From positions 1 through 40,457 of the forward strand of contig CALXOW010000027.1 of assembly GCA_944390115.1 (NCBI GenBank): a stretch of 40,457 nt of DNA, read 5' to 3'. The number at the start of each line of letters is the position of its first letter. The stretch's first letter is position 1. Shown here in pieces: positions 1 to 40,457 of the stretch. The notes under the pieces were generated by a model. The model was not told where the DNA came from. It did no database searches and saw only the letters and a program-made list of their open reading frames with translations. A program made the position numbers and the translations under genes. This DNA is from an uncultured Anaerobiospirillum sp. GTDB taxonomy: Bacteria > Pseudomonadota > Gammaproteobacteria > Enterobacterales > Succinivibrionaceae.

Positions 1-30
1 ATATGCTCGTTGGATGGCATCTAAGGAAGA

Positions 31-49
31 GGGCCTTGCGGCCTGATTT
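31..49 (+). terminator. Weak hairpin, possible terminator of an upstream gene
   Basis: GGCC at 32-35 pairs with GGCC at 40-43 across a TTGC loop, followed by the T-rich stretch GATTTATTT. It probably closes a gene lying left of the window. The stem is short, so this is a weak call. Confidence 0.3.
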
Positions 50-96
50 ATTTCCGAGGATGCGTTGACATCATCACTGAGCGACCAAGCCCCGCG

Positions 97-105
97 TGCT
101 ATAAT
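97..105 (+). promoter_or_regulatory. Extended -10 promoter of the first gene
   Basis: TGCTATAAT combines the TGn extension with a perfect TATAAT hexamer at 100-105. TTGACA at 65-70 is 29 bases away, too far to be its -35, so this is read as an extended -10 promoter. The transcript would reach the strong Shine-Dalgarno AGGAGG at 132-137 and the ATG at 143. Confidence 0.5.
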
Positions 106-142
106 CGCTTAGCTTTCTGTGGGAGCCGATTAGGAGGATAAC

Positions 143-895
143 ATGCTGGGCACCATCATTGCGGTCAAGCAAGACCAAGGCTACGTCGACGTCTACCTCG
201 ATAAAGAGGCGGCCACTTATCGTGCGCCTTGTGCTGATTTTGCCTCAGACCCGGCCTTAGTCGTAGGCAGTGATGCCGAGATTGAGCCTGAGAGTAATCC
301 TTCCTTCTTTAGCCCTGGCAAGGCTAAGCTTACTGCGGTCAAGGCCTTGAACTATGCCAACGACAAGGTTGGTTTAGCCCCTACGCCCCACTATCCTGAG
401 CACGATACGGTGCGCGATGAGCGCCGCTTCTTAATCGCAGCTGAAGGCGGCTCTGAGCGCGAGTGCCGTTCGGCCCTGATCGAAAAGGCCATTGAGTGCA
501 AGGTCAACGCGCTGCTCGACTTAAAGCTGGAGGTAGTCACGCGCCCGGGCGTCAAGACCGCCCTGTTTCGCTACACCGCCCGCCCGGCCTTGGTAAACGG
601 TCCGAAATACCAAGCTCAGCACAACCAGCGCATGGCTATTCCGACCGATCGCGCACGCCGCAATAGCCCGAACGAAGCCATGGTGCGCTACATTCGCGTG
701 CTGCTCATCAGCTTCCTCTTTGTCGCCATCCCTTGCATCATGGCTATGACCAAGAACGGCGTGTTAGCCAGCCCGCTCATCGGCCAAATCATCACCGCTG
801 GCCTCTTGATGCTGTGCATGTTCCTCTTCTTGTTTATCTCCTTCAAGAAGCGCCAGAGCTTTGTCCTAAGCCTCAAAAAGATTAACCACGACTAA
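143..895 (+). CDS. Hypothetical protein with two C-terminal membrane segments
   Basis: This 250-residue protein is not recognised with confidence. Its ATG follows AGGAGG with a 5-base gap, so the start is firm. Residues 1-20 (GTIIAVKQDQGYVDV) look like a beta-strand start reminiscent of OB-fold or cold-shock domains. Residues 93-150 have an alternating helix/strand pattern (ECRSALIEKAIECKVNAL...) loosely recalling YbjQ/RcsF-like domains, where a helix is followed by a 'gaNAl' turn; this is a resemblance only. Residues about 183-203 and 209-233 are strongly hydrophobic and should be two transmembrane helices joined by a short loop, with a basic tail (KKRQ...). The soluble part is probably cytoplasmic. 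It is convergent with the VWA gene and stands alone in the window. Confidence 0.8.
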   Translation: MLGTIIAVKQDQGYVDVYLDKEAATYRAPCADFASDPALVVGSDAEIEPESNPSFFSPGKAKLTAVKALNYANDKVGLAPTPHYPEHDTVRDERRFLIAAEGGSERECRSALIEKAIECKVNALLDLKLEVVTRPGVKTALFRYTARPALVNGPKYQAQHNQRMAIPTDRARRNSPNEAMVRYIRVLLISFLFVAIPCIMAMTKNGVLASPLIGQIITAGLLMLCMFLFLFISFKKRQSFVLSLKKINHD

Positions 896-957
896 GCCCT
901 GGCTCTCAGCGCGTGGCTCCTGGCTAAAAGCTGCAGCTGACACACTTTGCTCAGCGC

Positions 958-975
958 GGCGCGGCAAGCCGCGCC
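958..975. terminator. GC-rich hairpin between convergent genes
   Basis: GGCGCGG (958-964) and CCGCGCC (969-975) form a perfect 7-bp stem around CAAG, between the convergent stops at 895 and 1014. Neither side has a T-run, so it may be a Rho-assisted or bidirectional pause rather than a classical intrinsic terminator. Confidence 0.35.
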
Positions 976-1013
976 TGGGCGCTCGTAGGTACTAAGCTTG
1001 GTGCTCGTTGGGG

Positions 1014-2204
1014 CTAAGCCTTCTTATCGGTGGTGATGTTCTGTGCCACCCAGAAGCTTAAGTCCTGTTTATTGATGACTGCGGCCATGAGATCTGGGAA
1101 CAGATCTGGGGTGCAGGCAAAGGAGGTGACACCGAGGCTGGCCAGATACTGGGCCGCCTTTTGGTCGTAGCTAGGCGCACCATCATCACTTAAGGCCAGG
1201 AGCACCACGACTTGCACGCCACTTGCGACCAATTCGGCAAAGCGCTGATACATGCGCTTGCTATCGCCGCCCTCGTAGAGGTCGGTGATCACTACCATAA
1301 TGGTGTCAGCAGGGCGCGTGATTAAGCCCTTGCTATAGGTCAGGGCCTGCTCAATGTCGGTGCCGCCCCCTAATTGCACGCCTAAGAGCACATCGACCGG
1401 ATCGTGAAGATGGTCGGTTAAATCGACCACGCTGGTGTCAAAGCACACCAAGCGCGTGCTCACCGCCGGAATACCCGCTAAGACCGAGCCGAAGATCGCA
1501 GAGTACACCACCGAAGTGCCCATCGAACCACTTTGGTCGATACACAACACAATGTCCTTGAGCTTGCGCCCTTTGCGCCCATAGCCCACCAATTCCTCAG
1601 GGATAATGGTGTGCAGATCTTGCTGGTAGTGACGCAAATTCTTGCGAATAGTCGCGTCCCAATTGATTTCGTTAGCACGCGGATGGCGCTTGCGCACGGA
1701 CTTATTGAGCGCGCCAATCACCGCTTGCTCGAGCGGAGTACGCAGCTTTTTCTTGAGCTCCTCGACCACCTTAGCAATAATTTGGCGCACCAAATCCTTG
1801 TTTTGCTCCGGCACGAGCTGCCCCAAGCTCATCAAGGTCGCCACCAAGTGCACATCTGGCACCACGTTTTCGAGCATCTCACGCTCAGTTAAGAGCTCAG
1901 TTAAATGAAGACGGTCGATTGCGTCTTGTTGCAACACCTTAACGATCGACTGCGGAAAGAGGTCGCGGATTTCCCCGAGCCAGGTCGCCACATACGGCGC
2001 CGAGCCCTCGCTGCCACCCCGCTGCTTGTCTTGCTTACCATTTTGCCCTCGGCCCTTCTTGTAGCGGCTCATTTGCCCGTCGTAAAGTGCTGATAACGCC
2101 AGGTCAACGCGCTCTTGCTCCTTACTTAAGCTTGCGCCAGTACCATCGCACTTATTATCACCGCCTAACACGAGACGCCAGCGTGTCAGATTTTCACCTT
2201 CCAT
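1014..2204 (-). CDS. VWA domain protein (CoxE/YehP-like), MoxR partner
   Basis: This 396-residue protein has a C-terminal von Willebrand A domain with a complete MIDAS metal site: DxSxS at D223-S227 (DQSGSMG), threonine T282 in GGGTD, and aspartate D308 in ITDLYEGGD. Residues 1-210 are helical and charged, with a Lys/Arg/Gly/Gln-rich stretch at 47-65. VWA proteins encoded beside MoxR ATPases act as Mg-dependent adaptors that couple the AAA+ ring to its target, and that role is inferred here. The start at 2204 is preferred because GAGGAG precedes it with a 6-base gap; the frame stays open to 2255 but that would overlap the previous gene. It is the last gene of the eight-gene cluster, 14 bases after the DUF5682 stop. 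An enterobacterial analogue, recalled from memory, is yehP beside yehL and yehQ. Confidence 0.88.
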   Translation of the reverse strand: MEGENLTRWRLVLGGDNKCDGTGASLSKEQERVDLALSALYDGQMSRYKKGRGQNGKQDKQRGGSEGSAPYVATWLGEIRDLFPQSIVKVLQQDAIDRLHLTELLTEREMLENVVPDVHLVATLMSLGQLVPEQNKDLVRQIIAKVVEELKKKLRTPLEQAVIGALNKSVRKRHPRANEINWDATIRKNLRHYQQDLHTIIPEELVGYGRKGRKLKDIVLCIDQSGSMGTSVVYSAIFGSVLAGIPAVSTRLVCFDTSVVDLTDHLHDPVDVLLGVQLGGGTDIEQALTYSKGLITRPADTIMVVITDLYEGGDSKRMYQRFAELVASGVQVVVLLALSDDGAPSYDQKAAQYLASLGVTSFACTPDLFPDLMAAVINKQDLSFWVAQNITTDKKA

Positions 2205-2218
2205 GATTACTCCTCGCA

Positions 2219-4780
2219 TTAAGCCGCAGGCAAGTTCACACCCAAGAACGAGCACACCAAGTTGATAACTGGGCGTGCCAGCTTATCGTCAGGTAGCCCT
2301 GAGTTTGCTGCCGCCACCGGCAATGTTTGCGTAGCTTTATCCGGGTCAAAGTTCTTGGCTTTTTGGCCGAGCTTAGTGCGTTCATGTTGCTCAAAGGTTG
2401 CAAAGGTACGGCGTAGAATCGGCAGTACCTGCGTAAAGCTCTCGTCGTCGAGATTGCAGATAAAGCTATTGACCAAGCCCCAGAGCACGTCGTCTAACAG
2501 CAGCACCGTGCCCGAGTTCTCAAGGAAGCCCTCAAACCAAAAAGCGATATCGTTAGGGGTATTACCGACCGACGAGTAATAGCTTAAGGCCTGCAAGATG
2601 AGCTCATTAGTGATCGTGTGGTGATCGCGCATCAGGCGCGTGCTACAACCCGAGATAAGCGGATGCACCTTGCCTGAGGCCTGAACCTTGGTAATGAAAT
2701 CATGCCAAATCTTACTGCACGCCTCATCGTTTAAGGTGTTGAGCGCCAGGTTGACCTGACCTAAGTGATCTTTGAGCTCACGGGCGGCATCATCATTGAT
2801 GTTGATACACATGAGAAAGCCACCGACCTTGATACGCGTGAGCATAGTCTCGAGCATGTCGCGCACCGCGCTAAAGTCGAACTTGCGCACATTGCCATAG
2901 CGCACCACCGCACAAAGAGGCGGCAAGCTCTCAAGCAGAACGTGCATATCCGAAGCTTGCGCTGCTAAGTCATTGATGCGCGCACTCATTTGCGCGACCA
3001 AATCAGGCAGATCACAGGTCATAACCTGCTCGAGCAGCTTGGTAATAAACTGGAGCTCGGGATGCTCTTGCATCTGAGCCTGGACATAGTTGACCACTGC
3101 CTCGAGCAAGGTGTTACCGTAGATGGCGCGCTCAATAATGTGTACGATGAGCTCAGGACGATATTCCAGCTGCCACTTTTCTTTGAAGGTACCGCGTCCT
3201 GAGGCTTCTTCTTCCTTGGCCCAGGCAATACCCAGCAGATTCAAGCGATGGAAGAAGACGCTGCGCTCCAAATCAAGGGGCTTGCGCAGATCCAAGATCA
3301 CTTCCTTGATCCCTTCGACAAAAGGCTGGCGCAAATGCTTTTGGGTGGCCGTAATATCAGCTAAGAGCGGCACCATCGGCACCTTGCTGGGAATAGTGCC
3401 AATGCGGTCAGCAATGACCAAGGCGCGCGCGACCGAGCGCAGGACAACGTCATCGCCCATGCCCATCACCGTAGTCACGGCCTCGTTAAACTCCGCGAGC
3501 GTAGGATGATTAAGCCCACGCAGCGCCGCTAAAGTACGGGCTAAGCGCACGGCCTCCATGACATGCGCCACCGAGATGTCAAAGCCCTCGCCGCGCAGCA
3601 CTTCCGCGACGTGCGTTAGCCAGAGCGTACCATCGTCATCAGGGTGCAAGAAGACATGGTGGTACCAGCCTGGAGCGTTGATGCCCGCGCCATAGCCGGA
3701 GTAATAGGAGAGGCGGCTATAAGTCCACGGAATCCAAGTGATCCCGACCTTGTTCTTATTAAGAGGCTTTGGCAGTTCCTTAATTAAGGCGTTATCGTCC
3801 TTGACCTTAAAGGAGGCAAGCTGCGCTAGCGCCGGGACGTGCCAAGCACCGCAGACCACCGCGATCTTGCCCTCGGCCCCAACCTCCTTCACGGCCGCGC
3901 GCAATTCCTTGCGCATCCAAGCCTCGCGCACTAAGTCGCGCTTGCTCGAGTGCTCAGGCAAGTTCTCACGCAAAGCGGTAACTGCCAGCTCAACTGCTGC
4001 AAAGATATCCTTGCTCTCCAAGCGCTGCTCAATGCGACTTTCCCACCATTGCTCACCATCGGCCATGCCCTCAAGCTCGGCGAGGTAATCAAAAGGATCG
4101 GCCACCAAATGCTCTGGGCTATCCTGGGCCTCAGCATCCGCTGGTTCTGCCCCTTGAGCTTCATCTTTGAGCTCAGTCTCAGCGGTAAGTACCTGCCCAG
4201 CATCCTGTTCTTCTTGCTTTGCCGCCGCAGCTTGCCCTGCCGACTGTTCAGCCGCAGTCTGCCCAGCTGTCTGCTCAGCGGCAGCATGCTCCGTCTCTTG
4301 AGCTAATTGCGCCGCAAGTGCCGCAGCGGCCTCCTCTTCCTTGGCTATTTGCGCCGCGCGCACCGCCAAGGTGTAGCTTAGCGGCAGATCAAAGGGACGG
4401 ACTTCGACCCCGTGCTCCTTGCCATAGAGCATGGTTTGCCACTCCGGTGAAAACTCGGCAAAAGGATAGAAGGCTGAGTTCTTAGGCTGATCGCTTTGAT
4501 AGGCCATCAGCGCTACCGGTGGACGCAACATGTCAGGCAGCGGCTGGGGCTTAGTTTCACCTTCCTTAACCTCAGGCTTATCTTCAGCCTTTTGACTTAA
4601 CGCAGGCGGCAGCGGGCTCTCCTGAGCTTGGGTTAAGGTCGGCACAAAGTCGAGCATGGGGGCAACATCGCTGGGCGCCTCAAGCAAAATGAGGTCAGGC
4701 TTGAGCTCATTGAGGTACTGCACCACGTGACGGCATGAGCCTGGACCGTGGTGTCTAATACCTAATAGTGTGACAGACAT
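2219..4780 (-). CDS. DUF5682-family protein with TraB/TIKI-like motifs
   Basis: This 853-residue protein opens with LLGIRHHGPGS (residues 5-15), continues with KPDLILLEAP (28-36), and later has IAVVCGAWHVPAL (306-318). This is the pattern of the TraB/PrgY-TIKI-ChaN-EreA superfamily: an early G-x-x-H-x-G, an acidic 'LLE' strand and a late G-x-x-H. The family match to DUF5682 also rests on its invariable neighbours, a MoxR ATPase and a VWA gene. A metal-dependent hydrolase activity is possible but unproven. Residues about 146-225 are an Ala/Gln/Glu-rich low-complexity insert splitting the N-terminal domain. Residues 330-853 are mostly helical and unrecognised. The ATG is preceded by AAAGGGGG. 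It lies 50 bases after the MoxR gene and is presumably co-transcribed. Confidence 0.82.
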   Translation of the reverse strand: MSVTLLGIRHHGPGSCRHVVQYLNELKPDLILLEAPSDVAPMLDFVPTLTQAQESPLPPALSQKAEDKPEVKEGETKPQPLPDMLRPPVALMAYQSDQPKNSAFYPFAEFSPEWQTMLYGKEHGVEVRPFDLPLSYTLAVRAAQIAKEEEAAAALAAQLAQETEHAAAEQTAGQTAAEQSAGQAAAAKQEEQDAGQVLTAETELKDEAQGAEPADAEAQDSPEHLVADPFDYLAELEGMADGEQWWESRIEQRLESKDIFAAVELAVTALRENLPEHSSKRDLVREAWMRKELRAAVKEVGAEGKIAVVCGAWHVPALAQLASFKVKDDNALIKELPKPLNKNKVGITWIPWTYSRLSYYSGYGAGINAPGWYHHVFLHPDDDGTLWLTHVAEVLRGEGFDISVAHVMEAVRLARTLAALRGLNHPTLAEFNEAVTTVMGMGDDVVLRSVARALVIADRIGTIPSKVPMVPLLADITATQKHLRQPFVEGIKEVILDLRKPLDLERSVFFHRLNLLGIAWAKEEEASGRGTFKEKWQLEYRPELIVHIIERAIYGNTLLEAVVNYVQAQMQEHPELQFITKLLEQVMTCDLPDLVAQMSARINDLAAQASDMHVLLESLPPLCAVVRYGNVRKFDFSAVRDMLETMLTRIKVGGFLMCININDDAARELKDHLGQVNLALNTLNDEACSKIWHDFITKVQASGKVHPLISGCSTRLMRDHHTITNELILQALSYYSSVGNTPNDIAFWFEGFLENSGTVLLLDDVLWGLVNSFICNLDDESFTQVLPILRRTFATFEQHERTKLGQKAKNFDPDKATQTLPVAAANSGLPDDKLARPVINLVCSFLGVNLPAA

Positions 4781-4830
4781 GGCTACCCCCTTTGGGCAAA
4801 ACGTGGGACTTACGTAGGATTAAGCGTGGA

Positions 4831-5910
4831 TTACTCTAAATCACGTGCGGCGCGGTAGATATCATTCCAATCGCTGCGGTGCTTGACCACGGTCTCAAGG
4901 TACTCCTCCCAGACCACCTTGTCTTGGACTGGGTCTTTGACCACGGCACCGTAGATACCTGACACTAAATCGCTCGCGCGAATGACGCCATCACCAAAGT
5001 AACCGGCCATCGCCAGGCCATTGTTGACCACCGAGATGGCCTCAGCAGTGCTTAAGGTGCCCGATGGACTCTTGAGCTTGGACTTGTTATCGGCAGTCTT
5101 ACCCTCACGCAGCTCACGGAAGATCGTGACTACCCGCTCGATTTCGGCCAGGGCTGGCTTTTCAGCAGGCAGCTGCATCACCTCTTCAAAGCTCTCGACG
5201 CGGCGGCGTACGATATCGACTTCTTCTTGCGCCGTAGCCGGTAGCGGCAGGATCACGGTGTTGAAGCGACGCTTTAAGGCGCTGGAGAGCTCGTTGACGC
5301 CCTTATCACGGTTATTGGCGGTCGCAATCACGTTAAAGCCGCGAATTGCTTGGACTTCCTCGTTGAGCTCTGGGATCGGCAACGCCTTTTCCGACAAGAT
5401 GGTGATCAAGGTGTCTTGGACATCCGAGCCAATACGGGTGAGCTCTTCGATACGGGCAATCTTACCTTGTTGCATCGCGGTATAGACTGGGGTGCGCACC
5501 AGGGCGCCCTCAGATGGGCCTTCGGCGATGAGCTTGGCATAATTCCAGCCGTAGCGGATCGCTTCTTCACCGGTACCGGCGGTACCTTGAACAATCAAGG
5601 TGGAATTGCCCGAAATGGCAGCGGCTAAGTGCTCGGAGACCCAGCTCTTGGCGGTACCCGGCAGGCCATATAAGAGCAAGGCACGATCGGTGACCAAGGT
5701 GGCAACCGCAATCTCAATTAAGCGGCGATTGCCGATGTACTTAGGGCTGACCTCAAAACCGTTAGGCAAGGTACCACCCATAATATAGGTCACGACCGAC
5801 TGGGGCGAGAGCTCCCAGTTTTCTGGTACGGGATTCTTTTCAGCTTGCTTGAGCTCATGGAGCTCCTCTGCAAATTGCTGTTCGGCGTGTTGCCGCAGTA
5901 AGTTGCTCAT
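4831..5910 (-). CDS. MoxR-family AAA+ ATPase
   Basis: This 359-residue AAA+ ATPase has a Walker A motif GLPGTAKS at 82-89. The Walker B region is IARIEELTRI (151-160), in which EE replaces the usual DE; I recall this as characteristic of MoxR proteins linked to DUF5682 and SWIM genes. It is followed by SDVQDTLITILSEK (162-175), sensor 1 at ATANNRDKG (196-204) and an arginine-finger candidate in LKRRFN (212-217). A helical lid follows. Such ATPases form hexameric rings that remodel proteins together with VWA partners. The length is typical of the family (about 330-370). The start has an upstream AAGGGGA. It sits 27 bases after the SWIM gene and 50 before the DUF5682 gene, so the four genes read as one transcript. 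Confidence 0.92.
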   Translation of the reverse strand: MSNLLRQHAEQQFAEELHELKQAEKNPVPENWELSPQSVVTYIMGGTLPNGFEVSPKYIGNRRLIEIAVATLVTDRALLLYGLPGTAKSWVSEHLAAAISGNSTLIVQGTAGTGEEAIRYGWNYAKLIAEGPSEGALVRTPVYTAMQQGKIARIEELTRIGSDVQDTLITILSEKALPIPELNEEVQAIRGFNVIATANNRDKGVNELSSALKRRFNTVILPLPATAQEEVDIVRRRVESFEEVMQLPAEKPALAEIERVVTIFRELREGKTADNKSKLKSPSGTLSTAEAISVVNNGLAMAGYFGDGVIRASDLVSGIYGAVVKDPVQDKVVWEEYLETVVKHRSDWNDIYRAARDLE

Positions 5911-5937
5911 GACATTCCCCTTATTAATGAAAACTGG

Positions 5938-7599
5938 TTAAGACTTAGGCTCAGAATAAGTAAGTGACAGGTACCGACCTTCAAAGACGATACCGCACAA
6001 AATAGTGTCCACGTCGTTTAAGAGCACGATCGCGGTGAAAGGTGCGCCCCCGGTGTGCATCAAGCACGTCACCACTTGGTCATGCAGCACTTCCTTGCGC
6101 CCAGATAAGAGCCGCGCCCGCCCCTCACGATCGCACAGGTACCACGTACCGGTACGCGGTCTGCCTTGCTGGGCAAAGTTCGCCTGCTCAATGATGACCG
6201 GATAGAAATCGGCAAAAGGATTTTGCGCTAGGTACTGCGACATACCCTCAACCGCAGGTGCCAAGCCCGCAACTCCCTTGAGCGCGCGCCAGCAGGCTTG
6301 AGACTGAGGCTCTGCCGCCGTCGTAACGACTCCCTGCAGCGCCTGCTCAATCCCCGCTTCATCAGCCGCACTTAAAGTGCGGGGAGGGGAGGACGCAAAG
6401 CTCATTGATTCTTCACGCGCCGCCTCTTGCTCAGCCTCCTCCTCCACTAAGAAGTCACTCGAGCAAGTTTCAACCTGCTCCGATTGGGCCAACAGGGTGC
6501 GCTCTTCTAACAAGATGCGCGGTACTTGCGGCACGCCCGGATATGGGTAAACCTTAGCTTGCAGCACTGTCCCTACAGGCAATGGACGCTCGGCCATGGC
6601 GGCGGCCGCTTGGGCATTAGACGGCACAAAGAGCATATAGGCGCCAAACTCCGCGCGCGCGACGCGATAGCAAAAGTATTTGTGGTTGGTGCCATTGGAG
6701 ACCGCGTAAGGAATATCGGCCAGCACTAACACCGTCTCAGGCGCAACATCCTTACCTCCTTGGGCTACGATGGCCGCAGCCAGCACCTCCTCCTTGGGCG
6801 TCGGAATCCCCACCAAGCGGGCAATTTCGCTTTGCCAGGCCGGAGCCAATTGCTCACGATTTTCAAAGGCCGAGGCAATGAGATAGAGCCGCGACAGATG
6901 CTTTAAGTACTGACGGCGCCCTTCGTTGGTGGAGCAGTCATATTGCAAGGCCGCACCCAGTATATTGGCCAAAGCGGGGGCCTTGGCATCAACCAAGCGC
7001 CGCTTAAGATGCTCAATATCCTTAAAGCGCCGGTCCATGACGTTGAGCAAGCCATTGCGCATACAGTCCTTAAGCCAGAGCTTAAGTTCAGCGATACCTT
7101 CTTCAATCGCGGCCTCGCGCTTGAGCAAGGTCTTGCTCTTAGCCTTAGGGGCTTTACCAGCAGCCACCGCAGCGGCCTGTTCTTGCGCTTTAACCAGAGC
7201 TTCCTTGGCCTTGTCGAGCTTTTCTTGCGCGCGCTGTTCCTTCTTCTCAGCATTAGCCGCGCGCTTGTCGCGCCACTCGGCGACATGGGGCGGTTCAGTC
7301 CCAGCCACAAACCAATCTTTATGCTCGACAAAGTTCAAGAGCAAAGCCAAGCCATGCTTGCATGGGAACTTGCGGCTTGGGCACGAGCACTTAAAGGCGA
7401 TATCCGGCTGGGACATATCGACCATGGCGACATAAGGGTTCTTGCCACTACCTTGGCACTCACCCCACAAAGCATGCTCTGAATACTCAAGCTTAGGCCA
7501 CTTAGCTTGCTTGACTAATCCCTTAGCTGACTTAAGCGAAGAGGCATCGGGTGCAAGCGACTCAACCTCGCTAGACGTTAATTTGGCATCGGTTCCCAC
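5938..7599 (-). CDS. SWIM zinc-finger protein (YehQ-like)
   Basis: This 553-residue protein begins with GTG, supported by AGGAGAGG just upstream. The SWIM motif CxCx6CxH is complete: C71, C73, C80, H82 in KCSCPSRKFPCKH. SWIM fingers bind zinc and mediate DNA or protein contacts. A charged Ala/Lys/Glu coiled coil follows (about 108-165), then a helical region and a C-terminal portion with an Ala/Glu-rich linker around 385-420. The C-terminal 120 residues (WYLCDREGRARLL, then an alternating hydrophobic stretch) may be a beta-rich domain of unknown role. It is the first gene behind the internal promoter at 7634-7661 and is followed 27 bases later by the MoxR ATPase, matching the SWIM-MoxR pairing seen in several phyla. 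Confidence 0.88.
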   Translation of the reverse strand: MGTDAKLTSSEVESLAPDASSLKSAKGLVKQAKWPKLEYSEHALWGECQGSGKNPYVAMVDMSQPDIAFKCSCPSRKFPCKHGLALLLNFVEHKDWFVAGTEPPHVAEWRDKRAANAEKKEQRAQEKLDKAKEALVKAQEQAAAVAAGKAPKAKSKTLLKREAAIEEGIAELKLWLKDCMRNGLLNVMDRRFKDIEHLKRRLVDAKAPALANILGAALQYDCSTNEGRRQYLKHLSRLYLIASAFENREQLAPAWQSEIARLVGIPTPKEEVLAAAIVAQGGKDVAPETVLVLADIPYAVSNGTNHKYFCYRVARAEFGAYMLFVPSNAQAAAAMAERPLPVGTVLQAKVYPYPGVPQVPRILLEERTLLAQSEQVETCSSDFLVEEEAEQEAAREESMSFASSPPRTLSAADEAGIEQALQGVVTTAAEPQSQACWRALKGVAGLAPAVEGMSQYLAQNPFADFYPVIIEQANFAQQGRPRTGTWYLCDREGRARLLSGRKEVLHDQVVTCLMHTGGAPFTAIVLLNDVDTILCGIVFEGRYLSLTYSEPKS

Positions 7600-7633
7600 G
7601 ATTTCCTCTCCTTATCAAACCTAACCTGTCTCT

Positions 7634-7661
7634 ATAATAGCATAGTTCATTTTAAATACAA
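7634..7661 (-). promoter_or_regulatory. Internal promoter before the SWIM gene
   Basis: Read on the minus strand, TTGTAT (7661-7656) is followed after 16 bases by TATTAT (7639-7634), itself preceded by TGC, so both a -35 and an extended -10 are present. It lies in an unusually AT-rich 114-base gap between the first DUF5691 stop and the SWIM start. It would let SWIM, MoxR, DUF5682 and VWA be expressed apart from the four DUF5691 genes. Confidence 0.6.
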
Positions 7662-7713
7662 CTACTTTTTAGCGAAAAGTTGTGAGTCGCATCATTAATC
7701 AAGCGTACACAGA

Positions 7714-9867
7714 CTAAGCTTCAAAGGCAATCAAACGAGCCCGCTCTACCTCAGCGGCACAAAGCCTCTTAAGGCGCTCAGCGGCGCCGCAGGCCTCAAC
7801 TAAATGCTTAATCGTATCCACCACGTCCTTGCGCACCTGAACTTCACGGGAATAACGCTCCCGCAGCGCGATATCCTCACGTGCTCGCGCAATCTTCAGC
7901 GGCTCAATCAACTTTTCACGCTCAGCAATTTCCGTGTTGAGCTCAGAAATCCGCTCTTTGAGGCGCAGACAGAACAAAGCTTTGACCTTAGGCTCAAGCC
8001 CTAAACCGATAGCACTAAAGCGTGGCTCGAAATAATGGTTGTAGCTGACCCTGCCAGCCTTAGCCAAAGATTTTGAGGCAAAGCAGGCCAAAAGTTGCTC
8101 ACTGAAAAAGGCGCTAAATTTAGGGCCCCAGCAGGCAGCAGGTTCTGAAGCTAAGGATAGCGTCCAATTACACAGGCTCCACAGGTGATGAGACTCTGTG
8201 GTGCTGACCTGCTGATATAGTTCAGGATTGCGCACATAAGGCAAATGCTCACGCTCAGCATAGCTGGCCCCAGCAATGTAATCGTGCACCACATTTAGTG
8301 GCAGCATCGCCCCACAGTGCTGATAGAAGGCCTTGAGATAGACCTCGCCCAACTCAAAGCGAATACGCGTAATGAGATAAGCAAAGCAATTGGCAAAGCG
8401 CCAGCTGTGGTAGCCTTGCTTTTGCACAATCCATCCTGGGAAGTGCTGGGCAAAGGTTGCAAAGAGCTTATCGGCATCAACCGCATCATCGCCACAGCGC
8501 TCCAGGGCAAAAAGCTCAAACCATAAAGCCGGGGGCACCAAGAAGGTAAAGCCTCTGAAGTAGGCCTCTTCGCTCCCTCGGTAATGAGCAGCATTAGGGT
8601 ACTTCTTGAGATAATCCAAAGCATCCTTAAGCTCAGGAAAGAAGGTGCACAGCGCCGTCACCACTTCCTCACTACCAGGATCAACCTGATAGGCGAGATT
8701 CAACTTATCTTTTTTCCAATTGGCCTTATAGACCTTGCGCGCTAGCGCCGACATTTCCTCTTGCCAACCGACGCCGGGCAGCAGGCGCAACAATTGAGAA
8801 GCAGCCGTCTTAACCGTAACCGCGCGATCTTTGGCCACTAAATCCCCAAGCCACGAGGCCAGACGCTGCGTCAAAGCAGAGTCATGAGCCCAAGTCCCGA
8901 CTTGATAGCAATGAGTGAGCTGCGCGATCCAATTATTCAAGAGTAATTCCAAGATCTCAGTGCGCTCCCTGGCGGCCAAGGTCTTAAAGTCCGGCAAGAT
9001 CAAATCCAGCACGCGCTCTAACTCAAAGCGTGTGAGCAAGGCCGCCACCGCGCCTTTACGCTCAGCGGCGCTGCCGTGACGCCATTGCGTCGTCAGCTGC
9101 GCATACCAAGCCTCCGTGCCCGGCTCAGCTGTAGGCTCAACGCTACTTTCATCTGCTCCTGCCTCAACATCTCCAGAGTATGCGGCAGCCGCCGACAGGT
9201 AAGGCAGAAGATAGTGCGCGCGTTGCGGCAAGAATGCCAAAGGCAAAGCAGCGTAAAGCGAACTAAGCTCAGGACGCAGCTTAAAGTAAGCATCCAAAAA
9301 AGACTTAAGCTGGGGCAAAGGAACCTTAAGACCAGTGCCATGTAGCCGCGCCATAATCGCCAGCCAGGCGACCGAATTGGAGCGATAACCATTGAGCAAG
9401 GCCATAATCGCAGAAGACAAGTAACGCTGACCTGAGGGCTCGGGGGCACACGGTGCAACCGGCAGCGGTCCTTGGTGCAACTTAATGCGCGTAACCAAGG
9501 TCGCAGCATCATCTGACGCTGCGTTCTCGGCTGCACTCTTCCCTGCAGCGGCAGCAGTGGCCTGCCCTGCAGCATCAGCAGTGGCCGACCCGGCAGCATC
9601 AGCATGGGCCGCTAAGGCCGCGCGATACTGCATCATTTGTTCAGGAGAAAAGCTATTGACCCGGCAGTTGTTATAAGCCGACTCATAGGCAAAGACGAGG
9701 CTCGTCAGCGCCCAAGCGGTATCAGCTGGCTCTTGCCCTAAAGCTGTAATCGCGGCGGCCGCCTCGTGCAGCGCCTCTGGCAGCGCAGCGCTATTGAGCG
9801 CCTTATTATCGATGCCAACTAAGGCGGTGTTTAAGACCTCATCGCTCACGTAAAAAGGACGTTCCAT
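7714..9867 (-). CDS. DUF5691-like helical-repeat protein, paralogue 1
   Basis: This is a 717-residue mostly helical protein. It has the family's N-terminal VLNTALVGID (11-20) in place of the usual 'LLGT', and a HEAT-like segment TVKTAASQLLRLLPG (351-365) of the form V-x-x-x-A-A-x-L-L-R-x-L-P-G, the signature I associate with DUF5691. A WGPKFS motif and a C-terminal coiled coil (about 610-690) are shared with the other three paralogues. The start at 9867 is chosen because AGGGAG ends 6 bases upstream; the ATG at 9873 would touch the Shine-Dalgarno. Residues 86-125 are an Ala-rich insert encoded partly by 24-bp DNA repeats. It is the last of the four paralogues and lies closest to the SWIM gene. 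Function is unknown; a scaffold or adaptor for the MoxR ring is inferred. Confidence 0.8.
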   Translation of the reverse strand: MERPFYVSDEVLNTALVGIDNKALNSAALPEALHEAAAAITALGQEPADTAWALTSLVFAYESAYNNCRVNSFSPEQMMQYRAALAAHADAAGSATADAAGQATAAAAGKSAAENAASDDAATLVTRIKLHQGPLPVAPCAPEPSGQRYLSSAIMALLNGYRSNSVAWLAIMARLHGTGLKVPLPQLKSFLDAYFKLRPELSSLYAALPLAFLPQRAHYLLPYLSAAAAYSGDVEAGADESSVEPTAEPGTEAWYAQLTTQWRHGSAAERKGAVAALLTRFELERVLDLILPDFKTLAARERTEILELLLNNWIAQLTHCYQVGTWAHDSALTQRLASWLGDLVAKDRAVTVKTAASQLLRLLPGVGWQEEMSALARKVYKANWKKDKLNLAYQVDPGSEEVVTALCTFFPELKDALDYLKKYPNAAHYRGSEEAYFRGFTFLVPPALWFELFALERCGDDAVDADKLFATFAQHFPGWIVQKQGYHSWRFANCFAYLITRIRFELGEVYLKAFYQHCGAMLPLNVVHDYIAGASYAEREHLPYVRNPELYQQVSTTESHHLWSLCNWTLSLASEPAACWGPKFSAFFSEQLLACFASKSLAKAGRVSYNHYFEPRFSAIGLGLEPKVKALFCLRLKERISELNTEIAEREKLIEPLKIARAREDIALRERYSREVQVRKDVVDTIKHLVEACGAAERLKRLCAAEVERARLIAFEA
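9541..9612. repeat. Three 24-bp tandem repeats inside DUF5691 paralogue 1
   Basis: Units at 9541-9564, 9565-9588 and 9589-9612 share the form CCYKGCAGCRKCAGCA followed by a GGCC-like end. They encode the Ala/Gly/Thr-rich part of an insert near residues 86-109. A multiple of 3 keeps the frame, so copy number could change without breaking the gene. Confidence 0.7.
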
Positions 9868-9935
9868 TGGCATCTCCCTTATGTTCGGTTCCGGCGCCCT
9901 TATCAGGCACGGCAGTTAGCCCAGTAGCAAGCAAA

Positions 9936-11768
9936 TTAATGACCAACTTCCTTCGCAACCAGCTGCTTGAGCTCGGTGCCGTGAGTAAGCTCTGCGAGCA
10001 AACGACTAAGACGCGCGCATTCATGCTGGCATTGGTCAAGTTCACGCTTGATACGATCATGACGCGCCCGCTCCAGGCGAGCAGACGCCCCCTCAGCTGC
10101 GACCTCTGCTTTAATACGATTGAGCTCAGTGCGCTTCCCAGCCAAACGCTCTTTGAGTTCCTGCACGGTCTGCTCCCGCACCGCGCTATCAAGGGCCAAG
10201 GCGACCGCCTGGCAACACCGCTCATCTGGGTCTGGAGTCGTGATCAGCACATCGGCCATCTTGCGGCTGAACTTAGGCCCCCAGTGGGCAGCTGACTGCG
10301 TAACAAAGGTTTCGGCATCATTGAAAATTGCCACACGATAAGGGTCGCTCACCCATTTAATGCGCAGCGGATAGTTTTCAGGATCGGTCAAGAAAGGCCA
10401 AGACTCACGCTCGTCGTAGCTGGAGAGCCGAGCTAAGTCCAACAGCACCGGTGCCGGTAGCTTCTGAGCAAAGATTGAGAAGAATAAAGCCAACGCCTCT
10501 TGACCTAATTCGTACTTGATACGTGTGATGAAGTACAGCACGGCCGGACGCAAGCTGTGCTCCTGAAACAATGTCCAATCTTGGAACCCTGCAGCGATAG
10601 CCGTAAACAGTGTCTTAAGCTTCCCAGATATCCTCTCAAGCACGCCGAACTTAAGCCATGCCTGCGGTGAGACCAAGAATGGTATAGCATGCTGATACGA
10701 AGGCACTAAGCTCAGCTCAGGAAAGCAGCGCGCCCAAACTTCATTAGCTGCAGTACGGTCGCTTAAGCTAATGGTGAGCTTATCGTGAGAACCAGTTAGC
10801 TTAAGCACAGAGGGCAAAAGAGCCTCACAATCAGCTTCCCAGCTGGAGTGCGGCACCAGCCGCAGCAAGCGGGCGGCGGCGGCCCTAACCTCAGAGGCAA
10901 CCCCGACCGCTTGAAGCTGTACCCCGAGCAATTGGTTAAGCCCAGCTAATACTGGCGCGGACTTAGCCCACCAATTATGCTGATAGCCAAAGCTGACCTG
11001 CAATAGCCATTGCACACGGATAAGCTCCAAGAGCTCAACCTGCTCCTTTACGCTCAAAGCTCCTATGTCGCGAGTCAGCCAAGTCAGGAGTAACTCCATA
11101 TCGTGGCGGCGCAGCAAGGAACAAACAGCCGCGCGCCGGGCCAAGGCATCACCACCCAACCACTGCCGTTCCTCAGAGGAGACACCTTCATCCTCAGATG
11201 GTGCAGCTAAAGCCACCCTATCCCCTGCCACTTGGTACTCAGGCAACTGGAACTTAACCGGCCCTAACAGCTCCAGCGGTAAGGTCGTGTACAGGTCATG
11301 CAGTCGTGGCAGTAGGCGCAAGTAGTGCACCAAGAAGACGACGCGTGCGTCCGGTGGCACCACCAACCCAGCCTCAACTAATTGCGGTAAAAAGGTAAGC
11401 CAGAGAGCTGCGCCCGCCTGGGACTTATTGAGCTCTGTCATCATGCGCTCTGATAGATAGCTCGGCGAGCCATCAATTTCAACAAATTGGGCCGGTGGAA
11501 GCAGCTGGGCTGAGCCCAACGCACCACAAATTGCGGCCTGAAGCTCGGTGCACAATTGCTGAGCCTTAGTCGTGTCAAAATGCACGTTCACAGTCTGCTC
11601 ATAGGCAGCCTGTAAGGCTTGCAACGCACACTGCGTCTCAAGCATGCGCGCCTCAGGCTCAAGTAGATTATGAAGCACCAGACCCGGCAAGTTCTCGAGC
11701 ACGAAACTGTTGAGTTGGGCATGAGGATCTAAAATGTCTAGTTCGTCATCAAGATCTAAAGAGTCCAT
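9936..11768 (-). CDS. DUF5691-like protein, divergent short paralogue 2
   Basis: This 610-residue protein is the most divergent of the four. It keeps the HEAT-like segment EVRAAAARLLRLVPH (293-307), the preceding EQVELLELI...QWLLQVSFGYQ helices (242-263), the WGPKFS motif and a C-terminal coiled coil (about 530-600). It lacks the N-terminal INDELLKxALLGT segment and begins instead with an acidic stretch, MDSLDLDDELDILD. A perfect Shine-Dalgarno GGAGGT lies 7 bases before the ATG. It starts 21 bases after paralogue 3 and ends 68 bases before the start of paralogue 1. Loss of the first motif suggests a different partner or role from its neighbours. Function is unknown. Confidence 0.75.
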   Translation of the reverse strand: MDSLDLDDELDILDPHAQLNSFVLENLPGLVLHNLLEPEARMLETQCALQALQAAYEQTVNVHFDTTKAQQLCTELQAAICGALGSAQLLPPAQFVEIDGSPSYLSERMMTELNKSQAGAALWLTFLPQLVEAGLVVPPDARVVFLVHYLRLLPRLHDLYTTLPLELLGPVKFQLPEYQVAGDRVALAAPSEDEGVSSEERQWLGGDALARRAAVCSLLRRHDMELLLTWLTRDIGALSVKEQVELLELIRVQWLLQVSFGYQHNWWAKSAPVLAGLNQLLGVQLQAVGVASEVRAAAARLLRLVPHSSWEADCEALLPSVLKLTGSHDKLTISLSDRTAANEVWARCFPELSLVPSYQHAIPFLVSPQAWLKFGVLERISGKLKTLFTAIAAGFQDWTLFQEHSLRPAVLYFITRIKYELGQEALALFFSIFAQKLPAPVLLDLARLSSYDERESWPFLTDPENYPLRIKWVSDPYRVAIFNDAETFVTQSAAHWGPKFSRKMADVLITTPDPDERCCQAVALALDSAVREQTVQELKERLAGKRTELNRIKAEVAAEGASARLERARHDRIKRELDQCQHECARLSRLLAELTHGTELKQLVAKEVGH

Positions 11769-11789
11769 AATTCACCTCCGCAATGAGAT

Positions 11790-13853
11790 TTAGGCAGCAG
11801 ACCGCGCCCGCGCACACATTGCCTTGAGCTCGTCAGCCCACTCAAAATAACGCAGCAACAGCTGTAAGTCGTGACGCGCAATGCGGCTGTAGGTTAAAAG
11901 AGAGTCGTACTGATCCAGCATACCGTGAGCCTCAAAACGCGTAATCTCCTCAGTAAAGGCAGCAATGCGCTCCTTGATGCGTGGTTGCGCGTCCTGACGC
12001 ACCTCTGGGTCTAAAGACAAGGCGATCACGCAGAGGTAAGGCGCTTGGTACTTCTTAAAGTAAAAGTAAGCGTTCGGGCGCTGGCCTACCACAAATTGCG
12101 CCAAGAACTGCTCGAAGTAAAAGGAGCTAAACTTCGGGCCCCACGAGCTGAGCGGCTCAGTAAAGAACTTGGTCGTGGACTTCATCAAGAGCATCATCGG
12201 ATTTTCCCACAGGCTGTAGTTGAAGCGATGAGGACCACTCACCAGCGGGCACAGCTCACGATCAGCGTAGCTTAACTGCCCCAGCATCAAGAGACGGGTT
12301 TCGTAGAGAATATGTTGTTCACCACAGTGAGCAAAGAGAGCTTCAAAGAAAACTGGTCCCAACTCGAGCTGAATACGCTGGAGCAGGTAGGGCACGTAGA
12401 TCTTGAGCTCATCATCGCGGTATCTAATGTAGTCCCAGCCTGGAAAGTGCTCTTTGAAGGCAGCAAAAAGACGCGTCGCATCATGGTTCGCATTACCGCT
12501 GCGCTTGAGGCAGAAGAGCTCAAACCACATCTCAATGGGCAAGAAAAAGGTCAAGCACGAGATCATTTCACGATCCGTATTGCTAAGCTTCATACGACGC
12601 GAATGCTCGGTGTAATCGCGGGATGCACCAAGTTCAGGAAAAAAGGTCACCAGCTCGGCGGCAATTGCTTGGTGCGAACGTGACAACTCACGTTTGAGCA
12701 CCGGCTTACGCCGTCCGCTGCGCACCGAGAACACCTTGCGTACAAATTCTACAATTTGCGCTTCCAAGCGCCCGCCCGGCAGCATGCGTAAGAGCTGTGC
12801 GGCCGCCGTCTTCACCTCCAGCACGCGCTCCGAGCGCACCACGCTCATGAGCCAACGCTCGACCCGCTGCCCTACTGAACTGGCTGTCCTCAAGGTCCGC
12901 GCGCCCTCACTTTGCACGCTGACTGCGGCTTGAGTGGCAATACTCAGTTTAACGGCGGCAGGAGTTTTTAGCGTCACCTCCACTTGCGCGGCTACATCCG
13001 CCATACCTACGGGCTTGGACTCAAGCGTTGAGGTGGCAACCTCAGCGCCGTAGATTTTGCTCAAAGCCTCCACCAAGGCTTGTCCTAAGGCCTCAGCACT
13101 CAATTGCGGCGGTGCAGCTTTAGTGACTCCCACCGGCAAGAAACCATCTTGATAACCTGCGGACAGAAACTTGAGCCAGTGGGCTTGCCACAACTGTAAA
13201 ATGCCTAAACGTACGGCTTTGGGTAGCGCGCAAAAAGACGGCTCAAGCAAGTCCAAAGCAGCATCATAGACTCCCTGCTCCAAGAGCTCAGCAATCTTAG
13301 CCTTACGCTCGCTGGCACCCAAGTCATCCCTTGACTGAGGTTCAAGTACCAAGCCATCATCAGAGGCATATTGCAACCAAAAGCGAGCCTTGCGATCCAA
13401 GAACTCCACTGGGAAATCCTTATACAAAGGGGGCAGACTCGGGCGCAAACGCTTAAAGTTACGCAGAAAAGCCCGAGAGCAGTGCGGCGGTACCTTAAGA
13501 CCGCTGCCACGGAGCCGTACTAAGAGAGCCGTCCACGCCACTGCATTGATCGTCGGTGCAGTCAGTCGGGACATTAATTCCGGTGCGATATAGCGCTCAC
13601 CTGCCGTCTGCGGCGGTGTGACCGGAACAATCTCACTTGAGACTTCAACTAAGCCCTCGTTGCTGGCACGCTCCCAGGTTGAGCACAGATTAATGATGGT
13701 AAAAAGTGCCGCCTCACTATCACCACCCGCCAAGAGTTCAGTAGCAGCATCTTGGAGCGCAACAGGCAAAGCTGTCACCTCAAGGGGATGATGGCTGGTT
13801 CCCAAGAGGGCGGCTTTCAGAAGCTCATCGTTGATATAGGCTGGGCTATCCAT
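11790..13853 (-). CDS. DUF5691-like helical-repeat protein, paralogue 3
   Basis: This 687-residue protein starts at ATG 13853 behind GGAGGTG; the frame extends upstream to 13904 but that would run into paralogue 4. Motifs are INDELLKAALLGT (7-19), the conserved SERKAKIAELLEQG helix (181-194), EVKTAAAQLLRMLPG (346-360) and WGPKFSSFYFEQ near the C-terminus. Residues about 240-325 form an insert, rich in Val, Ala, Ser and Thr, that is shared only with paralogue 4. Over the first 240 residues it aligns with paralogue 4 without gaps at what looks like well over half identity, so the two are a relatively recent duplication. It is 20 bases downstream of paralogue 4. Function is unknown. Confidence 0.8.
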   Translation of the reverse strand: MDSPAYINDELLKAALLGTSHHPLEVTALPVALQDAATELLAGGDSEAALFTIINLCSTWERASNEGLVEVSSEIVPVTPPQTAGERYIAPELMSRLTAPTINAVAWTALLVRLRGSGLKVPPHCSRAFLRNFKRLRPSLPPLYKDFPVEFLDRKARFWLQYASDDGLVLEPQSRDDLGASERKAKIAELLEQGVYDAALDLLEPSFCALPKAVRLGILQLWQAHWLKFLSAGYQDGFLPVGVTKAAPPQLSAEALGQALVEALSKIYGAEVATSTLESKPVGMADVAAQVEVTLKTPAAVKLSIATQAAVSVQSEGARTLRTASSVGQRVERWLMSVVRSERVLEVKTAAAQLLRMLPGGRLEAQIVEFVRKVFSVRSGRRKPVLKRELSRSHQAIAAELVTFFPELGASRDYTEHSRRMKLSNTDREMISCLTFFLPIEMWFELFCLKRSGNANHDATRLFAAFKEHFPGWDYIRYRDDELKIYVPYLLQRIQLELGPVFFEALFAHCGEQHILYETRLLMLGQLSYADRELCPLVSGPHRFNYSLWENPMMLLMKSTTKFFTEPLSSWGPKFSSFYFEQFLAQFVVGQRPNAYFYFKKYQAPYLCVIALSLDPEVRQDAQPRIKERIAAFTEEITRFEAHGMLDQYDSLLTYSRIARHDLQLLLRYFEWADELKAMCARARSAA

Positions 13854-13873
13854 AGACACACCTCCGTCCCCTA

Positions 13874-15952
13874 TTAAGCCGCCGCTGGCAACGCCCGCGC
13901 ACAAAGCTCATTGAGCTCATCGGCCCAGTCAAAGTAGCGCAGCAGCATCTGCAAATTGTAATGCGCTGTACGGCTATCGTTGCGCCGGTAGTAATCATGT
14001 GAGCCTTGTTGCTTTAAGCGGGCAAGATCATCTGCATAGACATCAATGAGTTGCTTGATGCGATCGATTGAGCGCGCTCGTACCTGCGGATCTAAGGACA
14101 AAGCCAATGAGCAGAGAGTGGGATCGTGCGAATCGAACTCCAAGAATGCAATGTGCTGTCCTACTGTAAACTGATCAAGGTACTGCCCCAAATAAAACTC
14201 ACTTACTTTGGGCCCCCAGCACGCAAGCGGCTCCGTAAAGAACGCTTGCGCTGATTTTTCGAAGAGCCACATCTGATGATGACAATCCCCTTCACCATAA
14301 TCGAATCTAGCCGCAGCAGAGCCACTTACCAAAGGACAAGACTCACGCTCCTCGTAGCTTAAGCGGCTCAGAAATTCGATGCAGGAATCCTTCCAGCAAC
14401 GGTGTTTCTGGCACCGATCGCAGAAAGCGGCAAAGTACGTGGGTCCCATCTCAAACTGTGTGCGCAGAGCAACATAGTGAATAAAAATCTCCTTGTCAAA
14501 ACCGTCTCGCTCAAGGAAATCCCAGCCCGGAAAGCAACCAGAAAAGTAGTTAAAAAGGTTGCTGGCATCAAAACTATCATTGCCACTGCGTTTCAACTTA
14601 AAGAGCTCAAACCACTGCTGCGGCGGCAAGAACAAGGTCACAGCTTTGATATAGAAGCGGTCCATATAATTCAACTTGGCGCGGCCCGCTTCTCGGACGT
14701 AATAAGGATCTTCACTGAGCTCAGGGAAGAAAGCAACCAAACTTGCAGCAACTTCCTGGTGTGAACGAGCCAGACCACGCCTGATGAAGGGGTAGCCGTC
14801 TCTATTCACCGAGAAGACCTTACGCGCAAACTCGACCATATGCGACTCAAAACGCCCGCCGGGCAGCATTCGTAACAACCGGGCAGCAGCCTCCTTAACC
14901 TCGCACACCTGCTCAGAGCACATCACGCTCAAGAGCCAATACTCCACCCGCTGCATTACCGAGCTTGCAGGCCCCAAAGGATATAGACAGTCGCTTTGTA
15001 CCCTGATGCTAGCTTGGGCAGTAATAACAAGCTTGCCCGCAGTTGGAGTCTGTAACGCCACCTCAACCTGCGCTGCCACATCCGACATCTCAAGTTGCTT
15101 ACTATCAACGGTGGACGTCACGACCTGTGCTCCGTAAGTCTTGCTTAAGAACTCCACGAACGCTTGGCCCAAAGACTCAGCGTCAAACGGCACGTTATTA
15201 GCTTCGACCTTAGCAGGCAAGAGGCCGGAGCGATAGCCAAAGCACAGGAACTCAAACCAATGCGCCTCCCACAGCTGCAAAATGCCCAAGCGCAAATCTT
15301 GGGAAAGCCCCATAAAACTGCCTTCGAGCAAGTCCAATGCTGCGTCATAAGCATGCTGCACGAGCAGTTCAGCCACCTTAGCCTTACGCTCGGAGGAGCC
15401 CAAGTCATCCCAGGAACGTGGCTCAAGCATTAAGTCCTCATCTGAGGTGTACTGCTCCACAAAGCGCGCTCTAATCCCCAAGAATTCAATAGGAAAATCC
15501 CGGTAGAGCGGATGCAGCTCAGAACGCAAGTTCTTGAAATTGCGCAGAAAATCCTGGGAGCAGTGCGACGGCACCTTAAGCCCCGTACCTCTAAAGCGTG
15601 CCAAGATCGCCGTCCACTCTACCGCACTAATATCAGGATCGAGCAGCTTGGTCATCACTTCAGCAGGGAGATAGCGCTCCCCTACCACCTGCGGCGGCTT
15701 AACCCGAGCAATCTTGCTTGAGACCTTCACCAAGCCCTCGTTGCTGGCACGCTCCAAGGTCGAGTTCAAGTTAAGGAAAGTGAACAGAGCCAACTCAGGC
15801 TCATCACGTGCCAAGATCTGAGTAGCGGCAACTTGGAGCGCCGCAGGCAAAGCCGTCACCTCAAGCGGCTGATGCCGGGTTCCTAAAAGCGCGACTTTCA
15901 GCAGCTCATCGTTGATATAGGCCGGACCAGTCTTAACCTTATTTCTAGCCAT
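13874..15952 (-). CDS. DUF5691-like helical-repeat protein, paralogue 4 (first gene of the locus)
   Basis: This 692-residue protein is the promoter-proximal member of the eight-gene cluster. Its ATG is preceded by GGAGGTG. Motifs are INDELLKVALLGTRHQPL (13-30), GSSERKAKVAELL (185-197), EVKEAAARLLRMLPG (351-365) and WGPKVSEFYLGQ near residue 590. It shares the 240-325 Val/Thr/Ser-rich insert with paralogue 3. The N-terminus has an extra basic stretch, MARNKVKTGP, that paralogue 3 lacks. DUF5691 proteins are known to me mainly as neighbours of SWIM, MoxR and VWA genes; no activity is established. The dyad at 15995-16016 lies in its leader or promoter and could control the whole cluster. Confidence 0.8.
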   Translation of the reverse strand: MARNKVKTGPAYINDELLKVALLGTRHQPLEVTALPAALQVAATQILARDEPELALFTFLNLNSTLERASNEGLVKVSSKIARVKPPQVVGERYLPAEVMTKLLDPDISAVEWTAILARFRGTGLKVPSHCSQDFLRNFKNLRSELHPLYRDFPIEFLGIRARFVEQYTSDEDLMLEPRSWDDLGSSERKAKVAELLVQHAYDAALDLLEGSFMGLSQDLRLGILQLWEAHWFEFLCFGYRSGLLPAKVEANNVPFDAESLGQAFVEFLSKTYGAQVVTSTVDSKQLEMSDVAAQVEVALQTPTAGKLVITAQASIRVQSDCLYPLGPASSVMQRVEYWLLSVMCSEQVCEVKEAAARLLRMLPGGRFESHMVEFARKVFSVNRDGYPFIRRGLARSHQEVAASLVAFFPELSEDPYYVREAGRAKLNYMDRFYIKAVTLFLPPQQWFELFKLKRSGNDSFDASNLFNYFSGCFPGWDFLERDGFDKEIFIHYVALRTQFEMGPTYFAAFCDRCQKHRCWKDSCIEFLSRLSYEERESCPLVSGSAAARFDYGEGDCHHQMWLFEKSAQAFFTEPLACWGPKVSEFYLGQYLDQFTVGQHIAFLEFDSHDPTLCSLALSLDPQVRARSIDRIKQLIDVYADDLARLKQQGSHDYYRRNDSRTAHYNLQMLLRYFDWADELNELCARALPAAA

Positions 15953-15994
15953 AAGTGCACCTCCGCTACCTGTTCCTCGATAAAGAACGATTTA

Positions 15995-16016
15995 GTTACT
16001 ATGACTCCATAGTAAC
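15995..16016 (-). promoter_or_regulatory. Perfect 9+9 dyad, candidate operator of the eight-gene locus
   Basis: GTTACTATG (15995-16003) and CATAGTAAC (16008-16016) are exact inverted copies separated by ACTC. The centre is 54 bases upstream of the first DUF5691 start. The surrounding 130 bases are AT-rich and unlike the genes. A weak -10-like TACTAT lies inside the dyad on the minus strand, but I find no convincing -35, so the promoter itself is not placed. Confidence 0.5.
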
Positions 16017-16175
16017 ACATAATTTATTGATGCGCTTAGATTTTTGATAAAAATTTTGATAGCTTATAAAACAATAAGCATGCTTTTTGCTACAGATTAC
16101 CTTAATATACTGGTCAAAGGCCCTATCCAGGCCATTTGCGGCCAACGCTGCACCTTACTACCGCCAAAAGCACAA

Positions 16176-16206
16176 CGCCGCAGACATGCGGTGGCATGCT
16201 GCGGCG
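16176..16206 (-). terminator. Strong hairpin terminator of the tyrA-DUF945 unit
   Basis: CGCCGCAG (16176-16183) and CATGC (16185-16189) pair with GCATG (16194-16198) and CTGCGGCG (16199-16206), with one bulged A and a 4-base loop. Read on the minus strand the stem is followed by TTGTGCTTTT. It lies 30 bases after the DUF945 stop. Confidence 0.7.
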
Positions 16207-16235
16207 CTGGCTTATTGAACTTGGTTTATTACTTG

Positions 16236-17786
16236 TTAGTCGGTGTACTGCGGATCTTGCCCGTGGGCCGAGTTGAGCGAGCCCTCAACAAAGGATGGCA
16301 GGTTCTCTTGAGCCTTGTGGGCGGCCTCAATCTCGCGCTGTAAGGCCTCGGCCTCAGCCCGCTCTTGCTCGGCTAGAGCTTGCTGAGCGCGCTGCTCTTC
16401 CTCGTAGAGTGCCTCTTCGGCTGGATCGGCGGCCTTAACCGCAATATTGTTTAGGGTCAGGTCCTTGCCGTGTAAGCGCAGCGTCGTCTGGTACTCGTTG
16501 CCAATAAGATTGATTTGACCCGCTTGCACCGCTTCCTTGAGCGCCTCACTGTAGTTGGCTGCTGCCAGCTCATCGACTAAGAGCTTGTCGGCCTTGATCT
16601 GGTACTCACTGTCGAGCTTGCTTAAGCGCGGACGGCTGCCGCTTTGATCAAAGGCGATCTCCGATTGACCCGAGATGCTGAAGTTCTTGCCATTGTGGCT
16701 GTAACCGAACTCTTCTAACACGATCGTGATAGTGTCGGTGAAACCGCGCATCAGCTCGGCAAAGGCCTTCTTGGTGTCAAAGGTCTCGCTGGCGTTCTGC
16801 AAGATATTTCTGCTGGCATCGTAGAGGCGCGGAATCGAGATGCGGGCTAACTCGCCCTTTAACTTGAAGTCGTCAAAACGATAGAACGGCTGCTCGACGT
16901 CGTACTGGATGTATGGGAAGGCAAAAGCGTAGTTACCGCTGTTGTCAAAGAACATCTTGTACATGCCATTCTCGTCCGGCTCCCCTAAGGTCAGGGCAAA
17001 TGAGACATTGTTGAAAGAAATGGCCTCTTGCAAGCTTGGGTCACGCACCTCTTCGTTCGGACCAAAGCCAATGGCGTAGATCGTCGAGAACTTGAAGTCT
17101 AAGTTCTGTAAGTTGACCACCAAACTCTCAAAGTGTGGCTTGCGGTCGACAATGCGCGGCAGGAACTTGACGCTTAAACCCAGTAAATCCAAGCGGTAAT
17201 TTGGCTTGTTGTTGTAGCGCAGCGCGCCCTCGCAGACCACACCGGCCGAGTTTAAGGCCAGGTCGACATCTTCAGTTGAGGTGGCAGTAAAGGTGAGTGC
17301 ATTTTGGCCAAACTTGCACAGACCCTGCTCAAGCGGCAGCATAAAGGACTCACTTCTTAAGGTACCCTCAAGCTTAGGGGTGACCGCTGTGGCCTTAAAA
17401 GCGCCATTAAAGGCGATGGGATCGACCTTGAACTTGCTAAAGATCTCTTCTAAATTGCCCACGCCTGAGACGCTGTGCAGCGCACCTGAAACCTTGAGGG
17501 GGCCAAAGAGCACCTCAAGATCGACCGCGCCTGAGATCGAAGCTACCCCCAAGGAATTGCCCGCTTTGAGCGGCAGCTCGTAATAAAGGCGGCCCTGACG
17601 CTTAGTAAAGGAGGAGTCAGTGGGCTCATAGCTAAGCTGCACTCCTGGAATTTTGCGCTCCACCCGCGTTAAGGCCGAGTCTAACTTGTGGTCAAAAAGA
17701 TAGGTGGCAACCTTAATTTGGCCCACTAACAAAATTGAGCAGATGGCCAGCAAGATGAGCACACCAAGGGCAACCTTCTTGATCAC
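16236..17786 (-). CDS. DUF945 (YdgA-like) inner-membrane/periplasmic protein
   Basis: This 516-residue protein has an N-terminal membrane anchor (VALGVLILLAICSILLVG) and a long beta-rich body (KLDSALTRVERKIPGVQLSYEP..., SISGAVDLEVLFGPLKVSGALHSV) typical of DUF945/YdgA. The family's usual length is about 500. Residues about 440-500 form a Glu/Ala/Gln-rich coiled coil (EEALYEEEQRAQQALAEQ) absent, as far as I recall, from YdgA. The start is GTG at 17786, six bases after AGGAG; the TTG two codons earlier abuts the Shine-Dalgarno. It begins 14 bases after the tyrA stop and is probably co-transcribed with it. The function of the family is not well established. Confidence 0.75.
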   Translation of the reverse strand: MIKKVALGVLILLAICSILLVGQIKVATYLFDHKLDSALTRVERKIPGVQLSYEPTDSSFTKRQGRLYYELPLKAGNSLGVASISGAVDLEVLFGPLKVSGALHSVSGVGNLEEIFSKFKVDPIAFNGAFKATAVTPKLEGTLRSESFMLPLEQGLCKFGQNALTFTATSTEDVDLALNSAGVVCEGALRYNNKPNYRLDLLGLSVKFLPRIVDRKPHFESLVVNLQNLDFKFSTIYAIGFGPNEEVRDPSLQEAISFNNVSFALTLGEPDENGMYKMFFDNSGNYAFAFPYIQYDVEQPFYRFDDFKLKGELARISIPRLYDASRNILQNASETFDTKKAFAELMRGFTDTITIVLEEFGYSHNGKNFSISGQSEIAFDQSGSRPRLSKLDSEYQIKADKLLVDELAAANYSEALKEAVQAGQINLIGNEYQTTLRLHGKDLTLNNIAVKAADPAEEALYEEEQRAQQALAEQERAEAEALQREIEAAHKAQENLPSFVEGSLNSAHGQDPQYTD

Positions 17787-17800
17787 TTTCAACTCCTAAG

Positions 17801-19249
17801 CTATTTGAGACTACCTTTCGTGTGCTGCTGCACCGCATCGACCGGATAGGTATCTTGAACTAAAGCTAAAATCTCTGAGCTTTCTTGTAAAAACTTGCGG
17901 GCGAACTTGCCAAAGAACGTCGTGGTGTCCTCAAAGTCCGCAATAAAAGCGTCTTTATCACCGCGCTGTAAGGTCGCAAGAGCGCGCCCCGCGCAGTCCA
18001 CGTACTTGGCAATCAGCTCCAGGTTTGAGCAAGACGCGCTAATAATATCACAGTACAAATGCGGATCTTGAGCAAATAAGCGCCCGACCATCATGAGCTC
18101 GAGGTGATATATCGGCGAGCTTAACACCAACAAGCGCTCGATAAACGGGCTCTCTTGCTCGCGCGCGGCACTAACAGGCGCTTTGTTAGGCGCAGTGTTG
18201 TTGGGCTCGTTGCCTGATGCTGTGCTTGGTGCGGTACCCTGCATGTTGCCTTGCGGCATTAGGTGGCCAAAGGCCTCACGCAAGAAGTTGCCGTAGCTGA
18301 TAGTGGTGAAGTGACGCAGCGCCTGAATCACACGCATCGCCTCGTCGTGCTCGGCGCCGCTGCATGGCACCACGTAGGCGCCCAAAAGCTGGAATTGCTC
18401 ACCAATAAAGGCGGTACGCTCGGGATATCGGCCATTGACCGTGACCACCACCTGCTTGACCAAGGAAAAGGTGTCAGGACCAAACATCGGGTGCAGACCA
18501 CAGACTGGACCTGGGTGGCAGGCCAGCATCTTGTTGACCGGACGCTCCTTGATCGAAGTGAAGTCCGATAAAATGCAGTCAGGGCGAATCAGCGGCGCTA
18601 CTTGCTCGATCACGGCGTCAGTCACGGCAATCGGCACCGAGATCATGACCCAGTCAGCTGCGTTAAGGCGCACGGCCGCACGCGACTTGGTGATATCCGT
18701 GACTTCGTTGCCGCTCTCATCGCAACGATAGTCCTCAACCTCCACGATTGACACCACGTAGCCTGCGCCGGTGAGATAGCGCTCAAAGAAGCGGCCCATA
18801 CCGCCGCGACCACCGACGATGCAGACGCGGCAGCGCTCATCGTTGCCATAGCGCGCCTGGTGCTCCGGGCTTGGGACAAAATGAGCTTGGCGATAGGCGC
18901 CGGAGCCCTTTTGCACATAGGAGTGACGCAAGATGCGGCGCTGCAAGTCCTGCATCAGATGCGGCGGCAACATGTACTTGCGCTCAAGCGCGGCACCATG
19001 GTCTAAGATCGCATGCTCGCGCACGCTCGAGACTGCGCCCTCACCCGAGTCGCGTTTTAAGTCAGCTGCCTTTTTGACCAAGGCAAGACGCTGCTGCAAT
19101 AAGGCTGCGATCTGATCATCAAGCGCATCAATTTCAGCGCGCACCTCACTTAAGGTTGACGCACCGGTGGCAGGCGCACCAATTGATGCACCGGCAGCTG
19201 GGGCGAGGGCGGGCGCACTGAGCGCTGGAGCGGAGGGCTCTTGAGCCAT
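17801..19249 (-). CDS. tyrA: Bifunctional chorismate mutase / prephenate dehydrogenase
   Basis: This 482-residue TyrA carries an AroQ chorismate mutase domain (about 33-115, with [21 protein letters not shown]) that turns chorismate into prephenate. An NAD-dependent prephenate dehydrogenase domain follows: the nucleotide loop [10 protein letters not shown] at 144-153, the ISVPI strand at 203-207 and the GLHPMFGPD motif at 251-259. Together they make 4-hydroxyphenylpyruvate for tyrosine synthesis in the cytoplasm. The enteric protein is about 373 residues. The extra length is an Ala/Pro-rich N-terminal tail (1-32) and a Thr/Ala/Asn/Pro-rich insert at about 332-366 within the C-terminal helical domain. 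The start has only a weak GGGAAA upstream. It is followed directly by the DUF945 gene. Confidence 0.92.
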
Positions 19250-19272
19250 ATTATTTTTTTCCCAATAGACTA

Positions 19273-19297
19273 AAGCCCAAGGGCAGGCCTTGGGCTT
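19273..19297 (-). terminator. Hairpin terminator after mlaA
   Basis: AAGCCCAAGG (19273-19282) pairs perfectly with CCTTGGGCTT (19288-19297) over a 5-base loop, between the mlaA stop and the tyrA start. Read on the minus strand it is followed by TAGTCTATT, a weak T-rich tail. Confidence 0.6.
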
Positions 19298-19325
19298 GGC
19301 TGATATTCGCTTGCGTTAGCTGGGG

Positions 19326-20144
19326 TTAACCGTCGATTTCATCGAGCAAGGCTTCATCAAAATCGTCCTCAGCTTCGACTTCGCCTTCGGCCACCGGATT
19401 GATGGCATTCTCGTCATACATCAAGAAGACGTCACGCGTCTGGATGTACGGATCTAAGGCATTGTCGACTACCGCCTCTTGCGGCACTAACTGGGCCCGG
19501 TTGTGAATACCGCTGACCGCCCAGTGGGCTATAGTAATCGGCCACGATACCGAGAAATAAGGCAGACCGTCGATAGTGGCACCGTGAATGTCACGCGCGG
19601 TGGTCGGACCATAGGCAGGAACCATGATAAATGGACCCTGCTCCATTCCGGCCTTGCCTAAGACCACATCCATCGGCATCGGACTGTGGGTCAGGCCAAT
19701 CTGCGTGGCCACATCAAAGAAGCCGATCAAGCCAATGGTACTGTTTACCACCAAACGCCCCAAGGAATAGAGCGAGCCATCAACATTACCCACTAACAGA
19801 TTGTTCGGGATATTGTTGACCTCATCGAGGTTGCTTAAGAAATGCCCCATGCTGTCTTGGAAGCCGCGCGGCAGCTTAGCGTAGCCATGGGCGACCGGAC
19901 GCAAGAGATAGCGGTCAAAGATATCGTAGTTTAAGTACCACATGGCGCGGTTGCCAGGCTCAAGCGTATCGATGGCATTACCTGCCAAGATGCTAAAGCC
20001 ATAGCTATAGTCAGCTTGCGCCGAAGTTTCACTTAACTGACGCGGCATCATCGGATTGTAGCTGCCGTGTGCTGCCCAAGCCGCACTACTACCGACCAGT
20101 GCTAGGGCCAGCGTCAGCGCCTTGCCAGTCTGTCCAAATGCCAT
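19326..20144 (-). CDS. mlaA: MlaA/VacJ-like outer-membrane lipid-asymmetry protein
   Basis: This 272-residue protein matches MlaA: DTLEPGNRAMWYLNYDIFDRYLLRPVAHGY near the N-terminus, FLSNLDEVNNIPNNLL, then GPFIMVPAYGPTTARD. MlaA removes phospholipids from the outer leaflet of the outer membrane and passes them to MlaC. The start is ATG 20144, with GGGAGAG upstream; a GTG at 20159 overlaps that signal. The signal peptide (ALTLALALVGSSAAWA-A) looks like a signal-peptidase-I type: there is no cysteine where a lipobox would be, although classical MlaA is a lipoprotein. The C-terminus is very acidic (EGEVEAEDDFDEALLDEIDG). No other mla genes are in the window. Confidence 0.85.
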   Translation of the reverse strand: MAFGQTGKALTLALALVGSSAAWAAHGSYNPMMPRQLSETSAQADYSYGFSILAGNAIDTLEPGNRAMWYLNYDIFDRYLLRPVAHGYAKLPRGFQDSMGHFLSNLDEVNNIPNNLLVGNVDGSLYSLGRLVVNSTIGLIGFFDVATQIGLTHSPMPMDVVLGKAGMEQGPFIMVPAYGPTTARDIHGATIDGLPYFSVSWPITIAHWAVSGIHNRAQLVPQEAVVDNALDPYIQTRDVFLMYDENAINPVAEGEVEAEDDFDEALLDEIDG

Positions 20145-20191
20145 GTGTATCTCTCCCACAAGTCAAGCGATGGGGGCTCCCCCTTGGGGCT

Positions 20192-20200
20192 ATTGTAGCA
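20192..20200 (-). promoter_or_regulatory. Extended -10 promoter of mlaA
   Basis: On the minus strand TGCTACAAT (20200-20192) is an extended -10 with a 5/6 match to TATAAT. No good -35 is visible. It sits 48 bases before the mlaA start, downstream of the jetC hairpin. Confidence 0.45.
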
Positions 20201-20224
20201 AGGGCCAGCGCCCCCCGGCTGATG

Positions 20225-20254
20225 TGCCCCAATCATGACCGATAGCTTGGGGCA
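20225..20254 (-). terminator. Hairpin after jetC
   Basis: TGCCCCAA (20225-20232) pairs perfectly with TTGGGGCA (20247-20254) across a 14-base loop, 27 bases after the jetC stop. No T-run follows on the minus strand, so termination efficiency is uncertain. Confidence 0.45.
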
Positions 20255-20280
20255 GCGCCAGTCAAAACTTGCCTTGCTGT

Positions 20281-23200
20281 CTATTCCTCATCGTCCTCGA
20301 TAATGAGCATGTCCTCCAGCGAGTGCGCATAGTGCGGCTCCTCTTGGGCCTTATTAAGCGCCTTCTTGGACTTCTTCACGGGCTCGCTCTTCGGTGCCGT
20401 GCCCTTTAAGGCAGCGGCCACCTCCGGCTCCAGGCCCGCAAAGTCGGTCGAAGCCCCATGGTCTTGGCTTACAGCAACGACTTGGTCTTGCGGCTCCCCG
20501 CTAAAGAGCGAACCTAAGAAGTCGAGCTTGGATAAGGCCTCATCGGTGCGCTGCTGTTGTAGCTGCCGACGCTCCTCTTGCTGCTTCTTGATGAACTCTT
20601 CGGCGCTGTAGTAATTGCCCGACTCGTCCTTGATGCCCTCTAAGAACAGCCCGGCCTGCTCCAAGGTCTCCTTTGGTGCCTCTTGAGCCTCAGCGTCCTG
20701 CTTCTTCACGGCAGGTTTCGCAGTCTTAGCCTCGGGCTGCTCCGTGAGGTCATTGACCTCAGCTACTTCATTGACCTCTGCTACTTCGTTGACCTCTGCT
20801 ACTTCGTTGTCCTCTGCTACTTCGTTGACCTCAACTTTTTCTGGGTCCTCAATCCCAAGGTTGCCCTTGGCACTATTGACACCCACGACCGGGCCTGCGA
20901 ATTTGTCTTGCTCGGAATAGATGCGTTGGTCTAACTTTGAGATCAACTCACCGGCCTTCTCAGAGCTCATGCCAGTGCGTGAGCCTAAGGCGTTCTTGGC
21001 GATCTGCTCTTTGAGCTTACGCTTTAAGATGTAGTCAATCAGATCGTAGTTGACCACGGTCGACTCGTGACTGTTCTCGTCACGATAGACAAAGGCAACG
21101 TGGTTGACGTACTTCTCGATGATATCGAGCTTCTGCATTGGCGTGGCCACCAGAAGCTGCAAATTAAAGCGGCTAAAGAGGGTTAAGGCATAGTCGACCG
21201 ACTGCGGCGAACCACGACCGAACGCCTCGTCGATGATGACAAAGCGATAAGAACGATCGGCAAAGGCAAAGCTTGGGATAGCACCGTTTACCTGGCCCTC
21301 ACCGGTGAGCGCAGCTTCAGCGGCAGCACTGTCCTCGCTTACGGCCTTGGACTTGGAGCGGTACTGGTAAGCAAGCGACGAAGCTAATACCGTGTAGGCC
21401 AGCTTCTCCTTTTGACCACCGGACTTACCACCCGAATCCTCGTAGTAATCAACTTGGCTGTCGTCTTGACGCGAGTGCTCGGAGGCCGAGAAATCGTACC
21501 ATTGCTTGACGTCAATCACCTTGCGACGCCAGCGTCCATCGATGTCCGCGCCGTTGACCTCGCCCTTGAAGCGGTCAATTAAGGCCTTAACCTCATGGAA
21601 CTTGCGATCGGCTTCTTCAAGGCTCCACTCGGTATCGAGCATATTGGAAGTGCAAGCGCGCAGGTCTTGACGGAACTGCTTGATCTCAAGATCTGGGCTT
21701 TCGGTCGCCAGCATCTGGATATAGTGATCCGGATTGAAGTCGACCTCACGCATTATGACGTTGATGTCACTGATACGCTCCTTGATCTTGCGGCTTTGAG
21801 CCAATAATGCGGCGTTGAGACTGCCTAATTGCTCGATCGTCTCACGGTTTAACTTCTCCTTGAAGGCCTCGACAAAGCGCGGCAAGTCATCTTGCTTGAG
21901 CTTATCTAAGAAGGTCTTGAAATCCTCCCAGGCGGCCGCGTGGGATGGATCGAGGTTGCGTGCCGCCACCACAAAAGTCTGGGTGAAGGTGCTTTGCATA
22001 TTCACCAGCTCTTGCGACAAGGTCGACTCTTGCTCCTTGAGACGCATGATTTCATGCTTCAAGCGCGTCGTGACCTCATCGATCAAGCGGCCAATCTTAT
22101 CGGCCGTGACCTGGTCAAAGTGCAGAATGGTGCGGGCTTGCTCGACCAAACCTTCGATTGCAACGATAACATCAGGCGAGAGGTACTGGACCGACTCACT
22201 TAACTGGACATTGAGCTCGTAATCCGAGCGAATCGCCTCAATGCGCCCCTTGACCTCGCCTAACTCGCTTAAGAAGTTATCACAGCGCTGGCGGTAGATC
22301 TTGTGGTCGCGCTCCAATTCCTCTAAGCGCTTGTTTAAGGCCTCGAAGATATTATCCGAGCGCTTTAACTCCTCGAACTCAGCATTGAGCTTTTCGATCT
22401 CGGCATCCTTGGAGCGATAGTCGATCGAGTTGTAGGACTTAAAGTCGAGCAGGCGGTCGATAATGCTCAAATTGTTGTTAGCCTGGGAACGGCTTAACTT
22501 CAAGGTCTTGATGCCTTCCTCAATTTGGGCAATCTTCAAGCGCTGCTTGCTTTGCTCTTGGTGTAACAGGCTGATCTTCTCAGCATTGGTCCAACCTAAG
22601 ATGTAGTCACGGCCGCTATTGCTGGCGCGATCATCCTTTTCGTTCTGTCCACCGCGCTTGCACAGGCCCGATGGCATCAGCGCATACTTCTCTTGGCGGT
22701 ACTCGGCCTGATCGTCGGTGCACACGAAGTTGAACTGACGCTCTAAGCGCTGCTTTAAGTATGGATAGAAGACCTTATCCTGCTTGATCTCCAGCTTACG
22801 TGGCAGGCTGTTAGAGCCTACGACCGGACGGTTAAAGGAGCCCAGCTGCGAGGTCATGGCCATGCCCATCGAGCCCATGGAGCCGTCAAAGTCCGACTCC
22901 TTGATGCGGTAGAACACGAGACGCATGCCCAGATTGTGAGTGTGCACGTAGTTGACCACATCGCGGTAGTACTCTTCGGGTACGAGCAAGGACAGACCAA
23001 AGCCGTGCAGCACCTTTTCAATGGCGCTCTCCCACACCGCCTTTTCCTCAGCCTTGACCTGCAAGAGCTCGCCCACGAACGGCAGATCGCTCTCCTTGCA
23101 GCCAATCGCGGCGCACAGATCGGCGCGCACGAAGATATGGCGGCTTGGAATATTGCTCTTGCGGCGGCTTAAGGACTCCAGCTCCGAGCTGATATCGTTT

Positions 23201-24774
23201 AACTTATCGCTCTCGTTGCGCAACTCCACATTGCGCTTGGCAATATCATCATCGTAGTGCTCTTGGCTGGCGCGATACTGCTCTTGCAGCTTAAGAAGCT
23301 TAGTACCAACGCGCGCAAAGTCCCCGGCATTCTCAACCGGCTCAATATTGATATTGCTAAGAAAACGCGAGTACTGGGTGTACACGGTGTAGAGCTGCTC
23401 ACGTTCCTTTTGGGCGGTGCGAATGCTCTGCAATAAGAGGTCACGGCGGTTACCGCCATGGGCGACGAGCTCATCACGGGTGGCGAGGATCTGAGTATTG
23501 ATCTCCTCCATCTTGTTCTTGAGCTGCTCGCTCTCGAGCTCCACCTGCTCTTTGCGCGCTAAGTTTTCGTCGAGCTCGACCTTCAAGAGCTCGCTCTTCT
23601 TCTTATAGAGCAGAGGACCGGCGCCATCTTGGCAGCGGGTTAAGAAGTTGATGCGGCTTTGTACCGTCTTATACTCTTCACCCTTGGTGCAAATCGGCTC
23701 TAAGGCCAGCACTTGCTGCCGTGCTTCCTCGACGCTCTTATAGGAGGCGTCTAAGTCATTGAAGCGATCGATTAAGGAATCGACTAACTCCTCGCCATTG
23801 AAGTCCTCGAGCATCTGCTTGCGCACGAAGTCGGAGATATTGGCAATCGACTTCATGGAAATGGTCTTATAGAACAGATCTAAGACCTTGGTGCCCTCGA
23901 TGCCAAAGAGGCGCTGCATCTGGCGATAGTAGTCAGAGAATTGATCGTAACGCTCACAGCCCAGCTTACGCAGCTTTTGTCCCAGCTCGCGAATATCCTT
24001 AACCGGCAGCACGTCTTGCTGCAAGTTGAAGTCGCGACTTGAGATAAAGTAGTAGCGATTAGGTGCAGTCTTAGGCTTCATCATGACCATGCATTGCACC
24101 AGCACCACATACTCATTGAGCTTGCGGTTGTAGAAGGAGGCCATGATGATCGACAGAACGGCCTTATCCTTAGAGCGCAGGCCCAGCTCAGTCTTAATAC
24201 CCGAGCTATTGTCGTTCTTGTACAAGCCAAGCACATAGCTGGCAAGATTACGCTCGCCCTTTTCTGCGCCCGCTGCCTGATTGAACACCACCTTCTTGAT
24301 GTCGTACAAAAGCACGGTGATGGCGTCGATAATCGAGGACTTGCCCGCGCCGTTATCGCCGGTCATGAGCACGTTTTGGCCGCCAAAGTAAACCGACTTG
24401 ACGCTATTATGGAAGCTACCCCAGTTGTAAACGTCGACGCGCTCTAAGCGGAAGCCATCGTGGTTGAACTCACGCTGGGCAAAGCGCTTGAGCTCTTCCT
24501 CAGACAGAGTCATGACGTTCTGACCTTCGGCCAGCTCCACTAAGCTGGTCGCAGCCGACTCACCTTCAGGGTTAATCATGGACTCTAAATTGTGCTCGAG
24601 CGACAGCACCGTCTCCGGCGTGGCATCAGGGGTATCAGGGTGCGGCGCGACCGTAGGCTGAGCCTTGAGCGGCTCAACCGAATTTTCGCCTGCTTGCAGT
24701 TCAGCTTCAGCCTGACGAGTTAAGGCGTCGGCTTCGTTGTCACTTGCGCGCAAATCGTCTTGGATATCGGACAT
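20281..24774 (-). CDS. jetC: JetC/MksB-like SMC ATPase
   Basis: This 1497-residue SMC/MukB-like ATPase has Walker A GDNGAGKSS at 139-147, preceded by FRLERVDVYNWGSF (108-121). Two long coiled coils flank a central hinge-like region (PSRHIFVRADLCAAIGC onward). The ABC signature is in SGGKSGGQKEKLAYTVLAS, and Walker B is FVIIDEAFGRGSP. This is the ATPase of Wadjet JetABCD and of MksBEF condensins, which extrude DNA loops. The usual length is about 1,100-1,200. The excess is an acidic N-terminal tail (1-105) and a C-terminal tail of about 230 residues after the ATPase head. That tail has EVAEVN repeats, a Gln/Glu helix and an acidic end (MLIIEDDEE). GGAAGG precedes the ATG, 11 bases after jetB. 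Confidence 0.9.
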   Translation of the reverse strand: MSDIQDDLRASDNEADALTRQAEAELQAGENSVEPLKAQPTVAPHPDTPDATPETVLSLEHNLESMINPEGESAATSLVELAEGQNVMTLSEEELKRFAQREFNHDGFRLERVDVYNWGSFHNSVKSVYFGGQNVLMTGDNGAGKSSIIDAITVLLYDIKKVVFNQAAGAEKGERNLASYVLGLYKNDNSSGIKTELGLRSKDKAVLSIIMASFYNRKLNEYVVLVQCMVMMKPKTAPNRYYFISSRDFNLQQDVLPVKDIRELGQKLRKLGCERYDQFSDYYRQMQRLFGIEGTKVLDLFYKTISMKSIANISDFVRKQMLEDFNGEELVDSLIDRFNDLDASYKSVEEARQQVLALEPICTKGEEYKTVQSRINFLTRCQDGAGPLLYKKKSELLKVELDENLARKEQVELESEQLKNKMEEINTQILATRDELVAHGGNRRDLLLQSIRTAQKEREQLYTVYTQYSRFLSNINIEPVENAGDFARVGTKLLKLQEQYRASQEHYDDDIAKRNVELRNESDKLNDISSELESLSRRKSNIPSRHIFVRADLCAAIGCKESDLPFVGELLQVKAEEKAVWESAIEKVLHGFGLSLLVPEEYYRDVVNYVHTHNLGMRLVFYRIKESDFDGSMGSMGMAMTSQLGSFNRPVVGSNSLPRKLEIKQDKVFYPYLKQRLERQFNFVCTDDQAEYRQEKYALMPSGLCKRGGQNEKDDRASNSGRDYILGWTNAEKISLLHQEQSKQRLKIAQIEEGIKTLKLSRSQANNNLSIIDRLLDFKSYNSIDYRSKDAEIEKLNAEFEELKRSDNIFEALNKRLEELERDHKIYRQRCDNFLSELGEVKGRIEAIRSDYELNVQLSESVQYLSPDVIVAIEGLVEQARTILHFDQVTADKIGRLIDEVTTRLKHEIMRLKEQESTLSQELVNMQSTFTQTFVVAARNLDPSHAAAWEDFKTFLDKLKQDDLPRFVEAFKEKLNRETIEQLGSLNAALLAQSRKIKERISDINVIMREVDFNPDHYIQMLATESPDLEIKQFRQDLRACTSNMLDTEWSLEEADRKFHEVKALIDRFKGEVNGADIDGRWRRKVIDVKQWYDFSASEHSRQDDSQVDYYEDSGGKSGGQKEKLAYTVLASSLAYQYRSKSKAVSEDSAAAEAALTGEGQVNGAIPSFAFADRSYRFVIIDEAFGRGSPQSVDYALTLFSRFNLQLLVATPMQKLDIIEKYVNHVAFVYRDENSHESTVVNYDLIDYILKRKLKEQIAKNALGSRTGMSSEKAGELISKLDQRIYSEQDKFAGPVVGVNSAKGNLGIEDPEKVEVNEVAEDNEVAEVNEVAEVNEVAEVNDLTEQPEAKTAKPAVKKQDAEAQEAPKETLEQAGLFLEGIKDESGNYYSAEEFIKKQQEERRQLQQQRTDEALSKLDFLGSLFSGEPQDQVVAVSQDHGASTDFAGLEPEVAAALKGTAPKSEPVKKSKKALNKAQEEPHYAHSLEDMLIIEDDEE
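20753..20835. repeat. 18-bp tandem repeat (about 4.6 copies) in the jetC tail
   Basis: The unit TTGACCTCTGCTACTTCG starts at 20753, 20771, 20789 and 20807, with a partial copy from 20825. Two units are identical and the others differ at one or two bases. It encodes a hexapeptide repeat of Glu-Val-Ala-Glu-Val-Asn type. The in-frame unit makes it a likely variable-number repeat. Confidence 0.85.
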
Positions 24775-24785
24775 GCTAACCTTCC

Positions 24786-25703
24786 TTATTCGTCATCAGT
24801 TGAGCTTAACTTGTTCTTGGCGCGGCCGCCTTCCTTGATATGCTTGACGTAGCTTGCCAAGATCTCGTCGGCCTGCTTTAAGATTTCTGGGGTGACAATC
24901 ACACTGATAATGCGCTTGACCTCAATACGCTCCATATTGCGGTCAGCCTTCTTAGTCGAGCTAGCCGCCGCCGACTTGTTCTTGCCCAAAAGGCCCAAGC
25001 TGCACAGATTGTCGATCGCCTTATTGAGATTGTCGTCCAAGCGCTTGTCGTTATTGACGTTATGGACAAAGGTCTTGACCATGGTCAAGATCTCCGCGCG
25101 CTCGAGCACCAAGCGGCCAAATTGCCCCGAGAGCTCAAACTCGAGCAGGCGCTGGCGCAATAGGATTAAGACCATGCTGTCATAGAACGGCAGCGCACGC
25201 TTGGTTAAAAGCTGCGGTGGGCGTTGCCCCGCGTTTTGCGGCAGCTCTTCTTCGGTTAAGGAACGCACATAGGCGTAACCTGACTCATGATCGACCACCA
25301 AGCGTAAGAAGAGGCGGCGGCAAAATTCCTCGACCTCGCGCTCTTGGCGCACCAGCGACTCAAAGAGCTGCTTATCATCCTCACGGTCGATGTAGTTCTT
25401 AAGCAAGAACACCATCAAGGCGCCCGGCGGCACCAGCTTCATGCGGCTAGGCGCCGCCACAGGCTCCTCCGTGGCCTCAGCCATGCCCGCAACGCCTACC
25501 GCCACGTCATCGCCTAAGTCCGCAGCCATGTCATCGCCTAAGTCCTCGGCCGAGTCCGCAGCAACGTCATCGCCTAAGTCCGCAGCCGAGCCATCAGCTA
25601 AATCCTCAACGCTATCCTCGGCGCTCCAGCTTAAGGTCAGAGAGCTGGCACCATCAGAACTTAAGTCGTCTTGATTTTCGCGTTCATCGTCAAACAGTGA
25701 CAT
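24786..25703 (-). CDS. jetB: JetB/MksE-like DUF4194 protein
   Basis: This 305-residue protein has a DUF4194-type winged-helix body at about 92-290 ([28 protein letters not shown]..., [13 protein letters not shown]). That pattern identifies the kleisin-binding KITE subunit of JetABC/MksBEF complexes. Residues 1-85 are an acidic, low-complexity tail of Ala-Asp-Leu-Gly-Asp-Asp repeats not expected in the family, whose members run about 200-230 residues. The C-terminal Lys-rich end ([15 protein letters not shown]) is normal for a DNA-contacting region, though that is inference. The start has GGAG 8 bases upstream. It lies between jetA (20 bases) and jetC (11 bases), clearly in one operon. Confidence 0.88.
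25504..25587. repeat. 24-bp repeats in the jetB N-terminal tail
   Basis: ACGTCATCGCCTAAGTCCGC begins the unit at 25504-25527 and again at 25564-25587; a variant lies at 25528-25551, with a 12-base half unit between. They encode the acidic Ala-Asp-Leu-Gly-Asp-Asp repeats. Confidence 0.8.
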
Positions 25704-25723
25704 CTTAGTACTCCAATTGGTGC

Positions 25724-27310
25724 CTAGCGGCGTTTAATCGTAAGGTGCTTAATCTTGGCAACACGCGCCACGCGATTGCCCTCTGGGTCGAGCGCCTCCC
25801 AGCGATAGAGGTCTTCAACCTCAGGATCCTCGCTCACCTCATATTCCATCAAGGCCAGCTTGACGTAGGTAGTGAGCTCGGCGATGCCATGCTCGAGCGG
25901 ATACTTGGCCACAATCTCACTTAAGGCGACCTCATCGCGCTCGGACATAAAGTCCTCCATGCGATCGTAGAGGATAAGCGGATCGACCACCACTTGCTCA
26001 AAGAGCTTGCCATCATCGACCGGGAAGTTATTGCCCCGAGGCTTAGTCTCAAATTCCATGCGATCAGAGACCGTGGCCAGCGGCCGATCAAATGGCAAGG
26101 AGATATCGGCATGCGGAATCTCAAGCTCCACCAAGGTCTCAGGTAAAGCGGCGAGGCCCTCTTCCTTGGTGAGCTCAGCGACCTTAGAGGTAATCGACTT
26201 GATGCGCTCTTTTAAGAAGCGATTAGCGTCGAGATTGCTCGGCTGCAAGAAGCTCTTAATGCGCTTGGTCGAAGCGCCCATCACGCGCTCGATATTAAGG
26301 CGCAGTGCCAGCCATTGGTCGTGGATATTGACCAAACGCTCATCGCGCGTCAGGCCCTGAAGCTCGGGGCGCGCGAGCAGATTCTCAATGCGCTTGACGA
26401 TAATTTCGTCATCAGCCGAGCTCAGTAAGAGGCGCGAGAAGGCTTTGACCGAGCGGCCCTGGTCGGTGTTCTCGATATAAGCGTTTTGGTCAAAGTACTT
26501 ATCCAAGAGCTCACCGCGCGGCCCCGTCCAATTCAAGATATCCTGCATGATCTCCTTATCTAAGGAGCCCAAGTTGTACTCCACCTGGCGGAAATCATCG
26601 ACCAGCTCAATCGCGTCATGCTGGAATTGTAAGAAGCGCTCGCGAATCTGTTGCGGGCTTAAGGTTGCCACCTCGCCGCGCTTGGCCTTTTCAATCTCGC
26701 GATCTAAGGCCTCGCGCTGCTTAAGTAAATCCTGGAGATACAAATCAGCATCGCCCTCGGTGCTCATTTGCACTTCCTTTAAGATCTCCAAGAGCTCCTT
26801 AAAGCGCGACTCGGTCGGCACGAAGTTACGGGTGCTCTCATTGAAGCCCACAATAAAGGAATAGGCCTTTTGCAGCTCGGGCGTAATGTCGTAATAAGGC
26901 TCGGAGCCCGAGGCGCCTAAGTAGGAGCAGCGCAGATAGCGCGTCTCCTCCGAGGACCAATAGCGCAAGTAATAAAGCGGGTCGTCGCGCATCTCACCCG
27001 TATCAAGGTCGCGCGCAGGCGCACTGGGAGCCGCCTCGCCCTTAGCGGCATCAGGCAGATAATCATCGATATGGGCAAAGCCCTCGTCTAAAGGCTCACT
27101 GCCATTAAACTCTAAGCGGCCGCCATTTAATTTAAAGATGATGTCCTTGAGGATCTCGACTAATTCTGACTCAGGGGCCGAGGTGCGGCCTTGCTTGATA
27201 AACGCCTCATGGACAAAGGCCAAGATCACCGGCGCCCGATTGGCGCACAACAGATTCCACGCTGCATTGCGCGCACGCTGCGTGACGAAGTAGAAGTAAT
27301 CGATTTCCAT
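25724..27310 (-). CDS. jetA: JetA/MksF-like DUF3375 kleisin
   Basis: This 528-residue protein starts [21 protein letters not shown]. Its opening, its length, the central coiled coil (about 190-240, [21 protein letters not shown]), and the acidic C-terminal winged-helix-like part ([26 protein letters not shown]) fit DUF3375, the kleisin subunit that bridges the SMC heads. The open frame continues upstream to 27613, but that stretch translates as Cys/Arg-rich noise and the family begins at this methionine. GAGAG is a weak Shine-Dalgarno. It is the first gene of jetABC. No jetD/mksG (DUF3322/DUF2220 nuclease) gene is found next to it on either side. Confidence 0.88.
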
Positions 27311-27368
27311 GGCACTCTCTATGAGGCAAAACAAACTATTAGCACCATTAAGGCGCGGCAGACCGGGC

Positions 27369-27377
27369 ATTTTACCA
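27369..27377 (-). promoter_or_regulatory. Candidate extended -10 promoter of jetABC
   Basis: On the minus strand TGGTAAAAT (27377-27369) is an extended -10 with a 5/6 hexamer, 58 bases before the jetA ATG. No clear -35 is seen. GGGCA and TGCCC flanking it could form a small hairpin. Confidence 0.4.
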
Positions 27378-27501
27378 AATTTTTGCCCTATATGGGACCA
27401 AAAAGCGTATCTTTTACGCCGTAGTGGCTGCACCAAGCCCGTGCGCAGATTGCACACGGCATTGCGCGGGCGCAGCCTGCACACCCCAGCCGTGAGCCGA
27501 C

Positions 27502-27550
27502 GCACACGCCAAGTCGGTGCGCACGCCAAGCCGGAGCACACGCCAACGGT
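27502..27550. repeat. 17-bp imperfect tandem repeat upstream of jetA
   Basis: GCACACGCCAAGTCGGT (27502-27518), GCGCACGCCAAGCCGGA (27519-27535) and a shortened GCACACGCCAACGGT (27536-27550) lie head to tail in noncoding DNA. More degenerate fragments follow to about 27570. Confidence 0.7.
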
Positions 27551-27783
27551 GCGCCGGTGCACTGCCACCGTGAGCCATTTTGGCGCGCAACATTTGCACC
27601 GCAATTTACGCAAACGGTGGCATTAAGGGCGCAAAACACCCCCTCAATGCCGATAAAAATCAATATTTACCATAAAGTGCCTAGCCCTATTGCTTTCCCA
27701 TACGTGCCCGTGCCCACCTAAAGCACGCCCCATCACGGTGCACCCAAAAGGGGAAAGTCAACGCACAGCGCCCCAGTTGTGAC

Positions 27784-27789
27784 TATAAT
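27784..27789 (+). promoter_or_regulatory. -10 element of the sstT leader promoter
   Basis: A perfect TATAAT stands at 27784-27789. I find no good -35 at 16-18 bases upstream. If used, it gives a leader of about 290 bases before the sstT ATG. Confidence 0.4.
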
Positions 27790-27819
27790 GCAGCCACTCC
27801 ATTGTTAACTTTGCCATGC

Positions 27820-28007
27820 TGTAAGCCTCTCGTATCAGCTTCGTATGGCCTCATGCTTACAAATTGGGCGCGCCGTAAGCTCACAGTGGCGCCGGTCGGT
27901 CTTAAGACTGCAATGGGGTGACCTGCAGCACCAATTTGTTCACCCTCACAGTACCGTCAACCACCAAGAACATAAACTCAGCTTCTTGGTTCCAACTCCA
28001 AGTTGAC
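27820..28007 (+). promoter_or_regulatory. Structured sstT leader with competing hairpins
   Basis: Perfect pairings are TGTAAGC (27820-27826) with GCTTACA (27855-27861); CCAAGAA (27964-27970) with TTCTTGG (27983-27989); and an outer pair GTCAAC (27956-27961) with GTTGAC (28002-28007). CAACT (27993-27997) can instead pair with AGTTG (28001-28005), which uses the same bases as the outer right arm, so the two folds exclude each other. This is what an attenuator or translation switch would look like; no known riboswitch class is recognised. Confidence 0.4.
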
Positions 28008-28103
28008 TGTCCCCATAAGAGACTCAAGCAATTAAACAGCGGGGAGCATACAGGACTGTGTGGGGTTGTTAGGTTTGGAGACCACCATGTTAGAACCGTT
28101 TAA
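27918..28103 (+). CDS. Possible Ser/Thr-rich leader peptide upstream of sstT
   Basis: A 61-codon frame from GTG reads MTCSTNLFTLTVPSTT at its start: 6 Thr and 3 Ser in the first 16 residues. It runs through the switch-like hairpins and ends 17 bases inside the sstT frame, in another phase. The downstream gene encodes a Ser/Thr transporter, so control by charged tRNA supply is conceivable. Against it, no good Shine-Dalgarno precedes the GTG and the rest of the peptide looks ordinary. It may be chance. Confidence 0.25.
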   Translation: MTCSTNLFTLTVPSTTKNINSASWFQLQVDCPHKRLKQLNSGEHTGLCGVVRFGDHHVRTV

Positions 28104-29370
28104 TCCGCGCTCGCCTCTGGCAACGACTTTAAACCGCATCCCATTTATCTTGCAGATCGTGATAGGTCTCATCATCGGTATCCTTTTAGCGGTGGTCTAT
28201 CCTAACGACACTACCGTGATCCCGATGCTGGGCTCCTTATTCGTTAAGGCCTTAAAGTCGGTCGCGCCAATCCTAGTCTTTGTGCTGGTATCAGCGGCGA
28301 TTGCCCGGCACCAAAAGGGTGTTAACGCCAATATCCGCCCGATTATCGTGCTCTACTTTGTCAGCATGCTGTGCGCGGCAAGCTTAGCTCTGTTTATGAG
28401 CTACACCTTCCCAAGCACCTTCACTGAGCTCAAGGCGATCTCCTCTGAGGTCCAGGCTCCTAAGGGCATCACTGAGGTATTGTCGAACTTTATCAACCAA
28501 GCCATTGACAACCCAGTCACGGCCATCATGAATGGCAATTACATCAGCATTCTGATTTGGGCTATTGCCTTAGGCTTAACCTTCCGTGCCGCCCACGACA
28601 ACACCAAGCGCGTGTTAGAGGACTTAGCCCAATCGGTCAGCGCTGTGGTTCGCATGGTGATCCGCTTTGCCCCATTAGGCGTATTAGGCTTAGTCTATAA
28701 TTCCTGCACCCAGCCGGGTGGCTTTAGCAATCTCTTAAACTACGTCCACGTCGTAGTCGTGTTAGTGGCTTCGATGCTGATCATTGCCTTTGTGGTCAAT
28801 GCCATCATCGTCTTTGCCGTCACCCGCGAGAACCCATATCCGCTCATTTTCACCTGCGTCGCGAAGTCAGGCATCACCGCCTTCTTTACGCGCAGCTCTG
28901 CGGCCAACCTTCCAGTTAACTTAGAGCTGTGCGAGCAGTTAAAGCTGCCGCGCGCCACCTACTCGATCACCGTTCCTTTAGGCTGCACCATCAATATGTC
29001 TGGTGCTGGTGTCACCATCGTTATCATGACAATGGCAGCGGTCCACACCTTAGGCGTACACGTTGACGTCTGGTCGAGCTTACTCATGTGCATCGTGGCG
29101 GTACTGTGCGCCTGCGGTGCTTCGGGTGTCGCTGGTGGCTCGCTCATGTTAATTCCGCTGGCTTGCTCGATCTTCGGTATCAGCGATGACGTTGCGATGC
29201 AGGTGGTGGGTATCGGCTTTATTATCGGTGTCATCCAGGACTCGACCGAGACTGCTTTGAACAGCTCGACCGACGTGCTCTTTACCGCTGCCGCCTGCCG
29301 CCGCGCTGAGCGCATTGCCAAGAAGAAGGGCTTAGCGCCAGAGGCTGCGGCCACGGCCCAGGCCAAGTAA
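28087..29370 (+). CDS. sstT: Serine/threonine:sodium symporter
   Basis: This 427-residue protein of the dicarboxylate/amino acid:cation symporter family most resembles SstT, which imports serine and threonine with Na+ across the inner membrane. Evidence is the N-terminus NRIPFILQIVIGLIIGILLA, the helical-hairpin segment SGITAFFTRSSAANLPVNLE with its serine-rich tip, the GCTINMSGAGVTI motif of transmembrane helix 7, and GVAGGSLMLIP. Length and an array of about 8 membrane helices plus two hairpins are normal. The ATG at 28087 has GGAG 6 bases upstream; a GTG 27 bases earlier is in frame but has no ribosome site. It is divergent from jetABC and followed by a hairpin. Confidence 0.92.
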   Translation: MLEPFNPRSPLATTLNRIPFILQIVIGLIIGILLAVVYPNDTTVIPMLGSLFVKALKSVAPILVFVLVSAAIARHQKGVNANIRPIIVLYFVSMLCAASLALFMSYTFPSTFTELKAISSEVQAPKGITEVLSNFINQAIDNPVTAIMNGNYISILIWAIALGLTFRAAHDNTKRVLEDLAQSVSAVVRMVIRFAPLGVLGLVYNSCTQPGGFSNLLNYVHVVVVLVASMLIIAFVVNAIIVFAVTRENPYPLIFTCVAKSGITAFFTRSSAANLPVNLELCEQLKLPRATYSITVPLGCTINMSGAGVTIVIMTMAAVHTLGVHVDVWSSLLMCIVAVLCACGASGVAGGSLMLIPLACSIFGISDDVAMQVVGIGFIIGVIQDSTETALNSSTDVLFTAAACRRAERIAKKKGLAPEAAATAQAK

Positions 29371-29406
29371 CAGCGCCAGAGAAAACAAAACAAATTAAAC
29401 ACCGGG

Positions 29407-29436
29407 CAAGGCCAAGTTCTCACGAGCTTGGCCTTG
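29407..29436 (+). terminator. Hairpin after sstT
   Basis: CAAGGCCAAG (29407-29416) pairs perfectly with CTTGGCCTTG (29427-29436) over a 10-base loop, 37 bases after the sstT stop. There is no real T-run behind it. Confidence 0.5.
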
Positions 29437-29448
29437 TCGCATGTGCGC

Positions 29449-29478
29449 TTGCAAAAGGCGGCCGTCCTTAGGCAAAAT
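29449..29478 (+). promoter_or_regulatory. Promoter of the HTH gene
   Basis: TTGCAA (29449-29454), 18 bases, then CAAAAT (29473-29478), preceded by TTAGG. The same TTAGGCAAAAT with a TTGTCA 18 bases upstream recurs before the ferrochelatase gene, which supports both calls. Confidence 0.45.
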
Positions 29479-29506
29479 GACGCTAAGAAATTAGCGGGGG
29501 CAACAC

Positions 29507-30091
29507 GTGCTAACCAAAGAACAAGTCAAAACACTCAAAACGCTCTATTTCAAAGAGAATCTTTCCCAACGTGAGATTGCTCGACGCTTGGGCGTCGATC
29601 GGCGCTCAGTCGCGCGCTGGCTTGATCGTGACATCAAAGACCGCACGCCCCACCGTGCCTCACCGGTTAACAAGTCACCGGGCAAGCGCTTCTTACCCTT
29701 TGTCAAAGAACAGATTGCCAAACGCGGCAGCCAGCGTGGCCTGACCGCAGCCTTATTCCGTGAGCTCAAGGAGCAAGATCCGCCGTTCTTAGGCTTTGAG
29801 CCGATCTCCGAGCGTACCTTGGAGCGCGTGGTCACCCTAGCCATCATCCAAATGGCGGAGCAAAAGCACCAAGAGCGCCGCGCGCGCACTGCCGCCACCC
29901 GCCGCGCCAAGGCTGAGGCTCAAGCCCAGGCTCAGGCCCAAACTGAAGCCCAAGTTCAGGCTCAAGCTCAGAGCAGCCCAGAGCCAAGCGCAGAACCGCA
30001 GCACGCCTCACGCCATCAGGCGTCTCGACTCGCTAAACGCCACCTCAACCGTCATATCTGCCATCAGCGCATGAGCCTCAAGCCCGAATAA
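29507..30091 (+). CDS. HTH protein resembling the N-terminus of an IS21-type transposase
   Basis: This 194-residue basic protein starts with GTG behind GGGGG. Residues 19-40 (LSQREIARRLGVDRRSVARWLD) are a clear helix-turn-helix. Residues 65-110 (FVKEQIAKRGSQRGLTAALFRELKEQDP...ERTLERVV) look like the second DNA-binding domain of IstA-like transposases. No catalytic DDE domain follows. Instead there is an Ala/Gln repeat tail (AEAQAQAQAQTEAQVQAQAQ, 136-155) and a basic end. It is either a transcription regulator derived from a transposase or a truncated element. I see no terminal inverted repeats or istB partner around it. Confidence 0.7.
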   Translation: MLTKEQVKTLKTLYFKENLSQREIARRLGVDRRSVARWLDRDIKDRTPHRASPVNKSPGKRFLPFVKEQIAKRGSQRGLTAALFRELKEQDPPFLGFEPISERTLERVVTLAIIQMAEQKHQERRARTAATRRAKAEAQAQAQAQTEAQVQAQAQSSPEPSAEPQHASRHQASRLAKRHLNRHICHQRMSLKPE

Positions 30092-30096
30092 GCTCA

Positions 30097-30120
30097 AACC
30101 TGCCCGCCACCGGGCAGGTT
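30097..30120 (+). terminator. Hairpin after the HTH gene
   Basis: AACCTGCCCG (30097-30106) pairs perfectly with CGGGCAGGTT (30111-30120) over CCAC, 5 bases after the stop. The T-run is missing, but the stem is strong. Confidence 0.6.
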
Positions 30121-30426
30121 CACTCTCTGCGCAATTTAGCCCCACCTCCAAAGCTCGTACGCGATGATGCTCCAGCGCCCACGCTCACTTTGCAGCCGAA
30201 GCGCGACCGCAATCTTTTTTTTTCTGCATAGCGCGAGCTGAGCTATTGCAGGGATGCCATCGCTGAGGTTGCGTCAGCGCAACATTTCGCCCCTAATTGT
30301 GAAGTGGGGCGGGCTGAGCGCGTTTTTGCACTTGTCAAAAGTGCCCTTTGTTAGGCAAAATTGAGACTTAACTTGCTCGACCCTGGGTTGAGCTTTAGGT
30401 TCTTAACGTCTTGGGAGGGCGCTGCG
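30121..30426 (+). other. Intergenic region before the ferrochelatase gene
   Basis: No gene is seen. It contains a run of nine T at 30215-30223, a small hairpin (GCACTT at 30328-30333 with AAGTGC at 30339-30344) and the promoter at 30332-30361. An upstream extension of the ferrochelatase frame to 30361 begins at the end of that promoter's -10 and is rejected. Confidence 0.5.
30332..30361 (+). promoter_or_regulatory. Promoter of the ferrochelatase gene
   Basis: TTGTCA (30332-30337), an 18-base spacer ending TTAGG, then CAAAAT (30356-30361). Transcription would begin near 30368, giving a leader of about 60 bases to the ATG at 30427. Confidence 0.45.
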
Positions 30427-31464
30427 ATGCTAAATGCCGTTGTTTTGTACTCAGTGGGCTCACCTCAAACGTTAACGATCCCCTGCTTAAAAGATTTCTT
30501 AAATCGCTTCCTGTCCGATAAGCTCGTGGTCAAGATGCCCCGCTTCTTGTGGCAGCCAATTCTTCATTCCTTTATTTTGCCCACCCGCCCCGAGCGCTTA
30601 AAAGAGCGCTATAGCGCAATCTTTGACCATGGGGTCAATCCCTATTTAGCGATTTGTGAGCGCTTAGCGGCCACGCTGCAAAATAACCTCAATCAGCACA
30701 GCGCCGAACCAAACTTCGTAGTAAAGCTAAGTTACGCCTACTGCGAGCCTTATTTAGAGCCGGTGTTAGCTGAGCTTGCGGCCCAGGGCTGCACTAATAT
30801 CACCTTAGTGCCACTATTCCCGCAGTACTCTGATTGCACCTCCAAGCGCCCGCGCCTTGTTCTCGAGCAATTTGCCCACGAGCACCCACAGATCAAGTGC
30901 TCCTTAGTGCGCAGCTATGTAGGATCTGAGTGCTACCTTGATGCCCTGGCAGACTTAACCCGCAGCTATCTCTACGGCACCGGGGCGATGATGAATGAGC
31001 TCGAGGCCCCCGCCAGCGACTTATCGGGGCTCAACCCACCGCAAGCGGAGCGTACCCATTTACTCTTAGCCTTCCACTCGCTGCCTAAGAGCTATATCCG
31101 TTTAGGCGATCCTTACTTAAGCGAAGTGGAAGCGACGGTCAACGGCTTAAAGTCACGCCTAGAGCTGACCTCATCGAACTTCTCCATTGCCTATATGGGG
31201 CGCTTTGGCCCGATGGCCTGGCTCAAGCCGGATCTCGAAGATGAGGTGGCACGGCTCTTAGATCAAGGCGTGCAGCATTTAATGGTGGTAGCCCCGAGCT
31301 TCGCGGTTGATTGCCTTGAGTCCCTCTACGACATCAACATCAAGCTCAAAGAGCGCTTTATCCACCAAGGCGGCGAGCGCTTCACCTATATCCCGTGCCT
31401 CAACGACTCGCAGCTGCACATCAAGGTTCTAACCGAGCTGGTCCAAAACGCCACCCCGCTCTAG
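30427..31464 (+). CDS. hemH: Ferrochelatase
   Basis: This 345-residue protein inserts ferrous iron into a porphyrin at the end of haem synthesis, or the coproporphyrin version of that step. Catalytic residues are present: His217 in LLLAFHSLPKSYIRLGDPY and Glu298 in APSFAVDCLESL. Other family blocks are LVPLFPQYSDCTSKRP (127-142) and RFGPMAWLKPD (259-269). The N-terminal motif is YSVGSPQTLT instead of the usual N-L-G-[TS]-P, a mild divergence. GGGAGGG lies 7 bases before the ATG. No cysteine cluster for an iron-sulfur centre is visible. Its presence implies haem synthesis or scavenged porphyrin use; no other haem genes are in the window. Confidence 0.9.
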   Translation: MLNAVVLYSVGSPQTLTIPCLKDFLNRFLSDKLVVKMPRFLWQPILHSFILPTRPERLKERYSAIFDHGVNPYLAICERLAATLQNNLNQHSAEPNFVVKLSYAYCEPYLEPVLAELAAQGCTNITLVPLFPQYSDCTSKRPRLVLEQFAHEHPQIKCSLVRSYVGSECYLDALADLTRSYLYGTGAMMNELEAPASDLSGLNPPQAERTHLLLAFHSLPKSYIRLGDPYLSEVEATVNGLKSRLELTSSNFSIAYMGRFGPMAWLKPDLEDEVARLLDQGVQHLMVVAPSFAVDCLESLYDINIKLKERFIHQGGERFTYIPCLNDSQLHIKVLTELVQNATPL

Positions 31465-31613
31465 CCCCAACTCCCGCCTGAGCTTGGCCCCATAAAGGCA
31501 TGCCTGCACCACACTGGATGAAGGGCGCCTGCTGCTAGGGCAAGGGCGCGTCTGGCCTTAGGCTGTGTTAAGCTTGCGCCGCCCGGCCTCTGCCCTGGGC
31601 TCAGGAGTTTATT

Positions 31614-32276
31614 ATGTCGTGGAGCGTGTTGGGCTCATTTGCGCTGAGCTCACTGATTTTGGCCTTAGCCCCAGGCCCTGATAACATCTTTGTTTTGACC
31701 CAAAGCGCCCTCTATGGCGTCAAAAAGGGCATCTTGGTCATCGTCGGCCTGTGTCTGGGCATCTTAGTGCAGACCCTGTGCGTGATTGTGGGCGTCACCG
31801 CCTTTATCAGCGCCATCCCGATCTTGCTCTCGCTCATCAAATTCTTAGGTGCCGCCTACCTGCTCTATCTTGCTTTCATGGCGATAAGGCACGCCCGCGC
31901 TGTGGCCACGATTAATCTTGATTCCGCTGGGCTTAAGCCGGAGCAATTGACCGCTGCGCGCCTGATCCGGCGCGGCCTCATCATGAACATCACCAATCCC
32001 AAGGTCCAGCTTTTCTTTCTCTCATTTTTCCCGCAGTTTCTGCCCCACGACATCTCGGGCTGGCCATTGATGGGCTATATGGCGCTGTTAGGCGCGATCT
32101 TTACGGCTGCTACGGTCATCGTGTTCTGCGCGGTCGCCGTGTTCTCGGGCAGCTTAAAGGCCAAATTTGAGAGCCCGCGCTTTAACCTGTGTCTCAACTA
32201 CGGCGCGGCCCTCATCTTCATTGGCCTGGCACTCTACACTGTACACAGCGCCCTGCAAGACACTGGGCTCATCTAA
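31614..32276 (+). CDS. LysE/RhtB-family amino acid exporter
   Basis: This 220-residue protein with about six membrane helices carries the family hallmark LALAPGPDNIFVLTQSALYGVKKG near the N-terminus, plus FLGAAYLLYLAFMAIR and NITNPKVQLFFLSFFPQF. LysE/RhtB proteins export amino acids such as threonine, homoserine or lysine by proton antiport. The exact substrate cannot be told. AGGAG sits 6 bases before the ATG. The length is typical (about 205-220). It stands alone between the ferrochelatase and EamA genes. Confidence 0.9.
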   Translation: MSWSVLGSFALSSLILALAPGPDNIFVLTQSALYGVKKGILVIVGLCLGILVQTLCVIVGVTAFISAIPILLSLIKFLGAAYLLYLAFMAIRHARAVATINLDSAGLKPEQLTAARLIRRGLIMNITNPKVQLFFLSFFPQFLPHDISGWPLMGYMALLGAIFTAATVIVFCAVAVFSGSLKAKFESPRFNLCLNYGAALIFIGLALYTVHSALQDTGLI

Positions 32277-32297
32277 ATATCACTTTACACTAAGTAA

Positions 32298-32325
32298 GGC
32301 CGTTGCTATCCTGAGCGGCCGTTTG
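32298..32325 (+). terminator. Hairpin after the LysE-type gene
   Basis: GGCCG (32298-32302) can pair with CGGCC (32316-32320), followed by GTTT. The stem is short, so it is a weak terminator candidate. Confidence 0.35.
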
Positions 32326-32431
32326 GGGCTGTTGTGATTCGGCATTAGTGCCCACAAGAAAAACACGTGCTTTAGTTAAGCAGGCCCTTAGCGACAGTTC
32401 TTTGTTTGTTTGATTTAGCAGGTTCCTTGGC

Positions 32432-33349
32432 ATGTTCCAGCTGCGTCAGTCCTTTTTATTATTTCTGACCGCCACCATTTGGGGCTCGGGCTTTGTCGCG
32501 CAATCCATTGGCATGGATCACGTCACCCCCTTCACCTACACCTTTTTCCGTACCTTCATTGGCGCGATCGTGCTCTTGCCGGTGATTTACTTCTTAAAGC
32601 AGCGCCAGGCCAAGAAAACAACCCAAACACCAGCCTACACGCGCCGTGACCTCATTATCGGCTCGCTGTGCTGCGGCCTATGTTTAGTCGGCGGCGAGTC
32701 CTTTCAGCAATTTGGCTTAGTCACGACCGACGCCGGTAAGGCGGGCTTTATCACCTCGCTTTATATCGTGTTCGTGCCGATTTTTGGCCTGTTCTTAGGC
32801 AAGAAGCTCAATCGCTTTATCGTACTGGGTGTCCTGCTCTCGCTCTTTGGCTTTTACCTCCTGTGCATCAAGCAAAGCTTCACCATCGAGCACGGTGACT
32901 TCCTGATTTTGATCTGCGCCGTGGTCTTCTGCTTCCACATCCTGACCATTGACCACTTTGTGGCCAAATGCGATGGCGTCTTACTCTCGTGCGGTCAATT
33001 CTTTGCCGCTTCGGTGATCGCCTTAATCTTGATGTTAGTGTTCGACTACGACGTCTTCTCCTGGGCCGATGTGCGCGCGGCCGCCTTAGCATTATTATGG
33101 TCTGGCGTGATGAGCAATGGCGTGGCCTACACCTTACAGGTCGTAGGTCAGCGCGGTATGAACCCGACCATCGCCACCTTGATTTTGTCCTTAGAGTCAG
33201 TCATGGCCGTAGTCTTTGGCACCTTGCTCTTGCACGAGTCCCTGTCCCTGCGCGAGGGCATCGGCTGCATCCTGATTTTGATCGCGGTCATCATCGCCCA
33301 GCTTAGCCCTAAGGCCATCATGGCCGTGCTCCACCAGCGCAAAAATTAA
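32432..33349 (+). CDS. EamA/DMT-superfamily exporter
   Basis: This 305-residue integral membrane protein has ten predicted helices in two EamA repeats. The first opens with LLFLTATIWGSGFVAQSIGMDHVTPFTYTFFR and includes TDAGKAGFITSLYIVFVPIFG. The second includes ALLWSGVMSNGVAYTLQVVGQRGMNPTIATLILSLESVMAVVFG. DMT proteins of this type export amino acids or other metabolites; the substrate is unknown. AGG at 32420-32422 is a modest ribosome signal. It is followed by the repeat-rich glnA upstream region. Confidence 0.9.
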   Translation: MFQLRQSFLLFLTATIWGSGFVAQSIGMDHVTPFTYTFFRTFIGAIVLLPVIYFLKQRQAKKTTQTPAYTRRDLIIGSLCCGLCLVGGESFQQFGLVTTDAGKAGFITSLYIVFVPIFGLFLGKKLNRFIVLGVLLSLFGFYLLCIKQSFTIEHGDFLILICAVVFCFHILTIDHFVAKCDGVLLSCGQFFAASVIALILMLVFDYDVFSWADVRAAALALLWSGVMSNGVAYTLQVVGQRGMNPTIATLILSLESVMAVVFGTLLLHESLSLREGIGCILILIAVIIAQLSPKAIMAVLHQRKN

Positions 33350-33431
33350 AGCTGCCCCCGCACCAAAAGCTGCCCCCGTAACCGCAGAGCCTACGGCCGC
33401 ACGCAGCGAATAGACCGACGCCCTGTGTGGT

Positions 33432-33491
33432 CTCTTGCCCCAAGAGTAGGGCACTCTTGCCCTAAGAGTGGGCCCTCTTGCCCCAAGGCGG
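33432..33491. repeat. Three tandem palindromic repeats
   Basis: CTCTTGCCCCAAGAG starts at 33432, CTCTTGCCCTAAGAG at 33454, and a decayed copy, CTCTTGCCCCAAGGCGG, at 33475. The unit is 21-22 bases including GTRGGSC. The first two copies fold as 6-bp stems around a 3-base loop. Confidence 0.75.
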
Positions 33492-33504
33492 TTGGGGATA
33501 CGCA

Positions 33505-33520
33505 CCAAGATTAATCTTGG
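33505..33520. promoter_or_regulatory. Perfect 16-base palindrome
   Basis: CCAAGATTAATCTTGG is an exact palindrome, flanked on each side by CGCA in direct orientation. It could be an EamA-side terminator stem or a binding site for a dimeric regulator. Confidence 0.5.
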
Positions 33521-33640
33521 CGCACGTTTGTGGAGCACTGAGCGGACCGTTGAGCCGCTGTGAGCCTTAAGGTGAGCATTTTTTGCGGCTGCAAGATGCG
33601 ATTTAGCTCACTTTTTTGGGAAAAGTTTAACCTAGTCAGC

Positions 33641-33646
33641 TATAAT
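33641..33646 (+). promoter_or_regulatory. Candidate sigma-70 -10 box of glnA
   Basis: TATAAT at 33641-33646 with TTGGGA at 33616-33621, a long 19-base spacer. It would give a leader of about 155 bases. Confidence 0.4.
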
Positions 33647-33661
33647 TACGTGAATTTGCAA

Positions 33662-33696
33662 GCGCTAACTTAAGCCATTTACGCGCAAGTTAACGC
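33662..33696. promoter_or_regulatory. Inverted repeat between the two candidate glnA promoters
   Basis: GCGCTAACTT (33662-33671) and AAGTTAACGC (33687-33696) are inverted copies with one mismatch and a 15-base spacer. It could be an activator or repressor site or a leader hairpin. It does not match the NtrC consensus as I know it. Confidence 0.35.
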
Positions 33697-33721
33697 CTGT
33701 AGGGCACAAGAGCAAGTGCGC

Positions 33722-33737
33722 TGGCACTCATTTTTCT
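33722..33737 (+). promoter_or_regulatory. Candidate sigma-54 promoter of glnA
   Basis: TGGCAC, five bases, TTTCT closely follows TGGCAC-N5-TTGCW, with one mismatch in the -12 GC pair. The position suits a 60-base leader, and glnA is a classical sigma-54 target. The mismatch falls on a normally conserved base, so confidence is moderate. Confidence 0.35.
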
Positions 33738-33809
33738 TTTTGTTTGCTCAGCGGCATGTGCCGTCGGCCTAATGCCACCTGTTTTGGACGTTGTTGGGAG
33801 CCATTTTTG

Positions 33810-35222
33810 ATGACTTTTGATGAGATTAAGCAAATCATTGAGCAGCACAATGTGAAGTACGCTGATCTGCGATTTGCCAACACTAAGGGCAAAGATCAGC
33901 ACATCACTTTGCCTATTAACTTAATCACGGAGTCTTTTTTCACCGACGGCAAGCTCTTTGATGGTTCGTCAATGCCTGGCTGGTGCACCATCAACAAGTC
34001 CGATCTGCTCTTAATGCCAATTGATGGCGATGTCTACTTAGACCCATTCTATGAGGTCCCAACTATCGTCATTCGTTGCGATATCTTGGACCCAACCACC
34101 TTAGGCGGTTACGAGAAGGATCCACGTTCGATCGCTCGTCGCGCTGAGAACTTCTTGCGCGCTGAGGGTATCGGTGATGATGCCTATATCGGCCCAGAGC
34201 TTGAGTTCTACATGTTCGACCAGATCCGCTTCAGCCACACTATGTCCGGCTGCATGGTCGAAATCGAGGACTACGAGGCTGCCTGGAATAGCAATAAGGA
34301 TTTCGGCACCCGTCCTAACTTAGGTCACCGCCCAATGGTGCAAGGTGGCTACTTCCCAGTACCTCCAGTTGATTCCTCGCAGGATATCCGCTCGGAGATG
34401 TGCGAGGTCTTAAAGCAGTTTGGTATCGAGCCTGAGGCGCACCACCACGAGGTTGGTACCGCAGGTCAAAACGAGATTGCGACCAAGTACAACAGCTTGA
34501 CCAAGAAGGCCGACGAGGTCATGAACTACAAGTATGTAGTCCAGAACGTCGCCAACAAGCACAATAAGACCGTCACCTTCATGCCTAAGCCAATGAAGGG
34601 TGAGGCCGGTTCTGGCATGCACTGCCATATGTCCTTAGTTAAGGATGGCAAGAATATCTTTGCTGGTAACCTCTACGGTGGCCTGTCGCAAGAGGCTTTA
34701 TGGTTCATTGGTGGCATTATCAAGCACTCCAAGTCGATCAATGCCTTCACCAACGCTTCGACCAATTCCTACAAGCGCTTAGTTCCTCACTTTGAGGCTC
34801 CAGTGCTCTTAGCTTACTCGGCCTCGAACCGTTCGGCTGCGATCCGCATCCCACACGCGGTCAACCCTAAGACTGCTCACATTGAGGTGCGCTTCCCAGA
34901 TGGCCTGGCCAACCCATACTTAGCCTTCTCGGCTCTGCTCATGGCTGGTCTTGATGGCATCATCAACCGTATCGACCCAGGTGATCCATTAGATAAGAAC
35001 CTCTACGACTTACCACCTGAGGAGTTAACCGGCATTCCACAGGTTGCCGACTCCTTATCGGAAGCCTTAGAGGCTTTACGTGAGGACCACGACTACCTGC
35101 TGGCAGGCGGCGTCTTCACCGAGGATGCTTTAAACTCGTATATCGAGCTCAAGGAAGAAGAGTGCTCGTTAATTCGCGACACTCCACACCCAGCTGAGTT
35201 CTCGCTGTACTACAGCCTCTAA
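33810..35222 (+). CDS. glnA: Glutamine synthetase, type I-beta
   Basis: This 470-residue enzyme makes glutamine from glutamate, ammonia and ATP as a cytoplasmic dodecamer. Active-site blocks are FDGSSMPGW (50-58), PELEFY (129-134), the metal-site histidine in MHCHMS (270-275), NRSAAIRIP (340-348) and EVRFPDG (359-365). Tyr399 in [10 protein letters not shown] matches the enteric adenylylation tyrosine, so activity is probably controlled by GlnE-type adenylylation. The ATG at 33810 follows GGGAG by 9 bases and gives the normal enteric start MTFDEI-like. Codon use is strongly biased (CCA, GGT, TTA), as expected of an abundant protein. The usual glnL-glnG pair does not follow; metG does, after a terminator. 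Confidence 0.97.
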
Positions 35223-35260
35223 TAGGCTGTCTCATCGCGCCCTGCTGTACCGGGCGCACC

Positions 35261-35328
35261 CAAAGCCCAAGTGTACCGTCAGTGTCGCCCGCGCGGTCAA
35301 TGACGTCCGCTTGGGCTTTGCCGATTTT
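35261..35328 (+). terminator. Terminator of glnA
   Basis: CAAAGCCCAAG (35261-35271) pairs perfectly with CTTGGGCTTTG (35310-35320), followed by CCGATTTT. The 38-base loop has its own partial pairing. The stem is nearly the same as that of the mlaA terminator. Confidence 0.7.
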
Positions 35329-35333
35329 AGACT

Positions 35334-35359
35334 CCCAGTCTTAAGCTTACTTGACTGGG
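35334..35359 (+). promoter_or_regulatory. Hairpin in the metG upstream region
   Basis: CCCAGTC (35334-35340) pairs with GACTGGG (35353-35359) over 12 bases. It may be part of the metG leader or a second terminator stem. No T-box features are expected or seen. Confidence 0.35.
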
Positions 35360-35376
35360 CCCATCAACTGTAACGT

Positions 35377-35418
35377 AGGAGAGTTGCACCGCTTCCATTA
35401 GGCGGGTGCGCGTTTGAT
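35377..35418 (+). promoter_or_regulatory. metG ribosome site with hairpin in the spacer
   Basis: AGGAGAG (35377-35383) is 35 bases before the ATG, much too far in linear distance. GCACC (35386-35390) can pair with GGTGC (35405-35409), helped by adjacent GC pairs with one bulge. Folding leaves an effective spacing of about 11 bases. No other Shine-Dalgarno lies nearer. Confidence 0.45.
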
Positions 35419-37473
35419 ATGACCACAACACCACGTTCCATGCTTGTCACTTCGGCCTTGCCTTATGCCAATGGCCAGATCCACTTAGGCCACATGCTCG
35501 AGCATATCCAGTCGGATATCTTCGTGCGTTACCAGCGCGCGATCGGCAACGAAGTCTATTATGTCTGCGCCGATGACTGCCACGGCACCCCAATCATGAT
35601 CAAGGCCCACAATATGGGTATCACCCCAGAGCAATTGATCGCTGAGATTGGCGTCAGCCACAAGGCCGACTTTGACGGTTTCTTGATCTCCTACGATAAC
35701 TACTACCGCACCCACTCCGAAGAGAATCGCCACTTCTCCACTGAGATTTACAAGAAGCTGCGTGACAAGGGCTATATCAAGACCCGCACCATCTCGCAAC
35801 TCTACGATCCTGAGAAGAATATGTTCTTACCAGACCGCTTCGTCAAGGGCACCTGCCCACGCTGCGGCGCTAAGGACCAATACGGCGACAATTGCGAAGT
35901 CTGCTCGGCCACCTATGACCCAACTGAGCTCAAGGACGCCTACTCCACCATCTCAGGCGCCAAGCCAGTCTTAAAGGAGTCGGAGCACTACTTCTTTGAC
36001 CTGCCACAATTTGACGCCTTCTTACAGGACTTTGTTAAGAACTCCGGTGCCATTGCCCCGACTATGGCCCACAAGTTAGAAGAGTGGTTTGCTCAGGGCT
36101 TAAAGCAATGGGATATCTCGCGTGATGCCCCGTACTTTGGCTTTGAGATCCCTGATGTCAAGGACAAGTACTTCTACGTTTGGCTCGACGCCCCAATTGG
36201 CTATATGGCCTCGTTTAAGAACTTCTGCGAGCGCAAGGGCATCGACTTTGACGAGTTCTTTAAGGCCGACTCTACCAAGGAGCTCTACCACTTTATCGGT
36301 AAGGACATCCTCTACTTCCACAGCTTATTCTGGCCTGCTACCTTAAAGGGTGCCGACTTACGCGTCCCAAGTGGCGTCTTTGTCCACGGCTACCTCACGG
36401 TCAACGGCACTAAGATGAGTAAGTCCAAGGGCACCTTTATCCAGGCCAGCACCTACTTAAAGCACTTAAAGCCAGAGTGCCTGCGCTACTACTTTGCCTC
36501 CAAGCTCACCTCTGAGGCGGTCGACCTCGACCTGGCCTTAGATGACTTCCAGGCTAAGATCAACTCCGATATCGTAGGCAAGATTGTCAACTTAGCCTCG
36601 CGCTGCGCCGGTTTCATCACCAAGCGCTTTGAGGGCAAGTTAGCAGATAGCGTTTACGACCAAGAGCTGGCAAACAAGATCAGCGCCATTGCCGAGACGG
36701 TCAAGCAGGGCTATGAGAGCCGTAACTATGCTGAAGCGATCCGCGCCATTATGGGTCTTGCTGACGAGGCCAACCGCTTCATCGACCGCGAGGCTCCATG
36801 GGTGATTGCCAAGCAGGAAGGCCAAGAGGACAAGCTCCAGCACGTCTGCACCGACGGCCTCAACGCCTTCAAGGCTATCATCACCTACTTAAGCCCAGTC
36901 TTACCTGAGGTTTATGCCAAGGCTCAAGCCTTCTTGAACGACGCCCTGAACTTCAACGATGCGGCCACCCCATTATTAGGTCACACCATCAACAAGTTCA
37001 CCCCAATGTTCACCCGCATCGACCCTAAGGACATTGAGGCGATGATCGCCGACTCCAAGCAGGATCTGCAAGCCGCTGCTGCCCCTAAGGCCGAAGAGCC
37101 AAAGGCCGAGGAGCAAAAGGCCCCAGAGTACGAGCCGTTAGAGCCTGAAATCACCATCGACGACTTTGCCAAGATCGACCTGCGTATCGCCACGATCATC
37201 AAGGCTGAGCACGTTGAGGGCGCCAAGAAGCTGTTACGTCTCGAGCTCGATTTAGGCTTTGAGCAGCGTCAAGTCTTTGCTGGCATCAAGGCCGCCTACA
37301 CCAAGCCAGAAGAGCTGGTAGGCAAGCAAGTCGTAGTCGTAGCCAACTTAAAGCCACGCCAGATGAAGTTTGGCCTGTCCCAAGGCATGATTATGGCCGC
37401 AGGCCCTGGTGGCAGCGACGTCTTCTTACTGTCGCCTGACAGCGGCGCCAAGAACGGCGACCGCGTCCACTAA
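35419..37473 (+). CDS. metG: Methionyl-tRNA synthetase
   Basis: This 684-residue enzyme charges tRNA-Met. The HIGH-type motif is HLGH at 22-25, the KMSKS loop is at 332-336, and the zinc knuckle has C146, C149, C159 and C162 (CPRCG...NCEVC). A charged Ala/Lys/Glu linker (about 550-575) joins the anticodon domain to a C-terminal EMAP/Trbp111-like tRNA-binding domain ([20 protein letters not shown] onward), which also allows dimerisation. The length is close to the enteric enzyme (677). The start is fixed by alignment with the enteric N-terminus (about eight residues before [12 protein letters not shown]). It has the strongly biased codon use of a highly expressed gene. Confidence 0.97.
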
Positions 37474-37501
37474 GCGCGCTCAACCATCAAGCACGTACGC
37501 A

Positions 37502-37568
37502 ACGCGCTGCAACCTATAGCGCACTGCAACCAGCAGCGTGCTGCAACTAGTAGCGCGCTGCATACGCC
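37502..37568. repeat. 17-bp imperfect tandem repeat after metG
   Basis: Four units of the form AGCGYRCTGCAACNAGN start at about 37502, 37518, 37535 and 37552. They occupy noncoding DNA between metG and its terminator. An upstream extension of the MATE frame runs through them and is rejected. Confidence 0.65.
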
Positions 37569-37593
37569 TGCGCACCTTAAGCGCGCGTAACCT

Positions 37594-37620
37594 CAAGCCC
37601 CGGCCACCAGCTGGGGCTTG
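37594..37620 (+). terminator. Terminator of metG
   Basis: CAAGCCCC (37594-37601) pairs perfectly with GGGGCTTG (37613-37620) over an 11-base loop, followed by TTCGTTCTT. Confidence 0.65.
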
Positions 37621-37783
37621 TTCGTTCTTAACCATTGCAATTTTGCAAAGATTGCTCAATCGCGCTAAGATACTTGGCCCGCTTCGGGTTTCTAAAAAAG
37701 CTCACCGACGCACTTTTTTCTGGCCTTGCCGCTGCCAAAGCCATTTTTTATGCCGCGTCCCACCTTTTGACCACGAGGTCGCG

Positions 37784-39277
37784 ATGAGTAATCCCAACAA
37801 GACCGTCTTTTCGCAGCTGATCGTACTCTTCAAGCTGGCTGGCCCGATTATCTTAGGCAACTTTGCCTTTGCCATCTTAGGCATCACTGACATGATGATG
37901 GCAGGCATGGCCGGAACCCCAGATCAAGCCGGTGTCGCGGTCGGCGGCTCCTTTTTCTTCCCGGCCATCACCTTTGTCATCGGCATGGTGTCCGCCCTGC
38001 ATCCAATCGTGTCCCGCCACTGCGGCGCCCGCACCAAGGAGCTCATTCCCCAGGCCCACGCCCACTCCATTGCCGCGTGCTTGGCTGTTGGCTTAGTGCT
38101 GATGGTGATCTTGCTGCTGCTGGCGCAATTTGCCATTGAGATGGACACCTCCGAGCGCATGGAAGAGGTCGCGCGCTTCTTTGTCACCTGCGTCGCCTTC
38201 TGTGTACCGATTTCCGCGCTTTACGCTAACGGCCGTGCCTATTGCGAGGCAATGGGCGTCACCTCGACCACTCTGTACTTTGGCTTATTGGCGGTGGTCT
38301 TGAATGTCCCGCTGTGCTACGTCTTAATCTTTGGTCACTTCGGCTTACCGGCCTTAGGCGGTAAGGGCTGTGGCGTGGCGACGCTGTGCTCTTTGAGCCT
38401 GTCGACTGTCATCATGTACCTCTACATCAGCCTGCACCCTAAGCTTAAGGACTACTCGGTTTTAAAAAATCGCTCCGGTATAAACTTCCAAGGCATCAAG
38501 GACTTCACCAAGCTGGCGCTACCCCTGGGCATCTCGAGCTCGGTTGAGTGCTCGTGCTTTGCCTTAATTGCGCTGTTGTTAAGTCCACTGGGACCAACCG
38601 TAGTTTCGGCCCACACCATCACCATGTCGCTCACCAGCTTCACCTTCAATATTCCGCTGTCGCTGGGCATTGCCTCTTCGATCATGGTGGGCTACGCCAT
38701 CGGTAAAAACAATCTCAACACCCTGCGCCTCAATATCAAGGCCGGTTACTGGGCAATGCTCATTTCCATCTCCGTGAGCGTTGCAATCTTAGTGGGCGGG
38801 CGCAATCACTTACCGCGCCTGTTTAGCCATGACGAAGCGGTGTTAGCGCTGGCAGGCATCTTAATCTTCTTTGCCTCGTTCAATCAGCTCTTTGAGAGCA
38901 CCCAAACCATCCAAGCCTTTATGCTGCGTGGCTTTAAGGACACCTTGACCATCTTAGGCGTGACTTTTGTAGCGTTCTACTGCGTGGCGCTGACGATTGG
39001 CGTGTCCTTGTGCTATGGTTATCTCCACATCCCTTACCTTGAAACCTTGATTGGTGACCCGCAAACAGGACTTGAGGGCCCACGCGGTTTCTGGGTTGGT
39101 CTGGCCTGTGGCTTAGTCACAGCCTCAATTCTCTATCGCTTGCGTGTGCTCAAGCATTACCGCAACCTCAAGGCCGTGATGCAGCAAGAGCAGCAAGGCA
39201 AGCCGCAGTCCAGCACGCAGCTGCCTGAAGCACAACAGCGCAACGAGCAGCAAGGCGTGCAACAAGACGCGCAATAA
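37784..39277 (+). CDS. MATE-family efflux transporter
   Basis: This 497-residue protein has about 12 membrane helices in two homologous halves. Family marks are LAGPIILGNFAFAILGITDMMMAGM at the N-terminus, YCEAMGVTSTTLYFGLLAVVLNVPLCYVLIFG in the first half and SLGIASSIMVGYAIGKNNLNTLR in the second. MATE/NorM proteins export cationic drugs and metabolites with Na+ or H+. The substrate is unknown. The start is ATG 37784, with GAGGT just upstream; the frame is open to 37538 but runs through noncoding repeats. The C-terminal 30 residues are Gln-rich (QQEQQGKPQSS...). The next gene starts 14 bases after its stop and is probably co-transcribed. Confidence 0.92.
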   Translation: MSNPNKTVFSQLIVLFKLAGPIILGNFAFAILGITDMMMAGMAGTPDQAGVAVGGSFFFPAITFVIGMVSALHPIVSRHCGARTKELIPQAHAHSIAACLAVGLVLMVILLLLAQFAIEMDTSERMEEVARFFVTCVAFCVPISALYANGRAYCEAMGVTSTTLYFGLLAVVLNVPLCYVLIFGHFGLPALGGKGCGVATLCSLSLSTVIMYLYISLHPKLKDYSVLKNRSGINFQGIKDFTKLALPLGISSSVECSCFALIALLLSPLGPTVVSAHTITMSLTSFTFNIPLSLGIASSIMVGYAIGKNNLNTLRLNIKAGYWAMLISISVSVAILVGGRNHLPRLFSHDEAVLALAGILIFFASFNQLFESTQTIQAFMLRGFKDTLTILGVTFVAFYCVALTIGVSLCYGYLHIPYLETLIGDPQTGLEGPRGFWVGLACGLVTASILYRLRVLKHYRNLKAVMQQEQQGKPQSSTQLPEAQQRNEQQGVQQDAQ

Positions 39278-39291
39278 CCATGGAGCTAACT

Positions 39292-40137
39292 ATGCCTAAG
39301 AGCAAAAAGATAATCGTCGCCGGTCTATTAGGCTATGCCCTCATTCTCACGCTTATCTTTGCCGCCTTAGGCATAGCCTGGTGGTGGCCGCTCATCACTT
39401 TGGTGCTGCTCGCAGGTGGCGTGGTTATGACCCGCCGTAATCAAGTCCCAGGAGCGCCCGCGCACACGCAAACTGCCCAGAGTACGGCCAAGAGCCCTGC
39501 CCAGAGTCCGACCACTGACCTTACGATGAGCTCGCCTGAGGACGCGCGCGCCCTAGTCGAGCGCTACACCAAGCACCCGGCACGGCTACGCGATCGTCAG
39601 CTCAAGCGCAAGGATCCCTGCTACAATCCGGCCACGGCCTTGGTGATTGAGCACATTGTCTCCTTAGTGCTCCAGCCCTTAGCGGGCAAGTCACAACATT
39701 TGGAGCAATGCTTTAAGGCGCTGTCAGCTGAAATCCTGCGCCAAGCTATGATTGAGGCCGAACAAGAGCAGCGCAAGTTCTATGAACGCAGAGCCCAAGA
39801 GCGCGCTAGTGCCAGCGGTACGACCCTACCTGCCACCCAAAGCACCGCTCTCGAGCCCAGCGCTGCTCTGAGCGACGAGGTCAAGCAGTACTTGATGCAG
39901 CAGGGCGTCCACCCGCTGCTTATCACCGCCGCCATGGCCTATGCCCACCGCCGTTTAGCCCAAGGCCAGGTCAAGCCGTGGGAAGAGCTCAAGTGGTTTG
40001 AGCTGCGCCCGCAGGCGATTGGCTCGGTCTTAACTTACATCGATGAGCTGGTCACCAAACCTGACTACTACGACTTAAGTCCGGAGCTGTGCGCCCAATA
40101 CCAAAAGCTTGCGGCAAAGCTCAAAGCGATGAGCTAA
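39292..40137 (+). CDS. Membrane-anchored hypothetical protein
   Basis: This 281-residue protein is not recognised. The start is ATG 39292 because GGAG lies 6 bases upstream; the ATG at 39280 contains that signal. Two short hydrophobic stretches, IIVAGLLGYALILTLIFAALGIAWWWPLITLVLLAGGVVM, should form an N-terminal hairpin anchor. A Thr/Ser/Pro-rich linker follows (about 50-80), then two helical cytoplasmic segments: one around 80-165 (ARALVERYTKHPARLRDRQ), and one around 195-281 that ends LAAKLKAMS. Basic residues after the anchor suggest a cytoplasmic body. It follows the MATE gene at once, so a link with export is possible but only by position. Confidence 0.75.
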   Translation: MPKSKKIIVAGLLGYALILTLIFAALGIAWWWPLITLVLLAGGVVMTRRNQVPGAPAHTQTAQSTAKSPAQSPTTDLTMSSPEDARALVERYTKHPARLRDRQLKRKDPCYNPATALVIEHIVSLVLQPLAGKSQHLEQCFKALSAEILRQAMIEAEQEQRKFYERRAQERASASGTTLPATQSTALEPSAALSDEVKQYLMQQGVHPLLITAAMAYAHRRLAQGQVKPWEELKWFELRPQAIGSVLTYIDELVTKPDYYDLSPELCAQYQKLAAKLKAMS

Positions 40138-40457
40138 CTGCCGGGAGCTGTTACAAATTAAATTTTGCAACATTTTGGTGTCTCACATGAGGCGGTTCGA
40201 CCTTATAGTAGTAGTCGTTCCGTGCTTTGCCTTTAGCCATATGAGACATCTTGGAACCACTATCACAAAAGTGATAGTCGGATTCCCCATAAGTTGTTTA
40301 GGTTTCCTTTATCACAACTTAAGGAGGCGCTCATTCCCCGAGGAACGCTGCAACATAATCCAAACTTATCAGCTGAGTCTATGGGTGTGTCTATAAATTG
40401 TTGGAAAATGTACCTAGGTTATTATTGATACGGTTTCTTAATTAAATATATTAAATA
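40138..40457. other. AT-rich, hairpin-dense region at the window edge
   Basis: No gene is supported. Stems include TGTCTCACATG (40179-40189) with CATATGAGACA (40238-40248), one mismatch; ACTATCAC (40259-40266) with GTGATAGT (40271-40278) over AAAA, perfect; AAGTTGT (40291-40297) with ACAACTT (40314-40320), perfect; and TTCC/GGAA near 40334-40345. The last 80 bases are very AT-rich. It could be the end of a mobile element, an RNA gene or the regulatory region of a gene beyond the window. Confidence 0.5.

Follow-up and report, generated by a model that had tools for sequence, protein, structure and literature searches.

MoxR-type AAA+ ATPases act in pairs with VWA proteins, and in the portions of the literature used here the mechanism of such pairs is described for NorQD, which puts iron into nitric oxide reductase (PMC13036017; PMC9976466); a second pair, RavA-ViaA, is described there as acting on respiratory complexes. 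The MoxR-vWA ternary conflict systems, according to the part of their description consulted (PMC7159879), combine MoxR and VWA with further components, the third being VMAP, iSTAND, FtsH or a beta-propeller, and their role in conflict is a predicted one. Similar in gene content is the Escherichia coli run yehH-yehI-yehK-yehL-yehM-yehP-yehQ, which unites MoxR, DUF5682, VWA and SWIM genes and whose MoxR protein belongs to the subfamily named YehL in the consulted part of PMC3893208. No paper naming DUF5691 or DUF5682 was found in the literature library searched.

The locus described here lies in the window, i.e., the whole 40,457-nucleotide stretch of DNA of an uncultured Anaerobiospirillum sp. 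that was analysed. Eight ORFs, all on the minus strand, occupy positions 1014-15952: four large proteins (a, b, c and d), a SWIM protein, a MoxR ATPase, a DUF5682 protein and a VWA protein. According to the ORF table, the successive gaps are -31, 21, 62, 114, 27, 50 and -37 bases; the two overlaps turn into gaps of +20 and +14 when the later ATG codons, located 17 codons into gene b and the VWA gene, are taken as starts, which agrees with the short gaps of 14-70 bases given for this same-strand run by the first-pass annotation. The internal promoter that it placed in the 114-base gap was not recovered: a consensus promoter scan of positions 900-16300 gave 9 promoter-like sites against 7.3 expected, none of them in that gap. 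The site is bounded by genes for a 250-aa protein on the left (143..895, plus strand) and a 518-aa protein on the right (16236..17792, minus strand), both present in 11/11 genomes of the genus.

The MoxR protein (4831..5910, 359 aa) matches Pfam AAA_5 (2.5e-36) and, just above the cut-off of 27 bits, the bpMoxR model (27.3 bits). The Walker A and sensor motifs noticed at first are evident in its translation (Walker A reads GLPGTAKS) and in its relatives, with Walker A present in 102/102 and ATANxR in 99/102; the Walker B, which had been given as DE, reads IEE, as it does in 72 of the 102 relatives. The VWA protein (1014..2255, 413 aa from a GTG start) is of the CoxE type (VWA_CoxE, 7.7e-49), and its MIDAS (DQSGS...T...D) is intact in the translation, as had been claimed, DxSGS being kept in 93/94 relatives. 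A MoxR-type AAA+ ATPase and a MIDAS-complete VWA protein, the two members of a MoxR-VWA chaperone pair, are therefore found in the same run.

The DUF5682 protein (2219..4780, 853 aa; Pfam 3.4e-224) carries the GxxH motifs reported for it, GIRHHG and GAWH, and is modelled (pLDDT 84.8) as an N-terminal alpha/beta part with Tiki-like motifs followed by a C-terminal helical part. Ten residues (R9, H10, E34, E113, D131, E251, R285, E286, G311 and H314) are invariant in 36 aligned members, and the same ten in 42 members including E. coli YehM; regular expressions find the motifs in 83-89 of 96 relatives. These alignments leave out the giant DUF5682 proteins of three loci of the same genus (L066-L068), in which regular expressions find neither GAWH nor REAxM, a point against the explanation that we favour below. 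The Tiki superfamily is characterized by an alpha/beta fold that carries a Glu and a pair of conserved His motifs. Alignment of the DUF5682 N-terminus by hhalign gave E values of 0.0026 with TraB, at GIRHHGPGS..LLEA, and 0.0018 with ChaN, at REAxMR..GAWH, compared with 0.08-0.26 for five other profiles; the two matches are weak (probability 12-15%), which also counts against our explanation. Pfam searches with the 36 members matched ChaN in 2/36 and TraB in 1/36 (best E values 0.015 and 0.028, respectively), and in fold searches the C-terminal repeat accounted for the matches. Since the His and Glu motifs are kept and align, if weakly, with the Tiki superfamily, DUF5682 is probably a hydrolase.

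The four large proteins had been called DUF5691 paralogues. The Pfam family (PF18944, cut-off 27 bits) is matched above the cut-off only by a (13874..15952, 692 aa, HEAT-like; 29.7 bits), which falls in an a/b clade of the tree, and b (11790..13904, 704 aa from a TTG start; 28.0 bits); for the diverged c (9936..11768, 610 aa) and for d (7714..9873, 719 aa), the copy adjoining the SWIM gene, Pfam gave no DUF5691 match and only chance-level ones (E 0.02 or worse). At the level of profiles, hhalign nevertheless links their groups to ordinary DUF5691, with probabilities of 99.1 for the group of d, 98.8 for the a/b group and 95.2 for that of c. By sequence comparison, the four are homologous to one another: the other three are 56, 24 and 31% identical to the first, and the shared WGPK motif noticed earlier is invariant. 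Paralogue b is 85% identical to a copy in another genome of the genus (G003), and paralogue d is predicted to be all-helical (pLDDT 84.7).

The SWIM protein (5938..7599, 553 aa) matches Pfam SWIM (2.9e-5; 23.9 bits, cut-off 19.6), and its translation contains the complete motif that had been reported, CSC-CKH in the pattern CxCx6CxH. Natural fusions of DUF5691 with SWIM occur in both orders, one in G002 and G008 and the other in G002, and therefore DUF5691 and SWIM probably constitute one module. Two fusion proteins of 1.2 kaa align with DUF5691 at an hhalign probability of 83.8 (67 columns) and with the d group at 100.

The five families recur in a rigid order, SWIM–DUF5691–MoxR–DUF5682–VWA. 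All five genes are present in 69/79 loci fetched by MoxR, each with one DUF5691, and the same order with one DUF5691 is found in Bacteroidota, Deinococcus, Rhizobium and loci titled Acidobacteria and Thermoflexales; in Methylosinus the first four cassette genes are annotated. The finding named beforehand as one that would speak against a single machine, homologues lying scattered and never next to SWIM, MoxR and VWA genes, was checked with DUF5691 as the starting point: outside the genus, 10 of 12 places above the cut-off were full cassettes and the other two were solitary genes; of four places below the cut-off, one was DUF5691-MoxR-DUF5682 and three were without a cassette. The idea of one machine is supported by this recurrence across phyla and from the fusions in some relatives, and the two solitary DUF5691 genes (G612, G471) and a MoxR standing alone in an Acaryochloris locus (L144) go against it. 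The cassette is ordinary and widespread, and only the DUF5691 array is unusual: the annotated Deinococcus and Rhizobium cassettes share the five families and their order with the window but hold a single DUF5691, mostly of ~490 aa, between SWIM and MoxR, whereas the window has four, of 610-719 aa, upstream of SWIM.

Within the Anaerobiospirillum-like genus of the window, all 18 DUF5691 copies compared form one clade (18/18), which bears out the proposal that a subunit has been multiplied. The core of the cassette lies within a Bacteroidales/Cardiobacteriaceae/Neisseria clade, and the cassette was therefore probably acquired horizontally; the window MoxR is 86-87% identical to those of gut Bacteroides loci. 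The locus is flanked by core genes, and the site is empty in 2/11 genomes of the genus and has McrBC genes adjoining a DUF5691 gene in 2 of 11; AraC-type regulators and a transposase are among the further genes inserted there, which counts against the explanation favoured below. Conservation decreases in the order MoxR > VWA > DUF5682 > SWIM > DUF5691, DUF5691 being the least and MoxR the most conserved in 19/19 locus pairs (which share members). Between the window and G003, dN/dS is 0.18, 0.45 and 0.30 for DUF5691 b, c and d (a has no G003 orthologue), 0.08 for SWIM, 0.06 for DUF5682 and 0.01 for MoxR, and VWA has no amino-acid change. These values are below 1 for every gene compared, and synonymous divergence is 0.02 near VWA but climbs to 0.46 by gene b, a gradient which shows that recombination shapes this contrast; both observations weigh against the explanation favoured below.

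We tentatively favour, at somewhat less than even probability, one ATP-driven remodelling machine with diversified DUF5691-SWIM adaptors, a diversification whose most likely use would be against foreign elements. MoxR would form the motor ring and VWA would be its co-factor, with the MIDAS contacting the client, as judged from NorQD; SWIM and DUF5691, whose association is suggested by the fusions, would be the adaptor that recognizes the client. The motor would remodel targets chosen by the variable adaptors and then hand them over to DUF5682, which, to judge from its motifs, may act on the client as a Tiki-type hydrolase or peptidase. The cassette was probably gained horizontally in the genus, and the adaptor gene would then have been amplified into a diversified array, allowing one motor to serve several adaptors. 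The multiplication of DUF5691 and its diversification in one genus suggest that it is this variable component which selects the machine's targets. The first-pass annotation had named recognition or scaffold as the role of the multiplied subunit; we prefer recognition because the DUF5691 sets differ between genomes (next to gene d lies a copy of type c in the window and in G003, but one of type d in G002), and this evidence is modest because the arrays sit at contig ends or are cut by them. Defence is a suggested role, at a site that also holds restriction genes. A stronger version, in which a constant MoxR-VWA motor and a Tiki-type hydrolase work with interchangeable DUF5691-SWIM recognition subunits, an expandable set comparable to the specificity subunits that restriction systems swap, as a diversifying immune machine derived from an ancestral single-adaptor cassette, appears to us rather unlikely. 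PADLOC, run on the eight proteins at E 0.01, gave no system-specific match and only two weak IetA matches, both to MoxR, and no defence cluster is annotated around the cassettes of Hymenobacter, Deinococcus and Rhizobium, save for a PDDEXK nuclease in Hymenobacter; neither result favours defence.

It is quite possible, though we give it less credence, that the locus encodes a housekeeping maturation or stress chaperone that assembles or repairs host enzyme complexes, the array serving more than one endogenous client or, alternatively, a hetero-oligomeric scaffold. This is how the known MoxR-VWA pairs act in the sources cited above, yehLMPQ is matched in 5301/5426 complete E. coli genomes (5162 at >=80% cover), as expected of a core function (a point that also counts against the explanation favoured above), and DUF4132 and WGR-MolR-like genes of D. 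radiodurans rise on DdrO depletion (PMC8533742, in the part consulted). Such a role fits poorly with the empty alleles of the site, with the array of G002, which differs in composition from that of the window, and with the patchy occurrence of DUF5691, matched in 9/398 Pseudomonadota genomes and in 9/395 genomes of the phylum to which a Bacteroides genome belongs, by a model that is insensitive to diverged copies. Another reading, improbable in our opinion, takes the copies for drifting duplicates without selected diversity, where d works and a, b and c are remnants or a stock for gene conversion. The clade of d is indeed the one present in most genomes of the genus (G002 and G008, marked 93/96, and G003 and G009, starred), and location at contig ends is typical of repeats, but all four window frames are intact (610-719 codons) and the dN/dS of b, c and d (0.18-0.45) indicates purifying constraint.

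Compared with described systems, the locus shares with NorQ/NorD a MoxR ring protein and a MIDAS-bearing VWA partner (NorQ chains were matched by sequence after midasin); NorQ/NorD has a different client, and SWIM, DUF5691 and DUF5682 partners are not mentioned for it in the portions of literature used. The ternary conflict systems resemble it in having further components besides MoxR and VWA and through the bpMoxR match, but VMAP, iSTAND, FtsH and beta-propeller were not among the Pfam matches of the eight window proteins at E <=0.1, and the main text of PMC7159879 as consulted never uses the word SWIM. The E. coli yeh run has its large DUF4132 genes in front, at the place of the window's array, with a weak profile link between DUF4132 and DUF5691 (hhalign probability 31%); it differs in that SWIM comes last, its MoxR, YehL, which has partners in common with the MoxR of the window, is 40% identical to the latter, and the run is core in E. 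coli. Nearly every complete E. coli genome carries a distant relative of the machine, and several phyla contain the cassette itself. The array indicates which subunit nature varies and the fusions which two probably associate; together with the invariant DUF5682 residues, which can direct mutants, they open the function to tests in laboratory strains.

The eight genes that the first-pass annotation placed on one strand at 1014-15952 of the window are present as described, all as minus-strand ORFs, and Pfam profile searches confirmed VWA (VWA_CoxE), DUF5682, MoxR (AAA_5) and SWIM among them. The proposal that the four large proteins (a, b, c and d, the last adjoining the SWIM gene) are DUF5691 paralogues was borne out by Pfam for two of the four; Pfam is silent on the other two, yet on alignment and profile evidence these are diverged DUF5691 members. 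The proposed WGPK motif is common to all four in an alignment in which the other three are 56, 24 and 31% identical to the first, and group profiles of the four match the ordinary DUF5691 profile with 95-99% probability in profile-profile comparison.

A tblastn search of plasmids with a MoxR query gave 45 records, of which seven neighbourhoods were opened first. In plasmid neighbourhoods of Deinococcus and Rhizobium the cassette SWIM-DUF5691-MoxR-DUF5682-VWA occurs in identical order, which is also present in Hymenobacter, with DUF5682 split over several frames and VWA detected by our own model. In Methylobacterium (L047) and, without a DUF5691 match, in Fusobacterium (L046) the reading comes from our own models alone; a Streptomyces locus (L044) is without SWIM and DUF5691, and in Methylosinus the annotation gives the first four cassette genes. 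Agrobacterium vitis and E. coli (yehH-yehQ) have variants that bear DUF4132. The A. vitis plasmid variant (L045, 422-19053) reads MoxR-DUF5682-DUF4132-VWA-SWIM, and the stretch also carries a type VI secretion tip gene.

The second sample, a scan of genome contigs, comprised the best 80 of 563 MoxR loci and is therefore biased to MoxR similarity; with a locus of this genus (L069) excluded, 79 loci were annotated with profiles derived by iteration from the fetched set itself, matches of at least 40 bits being counted. All five genes are present in 69/79 loci, and counting DUF5691 genes across these neighbourhoods gave exactly one per full cassette (69/69). Partial loci number ten: contigs shorter than 8 kb in five cases, contigs or stretches of 12-14 kb in two, and full 21-kb stretches in three (L094, L141 and L144), L144 holding MoxR alone. 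DUF4132 directly follows the VWA gene of a full cassette in 14 of the 79 loci; in five further ones it takes another place in the run or accompanies an incomplete cassette. A full-length MoxR relative (H31, 57% identity) lies at 12858-13934 of MT835988.1, a 14-kb record from human faeces labelled Bacteriophage sp., which may be a bacterial contig.

Because these loci had been fetched by MoxR, we also sampled conversely from DUF5691, taking 16 other places with a Pfam match in two genome surveys (window and query genome excluded). Above the cut-off (n=12), homologues of the large proteins proved not to be scattered genes that never stand beside SWIM, MoxR or VWA: ten places hold the complete five-gene cassette, each with a single DUF5691, and two are solitary DUF5691 genes with no cassette partner within about 8 kb (L290 on contig C9 of genome G612 and L291 on contig C52 of G471). 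Below it (n=4), one place reads DUF5691-MoxR-DUF5682 and three have no cassette. The two solitary genes roughly balance the ten added cassettes, so the odds of the readings are unchanged.

The Pfam model finds DUF5691 in 9/398 Pseudomonadota genomes (window genome counted) and in 9/395 genomes of the phylum to which a Bacteroides genome belongs (itself counted), one match each, with at most three candidates scored per genome and a model that sees just one of the window's four copies. Genome G003 of this genus has at least four copies (three complete, one 483-aa ORF and one edge fragment) and G002, G008, G009 and G010 have several matches each, such counts being minima because contig ends cut the arrays. 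In a comparison of 18 genus copies with 18 ordinary DUF5691 proteins, the genus copies all group in a single clade (100/100, an unrooted split). G003 and G009 both contribute to the a/b clade; for c there is a close counterpart in G003, with more distant ones in G010 and again in G003; and the d clade takes in sequences of G003 and G009 (starred) as well as of G002 and G008 (93/96). Next to d stands a type c gene in the window and in G003, but a type d gene in G002, which argues mildly against a fixed hetero-oligomer.

Related proteins of 1234 and 1245 aa in G002 and G008 join DUF5691 to the C-terminal part of the SWIM protein, without the zinc motif; a separate 891-aa ORF of G002, cut by the contig end, joins SWIM, zinc motif kept, to DUF5691 in the opposite order. 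Pfam finds no family in the 1234-aa fusion and SWIM only in the 891-aa ORF, the DUF5691 parts of both fusion types resting on our own model. These natural fusions are good, if not final, evidence that DUF5691 and SWIM proteins act together.

Identity falls in the order MoxR > VWA > DUF5682 > SWIM > DUF5691 in 19/19 locus pairs (d representing the window), which have members in common and hence are not independent; since Bacteroidota pairs give the same order, DUF5691 is fast in general and not accelerated only in this genus. The comparison of the window with G003 gives dN/dS values of 0.18-0.45 for DUF5691 b, c and d, against 0.08 for SWIM, 0.06 for DUF5682 and 0.01 for MoxR; VWA shows no amino-acid difference between the two. 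The rise of dS towards b (0.46, against 0.02 at VWA), together with the 86-92% identity of window 28060-40137 in its two main G003 matches, marks the VWA end as a recent recombination tract, so that identity alone must not be taken as a sign of selection. In E. coli, divergence is likewise higher in the DUF4132 block than in yehLMPQ (the best place falls at 90-95% identity in 2172/5306 versus 924/5303 records), and the yehH pseudogene of K-12, inside the block, may explain part of this.

Among the best 80 of 563 MoxR loci, the closest named relative of the window MoxR is that of 'Candidatus Anaerobiospirillum stercoravium' (98% identity); gut Bacteroides loci reach 86-87%. A tree of MoxR, DUF5682 and VWA (47 loci, quick method, midpoint root) nests the genus cassette with those of Bacteroidales, Cardiobacteriaceae and Neisseria in a starred clade, where Bacteroidales are its sister group (support 90, not starred). 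The four-protein profile occurs in 6/57 genomes of the family, all six in this genus. Horizontal acquisition by the genus is the simplest reading, its direction being one that we infer. A different MoxR-DUF5682-VWA set, with giant DUF5682 proteins of 1168-1319 aa, is found in the same genus (L066, L067 and L068 of G001, G005 and G007); in L066 and L068 it lies nearer the E. coli branch.

Both flanking genes of the locus (window 143-895, plus strand, 250 aa; 16236-17792, minus strand, 518 aa) are present in 11/11 genus genomes. Only about 0.1-0.4 kb separates them in G005 and G006; between them lie an AraC-type regulator in G001 and G002, an ORF of like length and near-identical start in G008, and a transposase-like ORF in G007. 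The flanks are on separate contigs in G004, where the 518-aa gene has HsdS- and HsdM-like genes of type I restriction next to it, and in G003, G009 and G010, where the cassette adjoins the 250-aa gene. In G003 and G009, McrC (named by Pfam) and McrB-like AAA_5 genes (our own assignment) separate a DUF5691 gene from the 518-aa gene; in G002 and G008 the cassette genes are on contigs other than that of the site. What the site holds thus varies between genomes, and includes restriction genes in three of them along with genes of other kinds. At L274 (contig C27 of G009, 2198-9151), McrC is followed by tandem McrB-like AAA proteins (528, 565 and 525 aa), another instance of a multiplied component next to a DUF5691 gene. 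Elsewhere in the window, 20281-27613 holds in a row Wadjet-type JetC (E 2.5e-304), JetB (1.1e-40) and JetA (5.7e-104) by PADLOC; of the ORFs scanned nearby, none was recognised as JetD.

The DUF5682 protein is predicted to be alpha/beta in its N-terminal half and helical in its C-terminal half. R9, H10, E34, E113, D131, E251, R285, E286, G311 and H314 are invariant in a 36-member alignment and remain so with YehM and other distant members (n=42), the giant proteins of L066-L068 standing outside both alignments; motif expressions match 83-89 of 96 relatives, L066-L068 being without several motifs. In profile comparison, GIRHHGPGS..LLEA falls on the first TraB motif (E 0.0026) and REAxMR..GAWH on the ChaN motif (E 0.0018), both at only 12-15% probability; five comparison profiles (MoxR, VWA, two DUF5691 sets, DUF4132) give E 0.08-0.26, and TraB against ChaN 5e-5. 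A Tiki-type hydrolase is a likely, though unproven, identity for DUF5682.

DUF5691 and DUF5682 are named in no paper of the searched literature, which leaves out most subscription journals, and no paper there on MoxR/SWIM/VWA, the yeh genes, DUF4132/MolR or Tiki is recognisably about this cassette; MoxR-linked operons may be mentioned in an older review of SWIM domains. The gene set and order, homology, motifs, fusions and the variable array and site are established. An anti-foreign-element role is the least certain step, because no PADLOC model fits the locus proteins and the E. coli relative is core. In the mechanism that we propose, DUF5691-SWIM would pick a client on which DUF5682 would act, one motor being shared by several adaptors. 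By analogy with NorQD, as described in PMC9976466 and PMC13036017, the MoxR ring would engage VWA and pass force to a MIDAS-bound client. Such a motor-peptidase pairing has a precedent in jumbo phages, for which PMC7824862 notes a MoxR-VWA pair whose VWA is fused to a metallopeptidase.
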